NCBI GenBank assembly: GCA_037157565.1
Contig: JAZHRO010000002.1
Span: 38,584,501 to 38,648,500 of the forward strand
Reading direction: 5' to 3'
Length of the DNA stretch: 64,000 nucleotides
From: Thalassia testudinum
Lineage: Eukaryota; Streptophyta; Magnoliopsida; Alismatales; Hydrocharitaceae
Of this stretch, positions 1-64,000 are shown in pieces. The position numbers and the translations under genes are program-made. Numbering within the stretch: position 1 is the stretch's first letter; each line of letters starts with the position of its first letter. The notes under the pieces are model-generated. The model did not search any database, was not told the origin of the DNA, and saw nothing but the letters and a program-made list of their open reading frames with translations.

Positions 1-632
1 ACTAGTCCTAACCCCGAGCTCCTTGGGGCGGCTAGCTCCCTCTCTACACTAAATAGCTCACCTCAGTATCACGTACATGAGGACCAAATAGAGTCGATGT
101 AGAGTGGCTAAGCTTGACCCCAGGGCTCAACTCAACGGGCAGCTAGTACCCCTCTACACTAAAGGGACAGTTGCTCTCTTTGGTATCGCGTACATAAGAG
201 CCAGCTCACTTCCCGTCTACAAGAGTTCTCCTTCTAATTCCCCGTAGGGTTTATGTTGGTATTCTTTTCGTTTCATATTCTAAACTTTCAAATCTCTTTA
301 TTTACATTACCGGTTCCATTCTTAAAACAGGAAGCTCGTGATTTTCTAATTGATAAAGTATCACATTAAAATAACAATACATTTGCTAGCATTTAAAGTT
401 TTACATATATCTCAAGTAAACAGTATAGTTCAACCATACTTATTTGTTCTTGTCCTAGGATTCATTCTTATCCTAGGATTCTACAGGTATCTCAAATAAA
501 TAGTGTAGTTCAAACCATACTCATTTATTCCTACCTTAAGATTTATTCTTATCGTAGGATTTATTTAAATTATTCTGAACATACAATTTATTTATTAAAT
601 CATAATATTAATATAAATTACTCTACCGAAAA
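1..632 (-). repeat. Truncated chromovirus LTR (U5-side part)
   Basis: This stretch follows, block by block, the U5-side half of the chromovirus LTRs elsewhere in the window (compare 7320-7950). Shared blocks include the CCTAACCC...CTTGGGGCGGCTAGCTC segment, the GTACATGAGGACCA and CTCACTTCCC blocks, the CCCCGTAGGGTTTATG block, the CCTAGGATTC tandem motifs and a final ACTCTACCG. Similarity stops near 632. The GC-rich R part and the U3 part are missing, and the other side lies outside the window. It is more diverged and more AT-rich than the other copies, so it is probably an old insertion. Confidence 0.7.
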
Positions 633-1678
633 ACATATAATGATTTTTTTTTTTTAATTTATTCAAATGAGATTTTGAGTTATTAAAAAAAAAATCATTT
701 TCAACTACCAAGATCAAGCTTAATCGTTATATTCCAGCATTACACTTGATTCTGAAGTCGTTTTCAGCGATGGAAATTGAGTTTGATCGTTATTGATTAA
801 TACATTAATTATTATCAGCAAGATTATTGGCTTAGAAAGTATTCGAATTTTTTTTCCTTTTCTTTTTCTGAGCTTTTCTCATTTAACTTAAAGCAGCTCC
901 CCCGTTTCTTGCAGAGGAAGGAGTGACTTTCGACATATACATGGATTTTCCATTATTCTTAAGATTATGAACCAGAGAGTGACTTGCGATCCACCGCAAG
1001 AACGGTACCAACTGTTACGACTTAACCTATTCATGTACACAAACGGAGAGAGAGATAAAGCATCCAAGTACACATCGGATCCTTTTGTGGCATTCTCCAA
1101 CCTTTTTTAACTTTTTCGAGAAGCATTTCTCCAACCTATTTACGCGACTGTACCACAAGCAATATGTCCATAAATGGGAGAAAGAAACGTCACCTGTTGC
1201 ATAGAACGAGAATGTGATCCATTATTTATATATATTAAGGTTCAGACTATTTACGTGGTCAATGAAGGAGAAGAATCAGAAGATAGATCACGCTTTTAGT
1301 GTACAACACCAACTCCAAAATTAGTCTACGAAAATAAGGTTGCGTATATTGTCCATATATGTATTACTGTTATAGTTTATACACCTTGGTATATAGGAAA
1401 TAGGGGAGGTACTCTCCCATGGTCTAATCTGTACACCATTCCGTACCAGCTGAAGGCAGTGCCACAAGCGGGAGGTGGGTCAAATGTATTGGGTTGCATT
1501 AAATTGAGTGGGACGGCCCCTTAAAAAATTCGCGTAGGCTTTTGGACAAAAGCATAGTCTTTTGATGGGTTTGCACTGTTCATCAAGAAGTAATATCCCG
1601 ATCTGTGTGAGTTTGTTCTCGCTCTACATGCAGGATTTGCGTCCCTCTCGTCCCCAGTAGTCTATGGACCGTCCACAA

Positions 1679-1719
<41 letters not shown>

Positions 1720-3510
1720 TTGATCGATGTTTGGTAAAATTAAATGGATTTAAACGGGGAGACTCAGTAATTACGAGTCTTTTTCTACGCATCGTAACTC
1801 GTATAATCACGATGTTATATTGCATCGTATCACGAAGAATATTAGTCGGCACGTGGATTTGGATTATGATGCGTTATATTGCATGCCGTACGCCACGTTA
1901 AAGAAGATACATTGCACTTGCATGATGTACACATGCATTGGACATTCCATGTCAAGTTTACTATACTTTGCAAGATCCCTCGTCCCACATACAGGAGGTG
2001 AATGCACCTCTCATAAACATGCATGTTACATACAAAATTTTGAATCGAAACATGTCGCAGGACCACGACGAGCAACAGCGCTTGCTTCTTTTCCAATTCA
2101 CGATTCATGAGATGCACGTAACAATGCTGCCGAAAGAAAGAAATGCCTTTGAACGCAATGTCGGATGTTATAAGTCTGCTCTATATCTATCTAAACCGAT
2201 AAATACAAAAGCAACCCACCAGGTGCCTCTGTCACCATCTTATCTAAGGCGAAATGGGTCCCTTGTGGGCCTCGACAAGTAGCTATCTCGTTGCCAGATC
2301 CACGGCCCACCGCACCGATATGTCCTTATATACCTTTAACGGGCCCCTTCCTCTACGTTGATTGCGATGCTGCAGCGTAAGCCAATGCCCCAATTCTCCT
2401 TTGGAATTTTCGAGTTCCAAGGACGTGATGCCGAACTCCTTAATGGTCACTGCGAGGTGGCTGAGCCTGAGGTCTCAGAAGTCCTGGGATTTCCTTCGGG
2501 TTGGCATGTGACAGTGACTTGTTGGGATCGGCGGTGCAGGGGCTTGTTGGCAGAATGCGAAGATATTGGGATCGGCGATGGAAGGAGACAACAAGGAAAC
2601 TTAGCATTGGGATCACCAAACGACGAGGCGGAGCAGAGAGCTCACATGGGTGCGAGTCCTTTCCCACTTCGAGGCATCTGAACTCGACTAACTGTAGAAA
2701 GGAGAGAGAAAGTCGTGGTTGCATGTGAACTACATGCGGGGAATATATGTTTTGTTAGAAGTGGTGTAACTGTAAGCAAGGGGTTTACCTCCTTTCAGAT
2801 CCGGGCGGACCTATGTTTTGGCGAGAGGGGACACGTGTCCACCGGAAAATTTAGAGATTAAATAATTATTGGTGGCAAAAAATAGTGAGGGAAAGTTGTG
2901 CCCACCAATGTTTTAAAACTGGAACCAATCGCTGAATTTGTTAAGTGTTGATTTAATTTTTTTAATGATTCAATCGGTGATTTATATTGGTTGAATTGAT
3001 GATGATGTTAATATATGAAAAAATTAAATGGAAGATTTTAGATTAATTTATATTGATTTAATCAAATTTAATTAGGTTATATTGATATTTAATAAAATAT
3101 CATCGAAGATATGTACCGAAAAAAATTATTTTACAACTATAATTATATTAAAATTAATATATTTTTATCACATGCCAAACAAAAATAAAAATTATGAATA
3201 AAATTGAGAGTTTAACCTTGAAGAACATATAACTCTTTGAATAATTATTTCAAGTTCAAATAAGTACACTTTGGTTGATCATTATTTTATCTAAATACTC
3301 CTTAATTATCTATTCTTGGTTTTTAATTAATTAGGAATTAAATGATAATTCATCTTAGCCTACGTATAATTTTATGCATCAATTTTACATTTAATAACAT
3401 ATGGTATGATAACATAACATATTTCATAGATGCAGGCTAGGTGTAAGAGTTATTGAAACATGAAGGCATCATTCAGACATCCATTTTTCTTCTATAAGAC
3501 AACCTGAGCT
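633..3510. other. AT-rich intergenic DNA, no gene recognised
   Basis: Short open frames occur on both strands (for example around 1820-2280 and 2358-2728). They overlap one another, lack recognisable domains and look like chance. The DNA from 2830 to 3480 is strongly AT-rich. I see no TE termini here. Confidence 0.5.
1686..1716. repeat. (TA)n microsatellite
   Basis: An uninterrupted run of alternating T and A of about 31 bases, preceded by GTGTG. It is a simple dinucleotide repeat. Confidence 0.95.
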
Positions 3511-3600
3511 CAGATCGGACGTCTGAGAACCCCCTTGGTGGACTTACTGCTATCTACACTTTTTAAGACGTCCAGAACTTGGTCTAGACGTTTGATGAAG
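3511..3600 (+). repeat. Relic of chromovirus LTR palindrome block
   Basis: A GGACGTCTGAG motif is followed by TTTTTAAGACGTCC (palindrome-like core at 3566-3573) and AGACGTTTGATGA (core at 3586-3593). The two cores are 20 bp apart. The chromovirus LTRs have the same order and spacing, TTTTAAGACGTCTGG...CCAGATGTCTGATTT (for example 32107-32147). No other part of the LTR can be followed here, so this is either a very decayed copy or an isolated block. Confidence 0.4.
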
Positions 3601-3999
3601 TTAATGCCAGATTTCTCTGTCCGTTCCAACCACTCACGATCTTTGCCAAGTGGTTGGAGAAGCTTTCGGCCGAAGAAACAAACAAAGGAATCTTTTTAAA
3701 AGCAACAGCTGGCCATCCTCTGGAGAATCATCTTCCTCGATGGCCACTGTGCACCAAGATCACACCGTGAAACAAAACATGCACCGTGCAACAGGCGTTC
3801 CCCACTTCTGCTCATCCTCCCTCTCGTCGGTCGCATAGTGATAGCGTGCAGCCTCAACCTCACCACCCTTCACCACAACCAATACCACATCATCGAACCC
3901 ACCCCCCTTCCCCTTCATCTCCTTCTTCAACGTCCTACCACCGCTCCAATCCCACCTCCACCACCACTTGCAACTTCAACCCAAGCCCAACATCACCAC

Positions 4000-4042
<43 letters not shown>

Positions 4043-4979
4043 CAGCCATCCACACACCGCAACTAACCACGCCTAAGCCCCCTCCTCTTCTTCGGTTCCC
4101 TCTTCTCTTCTGTTCCTTCCACGCAACGAAAAGAACCCATCACCACACCTTGAGTGCTAGCCACCGTCATTCACAGCCACCATTGTCGGACGCCATACTT
4201 GACGCCAATCTCATGCACATCTGACCGACCACCATCGTACCTCCCCTGAGGGTCGCAACCATCGGCCGTTGCCACATCTTCACCGACAGCAGCACCCACC
4301 GCCGGCAGGTTCCCCCTCACCGCCTAGCCGCCTCTCGTTGCCTCGTCACCGCCATCTTGACGCTCATCCTCCAACGCACCTCCACCGCACGTAGGCCGAC
4401 AGCCAACTTCTCTTCTTCACGCACGAGTAGGAGAGAGGAAGATTCCTTTGTTCTTCATCCCAATTCTATTTACAAGTGGTGCCATTGCGAAATACTATGC
4501 ATTTATTTAACAAGTTAATATATTGTGTGAATTTGCAAGACAAGCCCCTTTAGTTCTCACAATACTATCTTAGTATCTATAAGTACATTTTCCTCCGCTC
4601 TATTGACCTCCCATACATTGCATGATATACTACAATTGTAGGCAAATATCAGACTATCACATTTTGATAAATTGGCGAAAGCATGGAAAATATTTGCTAT
4701 GATACTTATAATTGCATGAAATATCCATCAACTTTCTCTTCTTTTTGAAAATCACTTTTAACACAAGAAGAAGATCCCTCTTGAAATAAGATTTAGCATG
4801 GAAATATTCGTGAGTTTATTGTCTTAGTCTCTCCTTGTGGATACAACTTAATCTCTTGTGGTTAAATTTAATAAATTTTTGATATAAAATTTCCACCAAA
4901 TAAAATACAACAACAACACATTTTTATTATCATCTATTTAATCAAGTGAAGATCTCGTTATCAACTATTTCAAGCAACA
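3601..4979. other. C-rich low-complexity DNA, then AT-rich DNA; no gene
   Basis: From 3780 to 4440 the plus strand is CCA/CAC-rich and gives proline-rich open frames in two registers. This is compositional and not domain-like. A homopolymer C run sits inside it. From 4450 to 4979 the DNA is AT-rich with no recognisable feature. Confidence 0.5.
4001..4041. repeat. Poly-C homopolymer, 41 bases
   Basis: Forty-one consecutive C residues. A G-quadruplex or i-motif is possible on either strand. A run this long is also a classic place for polymerase slippage or a base-calling or assembly error, so its length should not be trusted. Confidence 0.9.
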
Positions 4980-5140
4980 ATTATAAATCACCGTCGTAAA
5001 CTTTTGTCAACGATTTGTAAATGTGGGCAAAAGGTACAGAAAATTTCATTTTTTCAAAGCAACCACCAACGAAGGCTTTTGCTGGCGAGTAAGATCGGTT
5101 GGTAAAGGCCTTTTTGGAGAAAATAATATTAATAATTTTA
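4980..5140. repeat. CACTA-type subterminal repeats, left side
   Basis: Units such as AAATCACCGTCGTAAACTTTTG, CAACGATTTGTAAATGTGG and GTTGGTAAAGGCCTTTTTGG resemble the 'ACGGTTTTAAAATCGT' style of subterminal repeats of plant CACTA (En/Spm) elements. Matching units occur at 23440-23765. No intact CACTA terminus or 3-bp target duplication was found. Confidence 0.4.
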
Positions 5141-5449
5141 ATTCATCAATTTCGAAAGCAATCATACATTTATACATTCATATTAACCACACATTCATAA
5201 CAATTCATACATTCACACAAGCAATCACACATTTAACCACACGTTCATAACAATTCATACATTCATGAACACACATACATTACATACACCACATATTCTA
5301 TTTAATCATTAAATCAAAATGCATGATATGTCGAAGAATCTCACTGTATGTAATATTGAATGAAATTATATAAAGATTCGTAGATACAAAAAATAAATAT
5401 AATGATAGACCTGTAACCCTACAACTACTAACCCTAAGCCAGCAACATC

Positions 5450-5841
5450 ATCGTTATCCCAATGAAGGGTAAAGCAGAAGTTGGAGTGCTTAGGTGGCTG
5501 AAACTTCCTCATCTGTCTGTGCCACTATCGCTGTTGCTTCATGTATTGTTGTTGCTCCTACATCCACTAGGATTGCTGCTCCACCATCGCCTGCATCTCT
5601 CTTGTCCTCTCCTTGTGCTCTCTCCTTAGTTGATACAACTCCACCTTAAGTTGTTCATACTCCACTCTTGATGTTGCCCCTTCCTTCAATACTAGGAGCT
5701 TATGATCTCACTTGCTCCAACACTACAGATGAAACTTCCATCCTCTAGCAGCATGACTCTCCTAAATGCCTCCTCAGTAATCATGGTTGGAACTAACTCA
5801 TTCATGCCCTCAAGGCAATGCATAAAGTCCAACATCTTCAC
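5450..5841 (-). pseudogene. CACTA transposase remnant (plant Transposase_24 / Ptta type)
   Basis: Reading the minus strand from 5841 gives a frame with MHCLEGMNELVP followed by TEEAFRRVMLLEDGSF and VGASEI. This matches the conserved C-terminal stretch of plant En/Spm Ptta-type proteins, in which an 'EAF..V.G.e..G.vrg.G.g' motif is followed by a coiled coil. After a frame change, a glutamine- and glutamate-rich coiled coil follows (YEQLKVELYQLRREHKERT and then MQAMVEQQ). The piece is broken by stops and at least one frameshift, so it cannot encode a working protein. It lies just inside the left subterminal repeats, as expected for a decayed CACTA element. The assignment rests on motif recognition only. 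Confidence 0.5.
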
Positions 5842-6406
5842 TTATATATACATGTAGTTGAATCCAAACATCTGGTTTTAGTAATCTTTTTCAACTAACC
5901 TATGCGCATTCATATCATTCTAAGTTACTTACATGCTTTTCTCTATTTGAATCGTGAAGCCAATCATATAAGTTATCTTTGTTAACCTTGCTATGAGAAT
6001 ACTCATAAACTTCAACTCAAGTCATGTTAGCACCATCATTTTTTTCAGACTACATAGTAATTTGAATGATTCTCTAAGGGTTAGTTTACTTGAAGAGTTA
6101 GAAAACTAGTGTTAGGAAATGCTATGAGACCCTTTTACCCCCTTGAATTAAATTACACAAGTGATATTTAGGCATGAACAAGCTCATATTTGAGTTCTTA
6201 ACCAAATATCACCAATGACATTTCGATTTTGAACCAAATATCACCAGTGATATTTGAACCAAATAGCAAGTAAGAAGTGAATTACTTACAAACTTCAACT
6301 TCAAGATGTTTGTAGTCATCCGACCCAAGCAATGTGTCATGGACCAAGAGGAAACCCACAGACGGGCTCGTCTAACAACATCACAAGACAGAAAAGACTC
6401 ACTATT
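5842..6406. other. CACTA interior with AAATATCACTAGTGATATTT-type repeats
   Basis: At 6150-6270 there are dispersed short repeats of the form AAATATCACCAGTGATATTT. The same repeat type forms a block at 22565-22880, which links the two sides of the proposed CACTA element across the later insertions. The chromovirus target duplication CTATT (6402-6406) ends the segment. Confidence 0.4.
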
Positions 6407-9133
6407 TGTAACGACCCGATTCCCAAGTCCCTACGAGACACGAGAACCGGACCGACTCGACTAATCCCAAGACCTAGTCGTCCAACAAGGAAGTAACCAA
6501 AAGAGCAATAAAATAAACCACATTCAGCATGAATATAACTAACAGTAAGGAAATATAGTAGTAAGGAAAGAAACCACTACAGTATATACCACCACAACAG
6601 TAGAACAACATTCATAACATAATATGAACTGCAGGTAAAGAAAAGTACAGCGGAAACAAGAACTACTCACTATAATGGAACAAAAAGAGGTACAAGAGAA
6701 CAGTGGTAACTCTACTGGACCCTACTCGGCCCAGCGTCCTCTGCAGCCGCTGACCCTGGCTGCTCAACACCTGGTCCTGAAAGGTCACGAGTGTAACACG
6801 TCAGCAAAACGCTGAGTAGAGTGGCAGCTAAACTAAAGAAACAGTAAAGTGTACAGTAGCTGTCTAATTTTCTTTCTTCCTTTATTTACGTCTTTCTATT
6901 GTTTCACAATTTATCTATTTCTCAGATCCTTCACTTGATCTCGAATGTTCCTCGTGGGAACGATCTTGATTGCAGTCTTTTCCGAACAGTAGAAGTAGCA
7001 CGTGGTGCTATCCTGGCCGGGAGAGTCCCCCGTGGTGATCCTACTCTCAGTCAACCACCCCAAGGTCACTGACAGACGTAACGGTGACTACGGCATGCGC
7101 GGTAAACGCACGGGTAGCTAACCCGCACTGGTACGCGGTCAGTCGTTTCCGTTAACGGGTGCGCCCAAAGCACAGCACGGAACCAGTACAGGGCAGAGCC
7201 CTCTCAGTAACAGGGGTCCAACCCCTCCACAGTAACCAAACAGGGGCCTTGCCCCTCCACAGTCCGCGCACCCTCGCCTGACTACCCTGGTTTGCCCTAG
7301 TGGGCCTAACAAGTCGATGTGGGAGGCTAGCAGAACCCAGGGGCCCGTGGGGTAGCTAGTACCTCCCTACACTAGTAGCTCTCCTCGGTACTACGTACAC
7401 GAGGACCAGTAAGTCGGTACAGAGTGGCCAGTCCTAACCCTGGGTCCCTGGGGCGGTTGGCTCCGCTCTGAACTAAATAGGGGGGACAGTCGCTCTCCTT
7501 GGTACTCCGTACTCAAGGGCCAGCTCACTTCCCCAATTCTATTTCATTCACTTTCCAGGAGTTCTACTCCTAATTCCCCGTAGGGTTCCAGCTCTTTAAC
7601 TCAGAACATTCCAGTTTCATCATTCTAGTTTCACGTTCATACATCCCATATTCTTAATCATGTTCATTTATTCATAACAGGCACCTGTTAATTCAATTCA
7701 CAGGCAGCTATTATTTCCTTTCCACATTTTCCAAGACTGCAGTATTCATACATTCCACTAGTTTTCCCATCCTAGGATTCATGCCATATCCTAGGATCTA
7801 TCATACAATCTAGTTTTCCAGCCCGAGGATTCATGCAACACCCTAGGAATCTACCATTCAATCTATTTCTCATTCCTAGGATTCATGCAATGTCCTAGGT
7901 TCTATTTATGATTTCATAATTTAACAGATTATACTTAAAGCCACTCTACCGGTTACAACAGGCGAACTGGGGGGCGTGGTCGAGAATCTCGCGTGCCTCC
8001 GCAACCCTGAGAGTGCAACGGAATGGGGTCCTATCACAAGGATCAAACACAAGAAACTTCTCAAAACAGTATACAGCTACTGTAGACAGGTAGAGGATGT
8101 AATTCCAAAAAGAACGCAACTCGAAACGCGGAAAACGGAGCCCGAGCAGGCCCGAAACGGGTCGAAAACGACGAAACAGTGCAAAATCAGACATCTGGAA
8201 CTTCTTCCAAACGTCTTAAAAAGTGGATCAGGGAATTACCTCGCTCTGCATGGGCTCTCAGACGTCCAGAAGCCTGCGGGGGCGTCTGGCCTAGTTCCCA
8301 GACGTCCGATGGTCACCCAGGACGTCTGGAAGTCGTTCCCGCCATCTGGCACTGCAGGCAAACGTCTGATTCGCGTTGGATGCGAATCTCTGACCCTGCG
8401 CGTACCCATTTCCTCTCTCTCTTAGTACGGTCAATCGAAGGGAAGGAAGAAGACGGAAAAACTCACCTTTCAGACGTCTGGACAGTCTTTCAGACGTCTG
8501 GACAGTCTTCCAGACGTCGTTCTCGTCGTTTGGCTAGAAGCACAGACGTCTGATTCTGGAAAATTTTCCAGAACCAGGGCGCCACTCGCCCTCTGCTCGC
8601 GACGCCCGACCGCGCTGCGAGTGCTCTTCCTGCTGCTCGAGCCGCAGCAGTCCTCCCGCGTCGCTCCGAGCCTGCTGCGCCCCCCATCGGCCGGCCCTAG
8701 CAGCCTCGGTGAGCTTGCCCTTACGGCCGAGCGCCTCTCCCACGCGCAGCACCTCCTCCCACGCTCACCGCGGCTGTCGCTGCCGCTGCACCCTCGCGCT
8801 CGCTCTCGCGCACTGGCTGAAGGAGAAGAGGAAGGAGGCGGAGGTGACGGGAGTGAGGGAGAGGCGTGGCCCTTTTAAGGCCACGTGAGGAGGAGAGAGA
8901 GAATGCGGCAGAGGCGTCTGCGGCTGCAGGAGAGAGGGAAAAAGAGGGAGAGAGAGAGAAAACGCAAGTCTGTGCGCTTAGGCGCGCAGACGAACAGTAG
9001 CGTGCCAAAATAATCGACTTCTAGACGTCTGGAAATGATCCCAGACGTCTGGTCCGACGTCTGTAAGTGATTCCATACGTCTGGGCCACCTCCCAGACGC
9101 CTTAAAAGACGTCTGGAGCACCCGTTCGTAACA
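6407..9133 (-). repeat. 3' LTR of the full-length chromovirus
   Basis: A 2727-bp LTR. In element orientation (reading down from 9133) it holds the AGACGTCT palindrome array (9023-9114), a CT-rich block, a GC-rich segment (about 8580-8880), a 20-bp palindrome (8554-8573), more AGACGTCT sites (8180-8550), three CCTAGG tandem units (7771-7899) and a U5 end reading GGGTCGTTACA. Confidence 0.95.
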
Positions 9134-9216
9134 ATATAACAAACTCAAAGGAAGTTTCATCCCCGAAACTTGTGCTAACTAGGGTGCGGGAAAACATCAT
9201 AAAAACCATAACAAAC

Positions 9217-10188
9217 TCAAAGAGGACCAAAGTCGGTCCAAAAAGGCGTACCTGCGAAGAGTTCCGGGTACCGCTCCCGCATTGCCGCCTCAGGCTCCCA
9301 GGTAGCCTCCTCGTACCGCTGGCTCCTCCACAAAACCTTTACCAGGGGTACTTGCTTTCGTCTCAAACTGCGGACGGCACGGTCTAGAATCTGCACTGGC
9401 CGCTCGGGGTAGGTTAGGTCGTCGCTCACCTCGACGCTCTCGTGACTCAGTACGTGACTGGGATCGGCTATGAACTTCCTGAGGTTGGACACGTGGAACA
9501 CACCGTGCACACCAGAAAGCTGCGGGGGGAGGGCAAGCCTGTAAGCAACGGGTCCAACCCACTCCAGGACCTCAAAGGGCCCCACAAACCTCGGCGCGAG
9601 CTTCCCTCTCACCCCAAACCGCTGCAGGCCCTTCATGGGCAAAACACGAAGAAAGACGTGGTCCCCAACCTCAAACTGTACCTCTCTGCGTCTCCGATCC
9701 GCGTAGCTCTTCTGTCTGCTCCTGACAGTTCGGAGTCGCCTGTGGATCTGCTCGACTACCTCCTGACTCTGCCGGATCAACCTGGGGCCAACCTCCCACT
9801 TGGTCCCGACCTCAACCCAACTCAAGGGTGTCGTACACTTCCGTCTGTACAGAGCCACGTAGGGAGCCATGCCGATACTTGAGTGATAACTGTTGTTGTA
9901 TGCAAACTCCGCCAGGGGCAAGTGCTCCTCCCAAGAGCCCCTCCAGTCCAGTACACAGGCACGCAAAAGGTCCTCAAGTGTCTGTATCGTGCGCTCAGAC
10001 TGTCCGTCCGTCTGGGGGTGGTAAGCTGTACTAAACCTCAACCGCGTCCCCAAGGCCTGCTGAAACTCAGCCCAAAACTGGGACGTAAAGCAGGTATCCC
10101 GGTCGGATACGATCTCCCGCGGAACTCCGTGTAGTCGTACCACATCCCGGATATACCTCTCTGCCAACTGTGCTGGTCCCAAAGTGAC
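9217..10188 (-). pseudogene. pol: Integrase core, GPF module and chromodomain
   Basis: A 321-residue open stretch with the second and third catalytic residues in IVSDRDT and HPQTDGQSE, separated by 35 residues as the DD35E rule requires. The GPY/F-type module is [18 protein letters not shown]. The C-terminal part ([12 protein letters not shown], then [20 protein letters not shown]) is a chromodomain of the Tekay/Del style, in which the first aromatic cage position is weak. Such chromodomains steer insertion to heterochromatin. The stop TGA at 9217-9219 is the true end of the polyprotein. Confidence 0.93.
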
Positions 10189-11280
10189 TCAGATCGGCAA
10201 GAATCGCACCGTCTTCGTCAGTCTATCCACTATTACCCAGACTGCGTCGTGTCCCCGCTGGGTAACAGGTAAGCCCACCACCAAGTTCATGGTGATGCTC
10301 TCCCACTTCCACTCTGGCACTGGAAGCGGCTGTAGCGGCCCTGCAGGCCTCTGATGCTCGGCTTTCACCTGCTGGCACACTAAGCACTGCTGCATGAATT
10401 CACCCACATCCCGCTTCATCCCCCTCCACCAAAACTCGCATCTCAAGTCGTGGTACATCTTCGTGTTTCCGGGATGTATGGTGAATCTGGAACCGTGTGC
10501 CTCACTCAGGAGCTCTCTCAACAGCTCCTCGTCTCTGGGAATGCACAACCGTCCCCTCAAGCGCAGCACCTGGTCTGTGAAAGAGAAGTCCCCCGGGTCT
10601 CCTGACAGTACTCTGTTGCGCAAGGACTGCAAGTACGGATCGGCCATCTGTCCTGTGATGATGCGGTCTATCAGCTCTGGCCTGGTCTGTCGTGTCACCG
10701 TCACTGCCCCACAGTGCCCCCGTAACTCCAGGGGTCGCCAACTGCCCACCTCCTCCAAAAGGCTCCAACTCTGTAACAGTAGACTGGCCAAGTGTGTGGG
10801 CGCCTTACGGCTCAAGGCGTCAGCCACCACATTGGCCTTTCCCGGGTGGTAGGAGATGCTGCAGTTGTAGTCCTTCAAGAGCTCCAACCAACGTCTCTGT
10901 CTCATGTTGAGCTCCTTCTGATCAAAAAGGTATCTGAGGCTCTTGTGATCTGTGAAAATCTCGAAGGTCTCACCGTACAAGTAGTGCCTCCAGGTCTTCA
11001 ACGCGAAGACAACAGCTGCCAACTCTAGGTCGTGGGTAGGGTAGGTATGCTCATGGGGCTTCAGTTGCCGCGAAGCATAAGCGACAACGTGACCCCTCTG
11101 CATGAGCACACCTCCTAACCCCTGCAAGGAGGCGTCCGTGTACACAACGAACCCGCCACTACTGTCAGGGATGGTGAGCACGGGAGCCGAGGTCAACCTC
11201 TCCTTCAGCTCCAGAAAACACGCCTCACAGGCGTCTGTCCAAGCGAAGGGCACGTCCTTCCGGGTCAACTGTGTCATAGG
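10189..11280 (-). pseudogene. pol: RNase H domain and N-terminal half of integrase
   Basis: The RNase H part shows [13 protein letters not shown] (Asp at about residue 48), [19 protein letters not shown] and VVADALSR. It degrades the RNA of the RNA-DNA hybrid. A HHCC zinc-binding motif of integrase follows ([20 protein letters not shown], then CLVCQQ). The integrase core then begins, but its first catalytic Asp is replaced: the frame reads [11 protein letters not shown] where the copy at 34180 has MDL. The codon is at 10285-10287. A TGA at 10189-10191 interrupts the core. The copy at 34277 has CGA (Arg) there, so this is again C-to-T. Confidence 0.92.
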
Positions 11281-12402
11281 ACGCGCAATCTATGAAAATC
11301 CTCTGATGAATCGTCTGTAGTAGCCTGCCAGTCCCAGGAAACTGCGAATCTCAGTAACTGAACACGGTCTCTCCCACCTGAGTACTGCCTCGACCTTGGC
11401 TGGGTCCACCGCCAAGCCATCTCCAGAGATCACATGACCTAAGAAGGTCACCTCCCTCAACCAGAACTCGCACTTGCTGTACTTGGCATACAGCCTGCGT
11501 CGTCTCAGAGTGTCCAGAACCATCCGCAAATGCTGTCCGTGTTGCGTCCGATCTCTAGAATAGACGAGTACATCATCTATGAAAACCACCACGAACTGGT
11601 CCAAGTACGGTCTAAACACCCGGTTCATCAGATCCATGAAAGCAGCAGGGGCATTGGTCAGCCCAAACGGCATGACCAAAAACTCGTAGTGTCCGTACCG
11701 GGTGCGGAAAGCTATCTTGGAGACGTCGGTCTCCCTGATCCTCAACTGGTGGTATCCAGACCTCAAGTCGATCTTGGAAAACACCGTGGCACCCCGCAAC
11801 TGGTCAAACAAGTCGTCGATCCTCGGCAGCGGATATCTGTTCTTGATGGTGACCCAATTCAGCTGTCGGTAGTCCACACAAAGGCGCAGGGTACCATCCT
11901 TCTTCTTCACAAACAGTACCGGGGCTCCCCAAGGAGACGCACTAGGCCTCACGAAACCTTTCTCCAAAAGGTCCTGCAACGGGGACTTGAGCTCTCGCAG
12001 CTCAAGCGGTGCCATCCTGTATGGCGCGGTGGAGATGGGGCTGGTCCCTAGTAGTAGTGAGATCTCAAACTCGATCTCACGCTCGGGTGGTAGTCCTGGT
12101 AACTCGTCTGGAAACACGTCAGGGTACTCTCTGACCACCAGGATGCTCTGGAAGTCTGCCACAGGTCTGGGCTCTGCCACCACACAAGCTAAGAAGCCCT
12201 CACACCCCTGGCTCAAAAGTCTCGCAGCTCGAAGTGCCGAAATGCACCTAAAACCTCCGTCCACTGGCTGTCCGTGAAACTCGAAAGAAGGCAATTCCGG
12301 AATGGAGAAGACGATCTTCCTCTCAAAACAGTCCACCAAGGCGTGGTAAGCGGACAACCAATCCATCCCCAGAATCACTCCAAAGTCCTCCATCTGTATC
12401 AT
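11281..12402 (-). pseudogene. pol: Reverse transcriptase domain of gag-pol
   Basis: A 370-residue open stretch. After the end of protease (ILGMDWL) come [11 protein letters not shown], the RT entry block [66 protein letters not shown], and the catalytic FIDD at residues 274-277 followed by VLVYS. The thumb motif LGHVIS and the connection [12 protein letters not shown] complete it. All RT motifs look intact. The stretch ends in TAG at 11290-11292. The copy at 59299 has CAG (Gln) at this place, so a C-to-T change created the stop. Confidence 0.93.
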
Positions 12403-12714
12403 AATCAGGTCAGCTGGCAGGCTATGTCCCTCGACGCTGACCTCTCAATCCGTGTACACCTCCTCAGCTACAAACAGCTGACCACTCGGACCTCTGATTA
12501 CGAACGGATTTTCTAATGCTGTATAATCCTAGTCCAAACTAACTGCGAAACTGGCTGCGACAAACGAGTGCGTAGCGCCGGAATCGAAAAGTGTGTAAAC
12601 GAGTCTGCCGGAAACTGAAACCATACCTGCTACCACTGATCCCGAAGCTCTGGCGTCCCTGTGTGTTAGGGCGTTGATACGCCCCTCAGCTCTAGGTGCG
12701 GACGAAGCAGCCAC
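12403..12714 (-). pseudogene. pro: Aspartic protease domain of gag-pol
   Basis: The retropepsin active-site motif is LFDSGATHSF, with the catalytic Asp in DSG. Upstream lies INALTHRDARASGSVVAGMV, a normal lead-in for plant chromovirus protease. The domain would cut the gag-pol polyprotein. The second half (IRGPSGQLFVAEEV) is cut off by TAG at 12529-12531 and TGA at 12445-12447, both in the gag-pol frame. The reading frame itself is unbroken into RT, so only point mutations are involved. Confidence 0.88.
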
Positions 12715-13455
12715 ACTCTGCGTCGGACGGGTAGGTGCTGGCCGGTACCCTCCTTGCGACTGCTGTCCTCCTCCTCGCGCCTGGGAACCGCGGCCTCCTG
12801 CGCGTCCTCCAGTGCTCTGCGCGGAAAGTATCTGCTAACCTCCTGCCCTAGACGGGCAGTCCCTCCTGAAGTGGCCCGGCTGGCCACACTGGTAACAGAG
12901 GGGAACCCGACTCCCGCTCTCAGTGGGTCCCTACTGTCGGCTGGGCGGGGGTCCGGTGCTGGCAACTGGCCCCTGTCGAGGGCCCCCAAGGGCCATTGAT
13001 GGCCCTGTAAAACGTGACGGCTCTCCTGCGGACGCCACGTGTCTCCTCTCTCGCCGGCCCTGTGAAAAGTCTGGCTGGAAGGACCTCTTCCGCCCGCCGT
13101 CAGTGTCTCGTGCGGAAGGGTTGGTCTCCTCGTAAGTCATGGCTGCCTCCACCACCCTCGAAAGCGTAGGCAGCTTCAGGGGTTTTACATACCCCCGAAT
13201 CGCAGGCCGGAGCCCCTCGGTGAACCTCCAAAGGCGCTCCTCCTCAGTAGCTACCGCTGTCGCTGCAAAGCGGGACAGCTCCAGGAAATGCGTGCGGTAC
13301 GCAGTTACGGTCATCGTCCCTTGACGGAGAGTGTGGAACTCCCGCCTCCTCTGGTCCTGCCACGTCTGGGGAAAGTACTGCTCGTAGAAGAGGGTGACGA
13401 ACTGGTCCCACGACGAGGCATCTCCTGCAAGGAGATGCAAAACAAAACGGAACAC
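12715..13455 (-). pseudogene. gag: gag (capsid and CCHC knuckle), N-terminally deleted
   Basis: The frame contains the retrotransposon gag core (SSWDQFVTLFYEQYFP, later RLWRFTEGLRP and RGYVKPL). It is followed by a CCHC zinc knuckle (CYQCGQPGHFRRDC) at 12856-12897. Gag forms the particle and the knuckle binds RNA. Compared with the copy at 56593-57344, about 190 N-terminal codons are missing: the leader and start region (GGAGATGCCTCG, near 13420) runs directly into the middle of gag. The deletion puts the original ATG out of frame. The reading frame upstream opens only at a GTG (13455), which is not a credible start. In-frame TAG codons occur at 12931-12933 and 12835-12837. Confidence 0.88.
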
Positions 13456-13588
13456 GTCACTACGGAACGATACCGAATGGAAATGTCTAAGAGCTCATGT
13501 CAAAAGATATGTTGTGGTGGCTACTCTAGTTATAGACATGTGAATTGGTTATTTTCCAGTCAGTTGATTCACTTCTCAGGACGACCTT

Positions 13589-13600
13589 GCTCTGATACCA
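13589..13600 (-). other. Primer binding site, tRNA-iMet type
   Basis: The minus strand reads TGGTATCAGAGC three bases inside the 5' LTR. This is the usual plant initiator-methionine tRNA primer site of Ty3/gypsy and Copia elements. It fixes the element's orientation. Confidence 0.93.
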
Positions 13601-13603
13601 TCT

Positions 13604-16312
13604 TGTAACGACCCGATTCCCAAGTCCCTACGAGACACGAGAATCGGACCGACTCGACTAATCCCAAGACCTAGTCGTCCAATGAGGAAGTAACCAAAAG
13701 AGCAGTAAAATAAGCCACATTCAGCATGAATATAACTAACAGTAAGGAAATACAACATTAAGGAAAGAAACCACTACAGTATATACCACCACAACAGTAG
13801 AACAACATTCATAATATAATATGAACTGCAGGTAAAGAAAAGTACAGCGGAAACAAGAACTACTCACTATAACGGAACAAAAAGAGGTACAAGAGAACAG
13901 TGGCAACTCTACTGGACCCTACTCGGCCCAGCGTCCTCTGCAGCCGCTGACCCTGGCTGCTCAACACCTGGTCCTAAAAGGTAACGAGTGTAATACGTCA
14001 GCAAAACGCTGAGTAGAGTTGCAACTAAACTAAAGAAACAGTAAAGTGTACAGTAGCTGTTTAATTTTCTTTCTTCCTTTATTTACGTCTTTCTATTGTT
14101 TCACAATTTATCTATTTCTCAGATCCTTCGCTTGATCTCGAATGTTCCTCGTGGGAACGATCTTGATTGCAGTCTTTTCCGAACAGAAGAAGTAGCACGT
14201 GGTGCTCTCCTGGCCGGGAGAGTCCCCCGTGGTGATCCAACTCTCAGTCAACCACCCCAAGGTCACTGACAGACGTAACGGTGACTACGGCACGCGCGGT
14301 AAACGCACGGGTAGCTAACCCACACTGGCACGCGGTCAGTCGTTTCCGTTAATGGGTGCGCCCAAAGCACAGCACGGAACCAGTACAGGGCAGAGCCCTC
14401 TCAGTAACAGGGGTCCAACCCCTCCACAGTAACCAAACAGGGGCCTTGCCCCTCCACAGTCCGCGCACCCTCGCCTGACTACCCTGGTTTGCCCCAGTGG
14501 GCCTAACAAGTCGGTGTGGGAGGCTAGCAGAACCCCGGGGCCCGTGGGGTAACTAGTACCTCCCTACACTAGTAGCTCTCCTCGGTATTACGTACACGAG
14601 GGCCAGCAAGTCGGTACAGAGTGGCCAGTCCTAACCCTGGGTCCCTGGGGCGGCTGGCTCCGCTCTGCACTAAACAGGGGGGACAGTCGCTCTCCTTGGT
14701 ACTTCGTACTCAAGGGCCAGCTCACTTCCCCAATTCTATTCCATTCACTTTCCAGGAGTTCTACTTCTAATTCCCCATAGGGTTCCAACTCTTTAACTCA
14801 GAATATTCCAGTTTCACCATTCCAGTTTCACGTTCATACATCCCATATTCTTAATCATGTTCATTTATTCATAACAGGCAGCTGTTAGTTTAATTCACAG
14901 GCAGCTATTATTTCCTTTCCACATTTTCCAGGACTGCAGTATTCATACATTCCACTAGTTTTCCCGTCTTAGGATTCATGCCATATCTTAGGATCTATCA
15001 TACAATCTAGTTTTCCAGCCCTAGGATTCATGCAACACTCTAGGAATCTACCATTCAATCTATTTCTCATTCCTAGGATTCATGCAAAGTCCTAGGTTCT
15101 ATTTATGGTTTCATAATTTAACAGATTATACTTAAAGCCACTCTACCGGTTACAACAGGAGAACTGGGGGGCGTGGTCGGGAATCCCGCGTGCCTCCGCA
15201 ACCCCGAGACTGCAACAGAATGGGGTCCTATCACAAGGATCAAACACAAGGAACTTCTCAAAATAGTATACAGCTACTATAGACAGGTAGAGGATGTAAT
15301 TTCGAAAAGAATGCAACTCGAAATGCGGAAAACGGAGCCCAAACGGGCCCGAAACGGGTCGAAAACGACGAAACAGTGCAAAATCAGACGTCTGGAACTT
15401 CTTCCAGACGTCTTAAAAAGTGGATCAGGGAATTACCTCACTCTGCGTGGGCTCTCAGACATCCAGAAGACCGCGGGGGCGTTTGGCCTAGTTCCCAGAC
15501 GTCCGATGGTCACCCAGGACGTCTGGAAGTCGTTCCCGCCGTCTAGCACTGCAGCCAGACGTCTGATTCGCGTTGGATGCGAATCTCTGACCCTGCGCGT
15601 ACCCATTTCCTCTCTCTCTTAGTACGGTCAATCGAAGGGAAGGAAGAAGACGGAAAAACTCACCTTTCAGACGTCTGGACAGTCTTCCAGACGTCGTTCC
15701 CGTCGTCTGGCTAGAAGCACAGACGTCTGATTCTGGAAAATTTTCCAGAACCAGGGCGCCACTTGCCAGCCGCTCGCGACGCCCGGCCGCGCTGCGAGTG
15801 CTCCGCCTGCTGCTCGAGCCGCAGCAGTCCTCCCGCGTCGCTCCGCGCCCGCTGCGCCCCCCGCCGGCCGGCCCTAGCAGCCCCGGCGAGCTCGCCCTTA
15901 CGGCCGAGCGCCTCTCCCACGCGCAGCACCTCCTCCCACACTCACCGCGCCTGTCGCTGCCGCTGCACCCTCGCGCTCGCTCTCGCGCACTGGCTGAAGG
16001 AGAAGAGGAAGGAGGCGGAGGTGACGGGAGTGAGGGAGAGGCGTGGCCCTTTTAAGGCCGCGTGAGGAGGAGAGAGAGAACGCGGCAGAGGGGTCTACGG
16101 CCGCAGGAGAGAGGGGAAAAGAGGGAGAGAGAGAGAAAACGCAGGTCTACGCGCTCAGGCGCGTAGATGAACAGTAGCGTGACAAAATAACCGACTTCCA
16201 AACGTCTGGAAATGATCCCAGACGTCTGGTCCGACGTCTGTAAGTGATTCCAGACGTCTGGTACGACTTCTGGGCCACCTCCCAGACGTCTTTGGAGCGC
16301 CCGTTCGTAACA
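13604..16312 (-). repeat. 5' LTR of the full-length chromovirus
   Basis: A 2709-bp partner of the 6407-9133 LTR with the same block order. A TATA-like CTTAAAAGG lies near 16050. The palindrome array is at 16200-16291 and the 20-bp palindrome is at 15731-15750. The LTR ends directly next to the primer binding site on its low-coordinate side. Confidence 0.95.
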
Positions 16313-16317
16313 CTATT

Positions 16318-16919
16318 GAAAACCCTTCCACTGCAATCCAGTAATGCCCTATCACCCTATTATCTTTACTCATGTTGGCCTTCTTATGCAATTAATGGAC
16401 ACACTTGGAGTATTGGGAGAATTTTCATCCTCATCTTGGAGATGGTAGTCACTTCACCTTCTAGAGCCAAGACTGGTCAAGACAGGGGATCTTACAGGAT
16501 ATGTTTCCCAGAGTCTTGGAGATATTGCCAAGATGGGTCCAAGTCTCATGTGTCCTTTGGGAAAGAACTTGGTCTTTATTTTCTTACCAATGATACAAAG
16601 AGAATGTAAAAAGCATGTAACCCATGATAGGGTGAGAAGTAAATCTAGGATTTAAACCCTAGGGATGACATATGTCTTTCAGTGTGAATGATTCATGAGT
16701 ATTTGAAATACCTGAGGGTAGCATAGTGTCATAGTTTTGCTAAACCTAAGCCCTTGATTATTGAAGTGATAAAACCAATAATCATTTTAATGGCTTTCTA
16801 TTTGATTGGATTGATTGAATTGATTTAAGGAGTTAAATCAAATTCAATTTGGTGATTAATTACGCCTAATTTGATTAGATACAAAATCCAAGGGTTTGAT
16901 TGCAATTAATTTATGTTTT
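16318..16919. other. Interior of the interrupted CACTA region, no gene
   Basis: About 600 bp between the full-length chromovirus and the next solo LTR. One frame is open for about 120 residues (16244-16609), but it starts inside the LTR and shows no domain. The sequence AAACCCTAGGGATGACATATG near 16660 is unremarkable. Confidence 0.4.
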
Positions 16920-17152
16920 GATACTGTTAAGAACGAGGCATCAGACGGGCTTTTAAGATGTCTGGGAAGTGTCCCAGATGTCTGGCCAGACATCTGGAAC
17001 CCTTTCCAAACGTCTGGTAATCAATTTTTGCGGCGTACGGGGTTGCGTCTGCACGCCTACGCGCGCAAACTGCACCCACCGCTCTCGACCCTCATTTTCT
17101 CTCTCTCCTCCTGCAGGCACGCAGCACTTTTCTCTCTCTCCCCGCGCGGCCT

Positions 17153-17159
17153 TATAAGG
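17153..17159 (+). promoter_or_regulatory. Putative LTR TATA box
   Basis: TATAAGG lies at the boundary between the CT-rich and the GC-rich block. Related boxes sit at the same place in other copies, for example TATAAAAGG on the minus strand at 30764-30772 and TATAAT near 48825. The transcript would then start in the GC-rich segment. Confidence 0.55.
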
Positions 17160-17465
17160 ACGCCCTCGCCCTCTCCCTCACCCTCATCTCCTACACCTTC
17201 CTCTTCTCTTTCTCCCTGCCAGTGCGAGAGCACGAGCGAGCGAGCGAGCGGCAACAGCAGCGGCCGCGGCGAATGTGCGGGAGGGGGTGTTTCGAGAAGA
17301 AGAAGACGCTCGACCGTGAGGGCTCGAGCTTGCCGGGGCAGCTAGAGCCGGCCAGCGGGGGAGCAGTGGGCGTGGAGTGTTGTGGAGGGGCTGCTGCAGC
17401 TCGGGCAGTAGGCGGACGGGGTGCGGCGCGGTCGTGCGTCGCGGGTGGAGAGCGTGTTGGGCTCT

Positions 17466-17489
17466 GATTCTGGAAAATTTTCCAGAATC
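17466..17489. repeat. 24-bp perfect palindrome in the LTR
   Basis: Core TTCTGGAAAATTTTCCAGAA extended by GA on the left and TC on the right. It lies about 310 bp downstream of the TATA box and is followed at once by CAGACGTCTG. The same dyad occurs in the other LTR copies (8554-8573, 15731-15750, 30461-30487, 35849-35877). Confidence 0.85.
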
Positions 17490-19549
17490 AGACGTCTGGG
17501 CTTACGACCAGACAACGGTGTGGGTGCGTGCAGGTTCTGCTTGGGAGGGCGCGAGGACTCGTCATCCCACGTGAATCGGACGTTTGGCCACAGTGCCAGA
17601 CGACGGAGAGGACTTCCAGACGTCTCGGGTGACCATCGGACGTCTGGGAACCGGGGTCAGACGTTCCAGCAGGCTTCTGGACGTCTAAAGGACTACACAG
17701 AGCAAAGGTACAACCTGACCCACCTTTTAAGACGTCTAGAAGAGGTTCCAGACATTTGATTTTGGACAGTTTCGTCATTTTTGACCCGTTTAGGGCCCGT
17801 TCGGAGTCCGTTTTCCACGTTTCGAGTTGCATTCTTTCCAGAATAAAATCCTCTGCCTGTTTACAGTAATTGTATACCGTTCTGAGAAACTCCTTGTATT
17901 TGATCCTTGAGTTAGGACCCCGTACCATTGCAGTCTTGGGGGTTGCGGAGGCGCACGGGATTGCCGACCACGCCCCCAGTACTCCCGTTGTAGCTGGTAG
18001 AGTGACTTTTAATATATTTAGCATAAATTGTTACAATTGTAGAACAATTAATAGAGTCTAGGGTATTGCATGAACCCTAGGACTGAGAAACTAGATTGAA
18101 TGATAGATCCTAGGGTATTGCATGAATCCTAGGACTGGAAAACTAGATTGAATGATAGATCCTAGGGTACGGCATGAATCCTAGGACTGGAAAACTAGTG
18201 GAATATATATATATTGCAGTCTTGGAAATGTAGAAAGGAAACAATAGCTGCCTGTAAATTAATAGCTGCCTGTTATTAATGAATAAATATGATTAAGAAT
18301 ATGGGTTGTATGAATGTAAGACTAGAACAGTGAAACCTGCAATGGCCAAACAAAAAGAATACGAACCCTACGGGGAATTAGGAGTAGAACTCCTGGAAAG
18401 AGAATAGAATGGAACTGAGAAAGTGAAACGTGGAAGTGTGTTCTCTCTTGGGTACGTGGTACCAAAGAGAGCACACATTACCTCTTAGTGTAGAGGGGAG
18501 CTTGCCGCCCTCAGGTTGAGACCGGGGTGGGTTTGGCCACTGTATACCGACTTGCTGGCCCTCGCGTACGCAGTACCGAGGAGAGCTACTATTGTAGGGA
18601 GAGCACTAGCTACCTCACGAGCCCCGGGGTTCTGCTAGCCTCCTACACCGACTTGTTAGGCCCACTGGGCAAACTAGGGTAATCAGGCGAGGGTGCGCGG
18701 ACTGTGGAGGGGTTGGACCCCTTTTACTGAGAGGGTTCTACCCTATACTGGTTCCGTGCTGTGTTTTGAGCGCACCCGTTAACGGAAACGACTGACTGCG
18801 TGCCAGTGCGGGGTAGCTATCCGTGCGCTTATCGCGCGTGCTGTAGTCACCGTTACGTCTGTCAGCGACCTTGAGGTGGTTGACTGGGGGTAGGACCACC
18901 ACGGGGGACTCTCCCGGCCAGGGGTGCAGCACGTGTTATTTCTACTTTTCGGAAAAGACTGCAATCAAGATCGTTCCCACGAGGAACATTCGAGATCAAG
19001 TGAAGGATCTGAGAAATAAATAAATTGTGAAATAATAGAAAGACGTAAATAAAGAAAGTAAAAATATAACAGCTACTGTACACTCTACTGCTTCTTTGGC
19101 TTTTAGCTGCCACTCTACTCAGCGTTTCACTGACGTGTTACACTCGTTACTTTTCAGGACCAGGTGTTGAGCAACAAGGGTCAGCGGCTGCAGAGGACGC
19201 TGGACCTAGTAGGGTCCAGTAGAGTTGCCGCAGTTCTTTTTATACTTTTCTTCCACTGTAGTGAGTAGTTTCCTTGTTACTCCTTGTACTTCTTTATTGT
19301 AAGCCTTATGTTATGTACATATTTGTTGTTCTACTGTTGTGGTGGTGTATACTGTAGTAGTTCCTTTTCTTACTGCTGTATTTTGTTACTGCTAGTTATA
19401 TTTATGCTGAATGTGGTTTATTTTACTGCTTTTTTGGTTACTTCCTCGTTGGACGACTAGGTCCTGGGATTAGTCGAGTCGGTCCGATTCTCGTGTCTCG
19501 TAGGGATTCGGGAATCGGGTCGTTACAGATACTAAATCAAAACACCCCA

Positions 19550-20798
19550 TGATGGCATCGCCATCATTCTCTATAACTAACCAAATTTAGCTAAGTTCTA
19601 AGGTTAAATTTACATAAATAATACATAAAAAGGGTACAATGTAATCAGAAGGAGGAATCATCAAGATAAACCCAAATGACAGCGAAATGGGTTCAAAACA
19701 GCCAATTTAGGGTTTCCTTTGGAAATCAAGCTATTAAGACAACAATTAAACCATATTTTTGGTCTAACCCAATTGACAAGATTCTTATGGAAAATTCATA
19801 AATTAAACCTCCTAAAAATTATAGATAAAGATCCTATAAGGTTTAATGCAAGCAGTTGAATCAAAGGAGCTAAGTTGACCTAAAATAGTACTCTAGGTGA
19901 ATAATTAATGCCAAGTGTGTTTAAATACGAAATTGACCAAACAAATAATTTCAAAACCCAAAAATTGAGATTGTCACTAGATTCCTTAGATTCTAATTAA
20001 GCTCCCATAAAAAGTTGGATATATTTTGACAGCATTCTCACCTACTTTGCATTTAAGTCCTTAACTTCCTAAAAATCTTGCAAATAAGTCTGATTTTATT
20101 ACTTCTGGGTCCTTTCCTCTTGCAAAACGATCCCCAAGTTCATCTTCTTCCTTGCGTACCCCACCGGCCATTTGACTGACCCCTGCGCCAAGTTTCTAGC
20201 ACGAACTATGTCCAAGAGCCACGGGGTGAGGTCCTCTTCGCACTCCCGTACGCACGCACTCACGCACACGCATGCTCACGAATACGCCCATGGGTCTGGG
20301 CTGTGGATCCGGATACCCGGGTTCGACTGAGGAGAAGAAGACTGAGAAGGGAGGCCAGTTTTGCACATCGAGATCTGTGTTGTTCCCCTCCAGTACTTGG
20401 CCTTAGTAAGGCCTTGCGCTGCATGCCTTAATAAGTTAAGGCGACTGTGCCTTATACCCGACATCTGAGGGTAAAGCCTGTCGTGGTTCTATGAAATTAA
20501 CGTGAAATATTTGATAGCTGGTTTTGTTCAAATATTAGAGGGTATTTGGGCTTAAGTATTAAGGGTAAATTTTATGGTTTAAACCACCACTTTTACCTTT
20601 ATTTTTATACCTTCCTATCTAAAGATACATTGAACATCTATTATATTGTGATGGTATTACTGGCGTGATTTCTTGCTCCCAGAGACAACCTCGGATCTCT
20701 TTTCTAATTCTAGTATTATAAATTTTAAATGTTTTGATTCGCCTTAATCAACTATACTGCGACGTGACTTTTTTATATACGATCGAGGCGACTAAACA
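19550..20798 (+). mobile_element. Short Athila-type solo LTR, TSD CCCCA
   Basis: It begins TGATGGCATCGCCATCA and ends with the family tail CTATACTGCGACGTGACTTTTTTA...AAACA. Perfect CCCCA repeats flank it (19545-19549 and 20799-20803). Internal blocks shared with the longer Athila-type LTRs include GGGGTGAGGTCC (near 20224) and the end region. At 1249 bp it is less than half the length of the copies at 53700 and 60687 and lacks their purine tract, so it is a shorter subfamily or a deletion form. Confidence 0.8.
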
Positions 20799-20803
20799 CC
20801 CCA

Positions 20804-22560
20804 TAAATTATGATGGACCAATCCTATAAATTACTATCAAATAGGTATACTTTGCAACCCTTGGATGGAGATCTAAAGGTCTCCATCTTATTAGGTTTTG
20901 TCCTTAGATCCCTATATATATATATATATATCCATTAACCTACATGTGAAGTCATAATTGAAACCTAAATGTGTGCAGCCACCACAAAGAAAGGCGTTGT
21001 GGGGTCTTCTTCATCTTCTTCCCGACTTCGTGCAAGAGGAGAGTCTCCCCTAGCAAGGAGATGTCCATGAGAGGAGGAAGCCAACCCGCTTCTTCTTAGT
21101 TGGAAGACCCAAACGAGAAGAGGTTGACATGCTTCTCCTTGCTTCCCTTCTTCCTAATCCTGCAAGGCAAGATCAAGGACTCCATCCAGGAAGCCACCAG
21201 GTTGATGCCCTCCTCCTGCCAACAATACAAGGGCATCAACTAGGCAAGAAGCCAGCCGGCCTCCTAAGTGCAAAGGTGTCGTCCAATAATTCTTTTGGAC
21301 GACCTACTTAAGTAGGGATTCAGGTATTTGATCCTTGGGCCACACGCTCTTTTTGGTCTTCTCCCTAAAGTAGTTGGGTGCTGACCAGGAAGAAGGTCAG
21401 TCAACCTACTTGTATTGTAATCAAGGATTTAATCCTTGATTTAGCCACGACTTGTTCCTAGTCCCATCCCTAAGTGTAGGGAGTCGACCAAGGGACAAAA
21501 TAAGTCAACTTGCTCCTTCTTGGTCGAGGGGATTTAATGCTCTAGGGCCTATTTTGGTGGATTTCGAGGTAAGGGCCACCTCCCGATTCACAAAGAAGTC
21601 ACAAGGTGCGAAGCATTTGCACCGCACACAAAGGAATCAATTCTTCATAGAGTGAAGGATCTCATCCTCCTATCAAGAAGGAGGGAGTCCCTATAGGCAA
21701 AACTTATAGTAGAAGGTGCAACACGTGAGGTGCTATGATATTCATGGAGATCCTGAAATGGAGAGATACTAGATCTCTCCCTGTGGTTCCCATTACATAG
21801 GCCATTGCAGTTTCTCGTTTCTTTTATTCAAGTTTTTACGGCACAAACCTGTATATGTGATTCATAGAAAATTTTAATACTTATATTTTCAAATGTCCGT
21901 GATATATTTTCAAATTTCAGTGATGCCATAGGAATTGTGGCTTGAATCATTGGAGTCACCATTACCCTTTGACTGTCGAGCGGGTCCAAACTAAGTTTCC
22001 CAACAAACATAACTAGATGATATAGCGTTTTACTCAGTTGTTTAAGCATTGAAAAAAATTGCATGTGTTTTCCCTGCATAATAGTTATTTACCCCAACCT
22101 GCAAGGATATTAAACTTCTAAGAAATTGCAGGTTCAACCCATAAGCCAAATTCAAGGGAATAAAGTAAATGATGGGGTACACCCCACATATACATCTACC
22201 TAAGAAAATGATCCTTTACTGTCTATTCTTCCAAATAGAGTGAGGGAGAGTTTCCCTTTGAATGTGATCGTTTCCATAAACCATGCATTCACACAAAGTA
22301 TAATACCAATGGGCACATCCCATGTGACAAAATATAAAACCAACAATAGTGTAATAAAATGTGTTCTCAAGGATTACCTTGGAACAATAGCATATAACCA
22401 CTCATGAAAGATCAAGCAACCTCTTGGTAAACCTTGATCACCAGTACACGTACGAAACACCTATAGACAAAAATATATCCATTCATTAATATACATGAAA
22501 TCATTCATTGAAAAATTTATATACATTTAAATGCAAAGAAAAGTGCAATGAATACCTCAA
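20804..22560. other. No gene recognised; old non-coding DNA
   Basis: It contains a (TA)n tract at 20913-20931 and a stretch (20980-21800) with repeated GGAAGAAGG / CAACC(C/T)(G/A)CTT-like phrases and short chance frames. I could not find termini or conserved protein motifs. Confidence 0.4.
20913..20931. repeat. (TA)n microsatellite
   Basis: Nineteen bases of alternating T and A. Confidence 0.9.
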
Positions 22561-22564
22561 AGAT

Positions 22565-22880
22565 AGCGATTATCACTAGTAATATTTGGTTTGGAATTGA
22601 AAATATTCAAATATCACTAGTGATGCTTCAAATACCTCCGATGATATTAGATTCAAAACTAAATATCACTCATGATATTTCAAATATCAGCTGGGATATT
22701 TAGTTCTTCAATATTTAAATATCATGGATTATTTTCTAATATTATCAATGATATTTAACTCAAAATTGAATATCAAGGATGTTATTTTAAATATCGCAAG
22801 TGATATTTAGTTTAAAATTAAAATATCACCAATGCAATTTAGTTTAAAACTAAAATACTACTTATTTTTGCCTAAATATC
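22565..22880. repeat. Cluster of ATATCACTAGTGATAT-like palindromic repeats
   Basis: About a dozen degenerate copies of AAATATCACTAGTGATATTT and half-copies, in both orientations and separated by AAAACTAAAT-type spacers. The same type occurs at 6150-6270. They probably belong to the interior of the CACTA element. Confidence 0.6.
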
Positions 22881-23439
22881 ATTGATGCAATTTATTTCTA
22901 TAAACTAAAAAAATGATAGGGGCTAAAACTTGAAATACATACATAAACATTTCTCTATAAAAAGCTAAGAGACGAGTGGATGAAACCTAAATAGTCATAT
23001 GTTTAAAGTGTGCCTTTGTTTGCTTCCAAGAAATGATAACTCCTTTTTTTTATTATTCTGAAAAAAATTTTCATTCCTTGTGTACAAGTAAGAAGAGCGA
23101 GTGATGGCAAGTGAAGGACAAAAGGGAGATGGAGAGGGGTAAGGAGAGGTGGAGGAGAAGGGTTACCTTCTGGTGGAAGAAGCGATAGCAACAAAGCTGC
23201 AAGTGGTCGCAACGAGGTTGAGGATGATGACCAAAGGAGGAAGGGGATGCTAAAGTCGAACGATCAACAAAGGAGAGGTAGAGAGTGCGGGAGGGTTCAC
23301 GATAGGGTTTGGGATTCGATGTAGGGGGATTTGGGGTTTGGTGGGAGAAAAAAAATCTAACTTTAGGGTTAATTTTCATTCTTATGCCTATTCCGTGCTT
23401 TATTTTTTCTTATTTTCTTAGCTTTTGCAAACAAATTTT
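22881..23439. other. CACTA right arm, low-complexity, no gene
   Basis: A minus-strand CT-rich stretch (23071-23300) opens overlapping leucine- and proline-rich frames without domains. I treat it as non-coding flank of the subterminal repeats. Confidence 0.35.
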
Positions 23440-23770
23440 AACCGATGATAAAAAAAATCTTTTGTCACGGTTGTACATCAGCTCCAAATTTTTCCTTACA
23501 AATCCACCTCCAACCGTGGAAAAAGAATACGTTTGCCTAAGGTTTAAAAATCGTTGGACAATATTAACTTTTGACCACGATTATAAATCGTCTGCAAAAG
23601 TTGGAGAGACTACCAACTTCTCGAAAGCCTTTCTCCGTGAACTTGCCTCCATTCGTGGAAAAAGACTACATTTACCCACGGTTTTAAAATCGTTGGAACA
23701 TATCCGCTGAGCTGGCTTCAATCGTTTTATAAAAAGTACGTCGTTGATTAAAGTGAGATGAATTTTTACA
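23440..23770. repeat. CACTA-type subterminal repeats, right side
   Basis: Repeated units such as CCAACCGTGGAAAAAG, GGTTTAAAAATCGTTGG, TTTGACCACGATTATAAATCG and CCCACGGTTTTAAAATCGTTGG occur in both orientations, roughly every 40-60 bp. In CACTA elements such arrays bind the element's own TNPA-like protein. They match the left array at 4980-5140, giving the outer limits of the proposed CACTA element. No CACTA terminal motif is visible, so the ends are eroded. Confidence 0.55.
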
Positions 23771-24979
23771 ATTTATATAACTTATAATAAAAGTATCTCA
23801 AGATTATTCACAAGGAATAGATTAATGTACGAAAATCATTATCAAATTATTTACAAAATTTAAAGTGCAGGAATTTGATTTAAAAGATTTACATCAGAGA
23901 ATGATAATCAAATTCAAAAAAAAAAAATAGAGAAGGACGAAAGATATAAAAGAAATGAACTCTTTAACTTTTCTCTCTACTTCTGTCCGGTGTATTGCTC
24001 CCTCCTCAATGCCTCATATCCACTCATCCTTCTGTTCTTGCCTACACAAAAATATTACACTAAAGGCCCATCTCATAATGAGCCCAATTCCACCCTCTCT
24101 TGAACGGGCTCTCGTAGGTGTATGTGCATGCGTGTGTAATATAGGTACTTAACCCCTCAATTTCAGAGGACAAATCGAGGGACAGAGATCCTTGTATTAC
24201 ACACTCTCTCTCTTTTCTCCACCGAGTTGGGACTAAAAGAGAGGGGGTAGCTGCGTGAATTTGAAATCAAGAGAAGACTGTGATCATTCATGATTGTTGG
24301 GATTTAATCAGGATAAATTAGGGTTTAAGAACTCAATCAAGCTAATTAAACTTGAATTAGAGAATATTTAAATAATTAAACTTTAATCCATGTATTGCAA
24401 TTTAAACCCTAAAGAATCGTAAATAATAAATACGTCCTTTTTAGTTCAAGAAAAGAAAGAAAAAAAATTATAAAAGAACCCCAAAAAAGTAGAAAATTCT
24501 TGCAGAGAGGTCCTTGTGCTGCTGTTCTTCAAAGGCTGAACTGTAGCTTCTTCTACGGCGATGACTCGCCAGAGAGAGGTCGGAATGTCGATCCAACTGT
24601 TGGATGGCGCAAGTGAAAGGTGGAGGGTGGTCATGTGGTGGCCGCTGACTTTGTGGAGGTGGATGATCAGTGATTGGCGTGATGGATGCAACAGTAGCAA
24701 TTGTCGAAGTTGGGGAAGACGATGAAGCTTCGACGATGTCTTGCACATGAAATAAGAGGTCCTTCGACCTCGCATTAAGCTCAAAAGCTTCGAGGTGGCT
24801 CCCCGAAGCAAAGCCCCATGATTAGGGCGTGTGTGATTGTGTGTGAGCATGTGGCAGAGAAGCTTCGAAAAGCTTCAAATGGTAGAGATCGTGATGGGAG
24901 GTAGGAGCAGTCATACTATGAATTAAACTACCCTAAACCTAAATCTAACTACGAGAAACAAAAACCCTAAACTAATTTT
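23771..24979. other. AT-rich DNA, no gene recognised
   Basis: Chance frames only. The minus-strand frame at 24446-24850 is histidine-rich and leucine-rich, with no domain. The low-coordinate end of the reversed LTR at 24980-26221 may lie in this stretch. Confidence 0.4.
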
Positions 24980-26221
24980 AGACGAAAGCGAGTGGAAAGC
25001 AGTGGTGGTGGCAGGCTCGCCGGTGACAAATGAGGAGGTAATTGGAGCTGGCGACAAGGTTTGGTGCCATCTCTAGTGGTAGGGAGGACGGCGAGGAGAA
25101 GGGGAAGAGAAACCCCCTATCCATTTCAGCGATAGGGCAGCGGGACGAAGGGGCTAAGAAGCTCCATGGTCCGTCAATGGCGCATGTCAAGGACAAAGGA
25201 GGAGAGGCTTTTGACGCACGAAATCTAGACCCCCTGACAGAGTGGACCATTGCGAGTCTTTATAAGATGAATACCATTGCAAATGAGGTGAGAAATCCTT
25301 GATTGGAGCTTGTTTGGCAGCAAACAAACGCGTGGTCTTCGGCCATGAATTCCAAGCACCATAGATGGAAACTCAAGCTATGAAGAGCATCTTCAGACAT
25401 GGCATTGGATTGCGATCAATCCCACCAAATTTGGTGGGATTTGATCGAGGGGATTAAGAGAATTTTCTCCTCAAATCTTGCCCTATGCGAGTTGATGAGT
25501 TGTAGCTGCCAAAGGTGGAAGACGCTGATGTCATCATGACGTTAGCGGGGGATCATAATGAAAGGAATTTAGACCAAAAGTAAGGATTTTGGACTAAAAT
25601 GCAATGAATTCAAAAATTAGAGACTATTATGCAAATTAGGAAGAAATGGGGTCCAAATAGTCCCAACTTTTTAGGGTAACCTAATTTAGATCCAAGGAAT
25701 CTAATGGTAACTTCAATTTTGAGTTTGATGAAATTTTCTCGATAAATTTACAGTTTAACCCAAAATGCATTAATTATGAACCTTAGTTTTTGATTTAGGT
25801 CAAATTGGGTTCATTTTGTCAATTTGATTAATCCAAACTTTATTTAATATTTTTAAATGATTTTTAAAATGTTTAGATTTCATTTATTTCCATTATAACC
25901 CTGTAAATTTAAGGGAGGCTATAATTAGGGTCTTTATTTAAGATTTAGCTTTCAATTTTAATATAAACCCTGAATCAGTTAATACAAGCCTACTTGTTAC
26001 AAATTTGAGCTCATTTGACCTTCAAGTGAGTGTAGGTTTATCCTTTAGTTAATATGCATTTGTATTAGTCTGTTAAAATAGCATAATTAACTAATTTTAA
26101 TGTCATTCCTCATAATTCTTTGTATCATTAAGTTATACCCTTTTGTCGATTGATAAGAAGAATTTAACCTTAGAACTTAGCCAAATTAAACTAGTTATGG
26201 AGGATGATGGTGTTACCATCA
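24980..26221 (-). mobile_element. Athila-type LTR relic, reversed
   Basis: Read from 26221 on the minus strand it starts TGATGGTAACACCATCATCC, then ATAACTAG and GGCTAAGTTCTAAGGTTAAAT. This matches the start of the 19550 LTR. It continues with the family's run of CCTAATTTAGG, TTTTGACC and 'ATTTTGGTCC' phrases. The far end is not clearly defined and no target duplication was found, so the left limit is approximate. Confidence 0.5.
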
Positions 26222-26819
26222 TTATCCAATGCAAAATCCATATTTTCTAGTAGTATATATTTCAACTTATTAAATTTCTAAAATCAATCTTATAGAGTAA
26301 TTTCAATTATTTTTTATTATCTTTTTAAGAACTTGTGCATCTAAAGTACCTTTCAAATCCTTCATGTTTCTTGGTCATTATTTTTTTTGCTGGAAAGTGT
26401 TGCTCGAATAAGCAGGCCAAACCTAAAGATAGTAAAAATCATGAATATGGTTGGCAATAAATGTGCATGAGGTCTCCTTCGCGTAGGAAATTGGATTTAA
26501 GTTACTCTTGTTAGAGAAGTTTGTTGGAGGAAATAACTGCTTCAGATGGCTCAGATCAGTGAGCAGCACCACTCTATCTATGGACAGATCTGACTTGTTG
26601 TTTTATAGCTATACCCTCAACAGTTTGCAGAAAATACAAAATATATCATGGACTACAAATACATCATATGCTAAATACATAAACCATAACAACTCTCACA
26701 TGGTTTCATTTCTACCTCAGTGAATCACCATGCCCAGATCCAATGATATTTAAATTTAAGTGGCCGGAGCATACATCAATTTTTCTTTGAGTAACTAATA
26801 TTCAAAGTGGCTGACCAAC
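26222..26819. other. No gene recognised
   Basis: AT-rich DNA between two LTR relics. A 71-residue chance frame (26508-26723) has no domain. Confidence 0.4.
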
Positions 26820-27641
26820 CGATGGGAACACCATCATGAGCCCTATCTAGCTTATTTTGATCCGAAAAAGAGAACAAAATCTCCTACATAACCAATTAGA
26901 TGTCTTAATTCCATGAATAACCATTCTGAGATAAAACCAAGAACCAAGGGGTAAAACTGTAATTTTACCATTGCAGTACAACAACGGGTTTTCTCAAGGG
27001 CTAAACACAGGTCAAATGGTCTTAACAAGATAAAAAGTGAGTTGGTTCAGACAGAAAAGGGTTTGTGCGAATTCTAGGAATTAAATGACTTCTTGTAACC
27101 CTAAAACAGACCCACTTTATTTAACAAGGTTATGATCAATATAAAATTCACCTAAGCCCTATAAAAATCATATAAAAATATTCTCTAGGGTTTAAAACCT
27201 TCAATTTGACCGTTGGAACCTATTTTGACCTAAAATGGGGTCTCAGACAAATATTTGCCCTAAATTATGTTTTTACATAAATTACCCTATCAAACATGGT
27301 CAAACCCAAAATCCAACCTCACCGTTAGATTCTTAGGTTCAAATTAGGTTTGTACCAAAATTTGGATCTAAGGGGAATTCATCTTGACCCACTTTGCAAA
27401 TAAGTCCAACCCAATTACATTTCTAACCCTAGATTTCAAAAACCCTTACAATTGACCCCCTATCTCCTTCTTCATTCTTTGCAATTAGGTCCCTCCACCA
27501 TTATAGCGGAGGGAATCCTACTCCGGTGAGGTTGCAAGGACAATTTCTCTCTAATCACTCAGAGAATCTCCTTCAAAATTGAAAGGAAGATTCTCTAAGA
27601 AATCTCCTCAAATGTGAACCTAATTTGAGGCCCTACTTGGT

Positions 27642-27678
27642 ACCAAATCTCTCATGCAAACGCATGAGAGATTCGGGT
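27642..27678. promoter_or_regulatory. LTR dyad upstream of TATA (copy 1)
   Basis: Arms AAATCTCTCATGC and GCATGAGAGATT around a 4-base AAAC loop. It lies 79 bp before the putative TATTTAA box at 27758-27764. Homologous dyads with different arm sequences occur at 54522-54556 and 61488-61523. Confidence 0.6.
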
Positions 27679-28310
27679 CTCTTTCGAGTTGCCATCTCCG
27701 ATGAACTTGCCATTCCTGGAAGCTTGACTTCCAAGCACAAAATCGAACTCCAGGGCCTATTTAAGCAAACCCAAATCACCCCGCATCGGCCAAGATTGAA
27801 ATTGATCGGAAAAACCCCTCAAATTCATCTCTCGTCCTCTGGCCAGTTTGCTCATCAAGCTCTGGAGACCTTCCCTGATTTCCCTCGTCACCAAGCCACA
27901 ATACCGATGGCAGGTTCCTCTCCCTTACGTTCATCCGCGTCGCGCAGTACCTATCGACGCCTCTGCATCCCCTTCGTCCTCGCCGACCTCCCTCACTGAG
28001 CACCTTCGTCTCCGACGTCGGTGATACGCACAGACGCCATCCTTGCCTCCCTCTTCGTCTCTTCACTCTCATATAAGTCCTCTCACCCTCTACTTTATTT
28101 TTCCCTCTTTATTTCCCTCGAACGACCACTACCACACTCCACCACCATCATCCCCTTCACCTCCGGCCACCACTCCGGTGAGTTCGCCCCACCTCCACAG
28201 ACCATCTCCCTCCTTGCCGACCAGTCCATAAGCTCCGCCCCGACTCACTGAATGTAACCCCTCACTCCATACACTCCGCCACTCACCCACAAGGGCCCCC
28301 GAACACACCC

Positions 28311-30964
28311 TGTTATGACCCAGTTCCCGAATCCCTACAGGGCTCGAGACCGGCTCGACTCGACTAATCCCAAGACCCAGTCGTCCAATAAAAAATAACC
28401 AAAAAGTAGGAAAGTAAACCACATTCACTATGCTAAGTAACTAACAGTAAAAGAGTACAAGCAGTAAGGAAATAAAAACTCCTAACAGTACATATCACCA
28501 CCACAACAGTAAAGCAGAAACAAGTACAGAAACGCAAACGGAAACAAGAGTCAGAACTCACTAACAAAATAAAGTACAACAACAGGGAGACTACTGCTGG
28601 ACTCGACTGGGTCCAGCACCCTCTGCAGCCGGTGACTCGGGCTGCTCAACACCTGGACCTGAAAAGGGTTACGAGTAAATAGAGTCAGCGAACGCTGAGT
28701 AGAGTGGCAACCAACTAACTAAAGCAGTAAAAGCTAACAGGTAAACTATCTATTCCAATTACTTTATTTTACAAGTTATTCTTTTTCACCTATTGGTTTA
28801 TTTTTCAAATCTCTTTCTTGATCTCGAATGTTCCTTGTGGGAACGAACTTGATTGAAGTCTTTTCCGAAGAGTAGAAGGCACACGTGGTGCTCTCCTGGC
28901 CGGGAGAGTCCCCCGTGGTGATCCTACACCCAGTCAACCACCCCAAGGTCACGGACAGACATAGCGATGACTATGGCATGCGCGATAAGTACACGGGTAG
29001 CTACCCCGCACTGGCACGCGGTTAGTCATTTCCGGTAATGGGTATGCCCAAAGTACAACATGGAACAGTATAGGGCCTAGCCCTCTCAATAACAGGGGTC
29101 TAGCCCCTCAGAACCAAACAGGAGTCTAGCCCCTCCACAGTCAGCGCACCCTCGTTTGACTACCCTGGTTTGCCCAGTGGGCCTAACAAGTCAGTGTAGG
29201 GTGGCTAGCTGAACCCCGGGCCCCGTCGGGTGGCTAGCTCTCTCCCTACACTAGTAGCTCTCCCCGGTACAGTGTACGTAAGGGCCAAGAAGTCGGTGTA
29301 GAGTGGCCAATCCTAACCTCGGGTCCCAACCCAAGGGCGACTAGCTTCGCTCTATGCTAAACAGGGGACAGTCGCTCTCCTTGGTGCCACGTACTCAAGG
29401 GCCGGCACATTTCCCACTCACATTTCCAGATCCATTCCATTTATTCACAAGAGCTCTACTCCTAATTCCCTGAAGGGTTCATGCTCGTATTTCTCATGCC
29501 ATCCCATGCTAGGTTTCATTATTCACATTTCCATTCTCAGGATATACACATGCAGCTCGTATTTCCATCATTTAACGTATACAACAGGTAATGTCACAGG
29601 TAACTGTTTACCTAACACAGGTATTTCATATTTCACAGGCAGCTCTTGTTATTAACAGGCAATTGTTAACATTTCTATTCATTCATTTAAGACTGCAATT
29701 TCAAACACGCATACAAACAGTGCAAGTACTTCTCGTCCTACGATTCATGCCACATCCTAGGCTTCTAGTTATCCAATTTCACATATGCACTCAGGGTTTA
29801 TAATTAAATTAGTGGAAGACCACTCTACCAGACAACCCGGGAGTATTGGGGGCTCTAACGGTAGGCTCTCGTGCCTCAGCAAGCCCTGAACCTGCAACTG
29901 ATCGAAGTCCTATAACAAGGAACATACCACAATGGAACATTCAGAATAGTATAAAAGGCCTTCTAACAAGTAGAAGAACTCACAAGGAAAACATCGATAT
30001 CTTGTTTGCATAAAACGGACCTCAAACAAACCCTACATGGGTTAAAAACATGACTGCAGACCTAAATCAGACATCTAGCACAAGGTCCAGACGTCTCAAA
30101 AGTAAGCAAAAACTCATCTCAGGTTCTGTGTCGACCTCAGACGTCCAAAACCTCTTCTAGACCGTCTAGACCCAGCTCCAGACGTCCGACCTCTCCTCCG
30201 GACGTCTAAGAGTGCTTTCGGTCGTATGGTAAGCTGTCCAGACGTCCGAATCGCATGGGAGGGCATGCCCCGCGCCTTCTCGAAGCTGTCTCTGCACGCG
30301 AAAGGCAAAATCCACCGCTTTTAGCCATGCAGATCGAGGCTGCGGTGCGGCCTGCATGGCCGTATCTGTAAAAAGAACGTACCTTCACGGAAAGTTGCTT
30401 TCAGACGTCCGGTATAGTCACCAGAAGTCCGCCCCATCGTCTGGACGTCACGCCAGACGTCTGATTCTGGAAAAATCCCAGAATCAGAGTGACCTGCTGC
30501 TCTCCCTCGCCACACGCAATCGCGGCCTCGCCTCCCTGCCTGCAGCAAGTGTTGAGGATGTCTCCCTCGACGCACTGCTTCGGCCGTGCACCCTCCGGCG
30601 AGACCCCATGAGCTCGCAAGGTCAAGCTCTTCCTCCTCTCCTCATGCCGCCTCTCCTCCTCGTCACGGCTCTCGCGCTCTCTCTTGCTCTCGCTCCTCTC
30701 GCAGTGGTGGAGAGGAAGGGAAGGTGGCTAGGGTGAAGTGGGGAAGAGAGGAGGGGGAGAGGGCCTTTTATAAGGTGCGTTAGGGTTTGGATGGAGGAGA
30801 GAAGAGGGAAAGAGAGATAAGAGAGGTACTGTCTGCGTGCAGCTCACACGCAGACGTGAAGGCTTGTACCAAAATTTCAATTTCCAGACGTCTGGGAAGG
30901 GGTCCAGACATCTGACCGACAGTCTAGACGTCTTAAAAGGCTCAGGACAGAATGGGTCTTTACA
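28311..30964 (-). mobile_element. Solo chromovirus LTR nested in the Athila-type LTR
   Basis: On the plus strand it starts TGTTATGACCC and ends GGGTCTTTACA, 2654 bp. Flanks CACCC (28306-28310) and CACCA (30965-30969) differ at one base. All family blocks are visible, including a TATAAAAGG box on the minus strand (30764-30772), the dyad CTGATTCTGG...CCAGAATCAG (30461-30487) and AGACGTCT-type sites. Confidence 0.9.
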
Positions 30965-31207
30965 CACCAACACGCACTGCGACAGGGTGCCTTAGGCACG
31001 CGCACTCAAGCAGTCCCATGCCACGCTGACCACTGCAGCATACTCGTCGTGCCTCGGCGAAGCCTCTTGAGCATTCTACCGTAGCCGCGTGGCTGTTTGC
31101 GTGATTTCAGGTACAGGGGCTCACCGCCATTGAAGCGAAGCTCGAAGCAATCTTGCAAGCTTCTCTAGACTCCGCCCGCTCCACGCTTGTGTCCCAGGCT
31201 GCGCGGG

Positions 31208-33811
31208 TGTTAAGACCTGTGACATCAAAACACTTTAAGACGTCTGGAAGTTGGTCCAGACATCTGGACACCTTTCCAGATGTCTGGAAATTAATTTTTG
31301 CGTGCGTACGATCTCTAGCCTGCGTGCGTGCCGCGCGAAGACTGAGCCCCAGCTGCCCTCTTCTCTTCCTTCTTCCCTCGCAGACCTGCAGAAGCTTTTC
31401 CCCACGCCTACAAATACCCCCATCCTCTCACTCATGCCACCCCACTCCATCTTCCTCCTTCCTCCAGCGTGAGAGCGAGAGTGAGAGCGAGCAGCAACTG
31501 CTGCCAGGTGCAGTGGCAGAGAGGAGAGGTGCAATGAGAAGGAAGAGAAGAAAGCGCGTGAGCCATGAGAGAGAGAGCTCGCTGGAGTAGTTCAAGGCCG
31601 GTCGGCGTGCACGCGGAGGAGTGTTGTGCTGAGGAGGTTTCCCCTGGTGCTGCTGCAGCTCGAGCAGCGGGTGAATGAGCGCGGCGCAGCCACGCGCAGC
31701 GGGAAGAAGACGAAGGAGGTTCTGATTCTAGGAATTTTTCCCCGAATTAGACGTATGGACCTACATACAGATGATGTGGACGACGTCTGGAAGAAGCTCC
31801 AGACGACTGATAGGTACGTACTGTGCCTATACCTTCCTTTTTGCGGATACGGCCATGCAGGCAGTTCCACCGAAACTCTGCAGCGTGCTGTGTTTGAGAG
31901 CTTTTGCGTGCGCATGCAGGATTCACTTCGGGAAGGCGCAGGACACGCCCTCCCATGCGGTTCAGATGTCTGGGCGAGTCACCAGATGGCGGAGAGCATC
32001 TCCAGATGTCCGGAGAGGTGGTCGGACGTCTGGAACTAGGTCCAGACAGTTCAGCAGGACCCCTGGACGTTTGAGGAGCAGCGCAGAGCGAGGTATGGAT
32101 CTGGACCCCTTTTAAGACGTCTGGAAGGTGTTCCAGATGTCTGATTTGAGTCAGAATTGTCATTTTTGACCCGTTTAGGGTCCGTTCGAGATTCGATTTC
32201 CGCGTTTAAGATTCCGTTCTTCTTCATATAAGTTCCTCTACTTGTTGGAATGCTTGTTATCATGTTCTGAGTGGTTTCTTGTGGTTAATACTTGTGTTAG
32301 GATCTCATTCTGTTGCAGACTTGGGGGTTGTGGAGGCACGTGGACCTGCCGATCCCACCCCCATTTCTCCCGATTTTGCAGGTAGAGTGGCTTCCCTTAG
32401 TTAATTACAAACTTAACTGCATGTCTGGAATAAATGATAGATCCTAGGGTTTGGCATGAATCCTAGGACCAGAAACACTAGATTGAATGATAGATCCTAG
32501 GGTATGGCATGAATCCTAGGACTAGAAACACTGGAACGATTGTATTGAATGCCTGAATTGCAGTCTTGGAGGAGTAGATAGAATAATAATAATTGCCTGT
32601 AATTGGATAACAGGTGCCTGTGAAATGTAGAGTACTGTTGTTAGTAACTGCTACCTGTAATTCCTGTTGTTTGAAATTAAATACGAGCTGCATGTATATA
32701 AATTGGAAAAGAAAGTTTGAATGTTGGAAACACGTGCTATATACGAATAAACCTGAAATGATGAAACCTAGTATGGCTTGGCCTGAGAAACATGAGCATG
32801 AACCCTACGGGGAATTAGGAGTAGAACTCCTGGAAATAAATAGAACAGAACTGGAAAAGTGAATGGGAAAGTGTGTTGTCTCTTTGGTACGTGGTACCAA
32901 GGGAAGCACATGTTACCTCTTAGTGCAAAGCGGAGCTAGCCACCCTATGGTTGAGACCCGGGGTTAGGTCTGGCCACTTTGTACTAACTTTTGGCCCTAG
33001 ACCCCTGTTATTGAGAGGGCTCTGCCCTATACCGGTTCCGTGCTGTGCCTTGGGCGCACCCTTTAATGGAAATAACTGACCGCGTGCCAGTGAGGGGTAG
33101 CTAGCTGTGCATTTATCGTGCGTGCCGTAGTCACCGTTATGTCTGTCAACGACCTTGTGGTGGTTGACTGAGGGTATAACCACCACGGGGACTCTCTCGA
33201 CCAAGAGAGCACCACGTGCTACTTCTACTCTTCGGAAAAGACTGCAATCAAGATCGTTCCCACGAGAAACATTCGAGATCAAGAAAAAGACCTGATAAAT
33301 GAACCAAGTAATGAAAGAAATAATAATTAGCTGAATAAAGAAGAAATTAAAAATAATAGCTACTTGTCCACCTTTACTGTTCTTCTTAGCTAGCTGGTTG
33401 CCACTCTACTCAGCGTTTCGCTGACGTGTCGTACTTACCACCTTTTTCAGGTCCAGGTGTTGAGCAGCCAGAGCCTACGGCTACGGAGGGTGCTGGGCCT
33501 AGTGGATCCCAGTAGTTGTACTTGTGTTGTACCCATTTTCTATAGTAGTGAGTATTTGTTACACTTTTGTACTCTTTTATTGTAAACTTCATATTCTGTA
33601 CCTGTTTTAATTTCTCTACTGTTGTGGTGGTATGTACTATAGTAGTTGTTTCTTTACTGCTGTACTTTGTTTACTGTTAGTTGCTTGCATGGTGAATGTG
33701 GTTTATTTTACTATTTTTTGGTTACTTTCTCATTGGACAACTGGGTCTTGGGATCAGTCGAGTCAGTCCAATTCTTGTGTCTTGTAGGGATTCGGAAACC
33801 GGGTCATAACA
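31208..33811 (+). repeat. 5' LTR of the deletion derivative
   Basis: Starts TGTTAAGACCTGTGACATC and ends GGGTCATAACA, 2604 bp. Compared with its partner it lacks about 200 bp near 32990 (TTTTGGCCCT joins directly to AGACCCCTG). The palindrome cores are at 31238, 31258 and 31278, exactly 20 bp apart. Confidence 0.93.
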
Positions 33812-33814
33812 GGA

Positions 33815-33826
33815 TGGTATCAGAGC
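33815..33826 (+). other. Primer binding site, tRNA-iMet type
   Basis: TGGTATCAGAGC lies three bases after the LTR end, followed by AAGG. It is identical to the site in the full-length copy. Confidence 0.93.
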
Positions 33827-35254
33827 AAGGCCGACCCATACTTGCAGTCGTTGCATGACAGAGTGCTGTCAGGAGACCCTGGGGACTTCTCTTTTATAGA
33901 CTAAGTACTGCGCATGAGGGGACGTTTGTGCGTTCCCTGGGACGAGGAGCTGTTGAGAGAGCTCCTAACTGAGGCACACAATTCCAGGTTCACCATACAA
34001 CCTGGAAACACAAAGATGTACCATGATTTGAGATGCGAATTTTGGTGGAGGGGAATGAAGCGAGATGTAGGTGAATTCGTACAGCAGTGTTTAGTATGCC
34101 AGCAGGTGAAGACCGAGCATTAGAGGCTTGCAGGACGGTTGCAGCCACTTCCGGTGCTAGAGTGGAAGTGGAGAGCATCACCATGGACTTGGTGGTGGGC
34201 TTGCCCATTACCTAGTGAGGACATGACATAGTCTGGGTGATCGTGGATAGATTAATAAAGACGGCACGTTTCTTATCAATCCGAGTCAGCTTGGGACCAG
34301 CACAGTTGGCAGAGAGGTATATCCGCGACGTGGTACGGCTACACAGAGTTTTGCGAGAGATCGTATCCGATCGGGATACCTATTTTACATCCCAGTTTTG
34401 GACTGAATTTCAGCAGCCCTGGGGACATGGTTAAGGTTCAGTACAGCATACCACCCCCAGACGGACGGACAGTCTGAGCACACAATACAGACACTTGAGG
34501 ACCTTTTGCGTGCTTGTGTACTGGACTAGAGGGGCTCTTGGGAGGAGCAGTTGCCCCTGGAGGAGTTTGCTTATAATAACAGTTATCACTCGAGCATCGG
34601 TATGACACCCTACGAGGCTCTGTACGGACGAAGGTGTACGGCACCCTTGAGTTGGGTTGAGGTGGGGACCAAGTGGGAGGTTGGCCCCAGGCTGATCCGG
34701 TAGAGTCAGGAGGTGATTGAGCAGATTCACAGGAGACTTCGCACTATCAGGAGCAGACAGAAGAGCTATGCAGATCGAAAACGCAGAGAGGTGCAGTTTG
34801 AAGTTGGGGACCACGTCTTCCTTCGTGTTTCGCCAATGAAGGGCCTGCAGCGGTTTGGGGTGAGAGGGAAGCTCACGCCGAGGTTCGTGGGACCCTTTGA
34901 GGTCCTGGAGCAGGTTGGACCCATTGCTTACAAGCTTGCCCTTCCTCCCCAGCTTTCTGGTGTGCACGACGTGTTCCACGTGTCCAACCTTAGGAAGTAC
35001 GTCACCGATCCCAGCCACATTCTGAGTCACGAGAGCGTCGAGGTGGGTGACGACCTGACCAACCCCGAGCGACCAGTGCAGATTCTCGACAGAGCCATCC
35101 GAAGTCTGAGACGGAAGCAAGTACCCCTGGTGAAGGTCTTGTGGAGGAGCCAGCGGTACGAGGAGGCTACCTGGGAGCCTGAGGCGGCGATGCGGGAGCG
35201 ATACCCGGAGCTCTTTGAGGGTACGTCTTTTTTTACTGGCTTCGGTCCTCTTTG
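33827..35254 (+). pseudogene. pol: Integrase remnant with chromodomain
   Basis: It starts inside the RNase H-integrase spacer and includes the HHCC motif ([26 protein letters not shown]; the first zinc His-Pro is altered to QP). The catalytic core follows (MDLVVGLP, then IVSDRDT), then the HPQTDGQSE region, the GPF module and a full chromodomain at 35060-35220 that ends in ELFEG and a natural stop near 35253. One-base deletions shift the frame near 34170 (GTGGAGAGC for GTGGGAGAGC) and near 34427 (CAGCAGCCC for CAGCAGGCCC), and TAG codons occur as well. It is dead, but it preserves catalytic codons lost in the full-length copy. Confidence 0.9.
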
Positions 35255-35335
35255 AGTTTGTTATGTGTATATTGTTCTTTTTCCGCACCCTAGTTAGCGC
35301 AAGTTTCGGGGATGAAACTTCCTTTGAGTTTGTTA

Positions 35336-38059
35336 TGTTATTAAGACCCGTGACATCAAAACACTTTAAGACGTCTGGTCAGACGTTTGGACACCTTTCC
35401 AGACGTCTGGAAATTAATTTTTACGTGCGTACGACCGCGAGTTTGCATGCGTGCCGCACGCAGACTGAGCCCCAACCGCCCTCTTCTCTTCCTTCTTCCC
35501 TTGTAGACCTACAGAAGCTTTTCCCCTACGCCTACAAATACCCCTGTCCTCTCCCTCGGGCCACCCCACTCCATTCGTCTCATCCTTCCTCCAGCGCGAG
35601 AGCGGGAGTGAGAGTGAGCAGCAGCTGCTGCAAGGTGCAGTGGCGGAGAGGAGAGGTGCAGCGAGAAGGAAGAGAAGAGAGCACGCGAGCCGTGAGAGAG
35701 AGTGCTCGCCGGAGCAGTTCGAGGCTGGTCAGTGTGTGCGCAGAGGAGCGTTGTGCTGGGGAGGTTTCCCCCGGTGCTGCTGCAACTTGAGCAACGGGTA
35801 GACGAGCGCGGCGCGGCCGCACGCAGCGGGAAGAAGAAGAAGGAGGTTCTAATTCTGGGAATTTTTCCCAGAATTAGACGTCTGGACCAACATCCATACG
35901 ACGTGGACAACATCTGGAAGAAGCTCCAGACGACTGATAGGTACGTACTGTGCCTATACCTTCCTTTTTGTGGATACGGTCATGCAGGCAGTTCCGCCGA
36001 AACTCTGTAGCATGCTGTGTTTGAGAGCTTTTACGTGCGCATGCAGGATTCGCTTCGGGAAGGTGCGAGACATGCCCTCCCACGTGGTTCATACGTCTGG
36101 GCGAGCCACCAGACGGCGGAGAGCATCTCCAGACATCCGAAAAGGTGGTCGGACGTCTGGAACTAGGTCCAGATGGTTCAGCAGGACCTCTGGACGTCTG
36201 AGGAGCAGCGCAAAGCGAGGTATGGATCTGGACCCCTTTTAAGACGTCTAGAAGGTGTTCTAGATGTCTGATTTGAGTCAAAATTGTCATTTTTAACCAA
36301 TTTAGGATCCGTTCGAGGTCCGATTTCCGCGTTTAAGATTCTGTTCTTCTTCGTATAAGTTCCTCTACTTGTTGGAATGCTTGTTATCATGTTCTGAATG
36401 GTTTCTTGTGGTTGATCCTTGTGTTAGGACCTCGTTTTGTTGCGGACTTGGTGGTTGTGGAGGCATGTGGTCCGATTTTGCGAGTAGAGTGGCTTCCCTT
36501 AGTTAATTACAAACTTAACTGCATGTCTGGAATAAATGATAGATCCTAGGGTTTGGCATGAATCCTAGGACCAGAAACACTAGATTGAATGATAGATCCT
36601 AGGGTATGGCATGAATCCTAGGACTAGAAACACTGGAACGATTATATTGAATGCCTGAATTGCAATCTTGGAGGAGTAGATAGAATAATAATAATTGCCT
36701 GTAATTAGATAATAGCTGCCTATGAAATGTAAAGCACTGTTGTTAGTAACTGCTACCTGTAATTCTTGTTGTTTGAAATTAAATACGAGCTGCATGTATA
36801 TAAATTGGAAAAGAAAGTTTGAATGTTGGAAACACGTGCTATATGCGAATAAACTTGAAATGATGAAACCTAGTATGGCTTGGCCTGAGAAACATGAGCA
36901 TGAACCCTACGGGGAATTAGGAGTAGAACTCTTGGAAATAAATAGAACGGAACTGGAAAAGTGAATGGGAAAGTGTGTTGTCTCTTGGGTACGTGGTACC
37001 AAGGGAAGCACATGTTACCTCTTAGTGCAGAGCGGAGCTAGCCGCCCTAGGGTTGAGACCCAGGGTTAGGTCTGACCATTTTGTACTGACTTTTGGTCCT
37101 CGCGTACACAGTATCGGGGAGAGCTACTAGTGTAGGGAGAGAGCTAGCCACCCCACAGGACCCGGGATTCAGCTAGCCATCCTACACCGACTTGTTAGGT
37201 CCACTGGGCAAACCAGGGTAGTCAGGCGAGGGTGCGCGGACTGTGGAGGGGCGAGTCCCCTGTTTGGTTACTTTGAAGGGGCTAGACCCCTGTTACTGAG
37301 AGGGCTCTGCCCTATACCGGTTCCGTGCTGTGCTTTGGGCGCACCCGTTAATAGAAACGACTGACCGCGTGCCATAGTCACCGTTATATCTGTCAACGAC
37401 CTTGGGGTAGTTGACTGAGGGTAGGACCACCACGGGGGACTCTCTTGGCCAGGAGAGCACCACATGCTACTTCTACTCTTCGGAAAAGACTGCAATCAAG
37501 ATCGTTCCCACGAGGAACATTCGAGATCAAGAAAAAGACCTGATAAATGAACCAAGTAATGAAAGAAAGAATAATTAGCTGAATAAAGAAGAAATTAAAA
37601 ACAACAGCTACCTATCCACCTTTACTGTTCTTCTTAGCTAGCTGGTTGCCACTCTACTTAGCATTTCGCTGACGTGTCGTACTTACCACCTTTTTCAGGT
37701 CCAGGTGTTGAGCAACCAAAGCCTTCGGCTGCGGAGGGTGCTGGGCCTAGTGGAGCTCAGTAGTTGTACTTGTGTTGTACCCATTTTCTGTAGTAGTGAG
37801 TATTTGTTACACTTTTGTACTCTTTTATTGTAAACTTCATATTCTGTACCTATTTTAATTTCTCTACTGTTGTGGTGGTGTGTACTGTAGTAGTTGTTTC
37901 TTTACTGCTGTACTTTGTTTACTGTTAGTTGCTTGCATGGTGAATGTGGTTTATTTTACTGCTTTTTGGTTACTTTCTCGTTAGACGACTAGGTCTTGGG
38001 ATCAGTCGAGTCGGTTCGATTCTCGTGTCCTGTAGGGATTCAGGAACCGGGCCGTAACA
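35336..38059 (+). repeat. 3' LTR of the deletion derivative
   Basis: 2724 bp, beginning TGTTATTAAGACCCGTGACATC and ending GGGCCGTAACA. It retains the block missing from the 5' LTR but has its own small losses near 36465 and 37372. The dyad at 35849-35877 has 13-bp perfect arms. Confidence 0.93.
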
Positions 38060-38175
38060 GCGGGGCACTCTCGTGAACACTTCCAGGCTTCTAATTAAAG
38101 CCAAGCGTGATCACTGCAGCTGCAATCGAACGAAGTTTCCCTGACGTAGGCACGCACTAGGAGGGTGGGCAGATA

Positions 38176-38217
38176 GTCCCACCTCGGAACTGGACGAAGC
38201 GCAGCGCCTGCATAAAT
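38176..38217 (+). promoter_or_regulatory. snRNA-type upstream element plus TATA-like box (copy 1)
   Basis: GTCCCACCTCG (38176-38186) differs by one base from the plant snRNA upstream sequence element RTCCCACATCG. After exactly 24 bp comes CATAAAT (38211-38217). The motif TCGCCTC starts 28 bp after the start of the TATA-like box. The spacing is identical in the copies at 55533 and 62497. Confidence 0.45.
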
Positions 38218-38238
38218 TGTTTTTCTGCATTAATTTCT

Positions 38239-38474
38239 TCGCCTCCTACTCACTGGGTGAGGTCCCCTCTCACTCGACCCAACGCCTCATCCGCGACCAC
38301 CCCCCCACGGACCTGGTGATCCGACCCGACCCAGCACACCTCACCCACCACCGCACGCCAATGGGCCTGGTCCCAGGCATGTACCAGACTCGATTACCTG
38401 AGAAGTGGCTCTGGGAGAGCGAACCCAAGAAAGAAAGAGGAGAAGAGAGCGCGCGCAGGTAGGGGTAGGTTTTT
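38239..38474 (+). ncRNA. Candidate Pol III-like transcript in LTR (copy 1)
   Basis: A GC-rich stretch of about 236 bases without any T4 run, ending at GG followed by TTTTT (38470-38474). It contains a GGGTGAG...CTCACTC hairpin and the block GGGCCTGGTCCCAGGC. Alignable blocks occur in the same order at 55596-55844 and 62560-62799. Whether it is transcribed is unknown. Confidence 0.3.
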
Positions 38475-38790
38475 CTCTGCCAAAGAAGAAGGAGGAGGTC
38501 AAAGAGGAAGCTAAGGAAGGAGAAGATAAAGCTGAAGAGGAAGCTAAGGAAGGAGAAGATAAAGCCGAAGAGGAAGCTAAAGAGTTGAATTGCTGAAGCA
38601 GAGAGAGGAAGGAAGAGGCTGAAGGCAGAAGAAGAAGCCGAAGGCAGCCAAGACAGAGAAGAAGGCAGAGGAAGAGAAAGGCTAAGGCAAGGAATCTGAA
38701 GAAGGGAAAGAAAGAAGAAGAAGAAAGAAAGCAGCCGCCAGAGACAGAGAAGAGAAGAGAAGAGAAGGGAAGAAAGAAGATCAAGCACTG
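38416..38790 (+). repeat. Purine-rich (GAA/AAG) tract of Athila-type LTR
   Basis: Strand-asymmetric purine DNA with local 27-bp tandem units (GAGGAAGCTAAGGAAGGAGA at 38500-38580). Both strands give low-complexity open frames, which I do not regard as genes. Confidence 0.75.
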
Positions 38791-39099
38791 TAGCATCCAC
38801 ATATTTAAGGTGTCTGATTCACAAATCAGACATCCAAGTTTGTGCTTATTCACATATATTGATTTCTTTAATATTCTATGCTTACATTTATCTTTTTGCA
38901 CTATAACGTTGATTTTTATTGCATATTTTATTCAATTCTCAAGCTGTGATCTTGATTTCTAAACCCTAATTTGCTCCCTGTGTTCGACCTCAAACTTTAA
39001 ATTCGAGTAATAAATTGTATTTGTTTCGAATGCTTTTTCGACTATACTACAACGCGACTTTTTTAAAACTCGATCAAGCGCTCCCAACACCAGCCAAAA

Positions 39100-39900
39100 G
39101 CAAGTGAACACCCATACAACCCCCTAAGGGGAAAGTACATCTGGCATAAGCCAATCAACTAGTAGGGACTCATACACAACTCTTGTACATTGGATACAAT
39201 ATCCATGGCTATGACAAGGGGGGTTTTTTGTTCTTTAGAGTTCCTTTCCATCCATAAGCCTCATATCGAGGTTGACAAAATCCACAAGAATACATGTTGG
39301 TTGACATTCTCTTCCCTAGCTTCTTCCCATGCCTCCATGGGGGAGAGGAGAGATCTTACATGTGGGATCAGCTCTCCCCAAACCATCCTCCAAATTTGAG
39401 AACAAAACCAGCAATGGAAGAAAAGATGCCTCATAGTCTCCTCCTCAACACCACAAAGAGGACATGTGTCCATTCCCTAGCTCTACATTCTTGACCTCGT
39501 GAACAACTTCTCTCTAGCCGTAGGCCAAGAGCAACATGCCCATTTTGACACATGTCCCTTAGTCCAAATCATCCTCCAAACATCAAGAACAAACCCCTTT
39601 TGTCTCAATGAATATGTAAGCTTTGCAGATGATTGTGTGCCATTGAGCTTGAGTGTCCATTTCCAACTATCCTCCCTCAAGAAAGCCTCCATCAAGAAAG
39701 CTCTATGCTATGCTGGAGCATCTTCTCCCAAATCGAAGAGCCGGTTGACTTCGGGCTTGAAGTGGCGAAATCCCTATATCTCTTCCTCATCCATGTACTC
39801 CATATATCGCACCCCTTTCTATCAAGGCAAGAGGTTGCAAGGAAAGACTATCCCTCATTCAACCAAAGCTATCTATAATAATAGTTACCTTGGGTTTCTC
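39100..39900 (-). pseudogene. L1-type LINE ORF2 3' end (zinc-binding RT tail)
   Basis: The minus strand carries, in order, SWKWTLKLNGTQSSAKLTYS, VWRMIWTKGHVSKWACC and LFTRSRM, then MDTCPLCGVEEETMRHLFFH followed by CWFCSQIWRMVW, and later LWMERNSKEQ. This is the zf-RVT region (C..C...H....C) found after the reverse transcriptase of plant L1 LINEs. Stops interrupt it (for example between RSRM and MDTC). The 5' part of ORF2 is absent, as usual for truncated LINE insertions. I saw no clear poly-A tail. Confidence 0.8.
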
Positions 39901-42683
39901 AAACTCATTGGTTTTGAGTTTGTTTTTTTTTTAAAATATTTCCATTAAAACGAAAATAACCCGTAACAAGTTGATGCAAAAAAAGATAGAAAATCCTCAC
40001 CCACAAAGGGGAAAAACGTCCTGCAGAAACGGGGGAACGTAAAACACAAAAAATAAGAAACGAAATAGAAGAAAAAGAAAAAGAAACGTATGACAAAAAT
40101 GGGAATCGAATGACCTTTCGAAGGAGAATGACCTCATGCTTGTAGAAACGACAAGACTTTAACAATATGAGTGTTGAAGATCACACCTACGAGTTAATCG
40201 TATAAAGCAACCAAAAAGTCGAAAATGATAGGAAACTCGGCCATAATAGCCTATGGTCACACATGATCCCCAACAAAAACAAAATCCTAAAAAAAAAAAA
40301 AAAGATACCATTCAACAACACACAAACAACCACAAACCAATTATAGTGACACACAACCTGCACAATATAAAAGCAACCAACAACATGCAACAACCTGACC
40401 ATGGCAACGAGGACGACAACAACGACGTCAACCGGCTTTGAGGGAGACGCATGCTCCTGTTCATCTCCACAACATATATTAATTTGAAGCTTACGAAGGG
40501 TGTGCTTTACGTATGTAACGTGACACAATGTACAGGGGACAACCGGAAGGCACATTCCACTACGAATATCAGAGGAAGACAAAGGAAGGATGAGGATAGG
40601 ATTTACATAATCTTCTTTCCATCGTGGATACTTTATCGACGTTTGCAGCAATCAATTAACAGGGGTACAACAGCTCCAAATAGGAATACCGATCGATATG
40701 GTTTCGGTCATAATTACTTCCGGACAAGAAATGATGAGGGATGGATCGTCCCAACCTAAGTCTCGTCGTTCTGTACCACTTGTCTAGAGATCTCCCTACC
40801 GTGCCACCAGGACCATTTTTGTCCGTGACAAAGGAGGTACTGCTCGCCCCCTTTGCCGCTAACCATGAAAGGGACCACAAAGTATCACACCATTTACGAA
40901 AAGAGTTCAACATTTTCGTGAGCATATTCAAATTGGTATCTCACAATTCGAAGACGAGATTCAATGACTTTGTTCCCTTTTCTGTTTGTGTACTTCTGTC
41001 ACGGATTTCTCAAATCTATGTATCTGTCTATTTATTTCGAAAGATTAATTTCATAAGTAATGAAATTGTAAGATAAAATTAAGATAGTAAAATTTTTATA
41101 TTTTAAATAAATATAAATCAAATTATAAGATGTTTAGAGAATAGGAGAAAATGTTTTCTCATATAATCTCAGGTTAATTTTATCTCACCCACTCTCCTGA
41201 AATTAGATAATTTCAAGATTGATGGCTCTATCATAAGATTATTATAACCTAAGATTAAAAGGTTCAAACACACGGTAAATTGCTCCATCCCTACAAACAA
41301 ACAATGCCCGTAAGAGCAAGGTTGTTTTGTAAGATATGAACATGTATTCTTTATTTGATGAACGGTATCTTGAGATAAAGTCATCCGAAGGTAAAGGAAG
41401 ATATTCCGTGCAATAATTTATTTTAAGGAGGTGGGACAAATTTATCTTCCCTTCATGTGAGATAACACATCCACCTATTCCTATAAGTATCTTTATTTAT
41501 TTCAACATCTCTTTCAAACATCAAAATCAATTTTTCATTGAATTTCGTCACCTACTAAATTTATCCTACAACACAAACATGCCCTAATTAACGAGTGTTT
41601 CTCAAACCTCCAAAGTAATCTTGGAGATATCCCATGATTTCGAGGGGTTATCCAATGCAACAAAAAAAACCTATACTAACATGTATTTCTTAGAAACGTC
41701 AAAAAAAAAAAAAAAAAATATAGCCAATAACCCTTATGAAATAATCAAAGCTTTAAGCGAGAAGAGAGGATTCATCAAATACTATGAAATATATAAATAA
41801 TTGATGTAAAATGTATTTTGAGTTCTAATTGGAGCATATTGCTAGTTGGTAAACATCGTTGCTTTTATATATGACTGATTTAGGTAGCTTAGTTTCATGC
41901 AGATTCGAAAATTGACTCTAAAGTTCGATGACTTTCTGCAAAGGAGAAGTGTATATCATAGAAAATATACACTTTCATTTCAAAACAGGACGATCTAGTG
42001 GAGGAATGCTGGCGAATTTGAAAATCATTTGAAATTATATGAAAAATGATAATTTTTTCTTTTGATCAACGTGTAATTAATATGATAATGAGAACTAGAC
42101 TCTAACGAAAACTCGCATCTTTTGCAATAAAAAAAATGACGTTTTTCGCATGTCAAATGTTACACATCATGCATATGTACAACATAGTTTATTGCATTGA
42201 TCAATATTATGTTAAATTTGATGGCAAGGCCCACAATGCAAATAGTTTTGTATTCTTACGCTATGTACTTGTAGGTATTTGTATTTATATGAAGATAGTT
42301 TAACATTCGTTTCTTTGCTGCCAACCTCATGCAGTGGAGTGGAATTCCTCCTTTGTCCTTGCTTCTATTTGTGCCCTAACCCTAGCATCGCTTGCCTTGA
42401 CGGTCGGGCCCCTCCACCCTCCTCTCACTTCCCTCCCTCTCCTTCTTCTTTTGGCCTCCTCCTCCCCATTGATCCTTGCTCGCTGGTACCTCTGATTGTT
42501 GCTCCGTTCTCTTCCGCCCATTCTCGTCCGCGATCACCACACCCTTGTTAGCTATGTTGTTGTCACTCGTCAAGTGTGGCACTGCTTGTGGATTGGGAGC
42601 CTGTGCGGGGTTGCCTTTGTCAGCTATGGTGAAGGCAGGGACCATGCTCACTGCGGTAGTGGAGATAGTGGTGCCGACAGATG
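39901..42683. other. No gene recognised; AT-rich with homopolymer runs
   Basis: Minus-strand frames at 40187-40651 and 40656-40931 read like real protein in places (YPRWKEDYVNPILI; GGTVGRSLDKWYRTT), but I do not recognise a family and the frames are broken. The poly-A run near 41701-41718 and the T-rich and A-rich runs at 39927 and 40290 are simple repeats. From 42300 to 42680 a C/T-rich stretch opens overlapping chance frames. Confidence 0.35.
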
Positions 42684-42688
42684 TACCT

Positions 42689-45339
42689 TGTTACGACCCA
42701 ATCTTGACTCCCTATGGAACCTGAGATCGACTCGCCTCAACTAAATCCCAAGATCCAGTTGTCCAACGAAAAATAACCAAATGCATAAATCATTCCACAA
42801 CTACACAAGCAATGTAACTAAGCAAAAATAGATAATATACAGCAATGGAAAATAGAATAGAAAATTCCAAAAGTATTACATGTCACAAGCAGGAGAGTAC
42901 TATTACAGATATAGCCATCACAACTAGAATAAAGAGAAATATAACAGAAACATGTATTACATGCTAAAGGTACTCACTACTAACAAAAATCTCTGCAATG
43001 GAAAAAGAGAAAGGACTACAGCTAGGCTCGACTGGGCCCAACGCCTTCTACAACCGGTAGCACTAGTTACTCAACTCCCTGAACTGAACATTGTTATATA
43101 TATTTGTGGTCAACTAACGCTGAGTAGTGTGGTGTATATGTCATTTTCATGCAATTAAACATAAACGAACAAGTAGCTAACTAATCATAAAATTTTCAAT
43201 TATGTATTAATATCTGTTTATGTTTAAATCATTTATGTGTTTCTAATTCGATTTTGAATAAAGGTTCACAACATTTCTTAATCCACTTGTTTCCTAAGGG
43301 AACGATCTTGATGCAGTTTTCCCGCGATGTAGGATGTACACGTGACACTCTCCTAGCCGGGAGAGCTCCCCGTGGTAGTCGTACACCTAATCTACTACCC
43401 TGGGGTTATGGACACGATGTAGCGGTGACTACGGCATGCGTGATACGCACACGAGTAGCTACCCTACACTAGTACGCAGTCAGTCGTTTCCACTAACGAG
43501 TACATCCAAATGTACAGCACAGAACCAAACAGGGGCCTCACCCCTCAAAAGTTTGCATACCCTTAACCTGTTATCCCGATTTGCCCAGTGGACCTAACAA
43601 GAGTCAATATAGGGTGGTTATTCCTAACCCCCAGATCCCAATCCAAGGGATAGCTAGCTCCCCGTTACACTAAAGCAACAGTAGCTCTCCTGACAGGAGT
43701 TGGCGTATCCCCTCCACACTAAAGTGACAGTAGCTCTCCTCAATACCACGTATACGAGGGCCAGTTCACTTTCCATACCCAGGTCCATATAACCAATCAG
43801 CCCGTAGGCAACATGTTCCATCATACATTCCGATACTCGTTTCAATATACTTGAGTTCCTTTCCTAGTTCCTCGTAAAGTTTATGCATCGTACTCATCTC
43901 ATTTCATATACGGCATATCTCACTATTCACATTTGGGTTCTTAATCGTGTAACAGGTAGCTTGTGATTTAATAAATTAAGCAATCACCACATCACTTAAC
44001 TATTCAGTTGCTAGCAGTAAAGACTTTAACATGCATTTTATAGTATAACAGTGGGGTTCAGGTAATGTACATTCATCCTTCTCAACCCTTCATATCCTGG
44101 GGTTCAATCAGATCATTCTAATATAGCATGCACTTTAATCATTTAAATCACAGTATTAGAGAGGACCACTCTACAAGGGTATACAGGTAGAATAGGGGCT
44201 CGAACGGTAGATCATTTCATCTCCGCAGGTCCAGTATACACGGTGGACTGGAGACCTATATCATTGACCAATCATGTCAAACGAGTTCAAAATAGCATAG
44301 GTGTGACATTAACACGTAGAGAAATCTGAACAAAAACGAACGATACTCGTTTGCGTAAAACCTACTCTGTTTGGGCCCTAAACCGGCCAAAAACACCCGT
44401 ATTGACCAAAATTAAACATCTGGGGAGAGTCCCAGATGTCTTAAACTAAAGCAGTAACTCACCTTGCTCTCTTGCGCTTGTATTCGTAGTGTGCTACCCC
44501 GCACAACCATCTGAGGGGGTCGCTAGACATCTGACACTGCTCTCGGTTGTATGGAAGAGCAGTCAAACATCTGACATGGTCTCCAAACATCCTAAAGTAC
44601 CTCAAAGGGCGTGCCATGCTCCTTTCCAAAGCCTCGTACATGAGCATGCATGCGCAAGTTTAAACACGGCACATAACAACCGACGTACATGCATGCAAGC
44701 TCATGCAGGGTACATACCTCGCACTCTGCGTGCTGTCAGACGTCTTGTGTCAGCTTCGGACGTCCTACGTCTCCTTCAAACGTTTGTAGAGCGTTACAAA
44801 TGTCTGATATTGCAGAAAAATGATTCTAAAGAACGCCTTGCGAAGCTTCTCCTCGCGAGCTCCGGCTGCTGCAACCGCAGCAGTGGCACCTTCCACACGA
44901 GGTCCCCCCCCCCCCCCCCCCCCCTGTGTGGCTTCTCCTCCCCCTTGAGCTCCTCTCCTCTCCTTGCACCTCTTGCTCCTTCCCTTACCCACTCTCTCTC
45001 TTGCTTCCCTCCTCCTTCTCCCCTTCTTACGGCTGTAAGGGGGACGGTGAAGAGGAAGGGAGTTCGTCGGCTACAAGGTGGTGGAGTGAAGGTGGAGATG
45101 GTGGTGTGGAGATGGAGAGTGGAGGGGTAAGGGGGGTTATAAAGGAGAGGGTTAGGGTTGGGTTGTGTGTGTGCACGTGGGTTGAGGGGGGGATGAGAGG
45201 GAGGAATTGCGAGGTTGCCCCCTCAAGGTTTCCTCTTCCCCACCAAGCCCACAAACTTAAGCTAAGGGGGTTTAAAATTGTGCTCACACCCTTACCTTTT
45301 CGGGAAAATCTTGAACGACCCTTAGAAAGGGTCATTGCA
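42689..45339 (-). mobile_element. Solo chromovirus LTR, TSD TACCT
   Basis: Plus strand starts TGTTACGACCC and ends GGGTCATTGCA; 2651 bp; TACCT flanks both sides (42684-42688 and 45340-45344). It is more diverged than the other copies: AGACGTCT sites are reduced to forms such as AAACATCTGG and CCAGATGTCTTAA (about 44410-44450). Its high-coordinate end (U3) lacks the regular palindrome array, so it represents an older or distinct subfamily. Confidence 0.88.
44904..44924. repeat. Poly-C homopolymer, 21 bases
   Basis: Twenty-one C residues inside the solo LTR, at a place where other copies have mixed GC-rich sequence. Its length may be a sequencing or assembly artefact. Confidence 0.85.
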
Positions 45340-45344
45340 TACCT

Positions 45345-46799
45345 CGGGTCTTAGTCGTTGAGGGGGTCTATGGCCTTCTTTTGTTGATTGGGACCACGTG
45401 AGACCCCATACTTACCACGACCGAAACTTCTCGATTCTTGTGGGGATCCGATTTCTATCGATCTCTCGTTAGCGTGGATCGTGAAGATCACCAGGATTTC
45501 TCCTCGATGGTGCTGTCATTCTTACGAGCATGTAGTTACTGCTCTTCGAAGCCTCGCCAAAGCATGACTAGATCTCTTACTTGAAACACTTTCTTTGTGT
45601 TTTCTTAATTTTTTTTTATTTCTTCTTTGTAGTTTCGTTGCTGCCATCGTTACGGAGTTCCCCTGTTAATGTAAGGAGAAATTTTTCTCTCTTTATAAGG
45701 ACGACCGAATTTCTCTTTTCCTCGTTCTTCGATTCAGGTTACATCCCTTTGTATAGTTTCTTCCATGATCAATGACATGCTTAACTTAAAAAAAAAAAAA
45801 GAAACCGTATGCATTTGCAATTATATGTCCACAATTCCATCAAACAAGGAAAACATTTTCTTCCTTTTTATATATATTCAATTGACCACAAGACAATCTT
45901 CTTTTAAGGAGAGGGCGACTGTGGGCCAAACTCTGGATCATCATCTGACAGGAAAGTATTCAAATCGTGGGGTGGGGGTCCCCCTATTCCAAGGACGTCA
46001 ATCATAGAAAGTAACCGGTACGTTCCCTTAAACAAACGAAAAGTAAACACTGCTGTGTAAGCCACACAAATTCCATCTCACGTCCACTGACCATACAGGT
46101 TCTTTGAACTTAAAAGGGAAATGGAACGTTCACAATAAATTATAAGCTTTTTTTCACGTCTCTCTTTATAAAAAAGAAAAAAAAAAAAAGGAAAGAAAAA
46201 AAAGGGAGAAGTCACCGTCGGACTGAAAAGTCTGCCCCTTTTATCTTTTCCTTTTTTGTTTTTCAGATTCCATGAAATGGTAGACTTAGCCGAATATGAC
46301 CCGAGATGTAATCTACAAGAACCATTACTCAACTTCAAAAGCAGTTATGCTAATCATCATTCATTCGTTGGCATAGATCCCATGTGAAGATGAAAGATGC
46401 GTATGAAGCACTAAGCTTGTCCCTACGGTTCTGAGGTTGGATGGATGGAAGCTACATTGCGAAAGAGGTCATCTGCATGTTACTTTATATGAAGATTGAG
46501 TCGTCTAATTAAGATCATAAAAGGAACACAAGAGACAGTTTGATAAAAAGAGAGATTAAAGTAGTTAAGTATGCACCGGATGAGGTGTAAGTTGATTCCC
46601 TCAGGTTGTTGCATTGTTTTTTTATCTTTTATCTTTTTATTATATATATATAAACGCATTGCTTTTTATTTGACAAGTGAAAGTTCGAACTTGCGATGGG
46701 AGGAAGCCACTTCCCAGTATAGCTACTCGAAAACCTCAACCCTTGGAAACTCCCTCTTTGTTGGTATAACAAAGCTCAAGGAGGCAAAGGGGAGGCTTA
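45345..46799. other. No gene recognised; T-rich and A-rich runs
   Basis: It contains A-rich runs near 45788 and 46180-46200 and a short (TA)n near 46641. No domains are visible in any frame. Confidence 0.4.
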
Positions 46800-48612
46800 A
46801 GTAGGGGGCGATTGATGATGCGGAGAGGTCGAAGGGGATAATGGATTTCCAGGAAAATTGTGAGTCAAAAATTAAGTTTTGATGGCTAGTTTGAATGACG
46901 GCCTCGGGAACATCTCGCTTCATATGAAAGAGGCAAGACTTAAGAAGATCTTTGACTAGGCTCTTCCTGAAGAAGAGATGGAATGGAAGCAGTGTAGTCG
47001 AATTTTCTAACGTGGGGAGGCTGATAGAAACACAAAGTTCTTTGCATCAGCAACTAGATTGCAACAAAACAAAAAATGTGGTCACTACATTGATCAAGAA
47101 AGATGAGACCCTACTTGAAGAGAGGAAGGAACTTAAGAGCGAGGTCATGACGCACTTCATTGCATTATTCAATGATGAAAGGTGGGCTTGATTGTAATTT
47201 TTTATTCCATTCAAGAACAAAGTTACAGAGATTGAAACCAAATGCTCACGCAACCTATCTCACCATGAGAGGAGTAACATGCTATCTAGTCGATTGGGGT
47301 TAATAATGCCCCATGGCCAGATGGGTTTAATGCTTTCTTTGCCAGGGCCTGTTGGAGCATCATCCAAAGGGAGGTGATTGCTATGATTGGCTACTTTTTT
47401 GATAGAGGTGCAATGCTTGTCAAACTTAACCGTACATTCCTAATACTTGTTTTTGAATCCGATTGCATCAAGAACTTGGCTGACCTTAAGCCTATTGCTT
47501 GCTGCAACATCCTCCACAAGGCTATAACAAAAATCCTCACTCACCGCTTGTCCAAAGTTTTCCCTTCTTTCGTTGAGCCCCAACAAGGTGCTTTTATTAA
47601 TGGGAGAAACTTAATGGATTGCTTAGTTTTGGCAACAGAATTCATGCATATCTTTAACAAAGGAGCAAGGAGCAAAATTTATGTCAAGGTCGATATATCC
47701 AAAGCGTTCGACAAAGTGCAAACAAGTTTTGTTTATAAAATGCTAGATACTATGGGGTTCAATCCTACATGGATTGCATGGATTTAGTGCCAATGCATTG
47801 ACAGGCCGACGATTTTGCCTCTTGTGAATGGCCTTCTCGTTGGACATATTCACACAAGTCAAGGTTTGCACCAAGGGGATCCTTTATCTACCCTCCTATT
47901 TACTCTTGTGATGAATGTTTTGTCTCTACTATTGGAAATTCAGTTGGAGGACGAAAGGATGAAACTCCCACACATCAATGGGGTGGAGTTCACCTCACAC
48001 CTTCTATTTGCTAATAATGTTTTGATTTTTTCCAAAGGAGACCAACATTTAGCCTTAGCTATTCAAAAAACATTGCCTGCTTTTAAGAGGATTTCAGGTC
48101 TTTCACTTAATGCCAACAAAAGCAAAGTCTACATCTCAAAGGGGACAATATGGCATATGGCCATTTGCCTGAATCTCGGTATATTGGAGGGAAGATTCCC
48201 TACTACCTATCTTAGGACAGCCCTATTCCCAACATCGAGTAGAATTACCTCATTCCAAGGTTTGGTGGACAAGGAGCATAGGCTTTTTGGCAGATGAAAT
48301 GCAAAACTTTTATCTCATATGGGGTGAGCTCAACTACTCAAATGGGTAGTTGAGGGGCTCGTGAGTTTCTAGATGGATTCCTCAATTGTTCCGAGGTCTA
48401 TTTTGAAGAAAATCATGGGGTAACAAGGTGCACCTCATGAGGGAGGATATGGACATCATCTCCTCAATTTGGACTTGGTCAAGGCCTGCAAAAGGGCAAG
48501 GAAGCTTTTATATCCATCTAAAAATGGCCTATGGGTAAATTAGATGAGGAGACACTATGTCATAAACCCACTCCACTTGTAGGGAGTTGGACGAGGATCA
48601 CATTGCTTATCG
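46800..48612 (+). pseudogene. L1-type LINE ORF2 relic (reverse transcriptase)
   Basis: The linker before RT (FSNVGRLIETQSSLHQQ, near 47000) is followed by RT blocks: DLKPIACCNILHKAITKILT, FVEPQQGAFINGRNLMDCLV, IYVKVDISKAFDKVQ, PLVNGLLVG, TSQGLHQGDPLSTLLFTL, HLLFANNVLIFSKG and SLNANKSKVYI. The normal FADD catalytic box reads FANN: both Asp codons (48013-48018) became AAT. A TAG at 47785-47787 and frame changes near 47200-47370 add to the damage. After RT, the motif LNLDLVKACKRARKLLYP at 48450-48520 is the usual post-RT block. It is cut at 48612 by the next chromovirus. Confidence 0.88.
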
Positions 48613-49964
48613 AACATTGAAACGACCCATCAACTTTCGGTCCTTTAAGATGTCTGCATTGTTCACTAAACATCTGAAGAGAGAGCCAGACGTCTGAAAA
48701 TGCTTTTTCTTTTCAGCGTGTACCTTGTGCACGCCACTCTCTCGCCTACGCCTCAAGCCTCACCCACACCTTGCACCACTCCCTGCGATAGCCATCCCTC
48801 TCCCCTCACCATCCCTCCCTTTATAATCCCTCTCCTCCTCTCAGTCTCACACCACCATAGCCGAGCGGGAGAGAGAGAGAGAGAGCAGGGAGCCAGAGCC
48901 AGAGTGAGCGGAGAGCAAAGAGCTGATCACGAATCTGAGCGCGAGAGAGGAGGGCGCTGTGCTGTTCTACTACAGCGCCTACAGCGAGGAAAGCTAGAAC
49001 GGTTCTGTGGAAGTCATTTTTCCGCGGAATCAGACGTCTGGGGAGACATCCAGACGTCTTATCGAACGTCCGAAGGTAGAGTGAGACGTTTGGTAGAGAT
49101 CTATTTTTCGTATTTCTCCTCTGCCAAAATCCTGACAGTGTACGTATATGTGTCAGAAGTTGGAAGGCAGACCCAGGCAGTTTCAGATGTTCAGGAGCAC
49201 CTCCAGACTTCTGATGAAACCCTTGGACGTCGGCACTGCGTTCTAGACGTCCGATAGAGGTGCCCCGAGAGAGGTGGGCCTGAGAGTTGATTTAAGACAT
49301 CTGGGATCTCTCCCAGACATCTGATTTCTGTAAGAACCTTTGTTTTTGGGCTCGTTCAAGGCCCAAATGATGTTGGTTTTCTGTAAACGAAACATCATTG
49401 TTTTTCGTACAAATTTCTTCACGTAATGGTAGCTTGTCTGTATCTTTTGGAATCCTTTTGACATGTCCATCCATGTCTTAGGTCTCCAGTCCGTCGAGTG
49501 TACGGGATTTATAGAGACATCGGGAGCTGTTATATGAGCCCCCATTCCTCTCGATTATCCTAGTAAAATGGTTCTAACTAATTCTCCAAGTTAATAAAAT
49601 ACATGCAATTAGTTAAAACCTAGGATGTGAGATGAATCCTAGGAAGAAATAAACACATGCTCTAGAATACAGCTATTCAAGTAAACCCTAGGTTATGACA
49701 TGAATGCTAGGGATAGAAAAGATGCATGTGTAGGAAGATGGATGATTAAATAAATCATAAGCTACCTGTAATGAATTACATTAATGATAGAAAGAAAAAG
49801 AACTCATACTGTGAAAATAGATATTCCTATTCTGTATGTAACAAACCAGATATGGAACAAAGAAAAGTTCATGTACGAACCCTACGTGGAATGTAGAACG
49901 AGATAAGAACACTACCATACCAGAGAACTGGATGGTTCTGAAATTACCACCCACGGGCTGCTGT

Positions 49965-52640
49965 TGTAATGACCCGGTTCCCGAGTCCCTACGAGACACG
50001 AGAACCGGACCGACTCAACTAATCCCAAAACCTAGTCGTCCAACGAGGAAGTAACCAAAAGAGCAGTAAAATAAACCACATTCAGCATGGATATAACTAA
50101 CAGTAAGAAAGTACAGCAATAAGGAAAGAAACTACCACAGTATGTACCACCACAACAGTAGAACAACATTCATAATAAAATTTAAACTGCAGGTAAAGAA
50201 AGTACAGCGGAAATGAGAACTACTCACTACAACGTAACAAAAAGAGGTACAAGAGACAGTGGTAACTCTACTGGACCCTACTCGACCCAGCGTCCTCTGC
50301 AGCCGCTGACCCTGGCTGCTCAACACCTGATCCTGAAAAAGGTAACGAGTGTAACACGTCAGCAAAACGCTGAGTAGAGTGGCAACTAAACTAAAGACAA
50401 CAGTAGAGTGTACAGTAGCTGTTACGTTCGATTACTTTCTTTATTCACATCTTTCAATTGTCTCACTATTTCATTTATTCCTTAGATCTTTTTCTTGATC
50501 TCGAATGTTCCTCGTGGGAACGATCTTGATTGCAGTCTTTTCCAAAAAGTAGAAGTAGCACGTGATGCTCTCCTGGCCGGGAGAGTCCCCCGTGGTGATC
50601 CTACCCTCAGTCAACCACCCCAAGGTCACTGACAGACGTAACGGTGACTACGGCACGCGCGATAAATGCACAGGTAGCTAACCCGTACAGGCACGCGGTC
50701 AGTCGTTTCCGTTAACGGGTGCGTCCAAAGCACAGCACGGAACCAGTCCAGGGCAGAGCCCTCTCAGTAACAAGGGTCCAACCCCTCCACAGTAACCAAA
50801 CCGGGGCCTTGCCCCTCCACAGTCCGCGCACCCTCGCCTGATTACCCTGGTTTGCCCCAGTGGGCCTAAACAAGTCGGTGTAGGAGGCTAGCAGAACCCT
50901 GGGGCCCGTGGGGTAGCTAGTGCCCTCCTAACACTAGTAGCTCTCCTCGGTACTACGTACGCGAGGGCCAGCAAGTCGGTACAGAGTGGCCAGTCCTAAC
51001 CCCAGGTCCCTGGGGCGGCTGGCTCCACTCTGCACTAAACAGGTACAGGTACTTCCCTTGGTACTACGTACCCAAGAGACAGTACACAACTACATCTCAG
51101 TTCCATTCCTTTCTCTTTCCAGGAGTTCCACTCCTAATTCCCCCGTAGGGTTCCATCCTTTTTACCCAAACATCCAGGTTTCACTTTCCAGTTTCACATT
51201 CTTACAATCCATGTTCTCAACCACGTTATTTATTCACAACAGGCAGCTGTTAATTCAAATTACAGGCAGCTTTATATCTCTTCCCATTTTCCAAGACTGC
51301 AGTATTATACATTCCACTAGTTTTACCATCCTAGGATTCATGCCACATCCTAGGATCTATCATACAATCTAGTTTTCCAGCCCTAGGATTCATGCAACAC
51401 CTAGGAGCTATCATTCCATCTATTTCTCATTCCTAGGATTCATGCAATGTCCTAGGTCCTATTTATGGTTCCATAATTTAACAGATTTTATTAATAACTT
51501 AAAGCCACTCTACCAGGTACAATGGAAGTAATGGGGGCGTGATCGGGAATCCTGCGTGACTCCGCAACCCCCGAGACAAGGATCAAACACAAGGAGTGTC
51601 TTAAAACAGTGTATAGCTACTGTAGACGGGTAGAGGATTTAATTCCGGAAAGAACGCAACTCGAAACGCGGAAAACGGAACCCGAACGGGCCCTCAACGG
51701 GTCGAAAACGACGACACTGTGCAAAATCAGACGTCTGGAACTTCTTCCAGACGTCTTAAAAAGTGGATCAGAGAATTACCTTGTTCAGCGTGGTTTCGCA
51801 GATGTCCAGAAGTCTGTGGGGACGTCTGGCCTAGCTCCCAGATGTCCGATGGTCACCCCGGAAGTCTCGAGGTCGATTTCGACGTCTGGTACTACAGCCA
51901 GACGTCTGATCCGCGTTGGATGGTGAATCACCGAGCCTGCGCACACCCATCTCTCTCCCTCAGTACGGTCAGTCGACAGGAAGGAAGAAGAAGACGGAAA
52001 ACTCACCTTTCAGATGTCTGGACAGTCTTTCAGACGTCGACCCCGCCGTCTGTCTATCAGCACAGACGTCTAATTCTGGAAATTTTTCCAGAACCAGGGC
52101 GCGACTCGCCCTCCGCTCGCGACGCCGCTCGCGTCGCACCTCGTGCGCCTGCTGCTCGAGCCGCAGCAGGCCTCCCGCGTCGTTCCGCGCCCGCTGCGCT
52201 CCCCGCCGGCCAGCCCTGGCAGCCCCGGCAAGCTCGCCCTCACGGCTGAGCGCCGCTCTCGCACGCAGCACCCCCTCCGCGCTCACTGTGGCCGTCGCCG
52301 CCGCAGCAACCCCGTGCCCGCTCTCGCGCTCGCTCACTGGAAGAAGAAGAGGAAAGGGGTGGAGGCGACGGAAGCGAGGGGAGGCATGGTCTTTTTAAGG
52401 CCGCGCGAGGAGGAGAGAGAGGGAACACGGCAGCGGCGTCTGCAGCCGCAGAGAGAAGAATAAGCGAATATGCGGTCTGCGCGCTCAGGCGCGCAGACGA
52501 CCCGCGCGTGTCGAAAATAACTAATTTCCAGACGTCTGGAAACGATCCCAGACGTCTGATCAGACGTCTGGATGTGATCCCAGACGTCTGGGCCACCTCC
52601 CAGACGTCTTAAAAGACGTCTGGGGCACGCGTTCGTAACA
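49965..52640 (-). mobile_element. Solo chromovirus LTR nested in LTR, TSD GCTGT
   Basis: Plus strand starts TGTAATGACCC and ends GTTCGTAACA; 2676 bp; perfect GCTGT on both sides (49960-49964 and 52641-52645). It is very similar to the LTRs of the full-length element. The palindrome array at 52529-52622 is the cleanest in the window: exact CAGACGTCTG at 52529, 52549, 52561 and 52581. Confidence 0.95.
52529..52622. promoter_or_regulatory. Array of AGACGTCT palindromes in U3
   Basis: Cores begin at 52530, 52550, 52562, 52582, 52602 and 52614, so the spacing is 20, 12, 20, 20 and 12 bp. GACGTC is an ACGT-core C-box of the kind bound by plant bZIP factors (established for TGA/bZIP families). Binding here is inferred only. 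The array sits at the very start of the LTR, upstream of the TATA box. Confidence 0.7.
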
Positions 52641-54521
52641 GCTGTTAAGGGAAGTGAGTTGACCTTCATGTACATGGTACCAAAGAGAGCAACTATCCCT
52701 TGTAGTGTAGAGGGGAGCTTGCCGCCCTTGGGTTGAGACCTGGGGTGGGTTTGGCCACTCTACGTCAACTCTTGCTGGCTCTTGTGTACGTGGTACTGAG
52801 GTGAGCTACTTAGTGTAGGGGAGAGTTAGCCGCCCCAGGGGGCCCGGAGTTAGGTATGGCCACCCTACGCTGACTCTTGTTAGCCCGTTGGGCAAACCGA
52901 GATAGTCGGACGAAGGTACGCAGACTGAGGAGGGATGAGATCCCAGTTCTATTCTGTTCTGAGAGGATAAGGCCCTATACTGTTTCACGTTGTACGTTGA
53001 GGCGTACCCGCTAGCGGAAACAACTGACCGCGTGCCAGTGCGGGGTAGCTACCCACGCGCTTATCACGTGTGCCGTAGTCACAGCTACGTCATGACTGTG
53101 ACCTCGAGGTGGTAGATCGGGTGTAGGACTACCACAGAGGGACTCTCCCGGCTAGGAGAGTGCCACGTATGCATCCTACATCATAGGAAACTGCAAGCAA
53201 AATCGTTCCCTTAGGGAACAAGAAGATTAATCAGATGAACCCTGATTAAAGATCTCTACACAGAAAACTGTTATAGGATAATTTGGATCAGAAAGTAATA
53301 TGTTAAACTACCTGTTAAATGCATTTTTATGTTAGCCACCACTCTACTCAGTGTTAACTTACTCCAGTTATATAATTTTGTACAGGGCAAGGATTTGAGC
53401 AGCCCGAGCTACCGGCTGCTAAGGACGCTAGGCCTAGTCAAGCCCAGCTGTAGTTTCTACTGCTTGTTGTAGTGAGTTCCTGCAGTTATTTTTTTCAGCA
53501 CTTTCCGTTATGTTCTCTATCTGTACTAGTTCTGTTGTAATGACAGAATTCCTATTCTTGAGGGCATGCAATATTCTAGAATTACTATTTTTTCGTTGCC
53601 ATTTTCTTTCTGCTTAGCTACTGTACTTGTGTGGTTGTGGATTGATGCATGTTATTTGGTTATTTCTCACTGGAAGACTGGGTCTAAGGATTAGTCGAGT
53701 GATGAGAGCCTCATCATGAGCCATAACTAGCTCATTTTGACCCAATAAAGAAGATAAAAGCTCCTACATAACCTAGAAGAAGGCCTAACTGAAGGAACAA
53801 GTGCCTTGAGAAGAAAACATGAAATAAAGGTTAAAACTGCAATTTTACCATTGCAGTACGTAAACGGGATTTCTCAGAGGCAAAACATAGGTCAAATGGT
53901 ATAAATGAGATAAAAAGAGGGTTGAGTCAATCAGAAATGGGTTCATGTGCAATCTAAGAACTAAATAATACTTGGTAACCCTAAAATAGACCCGCTTAAA
54001 TTAACAAGGTTCCGGTCAGAACAAAATGCAATTAAACCCTCTAAAAATCATATAAAAACATCCTCTAGGATTTAGAACACTTAATTTGGCCTTTGGAACC
54101 TAGTCTGACCTAGATCAGGGTCCTAGCTCCTCAATTAACCTAATTTAGGTTTTTACGCAAAATATCCAGTCAAACGAGGTCAAACCTAAAATCCAACTTC
54201 ACCATTGGATTCCTTAGGTCCAAATTAGATTTTTACCAAAATTTGGACCTAAGGAGAGGTCATCTTGACCTACTTTGCAATTTAGTACACCCAAATCATA
54301 AATTAGTCCCTATCTTTTGAATACCTTTGCGGAGAGCCCCCTAGGTTCTTCGCCTCCTTTGCAAACCAGTCCTTCCGCCATTGCTAGGGCAGAACCGAGC
54401 TCCGGCGAGGTTCGGAGAGGGATTGCTCTCTAATCCCTCAGAGATTCCCTCCCAGAAATGGAAGGAGGATTCTCTGAGGAATTCCCTTCCTTATAAAGCC
54501 AATTACAATCGCTGGTGTGAA

Positions 54522-54556
54522 CCCAATCTCTCGTGCGAACGCACGAGCGATTTGGG
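54522..54556. promoter_or_regulatory. LTR dyad upstream of TATA (copy 2)
   Basis: Arms CCCAATCTCTCGTGC and GCACGAGCGATTTGGG around a GAAC loop, with one bulge and one mismatch. It lies 76 bp before TATAAAAG. Confidence 0.65.
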
Positions 54557-54632
54557 TATCCACCTTCCAACTCCGGCAAGTCGGCAGACCTAGTGGCGCG
54601 TTCTCCACGCGCTGACAGGAGCGGCCAGCACC

Positions 54633-54640
54633 TATAAAAG
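54633..54640 (+). promoter_or_regulatory. Putative Pol II TATA box of Athila-type LTR
   Basis: TATAAAAG at the start of a GC-rich segment. The corresponding box in the copy at 60687 is TATAAAAA (61595-61602). Confidence 0.6.
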
Positions 54641-55532
54641 ACACCCCAGACCCTGCCGCAGAAGGCGAGCTTGATTTGGCCGAGTGTCCACCCCCAATTC
54701 GTCTCCTCCTGCCCGGCCAAAAGTCCCAGCAAGCTCCGGCGAGCCCCCCTCCCCTCCCTCTTCGCTCTACCACAAACCAGTGGCAGAGTTAGCTTCCTGA
54801 CTTCCCTCCGCGTCGCGCAGTACCCGTGCACGCCGCCTCAGCCCCATCGTCGCCGCCGTTCTCCCCCACTGGGTGTCATCTTCTCCGGCGACAGCAGGTA
54901 CTGCTGTCCGCCTTCCGTCCCCTTTCGTCCTTACAATTAGGTTAGAAACTCCTCTCCATCCTCTCCTCTCTCTTTTCCCCCTGTTATCTCATCTGATTTC
55001 CCCTCGACTGACGCTGACCACCCTCATCTTCCACATCACCGACCAACCTCCGGCGAGCCGCTTCCACCATTCCAGCCCCCCACACGACTCACCAACCACT
55101 TCGAGAGCTCCGCCTCACCACCAGGAACTCGCTCCACCCTACAACTGCCAGTCCAGACCTCCATAATCACCCCCCGAACAACCCACCATCTCCGGCCACA
55201 GGTTGACCTAGGCACGCATGCCTAGGCCGACCGGCAACCTGCAGCATCGTCCACCGCCTTCGCCGTGCCACGGCGTAGGTCTCTAGCTGATCTGATTGGG
55301 CCGAGAGGCTCGTTTTGTGCATGACAGTGTTTGAGCTCCTGCCGCCATGGACAACCTCTGATGAAGCTCCAACGAAGCTCCAGGCATCAGGCTTCCCAGG
55401 CTGCAGATGCAGGAGACTCACGCGAGTGTCGCGAGGTGAGTGAGCCCAGCACAGAGCGCCAGCAGAGCCATCCGCTTGGGCAATTGCATACGAGAGTCTG
55501 CGGGCACGCGTGAAATCAGGGCGGAACCTTTA

Positions 55533-55574
55533 GTCCCACATCGTGGGTTTGCAACACTCAGGTACGCTATAAAT
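55533..55574 (+). promoter_or_regulatory. snRNA-type upstream element plus TATA box (copy 2)
   Basis: GTCCCACATCG (55533-55543) is an exact match to the plant snRNA upstream sequence element RTCCCACATCG. TATAAAT follows at 55568-55574 after 24 bp. In plant U6 and U3 genes a spacing of this order specifies RNA polymerase III, while Pol II snRNA genes have about ten bases more. The match is seen directly; the function is inferred. Confidence 0.55.
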
Positions 55575-55595
55575 TGTATTTGTGCATTAAGCTAG

Positions 55596-55844
55596 TTGCC
55601 TCTGTAAGCACAGGGGTGAGGTCCCTCACTGACCCCACACCCGCTTCGTCCGCGGCTTGACCACGCGGATCTGGCGGATCCGACCTGACCTAAGCCAACG
55701 CACTCCTCGCGCATCACACCACCTGCAGGTGCACCTGGTCCCGGGTACGATCCGACCCGATTATGGCTGTGGCTCTGGGAGAGCGTCCATGAGTGAACTG
55801 CTTAAGAGAGAGACGCGCGGGTAGAGGGAGAAGGGTTAGGTTTT
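55596..55844 (+). ncRNA. Candidate Pol III-like transcript in LTR (copy 2)
   Basis: From TTGCCTC, 28 bp after the start of TATA, to GGTTTT (55841-55844) there is no run of four T residues over about 249 bases. It contains GGGTGAGGTCCCTCAC, GTCCGCGG...CGCGGAT and GCACCTGGTCCCGGGT, all able to fold locally and all alignable with the other two copies. The boundaries are predicted from promoter and terminator rules only. Confidence 0.3.
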
Positions 55845-55859
55845 GCTCCTGTGCAGGCA

Positions 55860-56080
55860 GGCTGAACGCAGGAGAAGAAGAAGGAAAGGCAAGCCAAAGA
55901 AGAAAAGAAAGAAGGAGCAAGACAGAGAAGAAGAAGAAAGAAAGAAGCTTTCGCAGGAGAAGAAGGAAAGCAGAAGAAGAAGAAGAAGAAGAAGAAGGCT
56001 TCGCAAGACAAGAAAGAAAGCAGAGAAAGAAGCAAACGAAGAAGAAAATGAGAGACTGCAAAAGAACAAGAAAAGGAGAA
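55860..56080 (+). repeat. Purine-rich (GAA/AAG) tract of Athila-type LTR
   Basis: About 220 bases almost purely A and G on the plus strand, at the same LTR position as 38416-38790 and 62815-63215. Lysine/glutamate- and leucine/serine-rich frames here are compositional. Confidence 0.8.
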
Positions 56081-56089
56081 ATACTTTTA

Positions 56090-56117
56090 AGACGTCTGAT
56101 CACAAGATCAGATGTCC
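56090..56117. repeat. AGACGTCT pair in Athila-type LTR
   Basis: TTTTAAGACGTCTGATC, then ACAA, then GATCAGATGTCC: two palindrome cores 20 bp apart forming an inverted repeat. The same pair occurs at 38808-38835 and 62941-62968, and in the chromovirus LTRs with the same spacing. Confidence 0.75.
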
Positions 56118-56410
56118 AATTTCATATTTTTGTCTTAATTACTTTTAACTGCATACATTCACATTTGAATTGATATTTTGAGTAAATTAGAGTGTTCAAT
56201 TACATTTTGACTAGTAGTAAATTCCATTTGCTCCCTGTGATCGACCTCGGATACTCCGGTCTTCGAGTAATAAAATTCTTTATATTTGTTTAGACGTTTT
56301 GTCGGTTATACTACAACGTGACATCCTTTGAACCCGCACAAAACGTCGACAAACATCGAGGCGAGCCAGTCTCGGATCCTGTAGGGATCTGGGTTCGGGT
56401 CGTGACAAGA

Positions 56411-56422
56411 TGGTATCCGAGT
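56411..56422 (+). other. Mutated tRNA-iMet primer binding site
   Basis: TGGTATCCGAGT where the functional copies have TGGTATCAGAGC, three bases after the LTR end. Two substitutions would weaken priming. Confidence 0.85.
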
Positions 56423-56592
56423 AAGGTCGTCTCGAGAAATAAACCAAATAGTTCGGAAATCACCACACTTGTACATGTAGCTAGGATAGCCATCACAATA
56501 TTTTATCTTGATTGTCATTTCCAAGTCTTACGTCTCCTCTATAGCTAAACAGTCACTGACAATTCTATTCCTTTCCGATCTTCGTGCAGGAG

Positions 56593-57960
56593 ATGCCTCG
56601 CCAGGGAGCTCTTGAGGCGGGCCGCGGACGTAGTCGTAGCCGAGGGCGTGGTCGTAGGGGAGGGCGAGCGATGGCCAAGGACGGAGCCACTCCACCTCTC
56701 CTTCCGAGCATTCAGGTCCCGGACCTCGCCCAGCTTATCTGGGATCTCATACGGGAGGAGCTCCATCAACCTCCTCCTCAGCCTCCTCTTCCTAGGGATG
56801 CGGAGGGGGAGTCCTCCATGGGACAGGCGAGTCACCATGGCGCTGGACAAGCTGGAGGGGGAGGAGGTGATCCTCCACCGCCCCCACCTCCTTCAGACAC
56901 TTCAGGGCACGAGTCCTCCTTGCCTGGAGGTGCACCCATTCCTCCGTTGCGGCCTCACCACGAGGTCTTCAGCCAATTCAGGAAGCTGAAGCTCCCCTCT
57001 TTTAAGGGGGAGGAAAGCCCGTCTAAGAAGGAGGATTGGCTGGAACAGATGGAGAAGATCTTTGACACCCTCTGTCCTCCTGCAGAGTACCTCGTGGCCT
57101 TCGCCACGTATCAGCTGAAGAGTGCATCTCACATGTGGTGGAGTCCAATCAGAGGACAGGAGGGGGAGAGTTGACGTGGGACTGGTTCGTGGCACTCTTC
57201 TGTGAGCAGTACTTCCCTCAGACTTGGAAGGATCAGAGGAGGCGGGAGTTCCACACTCTCTGCAAGGGGGCAATGATAGTTAGCGCGTATCGTACGCGTT
57301 TCCTGGAGCTGTCACGTTTCGCCCCGACAGCCGCGTCCATCTAGGAGGAGCGCCTGTGGAGATTCATCGATGGTCTCCGACCTACCATTCGGGGGTATGT
57401 AAAGCCCCTGAAGCTGCCTACCTTCTCCCACGTAGTCGAGGCTGCCATGACCTAAGAGGAGACCAACTCGTCCGTGCGAGACATTGATGGAGGAGGACGG
57501 AAGAGGCCCTACCCACAGAAGCACTCACAGGCCCGTCGGAAGAGGAGGTACCAGGCACCAACAGGGGAGCTATCCCGTTATGTGGGTCGACCAGGGACTT
57601 TTGGGAGTCCCTAATAGGGACTAGCCAACTATAGCAAACCCCCACCCAGTCACCAATAGGGACAACAAATAGAGGGAGGAGGTCACATACCCCTCTGCTA
57701 TCAGTGTGGCCACCCATACCATATACGGAGGAATTGTCCATCTCGGATTGGAGCGCAGCTGACACTCCCATTACCGAGCACTGGAGGCCGATCTGGCGAC
57801 CGCGGTTACCAGTCCCAAGGAGGAGGACAACAGTCACGAGGAGGGTACCGACCCGCTATTTCCCGCCCGACCCATAGCATGGCTACTTCTTCTGTACCAA
57901 GGGCTGAGGGGTGTGTTAACGCCCTGACTCACGAAGATGCTAGAGCTTAAGGGTCCGTAC
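56593..57960 (+). pseudogene. gag: gag of the second chromovirus, N-terminus preserved
   Basis: The ATG at 56593 starts MPRQGALEAGRGRSRSRGRG, an arginine-rich N-terminus. A proline-rich linker (HQPPPQPPLPRD) and the gag entry FRKLKLPSFKGEESP...WLEQMEKIFDTL follow, then QLKSASHMWW. One base is missing near 57137, after which the frame continues LTWDWFVALFCEQYFP up to RGYVKPLKL and the knuckle CYQCGHPYHIRRNC (about 57700-57740). Several TAG codons break it. This copy shows what the full-length element lost, including the true start codon. The leader between primer site and ATG is about 170 bases. Confidence 0.88.
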
Positions 57961-58235
57961 TGGCAGGTATGGTTACTGTTTCCGGCAGGCTTATTTACAC
58001 GGTTTTTGATTCTGGTTTCACACATTCATTTGTTTCTGCGGAGTTTGCTGTCAGCATGGGGTCGAGTAGTATACTTTTAGAGGAGCCCTTACTAATTAGA
58101 GGACCAAGTGGGCGGGTGTTTGTTGTTGAAGAGGTTTTCACTGACTGTGAGGTCACGATAGGGGGACACAATCTTCCGATAGACTTGATCATGATCCTGA
58201 TGGAGGATTTTGGTGTGATCTTGGAGATGGACTAG
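57961..58235 (+). pseudogene. pro: Aspartic protease of the second chromovirus
   Basis: MVTVSGRLIYTVFDSGFTHS shows the catalytic DSG, but the following Ala is Phe. It continues LIRGPSGRVFVVEEVFTDC and [11 protein letters not shown], then TAG (58233-58235) where the homologue has TGG (Trp). It is in the same frame as the upstream gag segment. Confidence 0.87.
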
Positions 58236-59300
58236 TTAGCCCCATACCATGACCTTGTAGACTGCTTCGGGAGAAAGATTGTTTTCTCCATACCACGGTT
58301 GCCTCCCTTCGAGTTCCACGACTAGCCAGTAGACGAAGGATTCAAATGTATCTCCACGCTTCAGGCAACGAAGCTACTGAGCCAGGGGTGCGAGGGCTTC
58401 CTTGCTTGTGTCCTAGCAGAGCCCGACCCCGTTATCAGCTTATAGAGTATTCCAGTGGTTCGTAAGTACCCCGACGTCTTTTCAGAGGAGCTGCTAGGAC
58501 TGCCACCTGAGTGTGAGATCGAATTTAAGATCTCACTGGTACCGGGGACCGGCCCCATTTCTACTGCACCGTACCAGATGGCCCTGCTTGAGTTGGGAGC
58601 GCTCAAGTCCCAGCTACAGGACCTGCTAGAGAAGGGCTTCGTGAGGCCCAGTGCCTCTCCGTGGGGAGCCCCCATCCTATTTGTGAAAAAGAAGGATGGT
58701 ACTCTTCGGCTATGCATCGACTACAGATAGCTGAACTGGGTCACCATCAAGAACAAGTACCCATTGCCATGCATAGATGACCTCTTCGACTAGCTGAAAG
58801 ATGCTACGGTATTCTCCAAGATAGATCTGAGGTCAGGCTACCATCAGCTGAGAATTAGGGAGACCAACGTCTCCAAGACAGCCTTTCGCACGTGGTATGG
58901 CCACTACGAGTTCTTGGTCATACCGTTTGGGCTGACCAACGCCCCTACCGCTTTCATGGACCTGATGAACCGTGTCTTCCAACCGTAACTGGATCAGTTC
59001 ATGGTTGTATTCAATGACGACGTACTCATTTACTCTCAAGATCAGACACAGCACGAGCAGCATCTTCACATGGTCTTACATACCTTACGACGACACAGGC
59101 TATATGCCAAGTACAGCAAGTGCGAGTTCTGGTTGAGACAGGTCACCTTCCTAGGCCATGTGATCTCAGAGGATGGGTTGGCTGTGGATCCAGCCAAAGT
59201 GGAGGCAGTGCTCAGGTGAGAGAGACCACATACGGTGATGGAGATTCGCAGTTTTCTAGGACTGGCTGGTTGCTACAGACGATTTATCCGAGGATTCTTG
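58236..59300 (+). pseudogene. pol: Reverse transcriptase of the second chromovirus
   Basis: Recognisable blocks: [48 protein letters not shown] followed by TAG in place of Gln (58728-58730), [34 protein letters not shown] (catalytic DD kept, Ile to Asn before it), [10 protein letters not shown] and FLGLAGCYRRFI. Further stops replace Gln, Trp and Tyr codons. It remains in the gag-pol frame throughout, so decay is mostly by base substitution. Confidence 0.9.
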
Positions 59301-60281
59301 CAGATTGCACATCCTCTGACTCAATTGACTCGGAAGGACATACCTTTTGCCTGGACAAACGAATGTGAGTCTTGCTTTCAGGAGCTGGAGGAGAGGTTGA
59401 CCTCAGCTCTTGTACTCACCATCCATGATAGCGGTGGTGGATTCGTTGTCTACACAGACGCCTCATTACAGGGATTGAGGGGTGTACTCATACAGTGGGG
59501 TCACGTTGTCACATATGCTTTGCGGCAACTGAAGCCCCACAAGCATAACTACCCACCCATGACTTAAAGCTTACAGTGGTCATCGTCGCACTAAAGACCT
59601 GGAGGCACTACTTGTACGGAGAGACATTCGAGATTTTCACCGACCATAGGAGCCTCAGATACCTATTTGACCAGAAGGAGATCAACATGAGGCAGAGACA
59701 TTAGTTGGAGCTCCTGAAGGACTACGATTGTAGCATCTCCTACCACCCAGGAAAGGCCAATGTGGTGGCTGACGCCTTGAGTCGGAAGGTGCCTGCCCAC
59801 TTGGCTTGCTTATGAGCGTAGAGTTGAAGACTCATGGAGGAATTGAGAAGCTGGCGACCCCAGGAGTCACAAGGGTACTACGGGGCAGTGACAGTGGTGA
59901 GGCAAACACGACCAGAGCTGATAGATCGCATCAGGATTGGACAAATGACAGACCCATACCTATGAGCACAGCAAGATCGAGTATTGGCAGGGAGCCCGAG
60001 GGAATTCTCGTTCCCTGACGGAGTCCTGCATATGAGGGGATGCTTGTGCGTTCCTAAAGATGAGGAGCTATTGAGGGAGCTCCTGACTGAGGCACACGAA
60101 TCAACATTCACCATACACCCTGGGAACACAAAGATGTATCACGACCTACGATGTGATTTCTGGTGGAGGGGCATGAAGCAGGATGTTGGTCTATTCATTC
60201 AACAGTGTCTAATAAGCCAGCAGGTGAAGGCTGAGCACCAGAGGCCTGCAAGGCCATTACAACCACTTCCCATTCCAGAAT
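59301..60281 (+). pseudogene. pol: RNase H and integrase start, second chromovirus
   Basis: [30 protein letters not shown] and QLKPHKH precede a one-base deletion near 59555 (TACCCACCCATGAC). The other frame then gives FTDHRSLRYLFD and ADALSRK. The integrase HHCC motif follows ([20 protein letters not shown], then CLISQQ, with the second Cys lost). Sequence ends at LPIPE where a new LTR begins. The catalytic core and chromodomain are therefore displaced beyond the window. Confidence 0.88.
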
Positions 60282-60686
60282 TGTTACGAACGCGCGGTTT
60301 CAGACGTATTTTAAGAAGTCTGGGAGGTGGCCCAGACGTCAAACCAGACGACTGGAACCCCTCCCAGACGTCTGGGATTTGATTACGGCGGCACGCGCGG
60401 TCGTGTCTGCGCGCCTGCATGCGCAAACCTGCAGGTGCCCTTTTTCCCTCTCCTCCGCAGGCGCTGCCCCCCTGTCCCGCTCTCTCTCTCCTCCCCACGA
60501 GGCTTTAAAAAGCCTCGCCCTCTCCCTCACTCTCACCACCTCCGCTTCTCCTTCTTCTTCTTCCAGCGAGTGCGAGCGCGAGCGAGCGGCGGCGGTGGCA
60601 GCCGCGGCGAGTGCAGGAGGAGGTGCTGCGCAAGAAGAGGAGGCGCTCGGCCGTGAGGGCGAGCTTGCCGGGGCTGCTAAGGCCGG
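60282..60686 (+). mobile_element. Chromovirus LTR start inserted in integrase, cut by Athila
   Basis: It begins TGTTACGAACGCGCGG with palindrome cores at 60314, 60334, 60346 and 60366 (20, 12 and 20 bp), a CT-rich block, TTTAAAAAG and the GC-rich block. It stops at 60686 where the Athila-type element starts. The remaining LTR must lie to the right of the window. Left target site AGAAT (60277-60281). Confidence 0.9.
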
Positions 60687-61487
60687 TGATGAGAACCTCA
60701 TCATGGGCCATAACTAGCTCATTTTGACCTAATACAACGGATAAAAGCTCCTACATAACTCAAGGAAAGGCTTAACTCAGAGAATTCTGAGTTTAAGAAG
60801 AAAACAGAAACTAAGGGGTAAAAATGTAATTTTACCAGCACAATCTGCAAGCAGGGTAATTCAGGGTCCAAACACAGGTCAAACAAACCTAATAAGAAGG
60901 AAAGTGGGATGATCTGATCTGATAAGGGCTACAGCAACTCCAAGGAATTAAATGACAATCTGTAACCCTAAAACAAACCCACTTCAATTCATGAGGTTCG
61001 AGGCAAAGAAAAAAGTCGACTAAACCCTCTACAATTCGTAGAAAAATAATCTCTAGGGTTTAGAACCTTCAATTTAGCCTTAGGAACCCATTTTGACCTA
61101 CATTGAGAACCATGCCCAATTAATGACTTAATTTGGGTTTTTACGTAAATTGACCGATCAAGCAAGGTCTGATCTAGAAATAAAATTCACCATTAGAATC
61201 CTTAGGACCCATTTAGTCATGCATAAAAACTTGAGCCTAAGAAGAGACCTTCTTGACCGACTTTGCATTTTGGTCCTCATTCATTACTTTTTGACCCTCA
61301 ACTTTTGAAACCCTCGCATTTTGGTCCCTAACTCTTCTTCGTTCTTTGCATTTGGGTCCTCCCTGCAAAACCCTGAGCAGCGCCATGCTCCGGTGACCTT
61401 GCGCAAGGCATGGACCCCCTACCAAGTCAACCAGGGGTTCCCTGCGACGTCAGCCGTCGCAGGAACACCCCCTGATCGCTGCAATCG

Positions 61488-61523
61488 CCCATACCGCCCG
61501 TGCGAACGCACGGACGGTATGGG
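61488..61523. promoter_or_regulatory. LTR dyad upstream of TATA (copy 3)
   Basis: Arms CCCATACCGCCCGTGC and GCACGGACGGTATGGG pair at 15 of 16 positions around a GAAC loop. It lies 71 bp before TATAAAAA (61595-61602). The arms differ in sequence from copies 1 and 2, but pairing is kept. Confidence 0.7.
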
Positions 61524-61594
61524 TCTCCATCTCTGGTGTCCTCTGGCGAGGGAGTCACGTCGTCTCCCTCCGCCCTCCTCTCTGTTTCTGCCTC

Positions 61595-61602
61595 TATAAA
61601 AA
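61595..61602 (+). promoter_or_regulatory. Putative Pol II TATA box of Athila-type LTR
   Basis: TATAAAAA at the position matching 54633-54640. Confidence 0.6.
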
Positions 61603-62496
61603 CCCTCGACGCTCTGCCGCTCTCGGCAGCTCGGTTCTAACGGAGAAATCCGCCCCCCTTTCCTCTCTTCCCACTCCGACAGAGGCCCCCTTGCTCCGGC
61701 GGTTCCTCCTCCTCCTCGTCGCTCTGCCGCACTACCAGCAACAGGGCTGCCTTCACCTCCTCTTCCCGCGTCGCGCCGTACCCAGCACGCGCTCTCCCTC
61801 TATCTCCTCGCCGCCGCCCTCTCTCTCTGGGCACCTTCTTCTCCGACGACAGTCGATACGACTGTCGCCCTGCTCCGGCCCCCCCTCGTCCCTCCGAGTA
61901 GGTACAATCTTTCCTCTTCCTCCCCTCTTTCTTTTCCTCACTGTAATTTGCATAACCACCCCTCGACCGCGCCTAATCGCCCTCACCTTCCCCATCTCCG
62001 GCCAAACTCCGGTGACTCGCCCCCATCATTCCACCACCCCACACGACTCACCGACCCTCACAGAACCTCCGCCTCCTCACCCTGATCAACTTCCGCCCTA
62101 CCATTTCCCGCCACTCGCCACCTGTAGACCCCCCGAACAAACCCATTTCCCGCGCTACAGTTTGACCTAGGGCAGCCCCTACGCTCCGCCCCACGGCTTG
62201 CCAGACCCCACACCGCCTTCTCCGTGCCACGGTGAAGGTTCTCCGCTTGTCTGATTAGGCCGAGAGGCTGTTCTTCTGTGGTCAGGTTGCTCACCCTCCG
62301 TCGCCATTGCTGAGCCGGTGAAGCTCTTTCTCACCTACAGCTGCAAGCGCGCTTCCCCCAGGTTCGACTCGCCAGGACGCGCGGTTCGCAGCCACGCAGT
62401 CGCCCAGGCCTGTGCAGTTGGGGAGAAAGCCCCGCAGCTGCTGCATCTGCCTGCAGCTCCCTCAGCGGCGGGTGCCCAATTGGGGTGGGACATTTA

Positions 62497-62538
62497 GTTC
62501 CACCTCGGAACTTTTGAGAGGTCCACACCCACATAAAG
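62497..62538 (+). promoter_or_regulatory. snRNA-type upstream element plus TATA-like box (copy 3)
   Basis: GTTCCACCTCG (62497-62507) deviates at two bases from RTCCCACATCG. After exactly 24 bp comes CATAAAG (62532-62538). The downstream motif TTGCCTC begins 28 bp after the box start, as in the other copies. Confidence 0.4.
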
Positions 62539-62559
62539 GCAAAAGGTGCCTTAGGCTCT

Positions 62560-62799
62560 TTGCCTCCTGAGCACGGGGTGAGGTCCCTCTCACCCGCTCG
62601 AGCCGGCCTCGTCCGCGACCACGCCTCGCGGACCTGGCCCGACCCGTTTACCCGTCCTGCACTCCTCGCCCACCACCGCACGCCGGTGGGCCTGGACCCG
62701 GGCGCGACCCGCGTACCCGACTACCCGGCAACTCTGGGAGAGCTATCCTATGAGTGGATTCTGAGAGAGAGAGACGCGGGGGAGGGTAGAGTAGGTTTT
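62560..62799 (+). ncRNA. Candidate Pol III-like transcript in LTR (copy 3)
   Basis: About 240 bases without a T4 run, ending at GGTTTT (62796-62799). It contains the perfect hairpins GGGTGAG-GTCCCT-CTCACCC and GTCCGCGA-CCACGCC-TCGCGGAC, and the block GGGCCTGGACCCGGGC. Prediction only. Confidence 0.3.
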
Positions 62800-62814
62800 G
62801 CCCTCTGATCGAAC

Positions 62815-63215
62815 TTTGAGTGTGCAGGCACAGGTGAAGAAGAAGAGAAGGCAGGAAGAAGAAGGACTACGAGAAGAAGAAGAAGAAGAAAGCCACGGAG
62901 GAAAGAACAAGACAAGACGCACTGTAGCAGCAGCTACTTAAGTCGTCTGATTGAAAAATCAGACGACGCTCTGAAGGCAAAGAAGAAGGAGAAGAAAAGA
63001 AGAACAGGACCGCAAGGGAGAAGAAAAAGAAAGAGACGGACAGAAAGAAGAACGAGAAGAAAAAGAAAGAGACGAAGAAGAAGAACAGAAGAGAAGGCAA
63101 GTTGAAAACAAGAAGAGAAGAACAGAGCAAGAATAAGAAGGAAGAAAACTGAAGACTCAAAGAGAAGAGAAAAGAAGACAGACGAGAAAGAAGAGAAGAA
63201 GAAGAAGCCAACAAG
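62815..63215 (+). repeat. Purine-rich (GAA/AAG) tract of Athila-type LTR
   Basis: About 400 bases, nearly all A and G, interrupted by the AGTCGTCT/AGACGACG pair at 62941-62968. It is the longest of the three tracts in the window. Confidence 0.8.
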
Positions 63216-63409
63216 ACAAATCTCTCTCTCTCTCTTTATTTTTTTGTAATAGAAACTTCGTACCTCTAGAATACAACTTGCTCCCTTAGTTCGACCTCGG
63301 GAGAACTTTCATTTCCGAGTAAAAATTGTAATAATGGCAATGACTATCTATACTACAACGTAATTTCTATAACAAAACAACAAAACCTAGTCATAACGCC
63401 GTTATCACT

Positions 63410-63427
63410 TGGTGCCGTTGCCGGGGA
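63410..63427 (+). other. Primer binding site, tRNA-Asp type
   Basis: TGGTGCCGTTGCCGGGGA, two bases after the LTR end. It differs by one base from TGGCGCCGTTGCCGGGGA, the tRNA-Asp primer site typical of plant Athila elements. Confidence 0.85.
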
Positions 63428-64000
63428 CCAACGGCTATTTTAGAAGTAATAAAATTTCTATTTGTAAGTTTCTAATAATCTCTCCTCTCTTTTGTGCAGG
63501 TACGAAAGAAACAAAAAGACGCAGCCGCACCACAGCCACTCCAAGGATAGGTAACTTCCTATTAAACACTAAAATTTTAAAGAAAAAGAAAAGAAATAGG
63601 CATAACCTGTCTTTATACATAGTAATAGCGGCGTATTCTCAGAAACTATTATTCCTGCACACAGTTTTAAAGGTGATTAGGGGCTAACACGTCCTTGCCT
63701 GAGCCCTAATTACCCAAACAAAGAGTTAAATGGACCAAGTAGAGCCAACATAAGGTCAAAAGCTAGGGTTTTTAGAGACACACCTTCTATTAACAAAGAA
63801 AAGATCTTCCCAAAAAGAGGTATACCTAAACCTTGTTTGAAAAAAATCTACACAAGAGAAACCCTAAGCAAATGGCTCTCTAAACATTTAAACCCTAAAA
63901 AGAAAGGACCCAAAAGCTCTCAAAAGAACAAGAGGTGAAGTCGACCCCTTAGGTCAACCAACCTTAGAATTGGGCCACTTTGTTCACAAAAACACCTAAG
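63428..64000 (+). other. Leader and eroded start of Athila/Tat internal region
   Basis: TTTTGTGCAGGTACGAAAG (near 63490) looks like a 3' splice site or conserved leader motif. An ATG at 63730 opens MDQVEPT and then TAA; the frame beyond continues with several stops. Too short and broken to assign to gag. Confidence 0.4.

Follow-up and report, generated by a model that had tools for sequence, protein, structure and literature searches.

A putative U6-type Pol III gene in the long terminal repeats of plant retrotransposons, preserved across ten lineages of one genome

Work on promoters in the long terminal repeats (LTRs) of plant retrotransposons has treated them as Pol II promoters silenced by the host. 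In the stretch of 64,000 nucleotides analysed here (the window), LTRs also contain the paired promoter motifs of plant snRNA genes, which raises the question of whether they hold a second transcription unit, read by Pol III. We put the probability at about 0.78 that the unit is a Pol III promoter of type 3, like those of U6 and telomerase RNA genes, with its use by Pol III inferred from its layout. It seems rather probable, to a lesser degree, that LTR retrotransposons of plants contain a Pol III gene of U6 type that is their own and encodes a structured noncoding RNA, and that this gene has survived while ten lineages diverged within one genome. A literature search found no description of a Pol III unit in a plant LTR, which is weak evidence of absence because most subscription papers lay outside that search. 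Pol III units in animal retroviral LTRs or proviruses are already known (foamy viruses and bovine leukemia virus, according to the accessible parts of the reports); new here would be an external promoter of snRNA type, in plants, for a Pol III RNA gene in an LTR.

In the accessible parts of three papers, plant snRNA genes transcribed by Pol III are described with the upstream sequence element RTCCCACATCG near -70 and a TATA box at -28 to -30 (PMC9845283, PMC11961915, PMC10379810). The distance between element and box is given there as one helical turn shorter in Pol III genes than in Pol II genes, where it spans four turns (PMC9845283), and the available text of another paper states that this distance decides the polymerase in land plants (PMC9841428). 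The earlier note on this DNA had claimed such an arrangement at one exact element and at two substituted repeats with the same distance, and the sequence reads so. The exact element GTCCCACATCG occupies 55533-55543 and is followed by a 24-bp spacer (55544-55567) and the box TATAAAT (55568-55574). The repeats consist of GTCCCACCTCG at 38176-38186 with CATAAAT at 38211-38217, and GTTCCACCTCG at 62497-62507 with CATAAAG at 62532-62538, again 24 bp apart, and all three units lie on the forward strand. We call their families F55, F38 and F62. The substitutions noted in the F62 element are present as described, but T at 62499 among them occurs in the window copy alone and is absent from the other 29 of the 30 F62 loci. 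The RNAs predicted from the three units would extend from 55598 to 55844 (about 245 nt), from 38241 to 38474 (ending in TTTTT at 38470-38474, as judged also from 20 other F38 copies) and from 62562 to 62799 (ending in TTTT at 62796-62799, as judged also from the F62 loci).

Within the window, on both strands, the element (up to two mismatches) followed after 24 bp by TATAAA (up to one mismatch) was observed three times against 0.08 expected, and the three units are homologous, so that they represent a single origin rather than three. With gaps of 22-26 bp the same pair occurred four times against 0.43 expected (expected counts from 200 first-order Markov simulations). The element alone was unremarkable in the window (19 matches with up to two mismatches against 12.7 expected; at least 19 in 6 of 100 shuffles).

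We searched the genome assembly of 4.26 Gb, whose size and kinds of elements point to a plant host, for further copies. First-look candidates numbered 4590 for the F55 query, 4901 for F62, 10432 for F38, 5198 for F65, 1252 for F05 and 4963 for the family of L065:1560; these numbers overlap and are not copy counts, and 40 candidates were scored per query. We read 30 of the 40 loci listed for F55, 30 of 40 for F62, 20 of 40 for F38 together with the window copy, 20 of 40 for F65 and 20 of 41 for F05. For the family of L065:1560, 42 places were listed and a stretch over a tandem array was read, and its copies were left out of the counts. Diverged single copies came from the flanks of the first 60 loci (three) and from 60 kb beside matches (six); one of these nine, L003x, is a body without the promoter region and was set aside, leaving eight. 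The sample thus comprises 129 copies (30 F55, 30 F62, 21 F38, 20 F65, 20 F05 and 8 single), in which copies that have lost the promoter are under-sampled because the queries included it.

The copies fall into ten lineages, namely the five families and the single copies L014x, L063_764, L067_9745, L065_1603 and L063_8493, whose representatives are 42-71% alike pairwise over 300 nt from the element. The remaining three single copies group with F62 (87%), F65 (84%) and F05 (76%), and matches within families were listed at 73-98% identity. The commonest form of the element is an exact RTCCCACATCG in F55, F65 and F05 and has one mismatch (A8C) in F38 and F62. The box is TATAAA only in F55; the other families mostly have CATAAA, GATAAA or CATAAG. 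Two single copies are decayed, L065_1603 with three mismatches in the element and L063_8493 with a poor box; a further copy from the L065_1603 lineage shows GTCCCACATCA, 24 bp and CATAAAT.

One test named beforehand was whether the spacing varies freely in a large set of copies. It does not: the gap between element and box is 24 bp in 128 of the 129 copies, across all ten lineages, and 25 bp in the remaining one (L102), so the U6-like geometry that had been claimed for the window copies extends to the sampled genome. In this scoring the gap was free to take any value from 14 to 44, and the box was constrained only by a CCTC-like start region lying 26-35 nt beyond it. When 335,779 bases were scanned for the element (up to two mismatches) and NATAAA, 70 pairs were found at a gap of 24 against 2 at all other gaps from 10 to 45; most of these 70 come from family loci that had been retrieved by similarity, and the count includes each of the three window copies twice. 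Insertions and deletions tell the same story in an alignment of 104 copies (made without F05 and some single copies), where the spacer, the box and the next 18 bp contain no deletion and a single insertion, that of L102. In the element one column is gapped, in one copy (L073), when insertions are included. Elsewhere gapped columns make up 17 of 56 upstream of the element and 20 of 60, 32 of 60, 17 of 60 and 20 of 52 in successive parts of the body, the first of which lies after 55600.

The other test named beforehand was whether the motifs are more conserved than their flanks, and the element and the box were found to change about four times less than the spacer and the upstream flank. Fitch counts over 128 copies, on a tree of the body sequences that follow the start, gave 3.4 changes per site for the element and 2.7 for the box, compared with 12.75 for the spacer and 12.8 for the upstream positions -25 to -3 (P-value = 3e-5 for the element and 1e-4 for the box against the spacer, Mann-Whitney test with sites treated as independent). 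Within the element the CCAC core shows 0 changes and the final CG shows 10 and 11, while the TA immediately before the element has 1.0 change per site. The 24 bp between the motifs are therefore fixed in length and free in sequence. At the downstream end, the four columns of the TTTT at 55841-55844 have 0, 0, 1 and 0 changes in the 104 copies, against 8 at 55845 and 5-8 per column at 55850-55856. Together with an internal block, GTGAGGTCC at 55616-55624 (0.9 changes per site, one of the lowest rates along the body), the element, the box and the T-run form four islands of constraint, and much of the body drifts. Changes counted within any one young family are of little use here, since its copies decay once they have inserted. 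About 50 bp upstream of the element, CAATTGCA (55481-55488) also has fewer changes than its neighbours and no inferred deletions.

The predicted start is marked by a pyrimidine-purine step at the box start +29/+30. Of the 129 copies, 112 have G and 12 have A at position +30 (55598 in the F55 window copy), and T or C precedes it in 128. Counted from this position, the first TTTT comes after 242-243 nt in 29 of 30 F55 copies (the body of one F55 copy has no TTTT after the predicted start), 233-234 nt in 29 of 30 F62 copies, 221-230 nt in all 21 F38 copies and 237-241 nt in all 20 F65 copies. The F05 body is about 90 nt shorter and keeps the element and the spacing; its first TTTT lies at 136-157 nt in 13 of 20 copies and at 173 and 182 nt in two, and is absent in five. 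Thirteen of the 20 F05 copies end in GG followed by four or more T, and among all 129 copies the T-run after GG is only four long in 105. The lack of an earlier TTTT is not evidence, since the bodies are T-poor and 82-96% of shuffled bodies also lack it. The product is predicted to be structured and about 140-245 nt long (about 140-160 nt in F05 and about 230-245 nt elsewhere).

The folding of this predicted product was analyzed. Single-sequence folds of the three window copies were unremarkable (z = -0.5, -1.8 and +1.9), and RNAalifold applied to 20 diverged rows returned almost no consensus structure. Two hairpins were picked by eye and then tested for pairing against versions with slid arms. 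Candidate hairpin H2 (55648-55670, arms 55648-55654 and 55664-55670) is paired in 656 of 720 cells (91%), against at most 379 cells (53%) for slid versions; in the 20-row set, 91 of 1000 row shuffles reach the observed pairing, so covariation was not found for H2. Hairpin H3 (55709-55734, arms 55709-55715 and 55728-55734) is paired in 682 of 725 cells (94%), against at most 333 cells (46%) for slid versions, and differences between lineages in one arm are matched by changes in the other. Only 2 of 20000 reshuffles of the ten lineages reach the observed pairing, as do 5 of 5040 permutations of the seven distinct arm pairs. Without the poorest lineage, L063_8493 (3 of 7 positions paired), the corresponding figures are 21 of 20000 and 5 of 720. 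With H3 and some of its arms placed by eye and F05 left out, we regard the covariation as supportive rather than decisive.

Comparison with known gene types places the unit closest to U6, U3 and telomerase RNA genes, with which it shares RTCCCACATCG, the Pol III spacing class, a T-run end and, if the predicted start is right, a box at -30 and a purine start, and from which it differs in lying in an LTR and in having mostly NATAAA as its box. Of the features of a type 3 Pol III gene, the upstream element, the spacing class and the T-run terminator are all present; the position of the TATA-like box fits the predicted purine start at +30, and its sequence is degenerate outside F55. Relative to the predicted start, the element covers -65 to -55, compared with about -70 in textbook genes. 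Measured centre to centre, element and box are 33 bp apart, about three helical turns, which is the Pol III class under the rule in the accessible part of PMC9845283 rather than by reference to the host's own U6 genes. The predicted RNA is similar in length to plant telomerase RNA/AtR8, described in the available text as a Pol III RNA of about 260 nt with upstream element, TATA box and terminator that disappears in SNAPc mutants (PMC6765143). In a monocot host, the scarcity of MSP-like motifs would amount to a missing part: RGCCCR occurs within 60 nt upstream of the element, on either strand, in only 2 of 128 copies.

Several known RNA types were also searched for in the window. No known RNA family (U6, U3, 7SL or other Rfam entries) gave a gathering match there, and a search at E up to 10, which covered the surroundings of two of the three window copies, gave just three sub-threshold matches. 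None of AAACCC, CTAAAC, AACCCT or TAAACC occurs in the three window bodies, which argues against a copy of telomerase RNA, and ARAGORN found no tRNA in the window that would point to a tRNA-like origin.

The units lie well inside their LTRs. The F55 LTR extends approximately from 53700 to 56340 on the forward strand (homology to the second LTR begins at 53699/60686), LTRs bearing the unit are about 2.6-2.7 kb long, and the flanks of 30 aligned F55 loci diverge about 850 nt past the start of the queried stretch. An ordinary LTR TATA box, TATAAAA in CTATAAAA, presumably that of the Pol II promoter, is found at 54633-54639 on the same strand. The earlier note had placed it about 900 bp before the unit, and this distance recurs in the family: in at least 23 of the 28 F55 loci with CTATAAAA, it precedes the element by 900-902 bp. 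Six pairs of neighbouring matches, each interpreted as the LTR pair of a single element, are 94-97% alike. Protease, reverse transcriptase, RNase H and integrase zinc-binding domains were detected between the F62 LTRs at the window end (L061). A primer binding site, TTGGTGCCGTTGCCGGGGA, follows the F62 LTR at 63409-63427 on the forward strand; we take it to be Athila-like, and the Athila label of the element rests on it. The F55 LTR near 55 kb and the F62 LTR near 62 kb are about 60-70% identical over most of their length, so as a block the RNA body shows no unusual conservation.

Constraint acts on the element, the spacing, the box, the start dinucleotide, the T-run and one hairpin, and the first five of these features support the earlier suggestion of a second promoter of Pol III type in the LTRs. 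From them we infer that the unit is used by SNAPc and Pol III and that its RNA is made. In this model the upstream sequence element would be the binding site of SNAPc and the NATAAA box, 24 bp beyond it, that of TBP/TFIIIB; transcription by Pol III would begin at the purine 30 nt past the box start and end at the conserved TTTT. In the version that we favour, the RNA would serve the retroelement, either in its RNA cycle or against silencing, and its synthesis would not depend on the ordinary LTR promoter about 900 bp upstream. Another version of the same reading is that the promoter matters and the RNA does not, with Pol III assembly keeping the LTR chromatin open or forming a boundary. The drift of much of the body, and a body length that varies by about 90 nt between families while the promoter stays constant, would suit it; the covariation of H3 and the retention of the GTGAGGTCC block and the T-run speak against it, and we consider it a minority possibility. 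We lean towards the RNA, rather than the act of transcription, being what matters. The unit is also kept in F55 LTR pairs separated by only about 7.1 kb, which suggests a part needed in cis.

Readings without Pol III fare less well. The unit might be a conserved part of the retroelement's own Pol II RNA (a packaging, dimer, splicing or leader signal) whose likeness to a Pol III gene is accidental. It lies downstream of the ordinary TATA box and may therefore be inside the genomic RNA, the conserved H3 and GTGAGGTCC block would suit such a role too, and GGTGAGG, in the conserved region near the predicted RNA 5' end (55616-55624), resembles a splice donor and could act as one. We nevertheless regard this as unlikely, because it leaves unexplained both the fixed 24-bp distance across freely changing sequence and the joint match of motifs, distance, start dinucleotide and T-run to one gene type. 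The same element also serves Pol II snRNA genes, and the box is non-canonical in four of the five families, which would fit a SNAPc-dependent promoter of U1/U2 type whose element and box recruit Pol II to make a capped RNA. Plant Pol II snRNA genes have a 3' box with the consensus CA(N)3-10AGTNNAA. Within 275 nt this consensus was found in 1 of the 8 single copies and in 0 of the 121 family copies, which have the conserved T-run instead. The distance of about three helical turns, against four in Pol II genes in the available text of PMC9845283, also disagrees with a U1/U2 type, which we consider still less likely. Chance and shared descent without function could be invoked on the grounds that the motif was chosen by eye and that the family copies are close relatives, so that the counts overstate independence. 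Flank and spacer have nevertheless changed several times more than both motifs, and the gap length persists in lineages as little as 42% alike, which makes this explanation very improbable.

If the Pol III reading is true, the same LTR would hold a second transcription system, possibly active while its Pol II promoter is silenced, and its product would add a new class to the RNAs of mobile elements. The unit would be a plant counterpart, with another promoter type, of the foamy virus LTR RNAs, an RNA gene acting in cis or in trans. Foamy virus Pol III promoters are gene-internal and their products are microRNA hairpins; the plant unit, outside animal viruses, has an external snRNA-type promoter and a longer predicted RNA. 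To our knowledge the microRNA cluster of bovine leukemia virus is not an LTR unit. The let RNA of MuLV is a Pol III retroelement RNA said to come from the LTR, with a promoter type and host that differ from those of the plant unit. In the accessible parts of the reports, simian and bovine foamy viruses have Pol III microRNA units, the simian ones in the LTR, and the likeness lies in a Pol III unit of a reverse-transcribing element (PMC7104284, PMC7693620). Bovine leukemia virus, as far as the available text describes it, makes its Pol III microRNA cluster during latency (PMC4992882); it resembles the plant unit as a source of Pol III retroelement RNA and differs in promoter type and host. The barley BARE LTR has two TATA boxes for tissue-specific expression, and so a second promoter in one plant LTR, and the accessible part of that report mentions no snRNA element (PMC3485330). 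If the 1252 to 10432 overlapping first-look candidates per query reflect real copies, there would be thousands of SNAPc sites across the 4.26-Gb genome. The reading makes a sharp prediction, a 5' end at the box start +30 and a 3' end at one T-run.

Some rearranged copies and neighbouring repeats were also recorded. In L130 (1-1081) a tandem array contains three units whose matches start 348 and 312 bp apart; the upstream element is recognisable in the first unit only, and the other two begin within the spacer and keep a CATAAAT box. The RNA body also occurs without its promoter, after LTR-end-like sequence, in L003 (2373-2575 of the oriented strand), perhaps as a recombined LTR. Another LTR type, ending in GGGCCGTAACA, adjoins the F38 LTR fragment in the window (33552-33812 and 37800-38060), and LTR-end-like sequence at 56330-56405, after the 55k LTR, resembles it, which suggests nested insertions. 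A Ty3/gypsy element with reverse transcriptase, RNase H, integrase and chromodomain matches lies on the minus strand at 9220-12444.

Long palindromes able to form hairpins are present at 54520-54560 and 61487-61526, about 75 bp before the ordinary LTR TATA box. They have the core GTGCGAACGCAC common to both LTRs and outer arms that differ between the two yet match within each, and the surrounding stretches, which also constitute repeat D15, fold at -29.8 and -31.3 kcal/mol. The palindrome core GYGCGAACGCAC is exact in 12 of 30 F55 and 16 of 30 F62 loci. A further palindromic repeat of CCAGACGTCTGG type (family D2) occurs at eight places between 30 and 64 kb of the window, for example at 30397-30465, 52524-52624 and 60308-60376.
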